Shown here: positions 1-38,135 of the stretch, piece by piece
How the letters are laid out: the number at the start of each line of letters is the position of its first letter
How positions within the stretch are numbered: position 1 is the first letter of the stretch
Origin: Lachnospiraceae bacterium
Lineage (GTDB): Bacteria > Bacillota > Clostridia > Lachnospirales > Lachnospiraceae
Direction of reading: 5' to 3'
Assembly (NCBI GenBank): GCA_021771695.1
Contig: JAETON010000025.1
Coordinates: 1 to 38,135, forward strand
Length of the DNA: 38,135 bases
Notes under the pieces: generated by a model
What the model was told of the DNA's origin: nothing
The model's database searches: none
Seen by the model: only the letters and a program-made list of their open reading frames with translations
Made by a program: the position numbers and the translations under genes

Positions 1-112
1 AGAAATAATATCAGAAGAAAACAAGAATAGGAAATAGAAAATAGAAAAGCGAAAGTCAGCCAACATGTTTCATGACGCATTGGTGCCTTTCGCAGAAAGG
101 CGGATTATAAGT

Positions 113-2038
113 ATGAAAAAATTTATGGTATGTATGGTTATGATATTCATGACGGCAGCCGGAATTTTTATAGGAAATATACAGCTGGCACAGGCTTCTT
201 CATCCGTTTCCAACGATTATAATATGAAAACAGAAAAATATGATGTAAATATGATTGTTGGAAACGATGGAAGTTATACCGTGACAGAAAAGATTCAGGT
301 GCGTTTTCTGAATCCTCGTCATGGAATTTATCGATATATTCCAAATAAGGGAACGATCATAGTTTATGATAGGGATGGAAAAGAACAAAAAACAGTGTAT
401 CATGCCAAGGTAAAGATGAAGGAAAGCAACGTAGATTATGAAGGCTCCTTTGAAAATGGAAATGTTGTATATCGGTTTGGGGATGAGGATACTTATGTAA
501 GCCGCCAGACTTATAAATTCACATATCAATTTACCCCGGAATATCAAGGAACATTTGATACAATATATTACAATGTTTTTCCATTTCAGTGGAAAAACCA
601 AATTCCAAAGGGAAGCAGTTTCCGTATTCAATTTCCGAAAAAAACAGATGTTAATAAACTGAGATTTTATTATGGGCAATATGGAACAGTGCAAAATGCC
701 CATAATATTCTTCAGTTGAAAAATGATGTGGAAAAAAATGTATTATCTGGAACTGTAACGAAAAATCTCTCTTTAGGAGAGGGATTGACTTGCTATGGAA
801 ATATGGAAGAAGGATATTTTTTAAAATCTCATCAGCCTGGTTTATATAAAGGTGTTTTGGCAGTTACTTTCATTGTTCTGACTTTAACAGTGGGATTATT
901 TATAACAGCAGGGAAAGATGAGAAGATTCTTCCATCTATTCAGTATCAGCCGCCAGAAGGATTAGATAGTGCTGCAGTAGGTTATATTATTGATGGGTCT
1001 GTAGAAAATAAAGATATGATTACGCTGATTTTATATTGGGCAGACCGTGGTTTTCTTCGCATTGAAGAGAAGAAAAAAGGGGAAGTTGTTCTTTATAAAC
1101 TCAGAAAGATGACAAAAAAAGAGCCAGACTATCAAAAATACTTATTTGATCAGTTGTTTAAGAAGAAAGATTGTGTAAAAATATCTTCTTTGAAATATAA
1201 ATTTGCAGATAATTTGATTGTTGCAAAGGACCAGTTAAAGTATCACTACAAAGGGAAAATATATACAACAGCATCAAAAACGGCCCGAATCCTAACGTTG
1301 ATTGCAGCGGTTCTTCCACTTGGAAGTTTTCTTGGTGTGACGGCATATTATCATTATCTTGGCGCAGCGGGAATTATTTTGGAAGTGATTCTTTGGTTAT
1401 TGTTTGCGGCAGGATGTGCTTTGACATGCTGTACTGTGGATAAATGGTATGCGGTATCTTCGGGAAAAAGAAAGGCAATGCTGTTTGGAAGTGTGCTTTT
1501 GGCAGGAGGAAGTCTTTGCGGATATGGTGCATACTATGTATGGAAAGTTCAAAATGGCGAAGTGTATCAATTCCTGTGGGTATATGCTTTTGTAGCTTTT
1601 GTATCTGTCATTGTATTATGTCTGACTGCATTTATGAAAAAAAGGACCAGCCAGTGTGTCCAGTGGATGGGATATTTGGCGGGATTGAGAGATTTTATTG
1701 AGACAGCAGAATTGGATCGAATGAAGGTGCTTGCCAAAGATCATCCGGAAATGTTTTATCATATCCTTCCATATGCTTCTGTTTTCGGTTTGTCAGATAT
1801 ATTTGCAAAGAAGCTGGATGATTTAAAGATTCCGGCACCGGAATGGTATGTATCTTATACAAATACGCCGTATTTCCATTACTACATGTTGAGCAGATGT
1901 ATGGAAGATACCGTACAAAAAACTTTATCTGTACCAGAACCGCCTAAATCTGGCGGTGGAAGCGGATTTTCCGGCGGCTCTTTTGGAGGCGGTTTCTCTG
2001 GAGGAGGCTTCGGCGGCGGTGGCGGCGGAAGCTGGTAA
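113..2038 (+). CDS. DUF2207 domain membrane protein
   Basis: Predicted membrane protein of the DUF2207 family (641 aa from this start). An N-terminal signal peptide ends near an AxA-like site (AQASSS). An extracytoplasmic beta-rich domain follows, with the family pattern of a 'RHGIYRYIP' stretch. A membrane helix lies near residues 244-265, and there are about four more between 391 and 508. A cytoplasmic region sits between them, and the protein ends in a long Gly/Ser-rich tail finishing GGGGGSW, typical of the family. I chose the ATG at 113 rather than the one at 65 because it directly begins the signal peptide and has an AAGGCGG-like site upstream. The molecular function of DUF2207 is not known. 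The gene appears monocistronic and ends in a strong terminator. Confidence 0.88.
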   Translation: MKKFMVCMVMIFMTAAGIFIGNIQLAQASSSVSNDYNMKTEKYDVNMIVGNDGSYTVTEKIQVRFLNPRHGIYRYIPNKGTIIVYDRDGKEQKTVYHAKVKMKESNVDYEGSFENGNVVYRFGDEDTYVSRQTYKFTYQFTPEYQGTFDTIYYNVFPFQWKNQIPKGSSFRIQFPKKTDVNKLRFYYGQYGTVQNAHNILQLKNDVEKNVLSGTVTKNLSLGEGLTCYGNMEEGYFLKSHQPGLYKGVLAVTFIVLTLTVGLFITAGKDEKILPSIQYQPPEGLDSAAVGYIIDGSVENKDMITLILYWADRGFLRIEEKKKGEVVLYKLRKMTKKEPDYQKYLFDQLFKKKDCVKISSLKYKFADNLIVAKDQLKYHYKGKIYTTASKTARILTLIAAVLPLGSFLGVTAYYHYLGAAGIILEVILWLLFAAGCALTCCTVDKWYAVSSGKRKAMLFGSVLLAGGSLCGYGAYYVWKVQNGEVYQFLWVYAFVAFVSVIVLCLTAFMKKRTSQCVQWMGYLAGLRDFIETAELDRMKVLAKDHPEMFYHILPYASVFGLSDIFAKKLDDLKIPAPEWYVSYTNTPYFHYYMLSRCMEDTVQKTLSVPEPPKSGGGSGFSGGSFGGGFSGGGFGGGGGGSW

Positions 2039-2055
2039 AGTCAAATAAATTATAC

Positions 2056-2097
2056 AAAAAAGGAGAAATTCTATTGAAGGAATTTCTCCTTTTTTCT
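2056..2097 (+). terminator. intrinsic terminator after DUF2207 gene
   Basis: A near-perfect stem (2056-2071 with 2080-2095) built on GGAGAAATTC/GAATTTCTCC, flanked by A-run and T-run arms. It could work in both directions and separates the DUF2207 gene from the PTS regulon. Confidence 0.85.
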
Positions 2098-2118
2098 ATC
2101 GTAGAATAAATAAAAAAT

Positions 2119-2228
2119 TACCGCATTTGATTTGATGATTTTCGGAATAAATGTCGGAAAAATAGAAAAATGTACCATATTAAAACGCCCTCAATTGATA
2201 ATACAGTTGAAGCATACGGTGTTATAAT
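2119..2228 (+). promoter_or_regulatory. Promoter with paired TACCRYATT motifs (regulator operon)
   Basis: Two motifs, TACCGCATT at 2119 and TACCATATT at 2173, lie exactly 54 nt apart. A consensus -10 box TATAAT sits at 2223-2228, 50 nt after the start of the second motif. No good -35 box is found 17 nt upstream of the -10, as expected for an activator-dependent promoter. The same arrangement, with the same two distances, recurs before the IIB gene at 4817-4926. I infer binding sites of the PRD regulator encoded directly downstream, hence autoregulation. Confidence 0.6.
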
Positions 2229-2295
2229 TTAAACTACCATAAGGGAGGAGGTGCAGGCTGAACTTACACAATGAATGAGAGGAGACAAAAGAAAT

Positions 2296-4269
2296 ATGAA
2301 ACGTTCTAAAGAAAAGTTTTATATGAAACAGATTTTGGATTGTATCATGGACGGTGAAATCAAGGCGACCGGAAAAATTGCAAAAGAAGTCGGACTCTCT
2401 GAAAAATCCGTAAGAAATAAGCTGAATGAACTGGATGATTTTTTAATGAAAAATAATCTTGGAGTTATTCAGAGAAAACCAAGAGTAGGTATCTGGCTGG
2501 AGACATCGGAAGAACAAAAGGAAAAGTTAGAGGTCTATTTGGAACAGCAGAGAGAAATCCAATTAGAATCTTACAATCCGAAAGAACGGATTACAGAAAC
2601 TTTAAAAATCCTATTTAATCTGCGGCCGTGGCAGACAATTACAACACAAAAGCTATCAGAAAAATTGTATTTAAGTGTCCCAACAATGCTGAAAGTTTTG
2701 AAAGAATGTGAAGAATGGCTGGGATATTATAATATAAAACTGGTAAATGAAAGAAGCCGGGGCTACCGACTGATTAGTCAGGAAAATGAGTATAGGATTG
2801 CATTAAAAAATTTGATGATGGAAAGAGCTTTTTCAGACGCTGTAAATAGGAATTTAGATTATTTTTTTCCGAATATTGATGTATCAACCGTACGAAAATG
2901 TATTATACAGGCAGAAAATGAGTGGGATTACCGATTTACAGATGAATCCTTTTATGAAATCCTTATTTATTGTTGTCTCGCATACAAGAGAAAGGAATTT
3001 GATAATCCGCTGATTACGGATAATCATATGGAAGAATTGGAAATTCTTCAAAAATATAATGAGTATGCATTTACTGTAGCTATTTTTGAAAAATTAGAGG
3101 AAGCATTCCACGTACGATTTTCTCAAGAGGATGTTCTTTTTCTTTCTATACAGATTCTATGTTCAAAGTTTATCGGAATTTCTGAAATTGAGATTACATT
3201 AGCACAAGTGAAGAAGTATGACAATCAGCTCATGAAATTTGTTGATCGGCTGCTGACTGTCATTGGAAATATTATGAATGTAGATCTTGTATCGGATCAA
3301 AAGGTAAAAGAAAGTTTGATTGTACATTTAAGACCGACAATATTTCGACTAAGGTATGGGACACCCCAAAGCAACGACTTAATTGATTTTATCAAAAAGG
3401 AATATAAAAATGTATTCAGAGCAAGCTGGGCAATCAGTATTTTGTTTGAAGAATGCTACAACGTGCAGATTACAGAAGACGAAATTGGATATATTGTTTT
3501 GTACATTCAGGCAGCCATTGAGCGGAAAACACATCAGTATAAAGCAGTTTTGTTAACGAATTCCAATATGGGACATGCACAATTAATGAAGGAGAGAATT
3601 AAAAAAGTTGTTCCTGAAATTAAAAGTTTGGAATTTGTCAGTACCCATGATTTTAGACTAGAACACTATTCTGACATGGATATTATTATTACACCAAAGG
3701 AAATAAAGACGAAAGATAAAAGAGTTATAGTGATTCCTAATATTTTAAGTGAAAATGGGATTTTGGCCTTGAGAAATCATTTGGATACAATTAATTCCAA
3801 TGTGAATGAAAGAGAAAACCCGTTTTCACCAGAATGTTGTCTGCTGTTTTCACCAGAACTGATTTTTACTCATATGAGAGTTGATTCAAAAGAAGAAATT
3901 TTGAAGATTATGTCGGACGCTATGACAGAAAAAGGTGTAGTAAAAGAAGAATTTTTTGACACAGTGATGGAGAGGGAGAATAAGACAACGACAACGATAG
4001 GAAATGGCGTAAGTCTTCCTCATGGTTCTCCGGTTGCAGTCAATGAATCAAAAGTAGCGATTGCAATTTTGGATGAGCCGGTGATGTGGGACAGTGAATT
4101 GGTAGAGGTTGTATTTCTTCTTGGATTTAAGATGATTACAAAGGATGAGATTAACAGAATCCAGCTATTTTACAAAGAATATGTTTCATTAATTGATACG
4201 GATGAAAAAATTTCTATGTTAAAAGGCATGGAAACCAATATTGAAGTTTACAAATATTTAATTCAGTGA
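2296..4269 (+). CDS. PRD-domain PTS transcriptional activator (BglG/MtlR-like)
   Basis: Multidomain transcriptional regulator controlled by PTS phosphorylation. Order of domains: an N-terminal winged HTH (about 1-60), a second HTH (about 85-145), PRD1 (about 180-285), PRD2 (about 290-395, with His344 in the VHLRP motif), an EIIB-like domain (about 405-490) and a C-terminal EIIA domain (about 505-655) with His576 in SLPHG. The EIIB-like domain lacks the usual phosphorylated Cys: its loop reads LLTNSNMGH. I prefer ATG 2296 over 2275 because a GAGAGGAG ribosome site lies about 11 nt upstream of 2296, and 2275 has none at the right distance. It is co-transcribed with the IIA gene 13 nt downstream. 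Phosphorylation of PRD and EIIA histidines by the PTS should signal sugar supply. DNA-binding activator is preferred over RNA antiterminator because of the HTHs. Confidence 0.88.
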   Translation: MKRSKEKFYMKQILDCIMDGEIKATGKIAKEVGLSEKSVRNKLNELDDFLMKNNLGVIQRKPRVGIWLETSEEQKEKLEVYLEQQREIQLESYNPKERITETLKILFNLRPWQTITTQKLSEKLYLSVPTMLKVLKECEEWLGYYNIKLVNERSRGYRLISQENEYRIALKNLMMERAFSDAVNRNLDYFFPNIDVSTVRKCIIQAENEWDYRFTDESFYEILIYCCLAYKRKEFDNPLITDNHMEELEILQKYNEYAFTVAIFEKLEEAFHVRFSQEDVLFLSIQILCSKFIGISEIEITLAQVKKYDNQLMKFVDRLLTVIGNIMNVDLVSDQKVKESLIVHLRPTIFRLRYGTPQSNDLIDFIKKEYKNVFRASWAISILFEECYNVQITEDEIGYIVLYIQAAIERKTHQYKAVLLTNSNMGHAQLMKERIKKVVPEIKSLEFVSTHDFRLEHYSDMDIIITPKEIKTKDKRVIVIPNILSENGILALRNHLDTINSNVNERENPFSPECCLLFSPELIFTHMRVDSKEEILKIMSDAMTEKGVVKEEFFDTVMERENKTTTTIGNGVSLPHGSPVAVNESKVAIAILDEPVMWDSELVEVVFLLGFKMITKDEINRIQLFYKEYVSLIDTDEKISMLKGMETNIEVYKYLIQ

Positions 4270-4282
4270 TGAGGAGAAAATT

Positions 4283-4729
4283 ATGAATGTGAGAGATGTA
4301 TTAGATGAAAGAGTAATGGATTTGAATATGAAAGCTGCTGATAAAAAAGAAGCAATTACATATTTGGCAGGGAAATTAAAAGATGCAGGTTATATTGCAG
4401 ACGTAGAATCTTATGTGGAAGATATCTATCTTCGGGAATCTCAGGGGCAGACAGGAATTGGAAATTATGTAGCAATTCCTCATGGAAAAAGTGATTCCGT
4501 AACACAAGTTGGAATTGCCATTGGAAAAATGGAAAATGAAATTGAATGGGAAACATTGGATGGAAATGGAGTTAAATTAATTTTCCTGTTTGCAGTAGGA
4601 AATGATAATGAAAATGCCAAAACACATTTAAGATTGCTGGCAGAAGTAGCAAGAACTCTTGGAAATGATGAAGCTGTGGACAAGCTGCTTTCTGCAAAAA
4701 CAGTAGAGGACTTGAAAGCTGTATTTTAG
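4283..4729 (+). CDS. PTS fructose/mannitol-type EIIA protein
   Basis: Single-domain PTS IIA component (148 aa) that carries phosphate from HPr to the IIB protein. The active-site His is His67 in the sequence VAIPHGKSD, preceded by the family's TGIGN. Length fits a free IIA of the fructose/mannitol family. It begins 13 nt after the regulator's stop with a GAGGAG site and is followed by an intrinsic terminator, so the regulator and IIA make one operon apart from the IIB/IIC genes. It probably also serves to phosphorylate the regulator. Confidence 0.92.
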   Translation: MNVRDVLDERVMDLNMKAADKKEAITYLAGKLKDAGYIADVESYVEDIYLRESQGQTGIGNYVAIPHGKSDSVTQVGIAIGKMENEIEWETLDGNGVKLIFLFAVGNDNENAKTHLRLLAEVARTLGNDEAVDKLLSAKTVEDLKAVF

Positions 4730-4764
4730 GGAGGGAATCTAATACTTAAAATGCTCATAGAAAT

Positions 4765-4794
4765 CGTCGGAAATTCCGGCGGTTTTTTCTTTTA
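4765..4794 (+). terminator. intrinsic terminator after EIIA gene
   Basis: Stem CGTCGG/CCGGCG (4765-4781, one G-T pair) followed by a T-rich run 4783-4794. It splits the regulator-IIA operon from the IIB-IIC-aldolase-kinase operon. Confidence 0.8.
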
Positions 4795-4816
4795 GGATTT
4801 ACTGCGGATAAAAAAA

Positions 4817-4926
4817 TACCGTATTTAATTGTCCCCAAAGGTCATTTTTTTAAAAATTACCGGAAAAAAATACCACATTAAAAAGCCCTGAATCAATGAC
4901 CACAGAAAAGGCATTCATGCTACTAT
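4817..4926 (+). promoter_or_regulatory. Promoter with paired TACCRYATT motifs (PTS catabolic operon)
   Basis: TACCGTATT at 4817 and TACCACATT at 4871 are again 54 nt apart, and TACTAT at 4921-4926 occupies the -10 position 50 nt after the second motif. Blocks around the second motif (ATTAAAA, GCCCT, GCAT) are also shared with the promoter at 2119-2228. Probable activator-dependent promoter of the IIB-IIC-aldolase-ROK operon. Confidence 0.6.
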
Positions 4927-4975
4927 TTTTACAGAAGGAAAAACAAATAAGCAACTATGAAAGGAGATGTAAATT

Positions 4976-5287
4976 ATGAAAATTGTTGCAGTTGCAGCAT
5001 GTACATCTGGTATTGCACATACGTACATTGCAAAAGAAAAATTAATTCGTGCCGCTGAAAGCATGGGACATACCATCAAAGTGGAGACACAAGGTACCAT
5101 TGGTATCGAAGATGAATTAACAGCACAAGATGTGAAAGAAGCTGATATTGTAATTCTTGCAGTGGATATTGCGATTACTGGTACAGAACGTTTTGAGGGA
5201 AAACCAACAATTAAAGTACCTACAAATGTGTGCGTAAAAGCGCCAAAACAATTGATTCAGAAAATTGAAAATGAATTAAATAAGTAA
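4976..5287 (+). CDS. PTS fructose-type EIIB protein
   Basis: Stand-alone fructose-family IIB protein (103 aa). The phosphocysteine is Cys9 in the family signature ACTSGIAHT. It passes phosphate from the IIA protein (4283-4729) to the sugar held by the IIC permease encoded 18 nt downstream. A clear AAGGAGATG ribosome site precedes the start. First gene of a five-gene operon running to 9070. Confidence 0.93.
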   Translation: MKIVAVAACTSGIAHTYIAKEKLIRAAESMGHTIKVETQGTIGIEDELTAQDVKEADIVILAVDIAITGTERFEGKPTIKVPTNVCVKAPKQLIQKIENELNK

Positions 5288-5305
5288 CAAAGGAGAAGAG
5301 AGATT

Positions 5306-6394
5306 ATGAAAAAAATAGGAGCAGAGTTAAAACAACATGCTTTGACTGCCATTTCCTACATGCTGCCTTTGGTTGTAGCATCAGGTTTATTAATTGCAGT
5401 TGGTAACTTAATGGGTGGAGAAAATGTAACAGAATTATCAAAAATGACAATTCCGAATGCATTAACGTCTCTTGGTGTTTTAGGAATGGGATTGCTGCCA
5501 TCTTTTATCGCAGGATACATTTCCTACTCTATTGCAGATCGTCCTGGTATTGCACCTGGTTTCTTAATGGGACAGATTGCTTCCTTCTTAGGAGCTGGAT
5601 TCTTAGGTGGTATGATCGGTGGTTATCTGGTTGGATATATTGCGTTGTTTATTAAAAAGAATTTAAAAGTTCCAAAATGGGCAGAAGCATTGATGCCAAT
5701 GATGATTATCCCTACTTTATCTGCAATTATTGCCGGATTAATTATGTTCTTCGTCATTGGAAATCCAATTGTATGGGCAACAAACGCATTGACAAACTTT
5801 ATTACAGGATTAGACCAGTCTTCAAAAGGTGTATATGGATTTATCATTGGAGCTTTAGGATGTGTTGACTTTGGCGGGCCAATCAGTAAGGTACCAAACT
5901 TAATCTGTGATGGTTTACTTCTGGAAGGAATTACAGAACCGGAAGCAATCAAAGTATTGGCAGCTATGGTTCCTCCATTAGGAGTTACATTCTCATTAGT
6001 ATTGTCTAAATTTATGAAAAAACCTATTTATTCTTCTCAAGAAGTAGAAAATATTAAAATTGCATTCCCGATGGGATTATGTATGATTTCAGAAGGTGTT
6101 ATTCCAATTGCAATGAATGATTTAATTCGTACAGTGATCTGTACAGCAACAGGATGTGGAATTACAGGTGCAATTAGTTTTACACTGGGTGTAGGAAGTA
6201 AAGTCCCATCAGGAGGAGTTTTCGTTATTCCTGCAATGTCAAATCCTATTGCCGCATTAATTGCTCTTTTGGCTGGAACAGCAGTTACAGGTGTATTATT
6301 AGTGTTGATTAAGAAGAAAAAAACAGATATTAATGAAACAGTGGTTGATGACAAGGAAGAAGAAATGGATTTATCAGGAATCAGTATTTCTTAA
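5306..6394 (+). CDS. PTS fructose-type EIIC permease
   Basis: Membrane-embedded sugar permease of the fructose-family PTS (362 aa), with about nine to ten hydrophobic segments and Gly-rich loops such as GFLGGMIGGYLVGY. The conserved region around GCVDFGGPISKV and the GITEPE motif typical of IIC proteins are present. It imports and, with IIB, phosphorylates a hexose or hexulose. Unlike many fructose transporters, IIA, IIB and IIC are all separate polypeptides here. A short charged tail follows the last helix. The sugar cannot be read from sequence; linked aldolases suggest a ketose. Confidence 0.9.
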   Translation: MKKIGAELKQHALTAISYMLPLVVASGLLIAVGNLMGGENVTELSKMTIPNALTSLGVLGMGLLPSFIAGYISYSIADRPGIAPGFLMGQIASFLGAGFLGGMIGGYLVGYIALFIKKNLKVPKWAEALMPMMIIPTLSAIIAGLIMFFVIGNPIVWATNALTNFITGLDQSSKGVYGFIIGALGCVDFGGPISKVPNLICDGLLLEGITEPEAIKVLAAMVPPLGVTFSLVLSKFMKKPIYSSQEVENIKIAFPMGLCMISEGVIPIAMNDLIRTVICTATGCGITGAISFTLGVGSKVPSGGVFVIPAMSNPIAALIALLAGTAVTGVLLVLIKKKKTDINETVVDDKEEEMDLSGISIS

Positions 6395-6415
6395 TGGCAG
6401 AATAGAGGTATTTAT

Positions 6416-7270
6416 ATGTATGTATCAATGAAGGGGATGCTTAAAAGAGCAAATGAAGGCAATTATGCAGTTATGGCAATAAACTGTTTCAATATTGAAA
6501 CTGCCAGAGCTGTCATTGAAGCAGCACAATCATTAAGAGCACCAATTATTGTCAATATTGTCCAAGAGCATATGGTAAACCACTGTGACAGTAATTTAAT
6601 CGCACCAATTGTGAGAAAGCTCGCTCAGAGAGCCAGTGTAGAAGTTGCATTAAACTTCGATCATGGTGAAGAAATCGGATTATTAAAGAAAGCACTTGTT
6701 GATGGATATTCCAGTGTCATGGTAGACGCTTCCAGATATGATTTAGAAGGAAACATTAAGATGACAAGAGAAATCGTGGAATTTGCCAAACAATTTGATG
6801 CCAGTGTGGAAGGTGAAATTGGATGCATGGGAGCTAGTGCAGGAAATAATTTTACAGATGATGATATGAAAACAAATCCGAATGAAGCATTGCGTTTTGC
6901 AAAGGAAACAGGGATTGATGCATTGGCTGTTTCTTTCGGAAGTTCTCATGGAAATTATCCGGAAGGATATGTACCGGAATTTGATTTTGAGAGGTTAAAA
7001 GAAATCAAAGAAAAGACACAGATGCCGCTGGTACTTCACGGAGGCAGCGGTTCTGGGGATGAAAATATTAAAAAGTGCGTGGAATATGGTATTAATAAGA
7101 TTAACGTAGGCTGTGATTTTATGAATGCCAACGTCGATAGTATCAAAAAACATTTGGAGAAAGATCCGGATATTAATTATTGGGTTATGATGCACCAAGT
7201 GGAAATTGACAGCCGGGAACTGGTAAAGAAATACATTAAATTATCAAAATCAGAAGGAAAATCATTATAA
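6416..7270 (+). CDS. class II ketose-bisphosphate aldolase (copy 1)
   Basis: Zinc-dependent class II aldolase of the fructose/tagatose-bisphosphate family (284 aa). It cleaves a ketose 1,6-bisphosphate into dihydroxyacetone phosphate and glyceraldehyde 3-phosphate. Catalytic Asp82 and zinc ligand His83 lie in NFDHGE; further zinc-site residues are Glu134 (EGEIG), His178 (GSSHGNY) and His208 (VLHGGSG). The phosphate-binding region is around NKINVGCDF. It follows the IIC gene by 21 nt and is translated from a modest AGAGGT site. It is clearly different from the second aldolase immediately downstream, so the two may prefer different sugars or form a mixed complex. Confidence 0.9.
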   Translation: MYVSMKGMLKRANEGNYAVMAINCFNIETARAVIEAAQSLRAPIIVNIVQEHMVNHCDSNLIAPIVRKLAQRASVEVALNFDHGEEIGLLKKALVDGYSSVMVDASRYDLEGNIKMTREIVEFAKQFDASVEGEIGCMGASAGNNFTDDDMKTNPNEALRFAKETGIDALAVSFGSSHGNYPEGYVPEFDFERLKEIKEKTQMPLVLHGGSGSGDENIKKCVEYGINKINVGCDFMNANVDSIKKHLEKDPDINYWVMMHQVEIDSRELVKKYIKLSKSEGKSL

Positions 7271-7291
7271 AAGTCAAAGGAGATAGTTACT

Positions 7292-8161
7292 ATGTTAATG
7301 AACATGAAAGATCTGTTGAAAGTAGCAGATGAAAAAGGGTTTGCAGTACCAGCATTTAATATTGGAAGTGATCAGTTATTGAAAGCGGTCATGCAGAAAG
7401 TAAAAGAAATGAAGAGTCCTGTGATCCTGGAAATGTCACCAGACGAATTTAATTTCGTAGAAAACAGTTTAATTCAGGCTATGATTTATGAAGCATCTAA
7501 GACAGATGTGCCGGTTGTTATCCATTTGGATCATGGAGATAAATTTGAAACCGTTGTAAGAGCCATTCAGGCAGGATTTACTTCTGTTATGATTGATGCT
7601 TCCAAACTTCCATATGAAGAAAATGTTGCAATTACACAGAAAGTCTGCGAAGTAGCTCATTTGGCAAATGTATCTGTAGAAAGTGAGCTTGGAACAATTG
7701 GAACAACAGGAAATTCCATTGAAGGCGGAACAACAGGAATTATTTATACAGATCCAGATCAGGCAAAAGATTTCGTAGAGAAAACAGGAATTGATACGTT
7801 AGCTGTAGCAATTGGAACTGCACATGGAATTTATCCAAGTGATATGAAACCAGAATTACGATTAGATATTCTTCAGACTTTAAAAGATGCTTTAGATATT
7901 CCATTGGTATTACACGGTGGTTCTAGCAATAAAGACGAGGAAATTGCAAAAGCAGTAAAAATTGGAATTTCAAAAATTAATATTTCCAGTGATATTAAGG
8001 TTGCTTTCTATGAAAAATGCAGAGAAGTATTAAATGCTCATCCGGAATACAGAGAGCCATTGGAAATTTATCCAGAACCAATGGAAGCATGTAAAGCAGT
8101 CATTGGAGATAAGATTAATTTATTTGATTCAGCGGATAAAGTAAAATATTACTATGAATAG
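7292..8161 (+). CDS. class II ketose-bisphosphate aldolase (copy 2)
   Basis: Second class II aldolase (289 aa) in the same operon. Its active site is complete: Asp80/His81 in HLDHG, Glu132 in ESELG, His178 in GTAHGIY and His208 in VLHGGSS. Compared with copy 1 it has a longer loop after the Glu (GTTGNSIEGGTTG) and a different C-terminus, so it is a diverged paralogue and not a recent duplicate. A strong AAAGGAGATAG site precedes the ATG at 7292; ATG 7298 or 7304 are possible alternatives. Which of the two is the main catabolic enzyme cannot be decided from sequence. Confidence 0.9.
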   Translation: MLMNMKDLLKVADEKGFAVPAFNIGSDQLLKAVMQKVKEMKSPVILEMSPDEFNFVENSLIQAMIYEASKTDVPVVIHLDHGDKFETVVRAIQAGFTSVMIDASKLPYEENVAITQKVCEVAHLANVSVESELGTIGTTGNSIEGGTTGIIYTDPDQAKDFVEKTGIDTLAVAIGTAHGIYPSDMKPELRLDILQTLKDALDIPLVLHGGSSNKDEEIAKAVKIGISKINISSDIKVAFYEKCREVLNAHPEYREPLEIYPEPMEACKAVIGDKINLFDSADKVKYYYE

Positions 8162-8170
8162 GAAGATCAT

Positions 8171-9070
8171 ATGAAATATGCAGTAGGGATTGATGTAGGC
8201 GGAACAAATACAAGAGTAGCATTAATTGATGAAACTTATAAAATTATAGAGCGGAAACAATTTCCTACCAATGGAAATGATCCGGAAAAAACTTTGGATA
8301 ACATTAAATCTGTGATTGATGGATTTGGATGCCGAATCGCGGGAATTGGGATTTCCTGTCCGGGTCCATTAGATTTAATCCATGGAATCGTATTAACTCC
8401 TCCAAATCTTCCGGGATGGCATTATTTTGAATTAACAAAATGCCTTGGTGAAAAAACAGGTGTTTCAGTATATTTAGAAAACGATGCAAATCTTGCCTGC
8501 CTGGCAGAAGCTGTCATAGGTGCAGGAAAAGAAAAAGATTATGTACAGTTTCTGACGATTTCTACAGGAGTTGGTGCAGGGCTTTGTGTGAATCAGAAAA
8601 TATTCCGTGGAGCCAAAGGATTTGCACAGGAGGTTGCAAATTCTATCCTGTGGAAAAATGGACCGTCACAGGGAGATTTAAAGAAAGGTTCTATTGAATC
8701 TATTGCCAGCGGGACTGCCATTACAAAGCGTGCCAATGAAGCGGGACTTATTGCAAAACATGCAGGAGAGGTTTATCAAAAGGCACAGAAAGGCAGTCAG
8801 CAGGCTGCAGAAATTATGGAAGATGCCTATGAATATTTATCTAGTTTTCTTGGAATTTTATATGGAATTTTAGATCCGGATATTTTCGTGTTAGGCGGAA
8901 GTGTTGCATTAAAAATTCCCGGATTTATTGAGGAAATAGAAAAAAGAGTAAAAGATAAAGTATACGATGCATTAAAAGATAATATTCATGTGGTACCTGC
9001 GGTTTTAGGAGAGGACTGCGGCTTAATCGGAGCAGCATGTCTTGTATTTCAATCAATAGAATCCATATAA
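8171..9070 (+). CDS. ROK family sugar kinase, lacking the ROK zinc motif
   Basis: ATP-dependent sugar or sugar-phosphate kinase of the ROK family (299 aa). The N-terminal phosphate loop is DVGGTNT (8-14), the catalytic base is Asp105 in ENDAN, and the adenosine-side glycine loop is STGVGAG. The usual ROK histidine and CxCGxxGC zinc cluster are missing: the region after FRGAKGFAQE reads ANSILWKNGPSQGD with no Cys. It therefore belongs to a divergent branch. It starts 9 nt after the second aldolase and is the last gene of the operon before a terminator. A plausible job is to add the second phosphate to a ketose 1-phosphate delivered by the PTS, giving the aldolase substrate; this is inference. 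Confidence 0.83.
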   Translation: MKYAVGIDVGGTNTRVALIDETYKIIERKQFPTNGNDPEKTLDNIKSVIDGFGCRIAGIGISCPGPLDLIHGIVLTPPNLPGWHYFELTKCLGEKTGVSVYLENDANLACLAEAVIGAGKEKDYVQFLTISTGVGAGLCVNQKIFRGAKGFAQEVANSILWKNGPSQGDLKKGSIESIASGTAITKRANEAGLIAKHAGEVYQKAQKGSQQAAEIMEDAYEYLSSFLGILYGILDPDIFVLGGSVALKIPGFIEEIEKRVKDKVYDALKDNIHVVPAVLGEDCGLIGAACLVFQSIESI

Positions 9071-9088
9071 TTGTTAGCTATATCATCC

Positions 9089-9125
9089 AAAAAGCCTGAG
9101 AAATATTTGATTTCTCAGGCTTTTT
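9089..9125. terminator. bidirectional intrinsic terminator
   Basis: Perfect 16-bp stem (AAAAAGCCTGAGAAAT paired with its complement, 9089-9104 with 9110-9125) and a short loop. It lies between the convergent ROK and XRE genes and has A/T runs on both sides. Confidence 0.9.
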
Positions 9126-9126
9126 G

Positions 9127-9468
9127 CTATTCATCCTTTAAGCAGGAAATCATAACGGATAAAATATCAGTTATCTGTTTTCTTTGACGGGCATTCAATC
9201 TTGCAGTCATATACTCCAATGCATCATGGTTAGAAGAAGATTCTCCGTCTAAAATTTGATCTCCAAATAATAAGTAATCAGAAGAGACATTCAGTGATTG
9301 AGAAATAGAAGCTAAAATATGAATGGACATGGTCTTTCGTCCGGATTCAATTTCATATACATAATGCGGTGTGATATTTGCCATTTCTGCAAGGTTTTCT
9401 TGTGTTATATTTTGCTGGTTTCGTATTGTTTTAATGCGTTGACCGGTTGCTTTTACATCCAATTTCAT
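9127..9468 (-). CDS. XRE-family HTH regulator
   Basis: Small DNA-binding regulator (113 aa) with a Cro/C1-type HTH at about residues 8-62 (ENLAEMANITPHYVYEIESGRK) and a short C-terminal tail rich in charged residues. The frame is open further upstream, but the ATG at 9468 has a GGAGGG site 6 nt before it and begins the usual domain start, so I place the start there. It is divergent from the DUF5688-like gene; GGCAACAG motifs and an inverted repeat in the shared intergenic region are candidate operators. It may repress its neighbour and itself. Confidence 0.82.
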   Translation of the reverse strand: MKLDVKATGQRIKTIRNQQNITQENLAEMANITPHYVYEIESGRKTMSIHILASISQSLNVSSDYLLFGDQILDGESSSNHDALEYMTARLNARQRKQITDILSVMISCLKDE

Positions 9469-9525
9469 ATTTATCCCTCCATAGGAAGTACATTTGTCAT
9501 GTGATAAGAAAATAGTATATCTAAT

Positions 9526-9588
9526 GGCAACAGATAACCACGAGCTAAAAGCGACAAAGCTATAAGGATATGTTGCTATTGGCAACAG
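9526..9588. promoter_or_regulatory. candidate operator: GGCAACAG repeats
   Basis: GGCAACAG occurs at 9526 and again at 9581. The second copy is half of an inverted repeat TGTTGC-5 nt-GCAACA (9571-9587). It lies between the divergent XRE gene and the DUF5688-like gene, a usual place for an XRE operator. Assignment is inference. Confidence 0.4.
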
Positions 9589-9620
9589 TCAATGGTATGA
9601 TAGCTATGGAGATGGAGAGA

Positions 9621-10487
9621 ATGATGTGGACATTGGAAGAATTTCAAAATCAAACCGTGGAAAAGATGAAGGCTTTTTTTGGTGATGCATATATTATTTA
9701 TCAGGATATAGCGGAAAGTATCAATAAAAAGCAAAGGCTTTGCATAAAAATTAAAGAAAAGCAGCAGGATAAAGGGTGTCAGATTTATTTGCATCCTTAT
9801 TATGCAGAGTATGTAAAAGGATGTCCATTGGAGGAGATTTTGGAATCAATGCTGCAGGAATTTGAAGAGAATAGAGAAAAATATGAAAAAATATTTGACC
9901 GTATACAGTTAAAAAATATTCATAAACATATTGTCTACCGTATGATAAATTATCATAAAAATCAAGAGCTGTTAAAAAGACTTCCACATATACTGTACGA
10001 AGATTTAGCAATTGTGTTTTGTCTGGTGCAGGAGGAACCCGAAGGAGCAGCAGAAGCTGTTTTGATTGACCGTAAAATGATGGAAGAGTGGGAGATTGAT
10101 GGGGAAAAACTTAGAGAATATGCGTTTTTGAATACACCGAAATTGTTTCCAATCCGGTTAGAATCTATTGCAGAAATAAGAGGGGCAAAGAAAAATGATG
10201 AACCGATATTTGTTTTGTCCAATCAGCAGAAAATGTACGGAGCAGGAGCCGTTTTGTATCAGCATGTACTAAGTGAATTGGCAGAAAAATACGGCTGGGA
10301 TTTGTATCTTTTACCAATCAGCGTGCATGAATTTTTGATTTTATTTGACCGGGGACAGTATGTACAGGAAGAATTGCTGGATATGATTCGTCTATCGAAT
10401 CAAACAGTTGTTTCCGAAAAGGATTTTCTTTCAGATAATATTTATTATTATGACCGCCGTGATGATCAGTTTTTTGCTTTGTTTTAA
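9621..10487 (+). CDS. DUF5688-like protein of unknown function
   Basis: Soluble protein of about 288 aa that resembles the DUF5688 family common in Lachnospiraceae. It starts with a short helical segment (LEEFQNQTVEKMKAFFG), and has a central helical part and a C-terminal alpha/beta part with RLESIAEIRGAKKND and a 'YGWDLYLLPISVHEFL' stretch. It carries no signal peptide, membrane helix or known catalytic motif. The frame is open from 9570, but the GGAGATGGAGAG site points to ATG 9621 or 9624. It lies head-to-head with the XRE regulator, which may control it. No function is proposed. Confidence 0.65.
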   Translation: MMWTLEEFQNQTVEKMKAFFGDAYIIYQDIAESINKKQRLCIKIKEKQQDKGCQIYLHPYYAEYVKGCPLEEILESMLQEFEENREKYEKIFDRIQLKNIHKHIVYRMINYHKNQELLKRLPHILYEDLAIVFCLVQEEPEGAAEAVLIDRKMMEEWEIDGEKLREYAFLNTPKLFPIRLESIAEIRGAKKNDEPIFVLSNQQKMYGAGAVLYQHVLSELAEKYGWDLYLLPISVHEFLILFDRGQYVQEELLDMIRLSNQTVVSEKDFLSDNIYYYDRRDDQFFALF

Positions 10488-10507
10488 GGAAACAAAGCAG
10501 ATTTTAG

Positions 10508-10537
10508 TTGAAGTAATCCATAGATTTCCAATATAAT
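10508..10537 (+). promoter_or_regulatory. sigma-A-type promoter for DUF89 gene
   Basis: TTGAAG (10508-10513), an 18-nt spacer and a perfect TATAAT (10532-10537), just upstream of the DUF89 gene. Confidence 0.6.
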
Positions 10538-10568
10538 AAAAAGAGAAAATATGAAAGGGAAAAGGACT

Positions 10569-11453
10569 ATGGACAAAATTCGATTAAATTCATCATGTCT
10601 TGTCTGTATGGCAGAAAAGCAGTTGATGAATTATGGGAAAGACGCATCGGAAGAAGAACGTCTTTTGTATATGCAGAAAGTGATGAAGATATTTGCAGAA
10701 GCTAAGGCGGAAGAAAGTTCACCGGTAGTTACAGGACGTATTTTTGACTTGCAAAAGGAGATGTTTGGAGAGGCGGAGGATTATGCCAAAATCAAACATA
10801 CATATAATCAGATGATGCTGGAACTGGAATCTGAGATTGAAAATAAAATACAGGAATCAAAAGACCCGTTAAAGAGAGCAATTCAATATGCAATGACTGG
10901 AAATTATATTGATTTTGGAGCTTTATCCAGCGTAGACAATGCAAAGCTGATGGAGCTTTTAGGACAGGCAGATAAACATGAAGTCAATGAAGAAGAATAT
11001 AAGGCTTTGAAAAAAGATTTAGAACATGGAACCCGGTTAGTATATTTGACAGATAACTGTGGAGAAGTAGTTTTAGACAAGATTTTAGTAAAATTGCTGA
11101 AAAAAATGTATCCCAATCTGGATATTACGGTCATCGTCCGCGGAGAGCAGATTTTAAATGATGCAACAATGGAAGATGCGGTTCAGATTGGCATGACGGA
11201 TATTACAAAAGTTATTAGAAATGGAAATAACATTGCAGGAACATGGCTGGATGCTGTGTCGGATGAAGCATTGGAACTTATTGACCAAGCGGATTTGCTG
11301 ATTGCGAAAGGGCAGGGAAACTTTGAAACCTTGTATGGCTGTGGAAAAAATATTTATTATATGTTCCTGTGCAAATGCCAGTTGTTTACAGAGCGGTTTG
11401 GCGTAAAACAGTTTGAAGGAATATTAATTAATGATAAGAAGTGCCGGGGCTGA
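10569..11453 (+). CDS. DUF89/ARMT1-like damage-control phosphatase family protein
   Basis: Predicted metal-dependent phosphatase of the DUF89 (ARMT1-like, subfamily I) family, about 294 aa. It shows the family's N-terminal CLVC cysteine pair, the central metal/phosphate motif LTDNCGEVVLD, the RGEQILNDAT segment and the C-terminal KGQGNFE motif. Members of the family are thought to remove phosphate from damaged or unwanted sugar-phosphate metabolites, which would fit next to PTS operons, but the substrate here is unknown. I favour ATG 10569, with GGGAAAAGG close upstream, over ATG 10551. The stop codon lies inside a terminator hairpin shared with the convergent ImmA/IrrE-like gene. Confidence 0.8.
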   Translation: MDKIRLNSSCLVCMAEKQLMNYGKDASEEERLLYMQKVMKIFAEAKAEESSPVVTGRIFDLQKEMFGEAEDYAKIKHTYNQMMLELESEIENKIQESKDPLKRAIQYAMTGNYIDFGALSSVDNAKLMELLGQADKHEVNEEEYKALKKDLEHGTRLVYLTDNCGEVVLDKILVKLLKKMYPNLDITVIVRGEQILNDATMEDAVQIGMTDITKVIRNGNNIAGTWLDAVSDEALELIDQADLLIAKGQGNFETLYGCGKNIYYMFLCKCQLFTERFGVKQFEGILINDKKCRG

Positions 11454-11468
11454 AAGCCTACGGCACTT
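11438..11468. terminator. bidirectional terminator between convergent genes
   Basis: Hairpin with arms GAAGTGCCG/CGGCACTTC and inner GGCT/AGCC. It overlaps the last codons of the DUF89 gene and of the ImmA/IrrE-like gene, and marks the left edge of the tail locus. Confidence 0.75.
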
Positions 11469-12195
11469 CTTGTTCCTCCCATATTTGAATTCGTCTTCGT
11501 GCTTCATCCGTGTGACGCTGTTGTTCATAAACAGCACCTTTGGCATGAATCTGGCGGATCATACACTTTGGACAAATATCAAGATCAGAATAATGTTTGG
11601 TAGAAAAGTTGTAGACCGGAGCACAGCACCAAAAACATTCTTCTACATGGTAGACAAAAGATTTAGACGCTGGATTATAAAAATGCAGATACATCCGGCG
11701 GTCTAATGGACTCATATGTTTGGACGCTCTTTCATACCAGATTTTATAATCGTCCAGTGCCAATTCTGCGGCAGACAGGCTGATATCAAATAATTCTGCT
11801 ATGGATTCCTTGTTTCGGCATCCAGAATAGTAAACAGCCATACGTGGAACAAGGATATGGCTGGCAAAATAATTCGCTTCGTGTTCTGTCTGCGGGGTTT
11901 CTTCTGTATGTTCTAAAATAATATGTCCTAATTCATGCATGAGAGAAAAACGGATTCTCTGCCATAATTTTGTCTCATCATAGGCAACAATCTTTAAATC
12001 TTTATAATGAAACGCATCATCGGATAATCGGCAGCAATAGCAGTACAAACGGTAATTGGTTTCGCGAAGCTGCTGATAAGTGAAAATACGGTATCCGTAA
12101 TGCTCTAAAACTTTATGACAATCGAAAGGAAATGCCTGAATTCCGCAGGCATCATACACATCTAAAATTCTATTTTGTATTTCATAATATTTCAA
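11458..12195 (-). CDS. ImmA/IrrE-family metallopeptidase with C-terminal Cys cluster
   Basis: Zinc metallopeptidase of the ImmA/IrrE type (245 aa). The HELGH motif is at 87-91, and a downstream acidic ligand lies in TEHEANYFA (104-110). Such proteases cleave the partner XRE repressor to induce mobile elements. The C-terminus (about 187-211) adds CFWCC...CPKC, a probable zinc ribbon not usual in the minimal family. No in-frame ATG fits the 5' end; a TTG at 12195 lies 8 nt after AGGATGG. It begins 14 nt after the XRE gene, so the two form a minus-strand operon. It is the likely derepression arm of the tail locus. Confidence 0.85.
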   Translation of the reverse strand: MKYYEIQNRILDVYDACGIQAFPFDCHKVLEHYGYRIFTYQQLRETNYRLYCYCCRLSDDAFHYKDLKIVAYDETKLWQRIRFSLMHELGHIILEHTEETPQTEHEANYFASHILVPRMAVYYSGCRNKESIAELFDISLSAAELALDDYKIWYERASKHMSPLDRRMYLHFYNPASKSFVYHVEECFWCCAPVYNFSTKHYSDLDICPKCMIRQIHAKGAVYEQQRHTDEARRRIQIWEEQEVP

Positions 12196-12209
12196 ATAAC
12201 ATCCATCCT

Positions 12210-12521
12210 TTATAAATCGGACAGCATACGAATCAATTCGAGCTTCTCTTCCGAAGACATTGCCTTTCCATTACGAGCAATTAAATTCTTTAAGTTATCA
12301 TACGAAGGTTCATGCTTCTCAAAGGTTTCATCTGAAAAATATTCTGCAGTAACACCCAGTTCCTGGGCAATTCGTACGAGAAGTCCAATATCTGCTTTCT
12401 TGCTGTCTCTTTTTACCATTGAATATATTGTAGTAGGAGCTACGCCGACTTTCTGTGCCAGTTCGTTGACATTCGTTCCCCGCTGTTTCATCAATTCTGA
12501 TAATTTAATTCCGATTCCCAT
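12210..12521 (-). CDS. XRE-family repressor of the tail locus
   Basis: HTH_XRE protein (103 aa) with the DNA-binding domain at about 6-60 (ELAQKVGVAPTTIYSMVKRD) and a helical C-terminus. ATG 12521 is chosen over 12548 because AAAGGTGG lies 5 nt upstream. Together with the ImmA/IrrE-like protease it forms a repressor/protease pair as in ICEBs1-type elements. It is divergent from the tail structural operon, with a palindromic operator in the intergenic region. Likely master repressor of the tailocin. Confidence 0.85.
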   Translation of the reverse strand: MGIGIKLSELMKQRGTNVNELAQKVGVAPTTIYSMVKRDSKKADIGLLVRIAQELGVTAEYFSDETFEKHEPSYDNLKNLIARNGKAMSSEEKLELIRMLSDL

Positions 12522-12565
12522 AAAAACCACCTTTCTAACATGTACCATAAAGAATTCTTATAGAA

Positions 12566-12594
12566 ATCATAGCATATCTGCAGGTTTAAGTAAA
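12566..12594 (-). promoter_or_regulatory. minus-strand promoter of repressor operon
   Basis: On the minus strand, TTTACT (12589-12594), a 17-nt spacer and TATGAT (12566-12571), directly upstream of the XRE/ImmA operon. Confidence 0.55.
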
Positions 12595-12625
12595 ACTCTA
12601 AATTCTCAATTGAGTAAAAAATATA

Positions 12626-12654
12626 TTGACAAAATACGCAAACGAGAGTAATAT
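12626..12654 (+). promoter_or_regulatory. strong promoter of the tail operon
   Basis: Perfect -35 TTGACA (12626-12631), 17-nt spacer and -10 TAATAT (12649-12654). It reads toward the late-regulator-like gene at 12778. The spacer contains ACGCAAA, one half of the palindrome found at 12668. Confidence 0.8.
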
Positions 12655-12667
12655 CAAAATATAAACA

Positions 12668-12679
12668 ACGCATTTGCGT
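12668..12679. promoter_or_regulatory. palindromic repressor operator
   Basis: ACGCATTTGCGT is a perfect inverted repeat (ACGCA-TT-TGCGT) located just past the expected transcription start. A related half site, ACGCAAA, sits between the -35 and -10 boxes. Probable binding site of the divergent XRE repressor; inference. Confidence 0.55.
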
Positions 12680-12696
12680 AAAAACGTTATGCCACA

Positions 12697-12732
12697 GAAC
12701 TAGCGTTCGATATTATTATAGAACATTTGTTT
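12697..12732 (+). promoter_or_regulatory. two LexA-like (SOS) boxes
   Basis: GAACTAGCGTTC (12697-12708) fits the Gram-positive LexA core GAAC-N4-GTTC exactly, and GAACATTTGTTT (12721-12732) differs at one core base. The boxes start 24 nt apart, about two helical turns, between the promoter and the first gene of the tail operon. This suggests that DNA damage induces the locus, as for many tailocins. Confidence 0.55.
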
Positions 12733-12777
12733 GAAAAGTGCAATGGAAAAATGTAAAAATTGGAAGGGGAGATGTGA

Positions 12778-13248
12778 ATGACAGAAAAAGAATTGAATGG
12801 AATGTACTGTTTAAATCAGGAATTGGAGCGTTTGGAAGTTGAATTGGAGGAAATGGAACATAAAAGTCTGGTAAAAAGTCCATTATTATCTGGAATGCCT
12901 TATGGCAGCGGATTTAGCGATAAAACAGCAGATTATGCGGTTCGGGTAAATGAAATCAAACGATTGATTGGAATTACTGTGGAGCGTATTTTAAAAACCA
13001 GAGCAGAAATGGAACAATTTCTCCAAGAGATTGAAGATCCGGAATTACGGATGATTTTGAGATTAAGGTCTGTACAGCATTTTGGCTGGCAGGAAATAGG
13101 AGACGAGCTTGGAATGGATCGAAGAACCGCTGCTAGAAAATATCAGAAATTTTGCAAAGAGAAATTTGCCCACAATGCCCATAGAAAAGATGTTACTATG
13201 GTATCACACCAGAAAGGGAACGTATGTTCTAATAAGAAGGGTGAATGA
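12778..13248 (+). CDS. phage late-transcription regulator (DUF1492/ArpU/Xpf-like)
   Basis: HTH protein of 156 aa. An N-terminal coiled coil (LNQELERLEVELEEMEHK) is followed by a sigma-70 region-4-like HTH at about 103-140, with GWQEIGDELGMDRRTAARKYQKF. This build is found in phage late activators such as DUF1492/ArpU proteins and in Xpf, the positive control factor of PBSX. Start is supported by AAGGGGAGAT upstream. As the first gene after the regulated promoter it probably switches on the tail genes. The exact family needs a profile search. Confidence 0.7.
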   Translation: MTEKELNGMYCLNQELERLEVELEEMEHKSLVKSPLLSGMPYGSGFSDKTADYAVRVNEIKRLIGITVERILKTRAEMEQFLQEIEDPELRMILRLRSVQHFGWQEIGDELGMDRRTAARKYQKFCKEKFAHNAHRKDVTMVSHQKGNVCSNKKGE

Positions 13249-13266
13249 GAAAGAAAGGAGGGAAGG

Positions 13267-14064
13267 ATGAATCAGAAAATCCAAAAGAGGTTAAGTGACA
13301 TAGAAGGAATTTCATGGGGTACAGATCAGTACCCGAAAATCCGATTTTCATTGACTCAAAAAGACTCTATGAAACGAGAGTTTCAGAGAGGATTGAAAGT
13401 TCAGATTATTTGTAAAGAAGGGTTTGAGCAAAAGCCGGAAGATTTTGAAGCGGCTGTGAAAGAAGCCTTGGATTTTTGCTTCTTTACAAAGCAGGATAGG
13501 GTTCTTTGTACCAAATGGAGAGAGACATTTCCGATAGTTTCTATTACTGAAACCAAAGAACAGCAGATGGACATGGTATTTGATGTGATGATATTTCAAC
13601 AGCAGAAACAACAGGAGCAAAATCCGGTAGAAACTTTGAACCAGTGGCTGAAAAATACCTTCACGCATGTGAAAATTCCGGCGGAGGATTCTTTGGGAGA
13701 AATATGGAAAAAGGATGAGGAGTCTTTGGTTGTTTACAGTCGTTTAGAAAGTATTGTTCCCGGAACTTATCCGGATACGTGGAATACATCGTGGCTGATG
13801 GCAGGAATCCGGGTACATGTGATTGCAGATAATCCAGAAAAAGCTTTCTATATCAAAGAAATCAGCCAGAAACTGGCAAAGATAAAACAACTGAAAATGC
13901 AGGATGGAGGACCATTGTTTATTCATCGAATGAATTATAACGATACGATGCATCCATTAAAGAACCGGCAGTTTTTCATCGAATGTCAGTATGGTGTGTT
14001 ACGAGAAGAGGCAACTGCAGAGCCAATACGAAACATTCAAATTCAGGAGGGAAAATATGAGTAA
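13267..14064 (+). CDS. probable tail terminator/completion protein
   Basis: Protein of 265 aa placed directly before the sheath gene, where PBSX- and diffocin-like loci encode a tail terminator or connector. It has no signal peptide or membrane helix. Two halves look vaguely alike: each ends in a beta-hairpin pattern (PIVSITETKEQQMDMVFDV; FIHRMNYNDTMHPLKNRQF), suggesting a doubled domain. An AAAGGAGGG site supports the ATG. Function is assigned mostly from position; sequence motifs alone do not prove it. Confidence 0.45.
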   Translation: MNQKIQKRLSDIEGISWGTDQYPKIRFSLTQKDSMKREFQRGLKVQIICKEGFEQKPEDFEAAVKEALDFCFFTKQDRVLCTKWRETFPIVSITETKEQQMDMVFDVMIFQQQKQQEQNPVETLNQWLKNTFTHVKIPAEDSLGEIWKKDEESLVVYSRLESIVPGTYPDTWNTSWLMAGIRVHVIADNPEKAFYIKEISQKLAKIKQLKMQDGGPLFIHRMNYNDTMHPLKNRQFFIECQYGVLREEATAEPIRNIQIQEGKYE

Positions 14065-14230
14065 CAAAGAAACAAAATATAAAGCAAAAGAGCTTGCCGA
14101 ATATCCGGAAATTTTTCAAACATCAACGGATATGATTAAAGCTGCATTTTTAAACGCAGGAGTAGTAGAAGCAACTGTGGAGGAAGCAAAGCAGCTGGTA
14201 GAAACATTTAGAAATAAGGAGGTAAAATAA
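14057..14230 (+). CDS. small conserved-type tail locus protein
   Basis: A 57-aa acidic/basic helical protein (YPEIFQTSTDMIKAAF ... EEAKQLVETFRNKE). It overlaps the upstream gene by 8 nt, has its own strong AGGAGGG site, and ends one base before the sheath start. This packing shows it is a real gene. Small proteins at this spot occur in PBSX-type tail operons, but no function is known to me. Confidence 0.7.
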   Translation: MSNKETKYKAKELAEYPEIFQTSTDMIKAAFLNAGVVEATVEEAKQLVETFRNKEVK

Positions 14231-14231
14231 A

Positions 14232-15734
14232 ATGGCAGGAACATATCGAGCAGGAGAAGAAAAGGTAAGACCGGGTGTGTATCGAAGATATACAGCCCAG
14301 ACAACACAGGGTGTTGCAGGAGCCATGACCGGAGTATTTGCAATTCCGGTACATGCAGATTTTGGTCCGTTAAGGACTGTTACAACACATACCAAATTTG
14401 ATACAGTCAAAGAATTGTATGGGGAAGGTGGAACTGTAAAAGGCGTGCAGAATCTGTTTAAAGGCGGAGCAGTGAAAGTATTTGTATATCGTCTTGGAAC
14501 AGAAGTGAGTACAGAAACGGAAAAAAGAGGTGTTTGTCAGACTTTAGAGTTACAGGATGAAAATAGAAATGAAAATGATAAAACAATTGTAATTCTAAAA
14601 ACAAAATATCCGACAGCAATTTCATTTACTGTAGATGTAAAGGAGAAACCGGCAAATGAAACAAAGAAGCAGTTTTGTGTATATCAGGGAGCCGTATTAA
14701 AAGAAACTTTAGAATATGAAGTAAAAGAGGGTGCAGATGAAGCCGAAATTTTAACAGAACTGGTAAATAAGCAGTCTGCAATTTTTACCGCAGAGAAATC
14801 AGTAAATGAAGCAGTATCATTAAGTAATATTGCAATTGTGGAGGTACAGTCTGGCTCCAATCCGAAAGTCACAGTAGAAGATTATGATTTGGCATTCGCT
14901 GCATTTGAAGCATATAAGTGGAATATTTTAGTAGCAGATACAACCAGCGAAGCAGTTCAGGCTTCTTTAAAGGCATATATGGAGCGAATTAAGGAAAATG
15001 GAGCTATTGGTTCTTGTGTCGTTGGTGGAAGAATTGATACTGTGAAGAGTACAGGAACATTAGAAGATGCAGATATTTCAGACTATAAGGGAATGACTTT
15101 TGAAGAACGTTTGAATCAGGCGAAAAGTTTTAATTCTGAATATTTCATTTATGCAGGAAGCGGCTATGTGGATGAAGATGGGAATCGGATGGATGGATAT
15201 GAAGCAATTACTATGCAGGCAGGAATTATTGGAAGTACACCATCCAATCAGTCTGTAGTACACACCGTCATTCCGGGTGCAGTAGATACTATGGAAGTGC
15301 TGAGAAATGAAGATTACATCAAAGCCATTGAAAATGGAATGTTAATGCTGTCTCCAAGTGAAGATGGACAGGTTTGGTTTGATAGTGGTGTAACAACACT
15401 AACAGACTTGAAAGAAAATCAGGATGCAGGGTGGAAGAAAATCCGCCGTACGATGACAAGATATGAAATGTTTGATCGTATTGACAGAACAATTACACCA
15501 TTGATTGGAAAAGTCAATTGTGATGCAGACGGTATTGCAAATATCGTGAAAGTAGCAAAGGATGTATTAAATGCAATGGTAAGAGAAGGAAAATTAAAGG
15601 ATGGAGCGGATTTTTATGAAGATTCAGAGTATCCAATGGGAGAAGATAATGTTCATTTTATTATTGCAGCATCCGATGTGGACAGCTTAGAAAAAATTTA
15701 TTTGAATTATCAATTTAGTTTTACTGCAGAATAG
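14232..15734 (+). CDS. contractile tail sheath protein (XkdK-like)
   Basis: Phage tail sheath subunit of 500 aa, the defining protein of a contractile tail. The N-terminus has the family's 'RPGVYRRY' start, followed by the GVFAIPVHADFGP and LFKGGAVKVFVYRLG segments. The C-terminal sheath domain has RRTMTRYEMFDRIDRTITPLIGKVNCDADG and ends in LNYQFSFTAE. It polymerises around the tube and contracts to drive it through the target envelope. An AAGGAGG ribosome site precedes it, consistent with high expression. It is followed 11 nt later by the tube gene. Confidence 0.93.
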   Translation: MAGTYRAGEEKVRPGVYRRYTAQTTQGVAGAMTGVFAIPVHADFGPLRTVTTHTKFDTVKELYGEGGTVKGVQNLFKGGAVKVFVYRLGTEVSTETEKRGVCQTLELQDENRNENDKTIVILKTKYPTAISFTVDVKEKPANETKKQFCVYQGAVLKETLEYEVKEGADEAEILTELVNKQSAIFTAEKSVNEAVSLSNIAIVEVQSGSNPKVTVEDYDLAFAAFEAYKWNILVADTTSEAVQASLKAYMERIKENGAIGSCVVGGRIDTVKSTGTLEDADISDYKGMTFEERLNQAKSFNSEYFIYAGSGYVDEDGNRMDGYEAITMQAGIIGSTPSNQSVVHTVIPGAVDTMEVLRNEDYIKAIENGMLMLSPSEDGQVWFDSGVTTLTDLKENQDAGWKKIRRTMTRYEMFDRIDRTITPLIGKVNCDADGIANIVKVAKDVLNAMVREGKLKDGADFYEDSEYPMGEDNVHFIIAASDVDSLEKIYLNYQFSFTAE

Positions 15735-15745
15735 GAGGATAAAAA

Positions 15746-16207
15746 ATGAGTGGAAAATTAGATGTGCGAACAATTATGACAGGAAATGATGGAAGATTAT
15801 TCATCAATGTGGATCAGCAGGATATTTTGTTAGCAGAAGTAAAGGAATATGAAGTGAAAGCTAATTTTGGAAATGTTGAATATAAACCAGTGGGAGATGC
15901 ACAGGAATATGCTATTCCAGACAAAGTGAAGTTTACACTGACATTTACAGGAGCAGTTATTCGGGACGATTTGATTATGGAACCTTTGTTAAGAGGAGTA
16001 AAAGAGGGAAAAATTCCATACTATGATTTCCAAAGTATGACAGCACGTTCTTATGATGGACAAGAACAGAGACTTTTATTGAATCACTGTGTCCCAGATG
16101 GAGATTTTGATTTGATGACTTTAAAAGCTGGAGAGGTTATTACCAGACAGCATACATTTGTAGTGAACAGTGTTCCGGAATTTATTAAATCGTTAACTGT
16201 AAAATAA
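15746..16207 (+). CDS. tail tube protein (XkdM-like)
   Basis: Inner tube subunit (153 aa) of XkdM type. It starts with a short lead-in and shows the 'DGRLFINVDQQDILLAEVKEYEVKA' segment and the alternating hydrophobic strands expected of a tube protein (VKFTLTFTGAV). Size and position straight after the sheath match PBSX XkdM and the diffocin tube. The strong TAGGAGG site supports high output. It stacks as hexamers inside the sheath. Confidence 0.92.
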   Translation: MSGKLDVRTIMTGNDGRLFINVDQQDILLAEVKEYEVKANFGNVEYKPVGDAQEYAIPDKVKFTLTFTGAVIRDDLIMEPLLRGVKEGKIPYYDFQSMTARSYDGQEQRLLLNHCVPDGDFDLMTLKAGEVITRQHTFVVNSVPEFIKSLTVK

Positions 16208-16232
16208 TTTATTAGTAAAGGAGTATAGTGCT

Positions 16233-16739
16233 ATGGAAAATGCAGCAAAGAAAACAGCAATGGTGGAAGTGACAACAGAAAATGAAATGGATTTAGTGCA
16301 GGGGCTTTTGGATGCCGCAGATTTTCGCAATGATGATAATCTGCAGGCGAATATTCAGATTAAAAGAAATGGAAAAGTATTTTTTAGTTTTAAGATCCGG
16401 CCATTAAGCGAAGACGAATTGGTGGATGCACGTAAGAAATCTGTAGTAAAAATGGCAAACCCAAGTAATCCGAAATTACCGCCGATTGAAAAGGAATTAA
16501 AAGTAGAAGAATTTACCGCATGGAAAATTTATTTTGCTACAGTCGACAGAGAAAAAGTATGGGATAACCCAGATGTAAAAAAAGGGTTAAAGACCAAAGG
16601 ATTCCCGGTTCTTAGGGGGATTGATGTAATTAACACGGTATTACGTGCAGGAGAAAAGGACGCAATCGATGATCAGATTGATAAAATCAGTGGATTCTAT
16701 GACTCTGAAATTTCTGAAGAAGAATACGCAAAAAACTAA
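16233..16739 (+). CDS. XkdN-type tail assembly chaperone, zero-frame product
   Basis: Tail assembly chaperone of the XkdN family (168 aa), equivalent to lambda gpG. Members bind the tape measure protein and recruit tube subunits during assembly. The core covers about 15-165 (LVQGLLDAADFRNDD ... KIYFATVDREKVWDNPD ... DDQIDKISGFYDSEISEEE). The last codons, GCA AAA AAC TAA, hold a heptameric slip site, so a share of ribosomes should move to the -1 frame and add 55 codons. This gene is the parent of the C-terminal domain repeated in the downstream membrane array. The array copies end just before the slip site. Confidence 0.88.
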   Translation: MENAAKKTAMVEVTTENEMDLVQGLLDAADFRNDDNLQANIQIKRNGKVFFSFKIRPLSEDELVDARKKSVVKMANPSNPKLPPIEKELKVEEFTAWKIYFATVDREKVWDNPDVKKGLKTKGFPVLRGIDVINTVLRAGEKDAIDDQIDKISGFYDSEISEEEYAKN

Positions 16740-16759
16740 TTGAAGCCAGTCCATTGGCT
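16730..16759 (+). other. programmed -1 ribosomal frameshift signal
   Basis: A AAA AAC at 16730-16736 is in the correct phase for a -1 slip, directly before the zero-frame stop. After a 7-nt spacer comes a stem-loop AGCCA/TGGCT (16744-16748 with 16755-16759), and a purine-rich GAAGAAGAA lies about 5-10 nt upstream. All three elements of a bacterial -1 signal are present. Tail chaperone genes are the classic place for such events. Confidence 0.82.
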
Positions 16760-16903
16760 GCGAAGCTGCATTATATTTGGCAGAAACAGGGCAGACTGCC
16801 TTCTGAGATTCTTAGATTAAATCGAGGAGAGAGGGCGTTTGTTCTGGCTTCCACCATGCTGGCAATTGAAGAAATGTATCCAGAGGACGAGAAGAGGGGT
16901 TAA
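16736..16903 (+). CDS. -1 frame extension of the tail assembly chaperone (gpGT-like T domain)
   Basis: Open -1 frame entered by the slip at 16730-16736; the fused product would run from 16233 to 16903 (about 223 aa). It has 55 codons up to TAA 16901-16903. The peptide looks protein-like: LIEASPLAAKLHYIWQKQ, then GRLPSEILRLNRGERAF and TMLAIEEMYPEDEKRG. There is no start codon or ribosome site of its own, so it is made only as a fusion. By analogy with lambda gpGT, this part should contact the tube protein or tape measure. Confidence 0.8.
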   Translation, partial: LIEASPLAAKLHYIWQKQGRLPSEILRLNRGERAFVLASTMLAIEEMYPEDEKRG

Positions 16904-16920
16904 TATAGATGAGAAAGGGG

Positions 16921-16959
16921 AGATACAAGACTGGAAATAGTCTGGTATCTTTCTTTTTC
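16921..16959 (+). terminator. terminator right after tail chaperone
   Basis: AGATAC/GTATCT plus AGACT/AGTCT stem (16921-16950, one internal mismatch, 6-nt loop), then a T-rich run to 16959. It interrupts what is normally a continuous operon between the chaperone and tape measure genes. Confidence 0.8.
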
Positions 16960-17026
16960 TACAAACAGGTATTTTACGGATTGATGATATACTTTTTGTA
17001 TATTGTATGAAAGAATAATACTTATA

Positions 17027-17055
17027 TTGATATTTTAAATAAAATGCTGTAAAAT
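17027..17055 (+). promoter_or_regulatory. promoter of the MORN lipoprotein gene
   Basis: TTGATA (17027-17032), 17-nt spacer, TAAAAT (17050-17055). Together with the terminators on either side it makes the lipoprotein an independent transcription unit. Confidence 0.65.
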
Positions 17056-17098
17056 TAATTAGTAAATTATAAATTTTTATATTCGAAGGAGAAAGAGT

Positions 17099-18076
17099 GT
17101 GAAGAAAATGAAAAGTACGAGAAAGAAAGCCAAGCAATTAGTGTTATTATGCATAATGTGTATAAGTATGGTGCTTTATGGCTGCTCAGGAAAGAAGGAG
17201 GTAAAGGATAAAGAGATTACATTGGAAATTAATGGAAAAGAGTATTCTGGGAAATATACAGGTCAATTAGAAGATGATGTACCAAATGGAAATGGTAAAT
17301 TTTCTATGAAAGAAGATCATGATTATTTGACTTATTCTGGAAAATGGAAAGAAGGGAAGTTTTCAGGGAAAGGGAAATTAAAAACTAATATTTATACAAT
17401 TGACTTTTCTGGTACTCAGACAGAAGGTATATATAATGGAGAAACTTTGAATGGGGAGGCTTCTGGAGACGGCAGTTTTGAAGCAGTAAATTCAGATAAA
17501 GTTAAATATAAATATTCTGGAGAATTTAAAAAAGGCACCTTTCATGGGCAGGGAACAACCACATATGAATCTGATGAGTATTATACTAAAACTGGAACCT
17601 ATCAGGATGGTGAATTTACACCAACCCCAGCAGAGTATTTTTATACTTTAGGAACATTAAAAGATGAAGAATATGAGCCGACAGAAAAGGCTATGAGTTT
17701 TTTGAAAAATAATCCCAATTTATTTTTAGATCAGGATAAAAAAATAGATAAAAAACTAATTGAATCGAATATATCATATAATAAGATTTCAAAAAAGGTA
17801 GATGATTACGGAGATAAACTTATATCTGTAGATAATTTACAGGTGATTCAGATTCGTGAAGAAGAAGGCTGGCAATATGAAAATACAACATTTGCTATAT
17901 TACAGGATGCTAGAGGGAATGTTTATTTTGCTAATATGATTGGAAAAGCAAAGCATATTTATCAGGGCAGCATAGTAAGTATTACGGCACTTCCGTTGGA
18001 TTATTTTACATATAAGACAGTGTCAGATTCAGATATGTGGGCATTGTCATGTGCAGTGGTTAGGATGGAAAAATAG
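17099..18076 (+). CDS. lipoprotein with MORN-like repeats (accessory cargo)
   Basis: Secreted, membrane-anchored lipoprotein of 325 aa. The signal peptide ends in the lipobox LYGC, so the mature protein begins at the Cys near residue 29. Residues about 50-190 hold MORN-like repeats (YSGKWKEGKFSGKGKL, YSGEFKKGTFHGQGTT, GTYQDGEF). The C-terminal part (about 195-325) is a small alpha/beta domain with no recognised family. A GTG start at 17099 is supported by GAAGGAG 7 nt upstream; ATG 17108 is the alternative. It is not a usual tail component. It has its own promoter and terminator and sits between chaperone and tape measure, like a prophage 'moron'. A surface immunity or exclusion role is possible but unproven. 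Confidence 0.75.
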   Translation: MKKMKSTRKKAKQLVLLCIMCISMVLYGCSGKKEVKDKEITLEINGKEYSGKYTGQLEDDVPNGNGKFSMKEDHDYLTYSGKWKEGKFSGKGKLKTNIYTIDFSGTQTEGIYNGETLNGEASGDGSFEAVNSDKVKYKYSGEFKKGTFHGQGTTTYESDEYYTKTGTYQDGEFTPTPAEYFYTLGTLKDEEYEPTEKAMSFLKNNPNLFLDQDKKIDKKLIESNISYNKISKKVDDYGDKLISVDNLQVIQIREEEGWQYENTTFAILQDARGNVYFANMIGKAKHIYQGSIVSITALPLDYFTYKTVSDSDMWALSCAVVRMEK

Positions 18077-18113
18077 ACAGATATAAATTAAAAGTTGAAA
18101 TTATTATAGATAT

Positions 18114-18143
18114 GGCACAGGTATGAAATATACCTGTGCCTTT
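18114..18143 (+). terminator. terminator after lipoprotein gene
   Basis: Perfect 11-bp stem GGCACAGGTAT/ATACCTGTGCC (18114-18124 with 18130-18140) with a short T stretch. The group II intron relic starts a few bases downstream. Confidence 0.75.
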
Positions 18144-18146
18144 GTA

Positions 18147-18767
18147 GTATAACGGGCATGTCCCGAAGCTTGGGTTAAAAGTCAACATGACCAAAACCCA
18201 TATCACGAGACCGGCAAAACTGAAATATCTTGGATTTGGGTTCTATAAAGACAGCAAGACTAAAGAGTGGAAATGCAGACCACATAAGGACTCCATTGCA
18301 AGATTAAAGGGCAGGCTGAAAGAACGAACCATGAGGAAAATGTCTGGTAAAATCACAGAAAAGATTAAACGTATCAATCAGGTGACAAGAGGCTGGATAA
18401 ACTATTACGCCCTCGACTAAATGAAAATATAAATGAAAGAAATTGACGCACACTTAAGAACGAGAATCCGTATTATCATTTGGGAACAATGGAAAGTGCC
18501 GAAGAAACGGCAATGGGGATTGCAAAAGTTAGGAATTGGAAGAGACCTTGCAAGGCTGACTTCATATTGTGGAGACTGCTACTATTGGGCAGCTACTAAA
18601 ACATGCGTAGTCAAGGCAATTTCTAAAAATGTATTGGCACGAGCAGGACTCGTTAGCTGTCTGGATTATGATAATGAGCGTCATGCTTTGAAGTTATATT
18701 GAACCGTCGTATGCCGAACGGCACGTACGGTGGTGTGAGAGGGGAGAGAAAATCTCCCTCACTCGAT
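18147..18767 (+). mobile_element. 3' remnant of a group II intron
   Basis: The piece holds the C-terminal part of an intron-encoded reverse transcriptase/maturase, followed by the RNA 3' end. A domain V-like hairpin follows the ORF (about 18703-18735, built on CCGTCGTATGCCG...GGCACGTACGG). A domain VI-like stem (GGGGAGA/TCTCCC) comes next, and the element ends at ACTCGAT near 18767. The intron 5' half, including domains I to III and the polymerase active site, is absent. It sits directly behind a terminator hairpin, a favoured target of some bacterial group II introns. The left boundary is approximate. Confidence 0.8.
18187..18702 (+). pseudogene. ltrA-like: group II intron maturase, truncated and interrupted
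   Basis: This is the end of a group II intron reverse transcriptase: the last fingers/thumb segment (KLKYLGFGFYKDSKTKEWKC), the maturase X domain (LKERTMRKMSGKITEKIKRINQVTRGWINYY), and the C-terminal part (MKEIDAHLRTRIRIIIWEQWK to the LKLY end). The reverse transcriptase core and YADD box are missing. Two in-frame stops (18418-18420 and 18430-18432) break the remaining frame. It cannot make an active maturase and marks an old insertion followed by decay. Confidence 0.85.
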
Positions 18768-18832
18768 TAAAATATATATAAACAATAATGCGTCTGGAAG
18801 GTAATATTACATTTAACAGCTAAGTACATATC

Positions 18833-18861
18833 TTGCTTTCGCAATAGGATATTAGTAAAAT
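18833..18861 (+). promoter_or_regulatory. array unit 1 candidate promoter
   Basis: TTGCTT (18833-18838), 17-nt spacer, TAAAAT (18856-18861). The same pair with the same spacing occurs before units 2, 4 and 5. Only the -10 is close to consensus; the conservation between copies is the main support. Confidence 0.5.
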
Positions 18862-18892
18862 AAGATTCATGGATAAAGGTGGAGGAAGTAAG

Positions 18893-19892
18893 ATGGAAAA
18901 AAAGAAGAGTATGTAGTATGTGAAGAAAAATATTTTTATTTAATTTTTATTATAGTATGTGCAATATTAACATATATATCTTATTGGGCGTTTACGTTAG
19001 ATGCTAATGATAGTGTATTTGAATATCGAAATGTTGGGTACATTCGTATTATTAGTTTTTTGGGAATAATAGCATTTTCATTACTAACATTATTTTATAT
19101 AAAATCTTATATTTCATTAAAAAAAATAATAGAATACTTGTTTTAACAGAGAAAGGGATTGAGTGCAATAATCCTGGCATGGAATATATAGGATGGATAG
19201 GCTGGGAGGAAATAGTAGATATTGCAGTAGAAAAAGATGGAGATTATACCGTCTTAAATGTCTATTTCTTTAATAATAATAGAGAATTAGAAAAAACTAG
19301 AGAGAAGAGAGTAAGAACAATTTTTAAAGAAAAAGATGGAATGCAGTGGGCAAGTATTCCGTTGTTGGAAACAAATCGGGATAAAGATGAGATTAAGGAG
19401 AAGGTACAAGAATACTGGGAAAAATATGGACAGGGAGGAGAACAAATCGGAAGCCTTGAAAAGAAAGCAGTAAAAAAACAGGAAAGGTTAGTTGAAGAAA
19501 ATGTGCAAAATGAAATGGATTTGATTGGAGGAATTTTAGAGGCAGCTGATTCTAAAAATTACCATAAATTGCAGGAGTCTATTGAAATCAAAAGAAATGG
19601 AAAAATTCTTTTTGATTTCAATATTCGTTCGTTAAGGCAAGAAGAGATAAGTAATTTGATGAAAGAGTATGCAACTGAAAAATTTGTCTTACAGAAAATT
19701 TATTTAGCAACCATAGATAAAGAAAAGATATGGGATAATTGGGAAATTCAAAATGGATTAAGGAAAAAAGGATTTTCAATTTCTACAGGAATTGATGTGA
19801 TTCAAGCAGTATTGGAAGAAAGTGAAATCAAAGAAATTAGTGCCAAGATTGATAAAATCAGTGACTTTCATGATTTTGAAATTTCAGAATAA
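18893..19892 (+). pseudogene. array unit 1: membrane/PH-like + XkdN-domain protein, frameshifted
   Basis: First of five tandem paralogues. The ATG at 18893 follows the array's GGTGGAGGAAGT ribosome site. Reading across two one-base deletions restores the family protein: an N-terminal segment with two membrane helices, a PH-like domain with the GWEEIVDI motif, a charged linker, and an XkdN-like chaperone domain (EMDLIGGILEAADSK ... KIYLATIDKEKIWDN ... SDFHDFEISE). The deletions lie in A runs, one right after the start codon (A7) and one near 19125-19133 (A8). The 3' part is still open from about 19179 and could give an XkdN-domain fragment. Either decay or slippage-based switching would explain this. 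Confidence 0.75.
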
Positions 19893-19941
19893 ATGAAAGG
19901 GAAAGTAGATATAAAAAATTAAAATCATATAAAAAGAAAAA

Positions 19942-19983
19942 GGAAAGATATAGGATAAACAAGTTCTGTGTCTTTCCTTTTTT
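19942..19983 (+). terminator. array unit 1 terminator
   Basis: GGAAAGA...TCTTTCC stem extended by A/T arms and wobble pairs, followed by T6. Same hairpin family as at 23110 and 24405. Confidence 0.8.
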
Positions 19984-20005
19984 GATGAAAGAAAGGAGAA
20001 AAAGA

Positions 20006-20044
20006 ATGGCAGAAACATTAGTAATTCATGTACAGGGAAGTTAA
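20006..20044 (+). pseudogene. relic of the tape measure gene start (copy A)
   Basis: After an intact GAAAGGAGAAAAAG site, the frame reads MAETLVIHVQG, identical to the true tape measure start at 24469, then Ser and a stop. It is a left-over of tandem duplication, since the duplicated unit carried the 5' end of the tape measure gene. A 12-aa peptide could still be translated. Confidence 0.8.
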
Positions 20045-20099
20045 AAGATAAGATTGTATTTATATAAGTGATGGTATGCTCTACAATTAAAATGAAATC

Positions 20100-20128
20100 T
20101 TGCTTTTATTATAAGATACCAGTAAAAT
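20100..20128 (+). promoter_or_regulatory. array unit 2 candidate promoter
   Basis: TTGCTT (20100-20105), 17-nt spacer, TAAAAT (20123-20128), as in units 1, 4 and 5. Confidence 0.5.
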
Positions 20129-20159
20129 AAGCTTAATAGATAAAGGTGGAGAAAGCAAG

Positions 20160-21157
20160 ATGGAGAAAAAGAAAGTATATAAAGTTCACAAAAATAAAAA
20201 AAGTATTTATGGTGGACAATTTTTAGTGCAGTATTTGGTTATGGTGGATATTGGATGTTGACATTAAGTGCAAATGATAGTGCATTTGAACATTGAAGTG
20301 TGTTCATAGTTAGATTAATGGGTGTATTTTTAATAGTAATAATGGGATTGTTTGTTTTTTCTTTAATAACTGGATTTTTAGGGAAAAATGTAGTTATGGT
20401 TTTAACAGAAGAAAATGTATGGCTTGATAATTTCCCTCCTATTGGATTTATAGGCACAATTGATTGGGAGGAGATATATGATATTCAAATAGAAACAAAT
20501 CAGGATGAAAAAGCAATTTTATTCTATTATGATAGTGAAAATAAGAAACATAGTAGAAAAAGAAGATTGTCCGCATTTAATCTCGAAGATAGGGATATAG
20601 CCCGGCTTGCATTGCTTTTTATTGAAGAAGATAGAGAAGAAGTTATCAAAACAGTATTTGAATATTGGCAAGAATATCAACAGAGAGCTGATAAATCATT
20701 AAAAATATTTGAACAAAAAGATATAATAGTTAAGGAACAAAAGAATATAATTTCAGAGATAAAAAAAGATAATTCTCAATTAGTTCGAGGACTTTTGAAA
20801 GCAGCTGATTCTAAAAAGCAAATTGATTTGAAAGAATCTATTGAAATTAAGAGGAATGAAGAAACATTTTTTGAATTTCATATTTGTTCGTTAGATAAAA
20901 AAGAAATGGATAACTTAAGTAAAAAATATGTAACAGAAAAACTTGTCTTACAGAAAATTTATTTAGCAACAATAGATAGAGAAAAAATATGGGATAATGA
21001 AGAAATTCAAAATCAATTAAGGACAAAAGGATTTTCAATCTGTACCGGAGTTGATGTGATTCAAGCAGTATTGGAAGAAAGTGAAATCAAAGAAATTAAT
21101 GCCCGGATTGATCAAATCAGTGGCTTCCATGATGCTGAAATCTCAAATGTAAATTAA
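20160..21157 (+). pseudogene. array unit 2: membrane/PH-like + XkdN-domain protein, disrupted
   Basis: Second paralogue. The ATG at 20160 has the conserved array ribosome site, but an early frameshift (about 20195-20210) and a TGA at 20294-20296, in place of the Arg codon seen in FEHRN of unit 4, break the N-terminal membrane segment. From about 20300 the frame is open to 21157 and encodes the second membrane helix, the PH-like domain (FIGTIDWEEIYDIQ), a linker and a complete XkdN-like domain (QLVRGLLKAADSKK ... SGFHDAEISNVN). A shorter protein starting at the GTG 20300 is possible. No clear terminator follows this unit. Confidence 0.72.
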
Positions 21158-21228
21158 CAGAGATGGAAGAAGATATAGAAAACTAAAATAATATAAGAAT
21201 GAAATTAATGAATGAAATAAATTTAATT

Positions 21229-21259
21229 TTGCTTGTAAAGGTTTTAATAGTGTTATAAA
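21229..21259 (+). promoter_or_regulatory. array unit 3 candidate promoter (degenerate)
   Basis: TTGCTT (21229-21234) and TATAAA (21254-21259) with a 19-nt spacer. Related to the other array promoters but with poorer spacing. Confidence 0.35.
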
Positions 21260-21287
21260 ACTACTATTGTAGTAGAAAGGTGAGAGA

Positions 21288-21926
21288 ATGGAAGAAAAGG
21301 CAAATTATATAGTTCATAAAAGCAAAAGGAAATATTTAATGAGGATGAGCTTCTACTTAGTTCTAGTTTGTTTAGGATTTTGGTGTTTAGATCCTAATCC
21401 AAGTAGTACTCCAGTAGAACGGTATGGAATTCTGGCGGTTAGAATGATAGCAGTTTTTGGAATATTACTGTTTGGCTTGATAGTGATATATTGTATAAAA
21501 GAAGCTTTTAGCAAAAAAGAAGTTATGATACTGTCAAAAGAGGGGATTTGGTTTGATAATCTTCCGCCTTTAGGATTTATCGGAACTATTAGTTGGGATG
21601 AAATATATGATATTCAAGAAGAACCTATAAAAGAAACTACATTTGAATTTTATTATAAAGATAAGCACAAGAGGGCAAAAAGAAAAAGGTGGTCATATTT
21701 TTTGGGCGATTATGATGAAATGGCTAAAATCCGATTGGTACATATAAAAGAGGACATAAAAGAAGTAAGAAAAATCATATATGAATATTGGGAATGTTAT
21801 GGACAGATGAAAGAGCAGCCAAACATAAAAACAGACGAAATGGAAAGTAAGGCAGAATTCCATGATTCATTTCATCATTTGAATGTGAACAATAAATCAA
21901 AGAAGTCAGAATTGACAGAAAAATAA
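21288..21926 (+). CDS. array unit 3: membrane/PH-like protein without XkdN domain
   Basis: Intact 212-aa member of the array. It has the two N-terminal helices (about 17-37 and 50-72) and the PH-like region (about 80-170, with LPPLGFIGTISWDEIYDIQ, close to unit 2). It stops soon after the linker, with an unrelated polar tail (HDSFHHLNVNNKSKK), so the XkdN chaperone domain is absent. The ribosome site AAAGGTGAGAG is good. It resembles stand-alone STM3941-type membrane proteins. It may be the ancestral form of the N-terminal module, or a unit that lost its C-terminus. Confidence 0.75.
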   Translation: MEEKANYIVHKSKRKYLMRMSFYLVLVCLGFWCLDPNPSSTPVERYGILAVRMIAVFGILLFGLIVIYCIKEAFSKKEVMILSKEGIWFDNLPPLGFIGTISWDEIYDIQEEPIKETTFEFYYKDKHKRAKRKRWSYFLGDYDEMAKIRLVHIKEDIKEVRKIIYEYWECYGQMKEQPNIKTDEMESKAEFHDSFHHLNVNNKSKKSELTEK

Positions 21927-21975
21927 GAACTGTGTTTATATAGTTGATGATATACTTTATAATTAAAATGAAATC

Positions 21976-22004
21976 TTGCTTTCATAATAGGATATTAGTA
22001 AAAT
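21976..22004 (+). promoter_or_regulatory. array unit 4 candidate promoter
   Basis: TTGCTT (21976-21981), 17-nt spacer, TAAAAT (21999-22004). A 15-nt stretch just upstream (TTGATGATATACTTT at 21944) also occurs at 16981 after the tail chaperone. Confidence 0.5.
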
Positions 22005-22035
22005 AAGATTAATGGATAAAGGTGGAGGAAGTAAG

Positions 22036-23061
22036 ATGGAGAAAAAAGAAGAGTATGTGGTATATGGAAATAAAACGAGGTATTTATTGTGGTGTTTGGC
22101 GGGGATAGTAATGGTTTATTGTGGTTATTCTATATTAAATTTGGATGCAAGTGATAGTGTATTTGAGCATCGAAATATTGGGTTTGTGCGATTAGTTAGT
22201 GTATGTGGAATTATACTTTTCATTGCATGTATAATTGTTTTTATTATATGCTTTTGTAAACTGAAAAAGGATAATAAATTAATTATTCTTACAGAAGATG
22301 CAATACGGTTAAATCATTTATTAGGTGGTTTTAGAGGTTGGATTGGATGGGAGGAAATTGTAAATTTAAATACTAGAATGGATGAGTATGGGAATACACT
22401 TTTAGAAATTTATTATGTAGATAAAAATGATTATTTAAAAAGTAAGAGAAAGTCTGGAATGTTAGGTTTAAAAGATATTGAGGGAGACATTCACCAAGCA
22501 GGATTAGGGATTGTTGGAACAAATAAAAAACCAAAAGAAGTTGTTGAAAAAATTTATGAATACTGGGAAAACTATAAACAACAAACAAAAAAGCCTGTTG
22601 AACCAGTAGAAACGATAAAAACAGAAACAGACATATTGATTGAAAAACCTAAAACGGAGATAGTAGAGGAAGATGAATTAAATTTGATGGAAGGACTTTT
22701 AGAGGCTGCTGACGATAAAAAATGCAATGAATTGCAACAATCCATTAAAATCAAAAGAAATGGAAAAATTCTTTTTGAATTTCATATTCGCTCATTGAAT
22801 AAAAAAGAAATGAGTGATTTAAATGAAAAATATGTGGTAGAAAAATGTAGTTTGCAGAAAATTTATTTGGCAACCATAGATAAAGAAAAAATATGGGATA
22901 ATGAACAAATTCAAAATCAATTAAAGGCAAGGGGATTTTCGATTTCTACAGGGATTGATGTGATTCAAGCAGTATTGGAAGAAAGTGAAATCAAAGAAAT
23001 TAATATCCAGATTGATCAAATCAGTGGCTTTCATGATTCTGAAATCTCGAAAGTAAATTAA
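22036..23061 (+). CDS. array unit 4: intact membrane/PH-like + XkdN-domain protein
   Basis: Full-length array protein, 341 aa. Membrane helices lie at about 15-35 and 51-74, with the short loop LDASDSVFEHRN outside or between. A PH-like domain at about 80-170 carries the motif GWIGWEEIVNL and resembles STM3941-family proteins. A Pro/Glu/Lys/Thr-rich linker spans about 185-215. The C-terminal domain (about 218-338) is a copy of the tail chaperone XkdN (ELNLMEGLLEAADDKK ... KIYLATIDKEKIWDNEQ ... QIDQISGFHDSEIS). It lacks the slip site and -1 extension. The start is 22036 because the GGTGGAGGAAGT site lies 5 nt before it. Expected location: cytoplasmic membrane, chaperone domain in the cytoplasm. 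Function unknown; tape-measure binding is inferred. Confidence 0.82.
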   Translation: MEKKEEYVVYGNKTRYLLWCLAGIVMVYCGYSILNLDASDSVFEHRNIGFVRLVSVCGIILFIACIIVFIICFCKLKKDNKLIILTEDAIRLNHLLGGFRGWIGWEEIVNLNTRMDEYGNTLLEIYYVDKNDYLKSKRKSGMLGLKDIEGDIHQAGLGIVGTNKKPKEVVEKIYEYWENYKQQTKKPVEPVETIKTETDILIEKPKTEIVEEDELNLMEGLLEAADDKKCNELQQSIKIKRNGKILFEFHIRSLNKKEMSDLNEKYVVEKCSLQKIYLATIDKEKIWDNEQIQNQLKARGFSISTGIDVIQAVLEESEIKEINIQIDQISGFHDSEISKVN

Positions 23062-23109
23062 CAGAAAGGGAAGAAGATATAGAAAACTAAAATAATATAA
23101 AGATAAAGA

Positions 23110-23151
23110 GGAAAGATATAGGACTAAGAAGTTCTATACCTTTCCTTTTTT
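23110..23151 (+). terminator. array unit 4 terminator
   Basis: GGAAAG-A-TATAG stem (23110-23121) paired with CTATA-C-CTTTCC and an inner GGACT/AGTTC extension with a small loop, followed by T6. One mismatch in the stem. Confidence 0.82.
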
Positions 23152-23173
23152 GATGGAAGAAAGGAGAAAAAGA

Positions 23174-23236
23174 ATGGCAGAAACATTAGTAATTAGTGCA
23201 CAAGAGAAGTTTAAAGATAAGAATGTGTTTATATGA
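23174..23236 (+). pseudogene. relic of the tape measure gene start (copy B)
   Basis: Begins MAETLVI like the real tape measure, with the same ribosome site, then diverges (SAQEKFKDKNVFI) and stops after 20 codons. It marks the edge of another duplication unit. Confidence 0.78.
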
Positions 23237-23264
23237 TAGTATATTCTGCGATTAAAATGAAATC

Positions 23265-23293
23265 TTGCTTTCGTAATAGGATATTAGTAAAAT
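23265..23293 (+). promoter_or_regulatory. array unit 5 candidate promoter
   Basis: TTGCTT (23265-23270), 17-nt spacer, TAAAAT (23288-23293); same layout as units 1, 2 and 4. Confidence 0.5.
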
Positions 23294-23324
23294 AAAATTA
23301 ATAGATAAAGGTGGAGGAAGTAAG

Positions 23325-24359
23325 ATGGAGAAAAAAGAAGAGTATGTAGTACATGTTACAAGAAGTAGTTATTTGCTTCGTATTATTATGAGTTTTGCAA
23401 TGGAATATTTATTTTATAGAATATTTATCTTGGATGCAAATAATAGCGTATTTGAATATAGAAATGTTACATATATTCGATTGATTAGTCTTGTAGGTAT
23501 GGCATTATTTTTTGTATGTTTTATTGTTTTAGTGATTATGTTTTTGGGATTAAGAAAAAATAATGGATTAATTTTTCTTAATCAATCCAAGATTAAAATT
23601 TGTTATAATCATCCCATTTTAGGTGTTTTGACTGAAATTGCATGGGAAGAAATAACAGATATTGATAGGAGGAGGAAACAAAATGATGATTGGGTAATGG
23701 ATATCTATTATATTGATAAAAATATAGTTGGTTTGGATAAAAAGAAAAGAGGGAAAGAGGTTGTTTTTACTAATGATGGTATAATTTACAGAGCATCTGT
23801 GTTGTTAGCTTATATAGATAAAGAGCCAGAAGAAGTTATTAATAAAATATTTGAATACTGGGAAAACTATAAACAACAAACAAAGCAGCATGTTGAACCA
23901 GTAGAAACGATAAAAACAGAAACAGACATTTTGCTTGAAAAACCTAAAACAGAGATAGTAGAGGAAAATGAATTAAATTTGATGGAGGGACTTTTAGAGG
24001 CTGCTGACGATAAAAAATGCAATGAATTGCAACAATCCATTAAAATCAAAAGAAATGGAAAAATTCTTTTTGATTTCAATATTTGCTCATTAAGTCGAGA
24101 AGAGATAAACAAGTTGGGTGAGAAGTATATAGGGAAAGAATATAGTTTACAGAAAATTTATTTAGCAACCATAGATAAAGAAAAAATATGGGATAATGAA
24201 CAAATTCAAAGTCAATTAAGGAAAAAAGGATTTTCAATTTCTACAGGAATTGATATGATTCAAGCAGTATTGGAAGAAAGTGAAATCAAAGAAATTAATG
24301 CCAAGATTGATCAAATCAGTGGCATTCATGCTTTTGAAATCTCGAAAGCCAATGAATAG
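23325..24359 (+). CDS. array unit 5: intact membrane/PH-like + XkdN-domain protein
   Basis: Second complete full-length array protein (344 aa). Its layout matches unit 4: two helices (about 14-34 and 50-74), PH-like domain with AWEEITDID, linker, XkdN-like domain. From the linker on (EPVETIKTETDIL) it is nearly identical to unit 4, but the membrane and PH-like part is clearly different. The C-terminal domain is therefore kept uniform or recently copied, while the N-terminal part has diversified. A strong terminator separates it from the tape measure gene. Function unknown; see unit 4. Confidence 0.82.
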   Translation: MEKKEEYVVHVTRSSYLLRIIMSFAMEYLFYRIFILDANNSVFEYRNVTYIRLISLVGMALFFVCFIVLVIMFLGLRKNNGLIFLNQSKIKICYNHPILGVLTEIAWEEITDIDRRRKQNDDWVMDIYYIDKNIVGLDKKKRGKEVVFTNDGIIYRASVLLAYIDKEPEEVINKIFEYWENYKQQTKQHVEPVETIKTETDILLEKPKTEIVEENELNLMEGLLEAADDKKCNELQQSIKIKRNGKILFDFNICSLSREEINKLGEKYIGKEYSLQKIYLATIDKEKIWDNEQIQSQLRKKGFSISTGIDMIQAVLEESEIKEINAKIDQISGIHAFEISKANE

Positions 24360-24404
24360 AGATGGAAGAAGATATAGAAAACTAAAATAATACAAAAATA
24401 AAGA

Positions 24405-24446
24405 GGAAAGATATAGGACTGAGAAGTTCTACATCTTTCCTTTTTT
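24405..24446 (+). terminator. terminator before the tape measure gene
   Basis: Long hairpin GGAAAGAT-A-TAGGACT / AGTTCTA-C-ATCTTTCC with a four-base loop and one mismatch, then T6 (24441-24446). It ends 22 nt before the tape measure start, so tape measure expression needs read-through, antitermination or another promoter. Confidence 0.85.
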
Positions 24447-24468
24447 GATGAAAGAAAGGAGAAAAAGG

Positions 24469-26436
24469 ATGGCAGAAACATTAGTGATTCATGTACAGGG
24501 AAGATTCTCGGATGGAATTACCCCAGGAAGCGAGAGGGCTTCGCAAAGTTTGGAAAGGCTGGAGCGGAGAATGAGAAAGGTGGTGAGACAAAGCAGACAA
24601 CTTTCTGGCATGAATGTTCATATGAAAATCGACGCAATAGATTTAGCTTCGAAAAAAATAAGGAAAGTAATTGCTTTGGGATCACAGTTAAATAACATGG
24701 TATTTCAACCTCGAATAGTGATGGCAAATCCTAAGAAAGAATTTGTGAATCCAAATAGTGTGGCAACAAATACAATGGGAGAGCCTAAAGTAAGTGGAGG
24801 AAAAGTAAGTGTAAAAAAGGGAATGAGGAAAAAAGATAAAAGCTTTGCACAAAAGTTTATTGAAAAGTCAAAGGAAACTATGATTACTGATTTTTTGAAT
24901 GATAGAGCCGAGAAATATAAAGATGATTTTGTGAAAATAGGTGAAGAGTTAAAAAATTCGGCAAAAGGAAAATTAAATACGGAATATAACAAATTTCAAA
25001 AAACTAAGATGGGAAAAGCTGCTGTTGAGAAAATAGAGAAATTTAAAAACTCAAAGACAGGAAAATTTGCAGCTGATGGAATAGAGAAAATAAAAAATGT
25101 GCCTAATAAGATGGTAACTTCAAAAAATAAATTACTGAATTCAAGGGTAATACAAGGTGTTTCAGAAAAAGTGGATATGCTTTTTTCTAAACCGGCAGGG
25201 CAGAAAGTAAAAAGTTTGTTAAGTCGAGGAGGAAAAGCGTTAAGTAAGGAAGCACCAGGAATATTTGATTATGCTTTTGCAGCTCACAATATTATAAAAG
25301 CGAAAGACAAAGGAAAAGCAGTTTTTAAAGAAGGAGGTGGACTTTTGTTAGGAACTGCTGGAGCAGCAATAAGTAGTGCGACAGTAGGAGCACTTACAGG
25401 TTCAGCAGTAGGACCTGTGGGAACTGTTTTAGGAGCAGGGGCAGGATTTCTTGGTGGTGTCGCAGGGTCTATAGGAGGAGAATGGCTTGGCAAAAAAGCA
25501 TACGGCGGTTGGAAAAAACTCAAAAGCAGTTTTGAAAAAGGAAGAGAAAAACTGCAAAAGAAACAGATAAAAGCCCAGAAGGAAACAATGAAGCAATATG
25601 ACTACAATGGAAATGTTTGGACGAAAAAGAATAAGAAAAACAAAATGACAGGTAGTCCATATTTGGATCAAAAATACTATCAAAATGAAAAGCGAAAGAG
25701 AAAAAAAGCCAAGAAAACCAAAACTGATCCTACAGAAAAGAGAACCACCAAGAAAGTAGCAAAACAGGTAAAAGATGTCGGTTCCAATTCAAAGAAAACA
25801 GGAAATAAAATCCAAAGTCTTGGAAAAACATCTGGAGGTTCAGGCAAACAGGTAGCAGGATTAGGCTCTAATTCGTTGTCAGCTGGAACATCAGTTTCAG
25901 GAATGGGAAATTCCGCTAGCGGAGCAGCCGGATCTTTAGGAATGTTGACAGGAGCAATCGCAATGGCGGCAGCAAGTTTATCTTCTTTATCCTTCCTATC
26001 TTTTGGAGGATTAATGTTTGGCGGTGGTATTCAGAGAAATGCCAACGGAAGTTTTGTTGGTGGAAAAACCTTAAGCTGGGTTGGTGAAGATGGACCAGAG
26101 GTAATTATTCCATTAGGCGGCAAACGAAGAAAAAGAGGATTGGATTTATGGCATCAGGCAGGTGCAATGCTTGGAGTTTCTCAGCACGCGGAAGGAGGTT
26201 TTGTTGGCGGTGGATTTACTGGCGGAAAAGCTTCCAATGGAAAGAAAAATGCACCAATCAGTGTTTCCGTAGGTAATATTACCATTGAGTTAAAAGGAAA
26301 TGGTGATGGAACAGGAAAAAATATTGATTTATTAAAATTGCTGCAGGAACAGAAAAATCAGGTTTCTGATGAAATCTGTACGATACTGGCAGACGCTTTA
26401 GAATCTGCGTATCGAAATATTCCGGTGGCACAGTAA
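24469..26436 (+). CDS. tail tape measure protein
   Basis: Tape measure protein of 655 aa that sets tail length and probably lines or exits the tube on contraction. It is Lys-rich and largely helical. A Gly/Ala-rich hydrophobic stretch lies at about 289-341 (GTAGAAISSATVGALTGSAVG ...) and another at about 480-520, typical of tape measures that enter membranes. A C-terminal domain follows (VSVGNITIELKG ... LLKLLQEQKNQVSDEI). By the common rule of about 0.15 nm per residue, the tail would be close to 100 nm. The start at 24469 has an AAAGGAG site, and the first 11 residues are duplicated at 20006. It is the expected partner of the XkdN chaperone and perhaps of the array proteins. Confidence 0.85.
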   Translation: MAETLVIHVQGRFSDGITPGSERASQSLERLERRMRKVVRQSRQLSGMNVHMKIDAIDLASKKIRKVIALGSQLNNMVFQPRIVMANPKKEFVNPNSVATNTMGEPKVSGGKVSVKKGMRKKDKSFAQKFIEKSKETMITDFLNDRAEKYKDDFVKIGEELKNSAKGKLNTEYNKFQKTKMGKAAVEKIEKFKNSKTGKFAADGIEKIKNVPNKMVTSKNKLLNSRVIQGVSEKVDMLFSKPAGQKVKSLLSRGGKALSKEAPGIFDYAFAAHNIIKAKDKGKAVFKEGGGLLLGTAGAAISSATVGALTGSAVGPVGTVLGAGAGFLGGVAGSIGGEWLGKKAYGGWKKLKSSFEKGREKLQKKQIKAQKETMKQYDYNGNVWTKKNKKNKMTGSPYLDQKYYQNEKRKRKKAKKTKTDPTEKRTTKKVAKQVKDVGSNSKKTGNKIQSLGKTSGGSGKQVAGLGSNSLSAGTSVSGMGNSASGAAGSLGMLTGAIAMAAASLSSLSFLSFGGLMFGGGIQRNANGSFVGGKTLSWVGEDGPEVIIPLGGKRRKRGLDLWHQAGAMLGVSQHAEGGFVGGGFTGGKASNGKKNAPISVSVGNITIELKGNGDGTGKNIDLLKLLQEQKNQVSDEICTILADALESAYRNIPVAQ

Positions 26437-26445
26437 GGAGGATAT

Positions 26446-27414
26446 ATGGATATTAAATTATCAGGAGTAAATAAAAATAATCAGAATGTGACAATTACAA
26501 TTCCTCTGCTTCCAGAGGAAATCAGCTATTCCAGTACTGCTAGATTTCAGGAATATGAAATATTGGATTTAGGAGAGGTAAAACTTCCAAGAGGAAGAAA
26601 CTTAAATACATACAGTTGGGATGCAGCATTTCCATCCATAAATAGAGAGAACTTATCATTTTTACATGGAGGGAAATTGCAGAAACCAGAGGTATATATC
26701 AATCATATTGAGTATTGGAAAAACAATCAGAAGAAAGTAAATCTAATGATACAAAGTACAGCATTTAATCAGAGAACAGTGTACATTGAAGAATTTTCCT
26801 ATCGAATGACTTCCATAGGTGACTATCAGTACTCAATTTCCCTTGTGGATGCTGTTGATCTTATTCTAAACAAGCAAAAGAAACGTGCATCCAGCAAAAA
26901 TACGAAGAAGTATAAAGTAAAATCAAATAAAGAAACACTTCGTGATATTGCGAAGAGGTTTTATGGAGATGGCAGCAAATATAACAGGATTTATAATGCC
27001 AATAAGTCATTGATTGACAAAAGAAACAAAGCAGAAAAAAAGAAAGGCAGGAAGGTATCAAAGTATAAAATTTATAAAGGACAGGTATTAACCATTCCTT
27101 CTGCTTCTAAAACAACATCTAAAAAAAATTCATCGGTTTTAGCATTGCAGAAGGCAATAAACAAAGACAAATATGCAAAAGTTAGTGAAACAGGTATTTT
27201 GGACAGCAAAACGAAAGTTGCTATGAAAAAGGTTCTGATTAAGAACGGCAAACGAGGGGAAGTTGTTAAATTTGTTCAAGGGAAAGTTGGCGTAACTAAA
27301 GATGGAATCTGTGGATCTAAGACTGTAAAAGGGATTAAATCTTATCAAAGAAAACATGGTTTAAAAGTAGATGGAATTGCCGGATATAATACTTTGATGA
27401 AAATGATGAAATAG
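26446..27414 (+). CDS. LysM hub/spacer protein (XkdP-like) with peptidoglycan-binding domain
   Basis: Baseplate hub protein of 322 aa. The N-terminal domain (about 1-145) has the pattern LLPEEISYSSTARFQEYEIL of XkdP-type proteins. A LysM domain follows (about 160-222: YKVKSNKETLRDIAKRFYG to KGQVLTIP). A C-terminal peptidoglycan-binding repeat region (about 228-322) includes GVTKDGICGSKTVKGIKSYQ. It joins tube and baseplate and may dock the particle's tip to murein. It starts 9 nt after the tape measure gene with an AAGGAGG site. The extra C-terminal murein-binding domain is longer than in a minimal XkdP. Confidence 0.87.
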   Translation: MDIKLSGVNKNNQNVTITIPLLPEEISYSSTARFQEYEILDLGEVKLPRGRNLNTYSWDAAFPSINRENLSFLHGGKLQKPEVYINHIEYWKNNQKKVNLMIQSTAFNQRTVYIEEFSYRMTSIGDYQYSISLVDAVDLILNKQKKRASSKNTKKYKVKSNKETLRDIAKRFYGDGSKYNRIYNANKSLIDKRNKAEKKKGRKVSKYKIYKGQVLTIPSASKTTSKKNSSVLALQKAINKDKYAKVSETGILDSKTKVAMKKVLIKNGKRGEVVKFVQGKVGVTKDGICGSKTVKGIKSYQRKHGLKVDGIAGYNTLMKMMK

Positions 27415-27425
27415 GGAGGTGAAAT

Positions 27426-28436
27426 ATGAAAGCATCGTTAGTACAGCCGGTTTATACGTGCATTATTAAAACAAATAAAGCGGCCTATAATGTATCCAAT
27501 GTAATTACAGGACTCACGTTATCGCAAAATGAAGAAGAAATGGCACAGTCTGTTTCAGTAACGATTCCTAATTTGAAGGATTCTTACAAGTATCTTTACA
27601 ACAATATTTCTGTTAGAGATTCACTGTATTTGTATTGCAATACAGGCGGAGAAAATCATGAGATATTCAGAGGGACCATTTGGGATAAGGATTATTCCAG
27701 TGATGTAACAAAAGATTTAACATTAACAGCATATGATCGGTTAATTTATTTGCAGAATACGAAAGATAATTTTTTCTTTTCCAAAGGGAAAAGTACCGAA
27801 TCTATTATTAAATCCATCTGTAAACGCTGGGGAGTAAAGGTGAATTTTCGATATCAGAGTATCAAACATAAACGAATGATATTAAGAGAGGAAACTGTTG
27901 CAGACAGCATCCTACAGGTATTAGATGAAGTGAAGAAAAAGACCGGGAAAAAATATGTAATTTCCTGTGAAAAGGGTGTGCTGGTAATTCGGAAAAGGGG
28001 TTATAATTCTACCGTATATTCGGTGAATTATAAAGAAAATGCCTTGTCACAGAATACCAGAGTAACGATGGATGGAATGATAACAAAAGTTGCCATTTAC
28101 CGGGAACAGGAGTCAGAGAGCAGTCAGGAAAAACCACCGAAAAAAGTAACTGTGGTAAAAGGAAATACGAAGAAATATGGAACCTTGCAGGAGATTATCA
28201 TTCGAGATTCGGAAGATAAGAAGTCAACACAGGCGAAGAAAGAAGCAAAAGAAATTTTAAAAGAATATGGAAAACCGTTTTATGATCGAACAGTTGAGGC
28301 AGTAGATAATCCCTATATCAAAAAGGGGCATAAGATTAAAAGCAATGCCGGGGCTTTGGAAGGGTATTACATTGTCAAAGGAATTGAACATGATTGTATG
28401 AATGGCATTATGAGTTTGGAGGTGGAAACGTCATGA
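27426..28436 (+). CDS. baseplate hub protein (XkdQ/gpD-like)
   Basis: Hub protein of 336 aa of the XkdQ/YqbQ type, related to phage late control gene D. It forms the trimeric base on which the tube is built. Recognisable parts are the first beta-domain (SVTIPNLKDSYKYLYNNISVRDSLYLYC), the middle YDRLIYLQNTKDNFFFSKGK segment, and a C-terminal part (AKEILKEYGKPFYDRTVEAVDNPYIKKGHKI) ending in a beta-rich repeat. It follows the LysM gene with a GGGAGGTG site and overlaps the next gene by four bases. Confidence 0.87.
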   Translation: MKASLVQPVYTCIIKTNKAAYNVSNVITGLTLSQNEEEMAQSVSVTIPNLKDSYKYLYNNISVRDSLYLYCNTGGENHEIFRGTIWDKDYSSDVTKDLTLTAYDRLIYLQNTKDNFFFSKGKSTESIIKSICKRWGVKVNFRYQSIKHKRMILREETVADSILQVLDEVKKKTGKKYVISCEKGVLVIRKRGYNSTVYSVNYKENALSQNTRVTMDGMITKVAIYREQESESSQEKPPKKVTVVKGNTKKYGTLQEIIIRDSEDKKSTQAKKEAKEILKEYGKPFYDRTVEAVDNPYIKKGHKIKSNAGALEGYYIVKGIEHDCMNGIMSLEVETS

Positions 28437-28723
28437 GTAATAAAGGCACTAGCAACAAAGGCAGGGCAAGGCTGGCAGGCATTCTGCAAGGCAGAATGGG
28501 AAAAGTTAAAAATTTTCAGAGCAGTCCTACAGCAGAATTAGGGATTCTTCGTAAAAATGGACTGATTTTGGACAGTTTTCCAGATGATGTCATTGAAAAT
28601 GGAGATTATATGATATGTCAGTCAATAAAAATGCAGACAGGAAACAGTAGAGTATTGGTTGTATGGGCAGGAGAAACAGCCATTGTTGTAGATGTTTTGT
28701 CTGCATCAGGAAATGGAGATTGA
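28433..28723 (+). CDS. DUF2577 baseplate protein (XkdR-like)
   Basis: Small beta-rich baseplate protein (96 aa). It has the DUF2577-like pattern KVKNFQSSPTAELGILRKNGLILDSFPDDVIENGDYMI. The ATG overlaps the stop of the hub gene (ATGA), and GGAGGTGG lies 7 nt upstream; the open frame further upstream is not used. Position between XkdQ and DUF2634 is the standard PBSX order. Confidence 0.85.
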   Translation: MSNKGTSNKGRARLAGILQGRMGKVKNFQSSPTAELGILRKNGLILDSFPDDVIENGDYMICQSIKMQTGNSRVLVVWAGETAIVVDVLSASGNGD

Positions 28724-28736
28724 AAGGGGTGATGAG

Positions 28737-29204
28737 ATGGCAGAACTATTTCCAGAAGATTTTGATAAAGAAGAGTTGGATGCAAAAGAAATTGAAGAAC
28801 AGTTAGAAGAGCCTGCTGGCTATAAAAAAGGGATTTGCTTTGATGACAGCTTGGGAGATTTTAAGCGGGATGGAACAATGAAGCTGGTAGAATGTAGTGG
28901 AATTGAAAGCTGGATTCAATGGTGTATAAAAATTCTGCAAACCAAACGTTATGTATGTCAAGCGTATAGTGATGATATAGGAATTGATTTGGAAAGAGCA
29001 TTTACAGCGGAGTCAAGAGAAGAAGCAGAGAGTATTTTAAGACAGGAAATTGCCGAAGCACTGGAGGCAGATCCGTATGGAAGGACAGAATTTGTTAAAT
29101 CTGTGGAATTTCAATGGAAAGAGAATGATTCTGTAGAGGTGGACTGTGTCATTATTGGAATGGATTCCAACGAAATTGAAGTAACAACAACGATGGAACG
29201 ATAG
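28737..29204 (+). CDS. DUF2634 baseplate protein (XkdS/gp25-like)
   Basis: Baseplate wedge protein of 155 aa, the counterpart of T4 gp25. It contains AIESWIQWCIKILQTKRY-like and SDDIGIDLERAF segments (as ESWIQWCIKILQTKRYVCQ), then SREEAESILRQEIAEALEADPYGR, all typical of DUF2634. The start at 28737 is set by GAAAGGGGTGAT upstream. It initiates sheath polymerisation in related systems. Confidence 0.87.
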   Translation: MAELFPEDFDKEELDAKEIEEQLEEPAGYKKGICFDDSLGDFKRDGTMKLVECSGIESWIQWCIKILQTKRYVCQAYSDDIGIDLERAFTAESREEAESILRQEIAEALEADPYGRTEFVKSVEFQWKENDSVEVDCVIIGMDSNEIEVTTTMER

Positions 29205-29219
29205 AAAGGGGAAAAGCAT

Positions 29220-30437
29220 ATGGAAGAAGAAATTTTAGACATTTTAGAAGAGGAAGAGCTGGAAGAAGATGATTTTCAAATTCCGGATTTTCTAAAAGAG
29301 ACCAGCAGTGAGGAAGATATACATAGAAGGATGCTGGATGAACTTCCAGAAGATTTAGACAAATCGGAAGGCGGGTATGTATATGATTTAACCAGACCAA
29401 CAGCCATTGAAGTGGCAAGAATGAAAGAGTTTGAGCTGGTGGAAGCATTAAAATTAATCTGGCCTCGTTTTGCAGAAGGAATTTATCTGGATTATCATGC
29501 AGAAACAAGAGGATTGGAAAGAAAAGAAGCAATTAATGCTGTAGGAAAATTACATATCGAAGGAAAAACTGGTACGCTCATTCCTGAGGGTACTATTTTT
29601 ACGACGGAAAGCATTCATGATGAGCCGGAAAAAGAGTATGAAACTTTAGAAGCAGCAGAGATTATAGAAGATGTCAACGGAGTTGGAAGTGTGGATGTAT
29701 CTATCCAAAGCGTAGAAGCGGGGATCAATGGAAATGGTGCAGCGAATACAGTGATTTTACAGGAAGACTTGATAGAGGGAATTATGTCAGTGACAAATCC
29801 GGAACCAATCAGCGGAGGAATGGAAGCAGAGGATGATGATAGTTTCCGGGAAAGAATTATGGAATATGACCAGACACAGGGGGACTCTTTTATAGGAAAT
29901 GTTAGTGATTATAAACGTTGGGCATTATCTGTGGAAGGAGTTGGAAGTGCAACAGTAATTCCGCCACAGGGAGATGATGAAAGCGGTATCATCCGCATTG
30001 TTATCACAGATGCCAATGGAGAAAATGCATCACAAGAATTATGCCAAATGGTAGAAGATTATATTATGCAGCCGGATAATCCTGAAAACAGATTGGCTCC
30101 GGTAAATGCCATTGTGAAAGTAGTATCTCAGCAGGATATGCCGATTATAATTTCTGCAGTTGTAAAGCTGAAAGATGCAAAAATTGAGACAGTGAAAGAG
30201 GATTTTCAGAATGGATTGAAGAATTATTTGAAAAACACAGGGGATGATGGTGAAATCCGTTATACACAGGTTTGTAAAGTCCTTGGAAACACTGCCGGAG
30301 TTTATGATTATACGGATTTAGTGATTGGGCTGGCGGATACTCAGGAAGTACAGACTTCTGTGGCAGGAGAGAAAAATATTCCAGTGACACCTGAATGTAT
30401 TCCTGTAATCCAGTCGATTACATTGACAGAAGGGTAG
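29220..30437 (+). CDS. baseplate J-like wedge protein (XkdT)
   Basis: Baseplate J family protein of 405 aa (Mu gp47/T4 gp6-like) that forms the baseplate wedges. The N-terminal acidic part is followed by RMLDELPEDLDKSEGGYVYDL and YLDYHAETRGLERK, hallmark segments of the family, and by the core with GAANTVILQED and the EAEDDDSFRERIMEYDQTQG motif. An AAGGGG site precedes the ATG. It contracts outward on receptor binding in homologous particles. Confidence 0.92.
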   Translation: MEEEILDILEEEELEEDDFQIPDFLKETSSEEDIHRRMLDELPEDLDKSEGGYVYDLTRPTAIEVARMKEFELVEALKLIWPRFAEGIYLDYHAETRGLERKEAINAVGKLHIEGKTGTLIPEGTIFTTESIHDEPEKEYETLEAAEIIEDVNGVGSVDVSIQSVEAGINGNGAANTVILQEDLIEGIMSVTNPEPISGGMEAEDDDSFRERIMEYDQTQGDSFIGNVSDYKRWALSVEGVGSATVIPPQGDDESGIIRIVITDANGENASQELCQMVEDYIMQPDNPENRLAPVNAIVKVVSQQDMPIIISAVVKLKDAKIETVKEDFQNGLKNYLKNTGDDGEIRYTQVCKVLGNTAGVYDYTDLVIGLADTQEVQTSVAGEKNIPVTPECIPVIQSITLTEG

Positions 30438-30439
30438 GG

Positions 30440-31018
30440 ATGTATATGCAGAATAGAACGAAAATGATGGAAGAAATTTTAAAAAGTCCGGAAGCTCAAA
30501 AAATTATTGACTTTGTGAGTCCGGTATATGGAGAGGCTTATGTAGGTCTCTCCTTATTTAATGCCATCGGAACAGCACTGGATGATTTGGATGTATTTCC
30601 GGAAAAGTTTAAAGATCAGTTGATTCTCCAAACGGTATCTGATGAATGGGCATTAAATTATTGGGAGGAACAATATAAAATTTACCCGGAAAAAGACTGG
30701 GATTTTGAAACACGCAGAAAAAATTTAATGGAGAAAATGGGGAATCATTTTTACAGCCCGCGAAAAATTGAAAATGTGTTGTCTGCTATGACAGGTTACA
30801 ATGTGGAATTGAAAGAAAATACAGGAAAAAATAAATTTGATGTACTGATTCGAGGATTTGTAAAAGATTTAACGAATGCAAAAGCATTTGTAGATAAAGT
30901 AAAACCAGCACATTTGGTTTATGACATTAAGGTATCAGAGTTAATTGAAGCAAATCTGCAGATTTATTTAGGAATTGGCGTGTCACAACATGAGCATTAT
31001 GAAATAGAAGTTCAGTAA
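30440..31018 (+). CDS. DUF2313 baseplate protein (XkdU/Mu gp48-like)
   Basis: Tail/baseplate protein of about 192 aa with the DUF2313 pattern: a helical start (SPEAQKIIDFVSPVYGEAY), then TVSDEWALNYWEEQYKIYPEKDWDFETRRKNLMEKM and a C-terminal beta part. It connects the J wedge to the fibres. ATG 30440 or 30446 can serve as start; both lie just behind AAGGGTAGGG. Spacing to the J gene is only two bases. Confidence 0.85.
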   Translation: MYMQNRTKMMEEILKSPEAQKIIDFVSPVYGEAYVGLSLFNAIGTALDDLDVFPEKFKDQLILQTVSDEWALNYWEEQYKIYPEKDWDFETRRKNLMEKMGNHFYSPRKIENVLSAMTGYNVELKENTGKNKFDVLIRGFVKDLTNAKAFVDKVKPAHLVYDIKVSELIEANLQIYLGIGVSQHEHYEIEVQ

Positions 31019-31037
31019 GTAAGGAGGAAAAGTAAAT

Positions 31038-32105
31038 ATGAATATATGGAAAGATGTAGTAATTACAGAAAAAGGTTTGGCATTGCAAACAAAATTAATG
31101 GAAGGGAATGTATTAAGATTTACAAAGGCAGAAGCTGGAGCAGGAATGACGGAAGTAGAAAATCTCCCATATCAAACAAGTGTTACGGATTTTAAACAAA
31201 ACATTTCTTTTCAGACAGGGAAAGCGGCAGATAATGGGATTGAAATACAAATTTTGCTGGATAATATAGGATTAAAAACAGCTTATTCACTGCACCAGAT
31301 TGGAATTTATGCCCGTGATCCAGAGGAAGGAGAAATTTTATATTGTATAGCTCAGACATCTGAAGGGAAAATGATTCCAGCCGATCAAGAGAATCCAGGG
31401 TTCTCGATCACATGGAAGTTTTTGTTTCAGAATTTTGGAAATTCTTTGGCAAAATTGGAAATGAACTCTGCCGGATTGGTGTCAATGGAAACATTTCAGG
31501 GATTAAAGGAGCAGGTAGAACAGTTAAATCATGATTTGCTGGAAAAAGTTTACCCAATAGGAAGTATTTATATTTCTGCTGCTGATGCCAATCCAGGGAT
31601 TCTTTTTGGCGGGATCTGGGAAAGATTTGCCAAAGGAAGAACACTTGTCGGCGTGGATGAAAATGATGCGGTACTTCAAAAAGCTGGAAATTTGGGTGGA
31701 CATAAGGAAATGCAGACGCATAGTCATAGTTTTACTGGAAGCAGTGTAACGACCAGTACGACGGGAAATCATACGCATACATTTACAGGAACAGCAGTAA
31801 ATACGGGGACAACAGGAAATCACAGCCATAAAGTAAATAATGTACATTTTTATGAAAAGGCAGTCGCAAAAGGGACGAATTATGCTCGTTGGAACTCTGA
31901 TGGAAAATCTGTGACAAATGACTGGGGAGATATAACAACCGCTGGAAATCACTATCATAGTGTAACTGCCAAAGGAAGTAACAGCACGACGGGAAACCAC
32001 ACACATACAGTGACAACGGCAGGTTCTATCGGAACAGCGGGGACTGGAAATGCAGGAAATATGCCGCCTTATATTACGGTATATTTATGGAAACGGACAG
32101 CATAA
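31038..32105 (+). CDS. tail fibre 1 (collar-type receptor-binding protein)
   Basis: Tail fibre of 355 aa. Residues about 1-155 match the phage fibre N-terminal domain (ITEKGLALQTKLMEGNVLRFTKAEAG ... IGIYARDPEEGEILY), which attaches to the baseplate. The tip region has the collar-like motif YPIGSIYISAADANPGILFGGIWERF, several H-x-H units (THSHS, NHTHT, NHSHK, NHYHS) and the end PPYITVYLWKRTA. H-x-H repeats in trimeric fibres of this kind hold metal ions along the axis. It is a probable determinant of target range. A paralogue with the same plan lies at 33690-34784. Confidence 0.88.
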   Translation: MNIWKDVVITEKGLALQTKLMEGNVLRFTKAEAGAGMTEVENLPYQTSVTDFKQNISFQTGKAADNGIEIQILLDNIGLKTAYSLHQIGIYARDPEEGEILYCIAQTSEGKMIPADQENPGFSITWKFLFQNFGNSLAKLEMNSAGLVSMETFQGLKEQVEQLNHDLLEKVYPIGSIYISAADANPGILFGGIWERFAKGRTLVGVDENDAVLQKAGNLGGHKEMQTHSHSFTGSSVTTSTTGNHTHTFTGTAVNTGTTGNHSHKVNNVHFYEKAVAKGTNYARWNSDGKSVTNDWGDITTAGNHYHSVTAKGSNSTTGNHTHTVTTAGSIGTAGTGNAGNMPPYITVYLWKRTA

Positions 32106-32121
32106 GAAATGAGGTGTACAA

Positions 32122-32535
32122 ATAAAATACAATGGAACATATGTCAGTGGAGTACCGTCAGGAAGCATACAATGTAAAAACTGGGGAGATTCGGGATGGG
32201 TTGATTGCAGTATGGGATACGGTATTAGCCCGCATAGTGGAACTTATAATCGTCCGCAAGTTCGGAGAATAGGAAAGATTGTATATTTACGAGGCTGTGT
32301 TACCAATAGTATAACATGGACAGAGCATAATAGTATTATTACTATTCCAAGTGGATATAGGCCATCAGTTTCGGAAAGCTTTGTTCAGCAGAGAAGCGGC
32401 TCAAATAAATATTTGCTTATGGTAACATCAAGCGGAGCATGTAATGCACAAAGATATACAAATAATACAACTATGTCAAATACAGTGCCGACTGGGAGCT
32501 GGTTAAATATGTATGGTACATGGTTTGTTGATTAA
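32122..32535 (+). CDS. separate fibre head-domain protein (unusual start)
   Basis: About 137 aa. The sequence (YNGTYVSGVPSGSIQCKNWG ... RIGKIVYLRGCVTN ... TIPSGYRPSVSESF ... MYGTWFVD) looks like the C-terminal head of a phage receptor-binding protein, which has the same 'I..vYLRG ... P.GYRPs' pattern. It lacks the baseplate-attachment domain. A GAGGTG site at 32111 stands 5 nt before an in-frame ATA at 32122, and no ATG occurs until 32212, which would cut off the first part of the domain. Either a rare AUA start, read-through from fibre 1 (the frame differs), or decay. The call as a head domain is moderate. Confidence 0.55.
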   Translation: MKYNGTYVSGVPSGSIQCKNWGDSGWVDCSMGYGISPHSGTYNRPQVRRIGKIVYLRGCVTNSITWTEHNSIITIPSGYRPSVSESFVQQRSGSNKYLLMVTSSGACNAQRYTNNTTMSNTVPTGSWLNMYGTWFVD

Positions 32536-32558
32536 TAGAACAAAGGAGGGAAATAAAT

Positions 32559-33359
32559 ATGTCAATTTACAATATCAGTGCAGGACACAATCCTGCTGGA
32601 AAAACAGCGTGCGGTGCAAAAGGATTTTTAGATGAATCCAAAGAAGACCGTCTTATTACAAAAGAAATTATTAAATTATTAAAAGAATCAGGGCATAAAG
32701 TGTACGATTGTACCTGTAACAATGGGACAAGCCAAGGGGATGTCCTGAAAAAAATCATTGCAAAGTGTAACCAAAGGGAGGTTCTGTTAGATATTTCCAT
32801 ACATTTGAATTCTGGAAGAAATGATAAAAAAGGAGATAAAAAAATTGCAGGAACAGAAATTTGGTGTACGGAAGGATCTGGAATTAAAAAAACGGTATCG
32901 AAGAGAATCTTGAAAAACATGGAAAAACTAGGATTTTCTAATCGAGGGTTAAAAACGACCAATGGACTCTATTATTTAAATCACACCAAAAATAGGGCAA
33001 TATTAATTGAAGTATGTTTCGTGGATGATAAGGATGATTACAATTTGTATCAGAAAATAGGATATAAAAAAATTGCAAAAGCTATTGCAGAAGGAATTAT
33101 AGGGAAGGAAACAACAAAGCAAAAGAAGTTGGAATATACAATTGTAAAAAGAACATCATCAAGAACAGCTATTCAATGGCTTCAAAAAAAATTAAATATG
33201 TGTTACACAGGAAAACTTCTAAGGTTATCTACGGATGGTATTTGGGGAAAGAAAACGCAGGAAATGTTAGAAGCTTATTGGAAACAGCTTGGATGGAAAA
33301 AAGGTTCCTATGCAGGGGAAAAAACATGTAAGGCACTTTACAAAAACAGAAAAAAATAA
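32559..33359 (+). CDS. N-acetylmuramoyl-L-alanine amidase (endolysin)
   Basis: Lysis enzyme of 266 aa with an Amidase_3 domain (about 3-178). Zinc/catalytic residues are His10 (SAGHN), Glu27 or Glu29 (FLDESKED), His82 (DISIHLNSG) and Glu151 (LIEVCFVD). A C-terminal region (about 193-262) resembles a peptidoglycan-binding repeat (AIQWLQKKLN ... STDGIWGKKTQEML). It has no signal peptide, so release needs the holin at 34797-35063. It cuts the bond between muramic acid and L-alanine so that particles are freed by lysis. AAAGGAGGG precedes the start. Confidence 0.9.
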   Translation: MSIYNISAGHNPAGKTACGAKGFLDESKEDRLITKEIIKLLKESGHKVYDCTCNNGTSQGDVLKKIIAKCNQREVLLDISIHLNSGRNDKKGDKKIAGTEIWCTEGSGIKKTVSKRILKNMEKLGFSNRGLKTTNGLYYLNHTKNRAILIEVCFVDDKDDYNLYQKIGYKKIAKAIAEGIIGKETTKQKKLEYTIVKRTSSRTAIQWLQKKLNMCYTGKLLRLSTDGIWGKKTQEMLEAYWKQLGWKKGSYAGEKTCKALYKNRKK

Positions 33360-33375
33360 GAAAGAGGTGATTACA

Positions 33376-33657
33376 ATAGAACAGATATTAGCAGTGTGTG
33401 GCGGCATCAGTATTTTAGGAGGTGCCGCCGCGGTCATTTATAAAATGATTTATCCAGCATTTCATTTCCATAAACGTGTAGAGACATTAGAAGAATATTC
33501 AGAGATTGATTATAAAAGGTTAAAGGATCTGGAAGAAATGCAAAAACAACAGACAAAATGTTTAGCAGCTATGCTAAATCATCATATTACGGGAAATGGA
33601 ATTGAAGCAATGAAAAAAGTCAGAGATGAATTATTAGAAAATATTATTGAAAGTTAA
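33376..33657 (+). CDS. small single-helix membrane protein of the lysis module
   Basis: About 93 aa with one N-terminal membrane helix (IEQILAVCGGISILGGAAAVIYKMIYP) and a following coiled-coil (VETLEEYSEIDYKRLKDLEEMQKQQ). This plan recalls XhlA-like lysis helpers. The best ribosome site, GAGGTG (33364-33369), sits 6 nt before an in-frame ATA at 33376; the GTG at 33367 is the only common start nearby and overlaps that site. It lies between the amidase and the second fibre. Probably a holin-associated protein; not proven. Confidence 0.6.
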   Translation: MEQILAVCGGISILGGAAAVIYKMIYPAFHFHKRVETLEEYSEIDYKRLKDLEEMQKQQTKCLAAMLNHHITGNGIEAMKKVRDELLENIIES

Positions 33658-33689
33658 GAGTAGTTGAAAAGGAAGAGGTGAAAATAATT

Positions 33690-34784
33690 ATGAATGATTC
33701 TTTGCAAACAGTGGCATTGACAGAGCAGGGTATGAAACTGCAGTCAAAATTAGTAAATGGAGCTTCTTTAAAATTTACAAAGATACAAGCGGGAAGCAAT
33801 CAGGTTCCACTTGTGGATTTAAGAAGACAAAAAGAAATTATTCATCCAAAGCAGGATTTATACTTACAAAAAATAAAAACTCTGGAAGATCAAGTTGAAA
33901 TGAAGGTGTTGTTAGAAAATACATCATTAGAAGAAAGTTATATCCTTTGGCAAATTGGAATATATGCAGAAGATCCTGAGGAAGGGGAAATTCTTTACTG
34001 CATTGGACAGATGCAGGAAGGAAAGTTAATTCCGAATAAAAGGCAAAATCCGGGTTATTCTATTACATGGAACTTTCAATTCAAAATATCAGAACAAGAG
34101 CATATGAGTCTTGATATTCATCCAGCAGGTTTGATAAGTGTGGAAGTATTTACCGATAAAACTGAGGAAATAGAAGAAAGAATAAATCAATTGAATGAGA
34201 ATCTATTTTTAATGACGCATCCAATTGGTTCGGTATTAGCTTTTGCAGAGGACTTCGATCCAAATACAAAAGGAGGAGTGTGGGAGCGGTTTGCACAGGG
34301 GAAAACACTTGTTGGGGTTTCTGAATCAGATGCAGATTTTGCTGCGGTAAGAAAAATTGGCGGAAATAAAGCACATTTGCATAGTACCGGCGATTTTTAT
34401 TTAAAAAATGAACATCTGCAGGCACATAGTCATACAGTAAATAGTCATACACATAGTGTTCCTAATCACACACATACGATGCAGGATAATGGAAAACATC
34501 GGCATGATTTTTATGTAAAGGCAAATGCAGCCAGTGGAACTGGAAGACAAGTGGTGCAGTATAGTGATGGAAATAGTGGTGGAGAATGGAAATGGGGAAG
34601 CTCAAATTCCTACGAAGGATCACATCATCACACGGTAAATTCAAGTGGTGCCTGCACAACTGGTTCATCTACACCTGGTACGAGTGCGATTGGAGGCGGG
34701 CAGGCTCATAATCATGGAAATACAAGTTCAGCAAGCAATTTACAGCCATATATTACAGTTTATTATTGGATGAGAACAGCATAA
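33690..34784 (+). CDS. tail fibre 2 (collar-type receptor-binding protein)
   Basis: Second fibre, 364 aa, with the same plan as fibre 1: baseplate-attachment domain (LTEQGMKLQSKLVNGASLKF ... WQIGIYAEDPEEGEILYCIGQ), coiled-coil hinge (about 165-180), collar motif THPIGSVLAFAEDFDPNTKGGVWERF, and a tip rich in H-x-H units (AHSHT, SHTHS, NHTHT, HRHD, AHNHG), ending in YITVYYWMRTA. ATG 33690 is used; GAGGTG lies 9 nt upstream. The tip sequence differs from fibre 1, so it may recognise a different receptor. Confidence 0.87.
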   Translation: MNDSLQTVALTEQGMKLQSKLVNGASLKFTKIQAGSNQVPLVDLRRQKEIIHPKQDLYLQKIKTLEDQVEMKVLLENTSLEESYILWQIGIYAEDPEEGEILYCIGQMQEGKLIPNKRQNPGYSITWNFQFKISEQEHMSLDIHPAGLISVEVFTDKTEEIEERINQLNENLFLMTHPIGSVLAFAEDFDPNTKGGVWERFAQGKTLVGVSESDADFAAVRKIGGNKAHLHSTGDFYLKNEHLQAHSHTVNSHTHSVPNHTHTMQDNGKHRHDFYVKANAASGTGRQVVQYSDGNSGGEWKWGSSNSYEGSHHHTVNSSGACTTGSSTPGTSAIGGGQAHNHGNTSSASNLQPYITVYYWMRTA

Positions 34785-34796
34785 GGAGGAAACACA

Positions 34797-35063
34797 ATGG
34801 ATTTAGATTTATTAACAGAATACTACATGCCTATGGTTATGACAGCCTGTTTGATTTTAGGTTATTTAATCAAGAAATCTTTAGATTTTATCCCAAACAA
34901 ATACATACCATTGATTCTTGCCATAACGGGGGCTGTGCTGGGATGTTTTACACAGGGGGCAGTTTCAATAGAAAATATTGTGTATGGCGCAATGACAGGA
35001 TTAGCCAGTACAGGACTGCATCAGAGTTTTATAAGTATGGTAGAGAAAAATGAAGTTGATTGA
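34797..35063 (+). CDS. phage holin
   Basis: Small membrane protein of 88 aa with three hydrophobic segments (about 9-26, 38-56 and 60-75) and a charged C-terminus, as in Gram-positive phage holins that share the tail operon with an amidase. It starts 12 nt after fibre 2 with a strong AAGGAGG site. It would form the membrane lesion that lets the amidase reach the wall. Last gene of the tail locus. Confidence 0.8.
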   Translation: MDLDLLTEYYMPMVMTACLILGYLIKKSLDFIPNKYIPLILAITGAVLGCFTQGAVSIENIVYGAMTGLASTGLHQSFISMVEKNEVD

Positions 35064-35117
35064 TAAATGTTTTGGCTCTGCAAAATATATTTAGGTGGAA
35101 TTATTATTTGTTTTGTA

Positions 35118-35133
35118 TGTGAATTTTCACATC
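35118..35133. promoter_or_regulatory. palindrome between holin and PTS genes
   Basis: ATGTGAA-TT-TTCACAT, perfect 7-bp arms, followed by a T-rich stretch. It could be an operator for the PTS gene downstream or a weak terminator of the tail operon. No other gene is seen in 35064-35271. Confidence 0.4.
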
Positions 35134-35186
35134 TTTTGTTCAAAAAGACGGAATTAGAGCTGCATTTCCTAAAGGTCTTAGATATA

Positions 35187-35215
35187 TTGAACAAAAAATA
35201 AGACTTTGTTATATT
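35187..35215 (+). promoter_or_regulatory. promoter of alpha-glucoside PTS operon
   Basis: TTGAAC (35187-35192), 17-nt spacer, TATATT (35210-35215), about 57 nt before the EIICB start. Confidence 0.5.
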
Positions 35216-35271
35216 GGCTACAACAAGTAACAAAGAAACAAGCACATAAAAAAGAAAGGATGAACAAAATT

Positions 35272-36828
35272 ATGATGCAGAAGATTCAAAAATTCGGTGG
35301 TGCAATGTTTACACCAGTCCTGCTGTTTGCTTTTGCAGGTATTGTAATTGGGATTGGAACGTTGTTTACTACTGAGGTAATTATGGGAAGTCTGGCGGCA
35401 CCTACCAGCATGTGGTACAAATGCTGGAACGTTATTTTGCAGGGCGGCTGGACTGTATTTAACCAATTACCATTGTTGTTTGTTGTAGGATTACCAATTG
35501 GAATGGCTAAGAAACAAAATGCAAGATGTTGTATGGAAGCATTAGTGCTTTATTTAACCTTCCATTATTTCTTGAGTACCATTCTTGCTCAGTGGGGAGG
35601 AGTGTTTGGTGTTGATTTCTCTGCAGAAGTTGGAGGAACCAGTGGATTGACAATGATTGCCAATATTAAAACGTTGGATATGGGAATGATTGGAGCTTTA
35701 GCAATCGCTGGAATCGTTATCTTCTTACATAACAAATATTTTGATACAGAGCTACCAGAATGGCTGGGAATCTTTAGCGGTTCTACATTTGTTTTCATGG
35801 TTGGATTCTTTGTAATGATTCCAGTAGCTTTAATTGCAGCACTTGTATGGCCAAAAGTTCAGTTGGGAATGCATGCTTTTCAGGGATTTGTTATTGGTGC
35901 AGGAGCAGCGGGAGTATGGGTATTTGTACTGTTGGAACGTTTGCTGATTCCATTTGGGTTACATCACATTCTATATTCTCCATTTTGGTATGATAATGTG
36001 GTTGTTCCTGGTGGATTATATGCATACTGGGCAAAGAAATTGCCGGAAATTGCAGCTTCTACAGCTTCTTTGAAATCTCTTGTACCAGCAGCAGGATTCT
36101 CATCTACAGGATTTTCAAAAATATTTGGATGTCCAGGTATTGCACTTGCGTTTTATGCAACAGCAAAACCAGAAAAGAGAAAGAAAATTTTAGGGTTGTT
36201 AATTCCAATTACTTTGACAGCCATTTTCTGTGGAGTTACAGAACCAATTGAATTTACATTTTTATTTATGGCTCCAGTATTGTTTGTTGTACATGCCCTT
36301 CTGGCAGCGTGTTTATCTACAACGATGTATCTTGCAGGAATTGTTGGTATTCATGCAGGTGGAGCGATTGAAATGGCGTCTTTAAACTGGATTCCTCTAA
36401 TGGGAAATCATTGGAAACAATATTTGCTGATGTTAGCCATTGGTTTAGTATATACTGCAATTTGGTTTATTGTATTTAGAACTTTAATTTTGAAATTCGA
36501 TTTTAAAACACCTGGACGTGAAGATGATGCAGAAATCGAATTTGGCTCCAAAGAAAAATTCCGCGCAAAACAGGCAGGTGCAAAAGGAAGTGCAACGGAA
36601 TTTGAAGAAATGATTTTAGAAGGCCTTGGAGGAAAAGATAACATCGTGGATGTTACAAATTGTGCAACAAGACTTCGTGTCAATGTAAAAGATGAAAAAT
36701 TATGTAAAGATGATGCATATTTTAAGGCGATTGGAGCTCATGGATGCTCAGTGAATGGAAAATCATATCAAGTAATTATTGGACTGAAAGTACCAAGTGT
36801 TAGAGAAAAATTTGAGACATTATTATAG
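35272..36828 (+). CDS. PTS alpha-glucoside/maltose-type EIICB
   Basis: Sugar transporter of the glucose-superfamily PTS, 518 aa. The IIC part (about 1-420) has roughly ten helices and the conserved sequences LLFVVGLPIGMAKKQNARCC, PFGLHHILYSPFWY and GVTEPIEFTFLF. The IIB domain (about 440-518) has phosphocysteine Cys464 in TNCATRLRV. It needs a glucose-type IIA from elsewhere, as none is fused. GVTEPIEF and the linked GH4 gene point to maltose-type or other alpha-glucosides. Start 35272 is chosen because AAAGAAAGG lies about 10 nt before it; the open frame upstream has no ribosome site. Confidence 0.9.
   Translation: MMQKIQKFGGAMFTPVLLFAFAGIVIGIGTLFTTEVIMGSLAAPTSMWYKCWNVILQGGWTVFNQLPLLFVVGLPIGMAKKQNARCCMEALVLYLTFHYFLSTILAQWGGVFGVDFSAEVGGTSGLTMIANIKTLDMGMIGALAIAGIVIFLHNKYFDTELPEWLGIFSGSTFVFMVGFFVMIPVALIAALVWPKVQLGMHAFQGFVIGAGAAGVWVFVLLERLLIPFGLHHILYSPFWYDNVVVPGGLYAYWAKKLPEIAASTASLKSLVPAAGFSSTGFSKIFGCPGIALAFYATAKPEKRKKILGLLIPITLTAIFCGVTEPIEFTFLFMAPVLFVVHALLAACLSTTMYLAGIVGIHAGGAIEMASLNWIPLMGNHWKQYLLMLAIGLVYTAIWFIVFRTLILKFDFKTPGREDDAEIEFGSKEKFRAKQAGAKGSATEFEEMILEGLGGKDNIVDVTNCATRLRVNVKDEKLCKDDAYFKAIGAHGCSVNGKSYQVIIGLKVPSVREKFETLL

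Positions 36829-38135
<1,307 letters not shown>

Follow-up and report, generated by a model that had tools for sequence, protein, structure and literature searches.

Five tandem units between the tail assembly chaperone (TAC) gene and the tape measure protein (TMP) gene of a Lachnospiraceae tailocin may encode membrane proteins for immunity (exclusion), each transcribed on its own, in an R-type tailocin that would kill by means of a polymorphic TMP, a reading to which we assign a probability of just under one half (about 0.48). Protection from tape measures, which a preliminary description of the locus had proposed, gains support because in a tailocin of the same genus (hereafter G003, with the genes PH1–PH5) unfused PH-like proteins adjoin three variable TMPs, and because the units have promoter-like leaders of their own.

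A tailocin locus with five tandem units

The array is set in a headless contractile tailocin, within a stretch of 38,135 nucleotides analysed as a whole and referred to here as the window. Sheath, tube, TAC, TMP, hub, sheath initiator, baseplate, gp48, fibres, amidase and holin were found, and none of the 35 window ORFs scanned (100 listed) matched a head or terminase family. By gene content, the locus is an R-type (contractile) tailocin; with diffocins and R-type tailocins it shares a contractile tail locus that lacks a head and includes holin and amidase. The array and the genes around it are the following:

16233–16739, + strand: XkdN-type tail assembly chaperone (TAC, gpG-like); Pfam PF08890 34.6 bits, PHROG 389 E 1.2e-18
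16730–16736, + strand: AAAAAAC run of the TAC gene, then a −1 frame T extension to about 16903
17099–18076, + strand: MORN-repeat lipoprotein-like gene; Pfam MORN 41.5 bits, signal peptide/lipobox seen by eye
18114–18140, + strand: terminator of the MORN lipoprotein-like gene; terminator scan, fold z −3.80
18187–18702, + strand: remnant of a group II intron maturase; both ORFs matched by Pfam GIIM
18893–19892, + strand: unit 1; broken membrane part, open frame 19179–19892 with PH-like part and TAC domain
20161–21157, + strand: unit 2; broken membrane part, open frame 20300–21157 with second helix, PH-like part and TAC domain
21288–21926, + strand: unit 3; two-helix STM3941-type protein (NF041635 61.4 bits), no TAC domain, no scar
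22012–23061 (likely start 22036), + strand: unit 4; two helices, PH-like part, linker and TAC domain, intact
23325–24359, + strand: unit 5; membrane part, PH-like part, linker and TAC domain, intact
24445–26436 (likely ATG 24469), + strand: tape measure protein (TMP); variable N part, conserved C-terminal ~150 aa

Following the lambda G/GT case as reported in PMC4493119, we read the AAAAAAC run as a frameshift site and the −1 extension as a T extension. GIIM matched the two maturase remnant ORFs with E values of 4.5e-8 and 0.0043, the second match falling below the cut-off.

Five tandem paralogues had been described between the chaperone and tape measure genes, and indeed all five units lie in the TAC–TMP gap. 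The preliminary description had also given each of them two membrane helices, which holds for units 3 and 4; as the DNA stands, the open frame of unit 1 has no membrane helix and that of unit 2 has one, the upstream halves of both units being frame-broken. In unit 5, which is 61% identical to unit 4, the second helix alone passes the hydropathy cut for membrane helices (1.6), the first reaching 1.45.

The array consists of ~1.29 kb repeats whose ends lie in the opening ~12 codons of TMP, and comparison of the repeats revealed TMP 5′ scars after units 1 and 4. Since the repeat alignments, spanning 0.38–2.5 kb, reach 59–78% identity and the TAC frames have remained intact against drift (see below), the resemblance within the array is not due to chance. 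To regard the scars as leftovers of full PH–TMP pairs is unneeded, given that one TMP breakpoint is common to the repeats, which tandem duplication and unequal crossing-over explain; a single TMP deletion, followed by amplification, may be behind the scars. Units 1, 2, 4 and 5 have the leader TTGCTT-17-TAAAAT in common, and hairpins spotted by eye follow units 1, 4 and 5, none of which is listed by the terminator scan:

18833–18861, + strand: promoter-like leader of unit 1 (TTGCTT-17-TAAAAT), hexamers invariant
19942–19983, + strand: terminator-like hairpin after unit 1; 60-nt stretch from 19942 with z −4.71, 0/200 shuffles as stable
20006–20040, + strand: TMP 5′ scar (first ~12 codons) after unit 1
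20100–20128, + strand: promoter-like leader of unit 2, hexamers invariant
21976–22004, + strand: promoter-like leader of unit 4, hexamers invariant
23110–23151, + strand: terminator-like hairpin after unit 4; z −3.46, 1/200 shuffles as stable
23174–23212, + strand: TMP 5′ scar after unit 4
23265–23293, + strand: promoter-like leader of unit 5, hexamers invariant
24405–24446, + strand: terminator-like hairpin between unit 5 and TMP; z −3.67, 1/200 shuffles as stable

Promoter-like sites were not enriched in the window (66 vs 79.0 in shuffles) or in G003 (44 vs 58.0), and the leader claim therefore rests on conservation. A TATAAT box (10/12 consensus matches each) lies upstream of G003 PH1–PH3 and is missing from PH4 and PH5, and hairpins in G003 are weak (z −1.0, −1.7 and −2.2, with 30, 17 and 5 of 200 shuffles as stable). 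Together, the unit leaders, the hairpins and the G003 TATAAT boxes are predicted from sequence to form a moron-like design. The lack of promoter enrichment, PH4 and PH5 without a TATAAT box and the weak G003 hairpins were counted against an immunity role. Repeats, TMP scars, promoter-like leaders and hairpins had all gone unmentioned in the preliminary description.

Membrane part and fused chaperone domain

In their N-terminal half, the units are membrane proteins of the STM3941 type that carry a PH-like domain. In an NCBIfam scan covering units 2–5, units 3 and 4 passed the cut-off of 40 bits for NF041635 (61.4 and 43.8 bits), unit 2 stayed below it (29.6 bits) and unit 5 was not listed. AlphaFold2 modelled unit 4 (pLDDT 80.7) with helices at residues 13–35 and 44–78, strands and a helix at 81–183—a region which we read as PH-like in the model—and, after a low-confidence linker, the TAC domain at 214–330, which by AlphaFold2 and hydropathy lies C-terminal to the second helix and presumably faces the cytoplasm. 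In the structural comparison proposed in the preliminary description, Foldseek found nothing at E ≤ 0.001 in the PDB or BFVD; the identity of this domain is carried by the sequence match. Weak Foldseek matches in BFVD include three tail chaperones (ranks 8, 36 and 41), and many of those in the PDB are proteins that we take to be known for PH domains. Solved structures gave no match at E ≤ 1 in a sequence search, and the best PADLOC match was that of unit 5 to PDC-S05 (E 0.0034).

With the STM3941 family (NF041635), units 3 and 4 share the two helices and PH-like domain of their N-terminal half; they differ in setting from the eight other members seen, in seven other genomes of the family, which are solitary chromosomal genes (0/8 beside tail genes, neighbourhoods judged by eye over 5 kb or to the contig end). 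That STM3941-type genes are solitary elsewhere was counted against an immunity role.

A C-terminal XkdN domain directly matching the chaperone had been ascribed to four of the five units, which proved correct for units 1, 2, 4 and 5: all four align with the resident TAC, and the TAC as query retrieved unit 4 at E 3.7e-30 with 49% identity. Unit 4 further matched PHROG 389 ‘tail protein XkdN-like’ (E 5.4e-9), and in the Pfam PF08890 scan units 4 and 1 reached 21.5 and 17.6 bits, both below the 27-bit cut-off (true TAC, 34.6), with units 2 and 5 not listed. While homologous in this domain to XkdN-type chaperones (PF08890/PHROG 389), the four units differ from them in being membrane-anchored (where intact) and in having lost the conserved NPKLPP loop, the AAAAAAC frameshift run at the end of the TAC and the T extension. 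The lost loop and T extension, and the broken state of two of the four TAC-bearing units, were counted against a protective role.

The fused TACs are under purifying selection. Omega was 0.30–0.54, with bootstrap upper bounds below 1 in 6/6 pairs (pairs non-independent), and among the N-part pairs the upper bound stayed below 1 in 5/6, reaching 1.01 for unit 1/unit 4. The true TACs had an omega of 0.04–0.07, at saturated dS, and the fused TACs evolve faster. TAC frames are intact in 4/4 fused copies, whereas neutral drift would introduce 3.3–5.9 stops per copy on average, with a probability of 0.001–0.03 per copy of acquiring none.

Descent of the fused TACs from this locus’s own chaperone is supported, though not proved, by these sequence comparisons. 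All four score best with the window TAC, to which their dS is 0.91–1.42, as compared to 1.41–3.00 to the TACs of other species (the lowest being unit 2 to G003, 1.41) and 2.83–3.00 between the window TAC and those of other species (dS ceiling, 3.00). In the tree, the fused TACs form a clade beside, not inside, the genus TACs, a placement that we read as long-branch attraction.

Related tailocins and their tape measures

The TAC–TMP gap of G003 has the order PH1-TMP1-PH2-TMP2-PH3-PH4-PH5-TMP3, i.e. three tape measures with at least one unfused PH-like membrane protein before each. STM3941_fam was the best NCBIfam match of all five PH proteins (15.6–34.9 bits, below 40), and AlphaFold2 gave PH2 (pLDDT 88.8) two helices and a barrel, as in unit 4; a TAC domain is absent from the G003 PH proteins. 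Unit 3 is just 12–17% identical to them, an observation counted against an immunity role. As the window shares the membrane/PH-like part with G003 and not the chaperone domain, the chaperone fusion was probably added to a protein that was already immunity-like, and is then not where the function originated.

The G003 TMPs are mosaic, their C-termini homogenised and their N parts diverged: the last 405 nt are 99.5% identical between TMP1 and TMP2 (remainder 56.7%), 88.6% between TMP1 and TMP3 (remainder 55.1%) and 88.1% between TMP2 and TMP3 (remainder 76.5%). A decayed fourth TMP and a PH-type fragment (E 3.4e-5) lie downstream of the G003 fibre gene, and two other contigs of this genome hold an interrupted PH copy and a PH fragment. 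The C part of the window TMP matches PHROG TMP families (phrog_23574, E 4.5e-11) and is 57–83% identical to that of related tailocins. Its N part is 33% identical to that of G008 over 380/510 residues and 27% to G003 over 149 residues, with no match in G009 and L066; residues 121–426 match ‘tail associated lysin’ phrog_1047 (E 1.3e-10), as does the G008 N part (E 1.8e-4). No clear toxin family was found in the TMP N parts, the weak matches being HisKin-conflict on G009 (E 0.0034) and CPAP on TMP1 of G003 (0.013), both below cut-off, and SieB superinfection exclusion on TMP3 of G003 (E 0.0085). Hydropathy indicated weak membrane segments in the TMPs and none in G009; this weakness was counted against an immunity role.

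PH-like genes occupy the TAC–TMP gap in two of the five tailocins of the window’s type (the window and G003) and are absent from that gap in G008, G009—identical to L067 over this block—and L066; this 2/5 pairing was likewise counted against an immunity role. Elsewhere, the gap measured 101–378 bp in 32/33 loci, based on plus-strand ORFs of ≥80 aa in loci picked by TAC or TMP similarity and not at random. This survey took 35 TAC loci, two of which (L138 and L148) showed no TMP-like ORF within the stretch covered; it included L066 and L067, both of the window’s type, and left out the window, G003, G008, the same-locus L068, L069 and L085, and L017 (sequence identical to L053). In the one large gap (L094, 2071 bp), a HicAB-like pair is encoded on the minus strand and the TMP is split.

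In the search for the fusion elsewhere that had been suggested at the outset, a whole-unit match occurred in 1/98 genomes, namely its own. Any unit match was seen in 4/98, with G008 and G009 matching through their chaperones only and G003 via its chaperone and two unfused N-terminal relatives (27–28%). The fusion was found at 0 loci in viral contigs; the unit search of genome contigs returned one locus, a plain chaperone, and that of 50,697 phage records one match, to the TAC part only, in an unannotated stretch. G003-type PH proteins were present in 1/11 genus genomes (G003 itself), in 0/397 family genomes—a draw that held no genome known to match and shows little—and in 0/80 IMG/VR loci whose TMP C-terminus is related (L067 and L086–L164; the best 80 of at least 120), with none in phage records and no viral match for the zinc-ribbon STM3941 relative of G003.

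Proposed protection from tape measures and its alternatives

The diffocin TMP has been proposed to act as a killing membrane pore (PMC10996793), and the chaperone G domain is believed to bind TMP (PMC4493119). If the units are membrane immunity proteins, an expelled TMP would insert into the cell membrane and form a pore, and a resident two-helix PH-like protein would meet it at the membrane and block that pore. The window lineage would have gone further by fusing a chaperone copy from its own locus behind the PH-like domain, so that the shield would gain a TMP-binding module; the fused unit would then have been tandemly amplified and its membrane part diversified, whereby several TMP types would be covered. 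We infer here that the fused domain binds TMP, that the pore is blocked, that the units are expressed without induction and that they protect. Counted in favour of this reading were the G003 gene order, the mosaic TMPs, the leaders and hairpins of the units, the short TAC–TMP gaps elsewhere, the purifying selection on the fused TACs and the published statements on the diffocin TMP, the G domain and Ltp (for Ltp, see below).

That the units are non-adaptive chimeras, born of recombination between a membrane gene and a chaperone gene, amplified by unequal crossing-over and now decaying, appears unlikely: units 1 and 2 are indeed broken upstream, the repeats have one TMP breakpoint in common and omega is higher in fused than in true TACs (the latter at saturated dS), but upper bounds below 1 in all TAC pairs and 5/6 N-part pairs, TAC frames that stayed open despite the stops expected and invariant leader hexamers argue against it. 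A little less probable still is superinfection exclusion of phages, in which the membrane-bound TAC domain would capture an incoming XkdN-type phage TMP and block DNA entry. Ltp of Streptococcus phage TP-J34, an envelope protein from a phage element, as the units are predicted to be, offers a precedent in that it is reported to exclude phages via TMP interaction (PMC3952083). Ltp is a lipoprotein with repeat domains, whereas the units have predicted membrane helices. To our knowledge, Ltp has neither a chaperone domain nor an array beside the TMP gene. Moron-like leaders and hairpins at the units, as well as the MORN lipoprotein-like gene adjoining the array, would suit phage exclusion; however, the G003 PH genes adjoin that tailocin’s own TMP variants, which fits self-immunity better, and the fused TAC is nearest the tailocin’s own chaperone by score and dS.

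Least probable of the three is an intracellular guard or assembly regulator, with units that tether or titrate their own TMP at the inner membrane face, averting self-poisoning or limiting assembly. The presumed cytoplasmic side of the TAC domain, after the second helix, is consistent with this, and G without T might bind TMP yet not recruit the tube protein, as reasoned from PMC4493119. Against it stand the G003 PH proteins, which have no TAC domain, and the separate promoter-like leaders, which do not suggest co-regulation with assembly.

Polymorphic toxin/cognate-immunity cassettes of the CDI and T6SS kind combine a variable effector and a homogenised anchor with tandem or orphan cassettes and small adjacent membrane genes. 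The same elements recur here, and G003 has the layout of a variable effector module, a homogenised anchor and a small gene adjoining each, the window having one TMP; the differences are that the effector, a putative toxin, would be a tape measure inside the tail and that its variable part is N-terminal. We suggest, tentatively, that such tailocins are polymorphic toxin systems in which an interchangeable pore-forming TMP has been joined by recombination to a fixed C-terminal anchor, the PH-like neighbours are the cognate immunity proteins and the window’s immunity protein captured a chaperone to hold the TMP at the membrane. According to a Pseudomonas study, tailocins have no known immunity genes (PMC8319346), whereas the present locus has candidates.

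Whatever the function, three tandem mosaic TMPs in one tailocin and fusions of a chaperone to a membrane anchor represent an unusual anatomy. If the membrane genes protect against matching TMPs, self-protection of the producer would become a testable gene-for-gene question and the tape measure would be a recognised effector in such tailocins, and a chaperone domain turned into a membrane trap would add a new means of halting injection by tails.

The tailocin locus of the window and its gap

Sugar-metabolism genes flank the tail locus on either side in this genome (2.85 Mb, 116 contigs). None of the 35 ORFs scanned in the window, of 100 listed, belonged to head or terminase families, and we take the locus to be a headless contractile R-type tailocin.

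Tail genes of the window
14232-15734, sheath
15746-16207, tube
16233-16739, XkdN-type tail assembly chaperone (TAC)
24445-26436, tape measure protein (TMP)
26446-27414, LysM/endolysin-like hub
27426-28436, PHROG 400 tail protein
28692-29204, sheath initiator
29220-30437, baseplate wedge
30395-31018, gp48-like protein
Also in the locus: two Gp10_C fibres, an amidase and a holin

As proposed in the preliminary description, five tandem paralogues (units 1-5, about 18893-24359) occupy the gap between the TAC and TMP genes, and their C-terminal domain, where present, is clearly homologous to the chaperone (unit 4, E 3.7e-30). The fusions are intact in units 4 and 5, unit 3 consists of the membrane/PH-like part only, and in units 1 and 2 the membrane part is broken while the PH-TAC frame behind it has stayed open, so that the assignment of two membrane helices to every unit was overstated. 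AlphaFold2 modelling of unit 4 (pLDDT 80.7) placed helices at residues 13-35 and 44-78 and the TAC domain at 214-330, the latter preceded by a linker modelled with low confidence; we read residues 81-183 of this model as the PH-like part. The array is preceded by a gene for a MORN-repeat lipoprotein-like protein (17099-18076), which has a strong terminator of its own and is possibly a further exclusion-type gene, and by the remnant of a group II intron maturase (18187-18702).

A chaperone of the window type is present in 4 of the 11 genomes of the genus, and an IMG/VR locus, L066, supplies a fifth tailocin of this type. In L066 and the same-genus genome G009, an extension of the chaperone reaches close to the TMP, while the 355-bp gap of G008, another genome of the genus, holds no gene and a terminator-like hairpin (z -5.54; locus L029, reverse strand, about 5535-5594), which may be what remains of an insert since lost. 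Elsewhere, the gap measured 101-378 bp in 32 of 33 loci picked by TAC or TMP similarity, with the window, G003 and G008 left out. Among the loci compared, L067 and L069 duplicate those of G009 and G003, respectively (identical over the blocks compared), and L053, from the same-family genome G105, is identical to part of L017. Genes named by eye at other loci include a HicAB-like toxin-antitoxin pair between chaperone and TMP of a phage-like locus (L094:1942-2817, minus strand) and a lipoprotein-like gene directly 3′ of the TMP in a same-family tail locus (L052, reverse strand 5819-6607). A zinc-ribbon two-helix membrane protein ends the tailocin locus in both G008 (L029:4218-4649, minus strand) and G009 (L030, reverse strand 14417-14851), and G003 has a similar stretch near the end of L182.

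Origin and putative expression signals of the fused units

The array is built of ~1.29-kb repeats, each ending no more than a dozen codons into the TMP gene, with identities of 78% (21919-23212 versus 23213-24506) and 72% (18777-20040 versus 23212-24503). All fused TACs, i.e. the C-terminal domains of units 1, 2, 4 and 5, fall into a single clade (support 100/98) that is sister to the TACs of the genus rather than nested within them. Despite this placement, the window's own TAC was the best-scoring partner of all four, and their dS to it was the lowest (0.91-1.42, as compared to 1.41-3.00 to the TACs of three other species, from which the window TAC itself is separated by 2.83-3.00; 3.00 is the cap in both ranges). 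Capture of the domain from the resident chaperone, in the lineage of the window, is thus supported by these comparisons but not proved. The units combine a diversifying front with a back that is more homogeneous, with dS for the membrane/PH part versus the TAC part of 0.90 versus 0.28 (units 4/5), 1.65 versus 0.57 (units 2/4) and 1.11 versus 0.49 (units 1/4).

The fused TAC parts are under purifying selection, albeit looser than that on true TACs (omega 0.30-0.54, bootstrap upper bounds 0.49-0.98, as compared to 0.04-0.07 at saturated dS). All four frames are intact, where neutral drift would have introduced 3.3-5.9 stops on average. The NPKLPP loop, invariant in four aligned TACs of the genus, is absent from all four, and, unlike the true chaperone, none carries the slippery run and T extension. 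In phages lambda and TP901-1, according to PMC4493119, it is believed that the G domain binds the TMP and the T domain recruits the tube protein; by analogy, the fused TAC domain might bind a TMP without initiating a tail.

The leaders of the four TAC-bearing units share invariant TTGCTT and TAAAAT hexamers separated by a 17-base spacer. Conservation is also complete at 10 of these spacer bases, at 22 of 53 columns further upstream and at 29 of 35 columns downstream, a stretch that includes the ribosome-binding region. Hairpins with T-runs, spotted by eye and absent from the consensus terminator scan, follow units 1, 4 and 5 (z -4.71, -3.46 and -3.67). Over the window, the consensus scan returned 66 promoter-like sites, fewer than the 79.0 of shuffled sequence, and 12 terminator-like sites, above the shuffled 7.2. 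This pattern of leader and hairpin resembles that of morons, i.e. genes with their own transcription within the tail operon. In predicted folds at 19942-20001, 23110-23169 and 24405-24464, the T-run pairs with the ribosome-binding region, either at the TMP start or at its scar, and such pairing behind each hairpin may hold back translation.

PH-like proteins beside variable tape measures

In G003, a further genome of the genus, one tailocin carries three intact tandem TMP genes (L031, reverse strand, G003:C1 453958-460717, and L069), with a gap order of PH1-TMP1-PH2-TMP2-PH3-PH4-PH5-TMP3, where PH1-PH5 denote unfused PH-like membrane proteins. The C-terminal third of the TMPs is conserved and their N parts are divergent (TMP1 and TMP2 are 99.5% identical over the last 405 bases and 56.7% over the remainder), and at least one PH-like gene precedes each. 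Downstream of the fibre gene, a fourth, decayed TMP and a PH-type fragment form an orphan cassette (L031 start/L182 end, G003:C1 about 446770-448350). The PH proteins comprise 154-164 aa with two helices by hydropathy, to which AlphaFold2 adds a barrel and a helix in PH2 (pLDDT 88.8), and STM3941_fam is the top NCBIfam match of all five, in each case below cut-off. Basic residues predominate just after their second helix (3-5 K/R against 0-1 D/E), and their N-terminal flank is acidic; having two helices, the proteins would have both ends on the same side, presumably the cytoplasm. TATAAT boxes lie upstream of PH1, PH2 and PH3 and not of PH4 and PH5, and weak hairpins follow PH1, PH2 and PH5 (z -1.0, -1.7 and -2.2). 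Elsewhere in this genome, zinc-ribbon STM3941-type proteins are encoded in L033 (G003:C41) and L032 (G003:C65), the former contig also carrying a G003-type PH gene that is interrupted.

Across species, the N part of the window TMP varies no less than the fibres. It aligned to G008 at 33% over 380 of 510 residues and to G003 at 27% over 149, with no match in G009 or L066. By comparison, the fibres are 33-47% identical to those of the window, the protein encoded at 13267-14064 reaches 30-49%, and the TMP C part, like the remaining tail proteins, falls within 45-83%. For the diffocin, a cryo-EM preprint proposes that the expelled TMP trimer inserts fifteen helices into the target membrane, where it forms the killing pore (PMC10996793), and a T6SS study found that, in some phage TMPs, glycine-zipper motifs overlap a membrane segment (PMC10240207). 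Six of seven TMPs here had one to three weak membrane segments by hydropathy (mean 1.3-1.6 over 19 residues) and that of G009 had none, which renders the pore step plausible rather than shown.

A candidate immunity function

Effector-immunity sets are built from a variable part joined to a fixed anchor, with small membrane proteins alongside, and occur as tandem and orphan copies. The tandem TMP locus of G003, with its divergent N parts, conserved C-termini, PH-like neighbours and orphan cassette, shares this anatomy, and by this analogy the PH-like proteins are candidates for an immunity role, to which the fused TAC would add a TMP-binding module. Against the immunity reading, three of the five tailocins of the window type lack such a gene in the gap. 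STM3941-type genes, found in 8 of 397 family genomes including that of the window, are solitary in the other seven, which likewise counts against it; none of eight matches outside the window adjoined tail genes, as judged by eye and with some on short contigs. Moreover, unit 3 is only 12-17% identical to the G003 PH proteins, and thus one fold class may have been recruited twice, once in the window and once in G003.

A leaderless bacteriocin cluster likewise contains PH-domain membrane proteins, one of which PMC7332713 ties to production, not immunity. A Pseudomonas study states that tailocins have no known immunity genes (PMC8319346), and a review makes the same statement for antibacterial eCIS toxins (PMC10598620). 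Within the tape-measure and tailocin-immunity literature covered, which lay mostly outside subscription journals, we found no published membrane-anchored TAC or TMP-paired immunity gene. While an established member of neither, the system is akin to tape-measure-excluding envelope proteins or effector-immunity cassettes.
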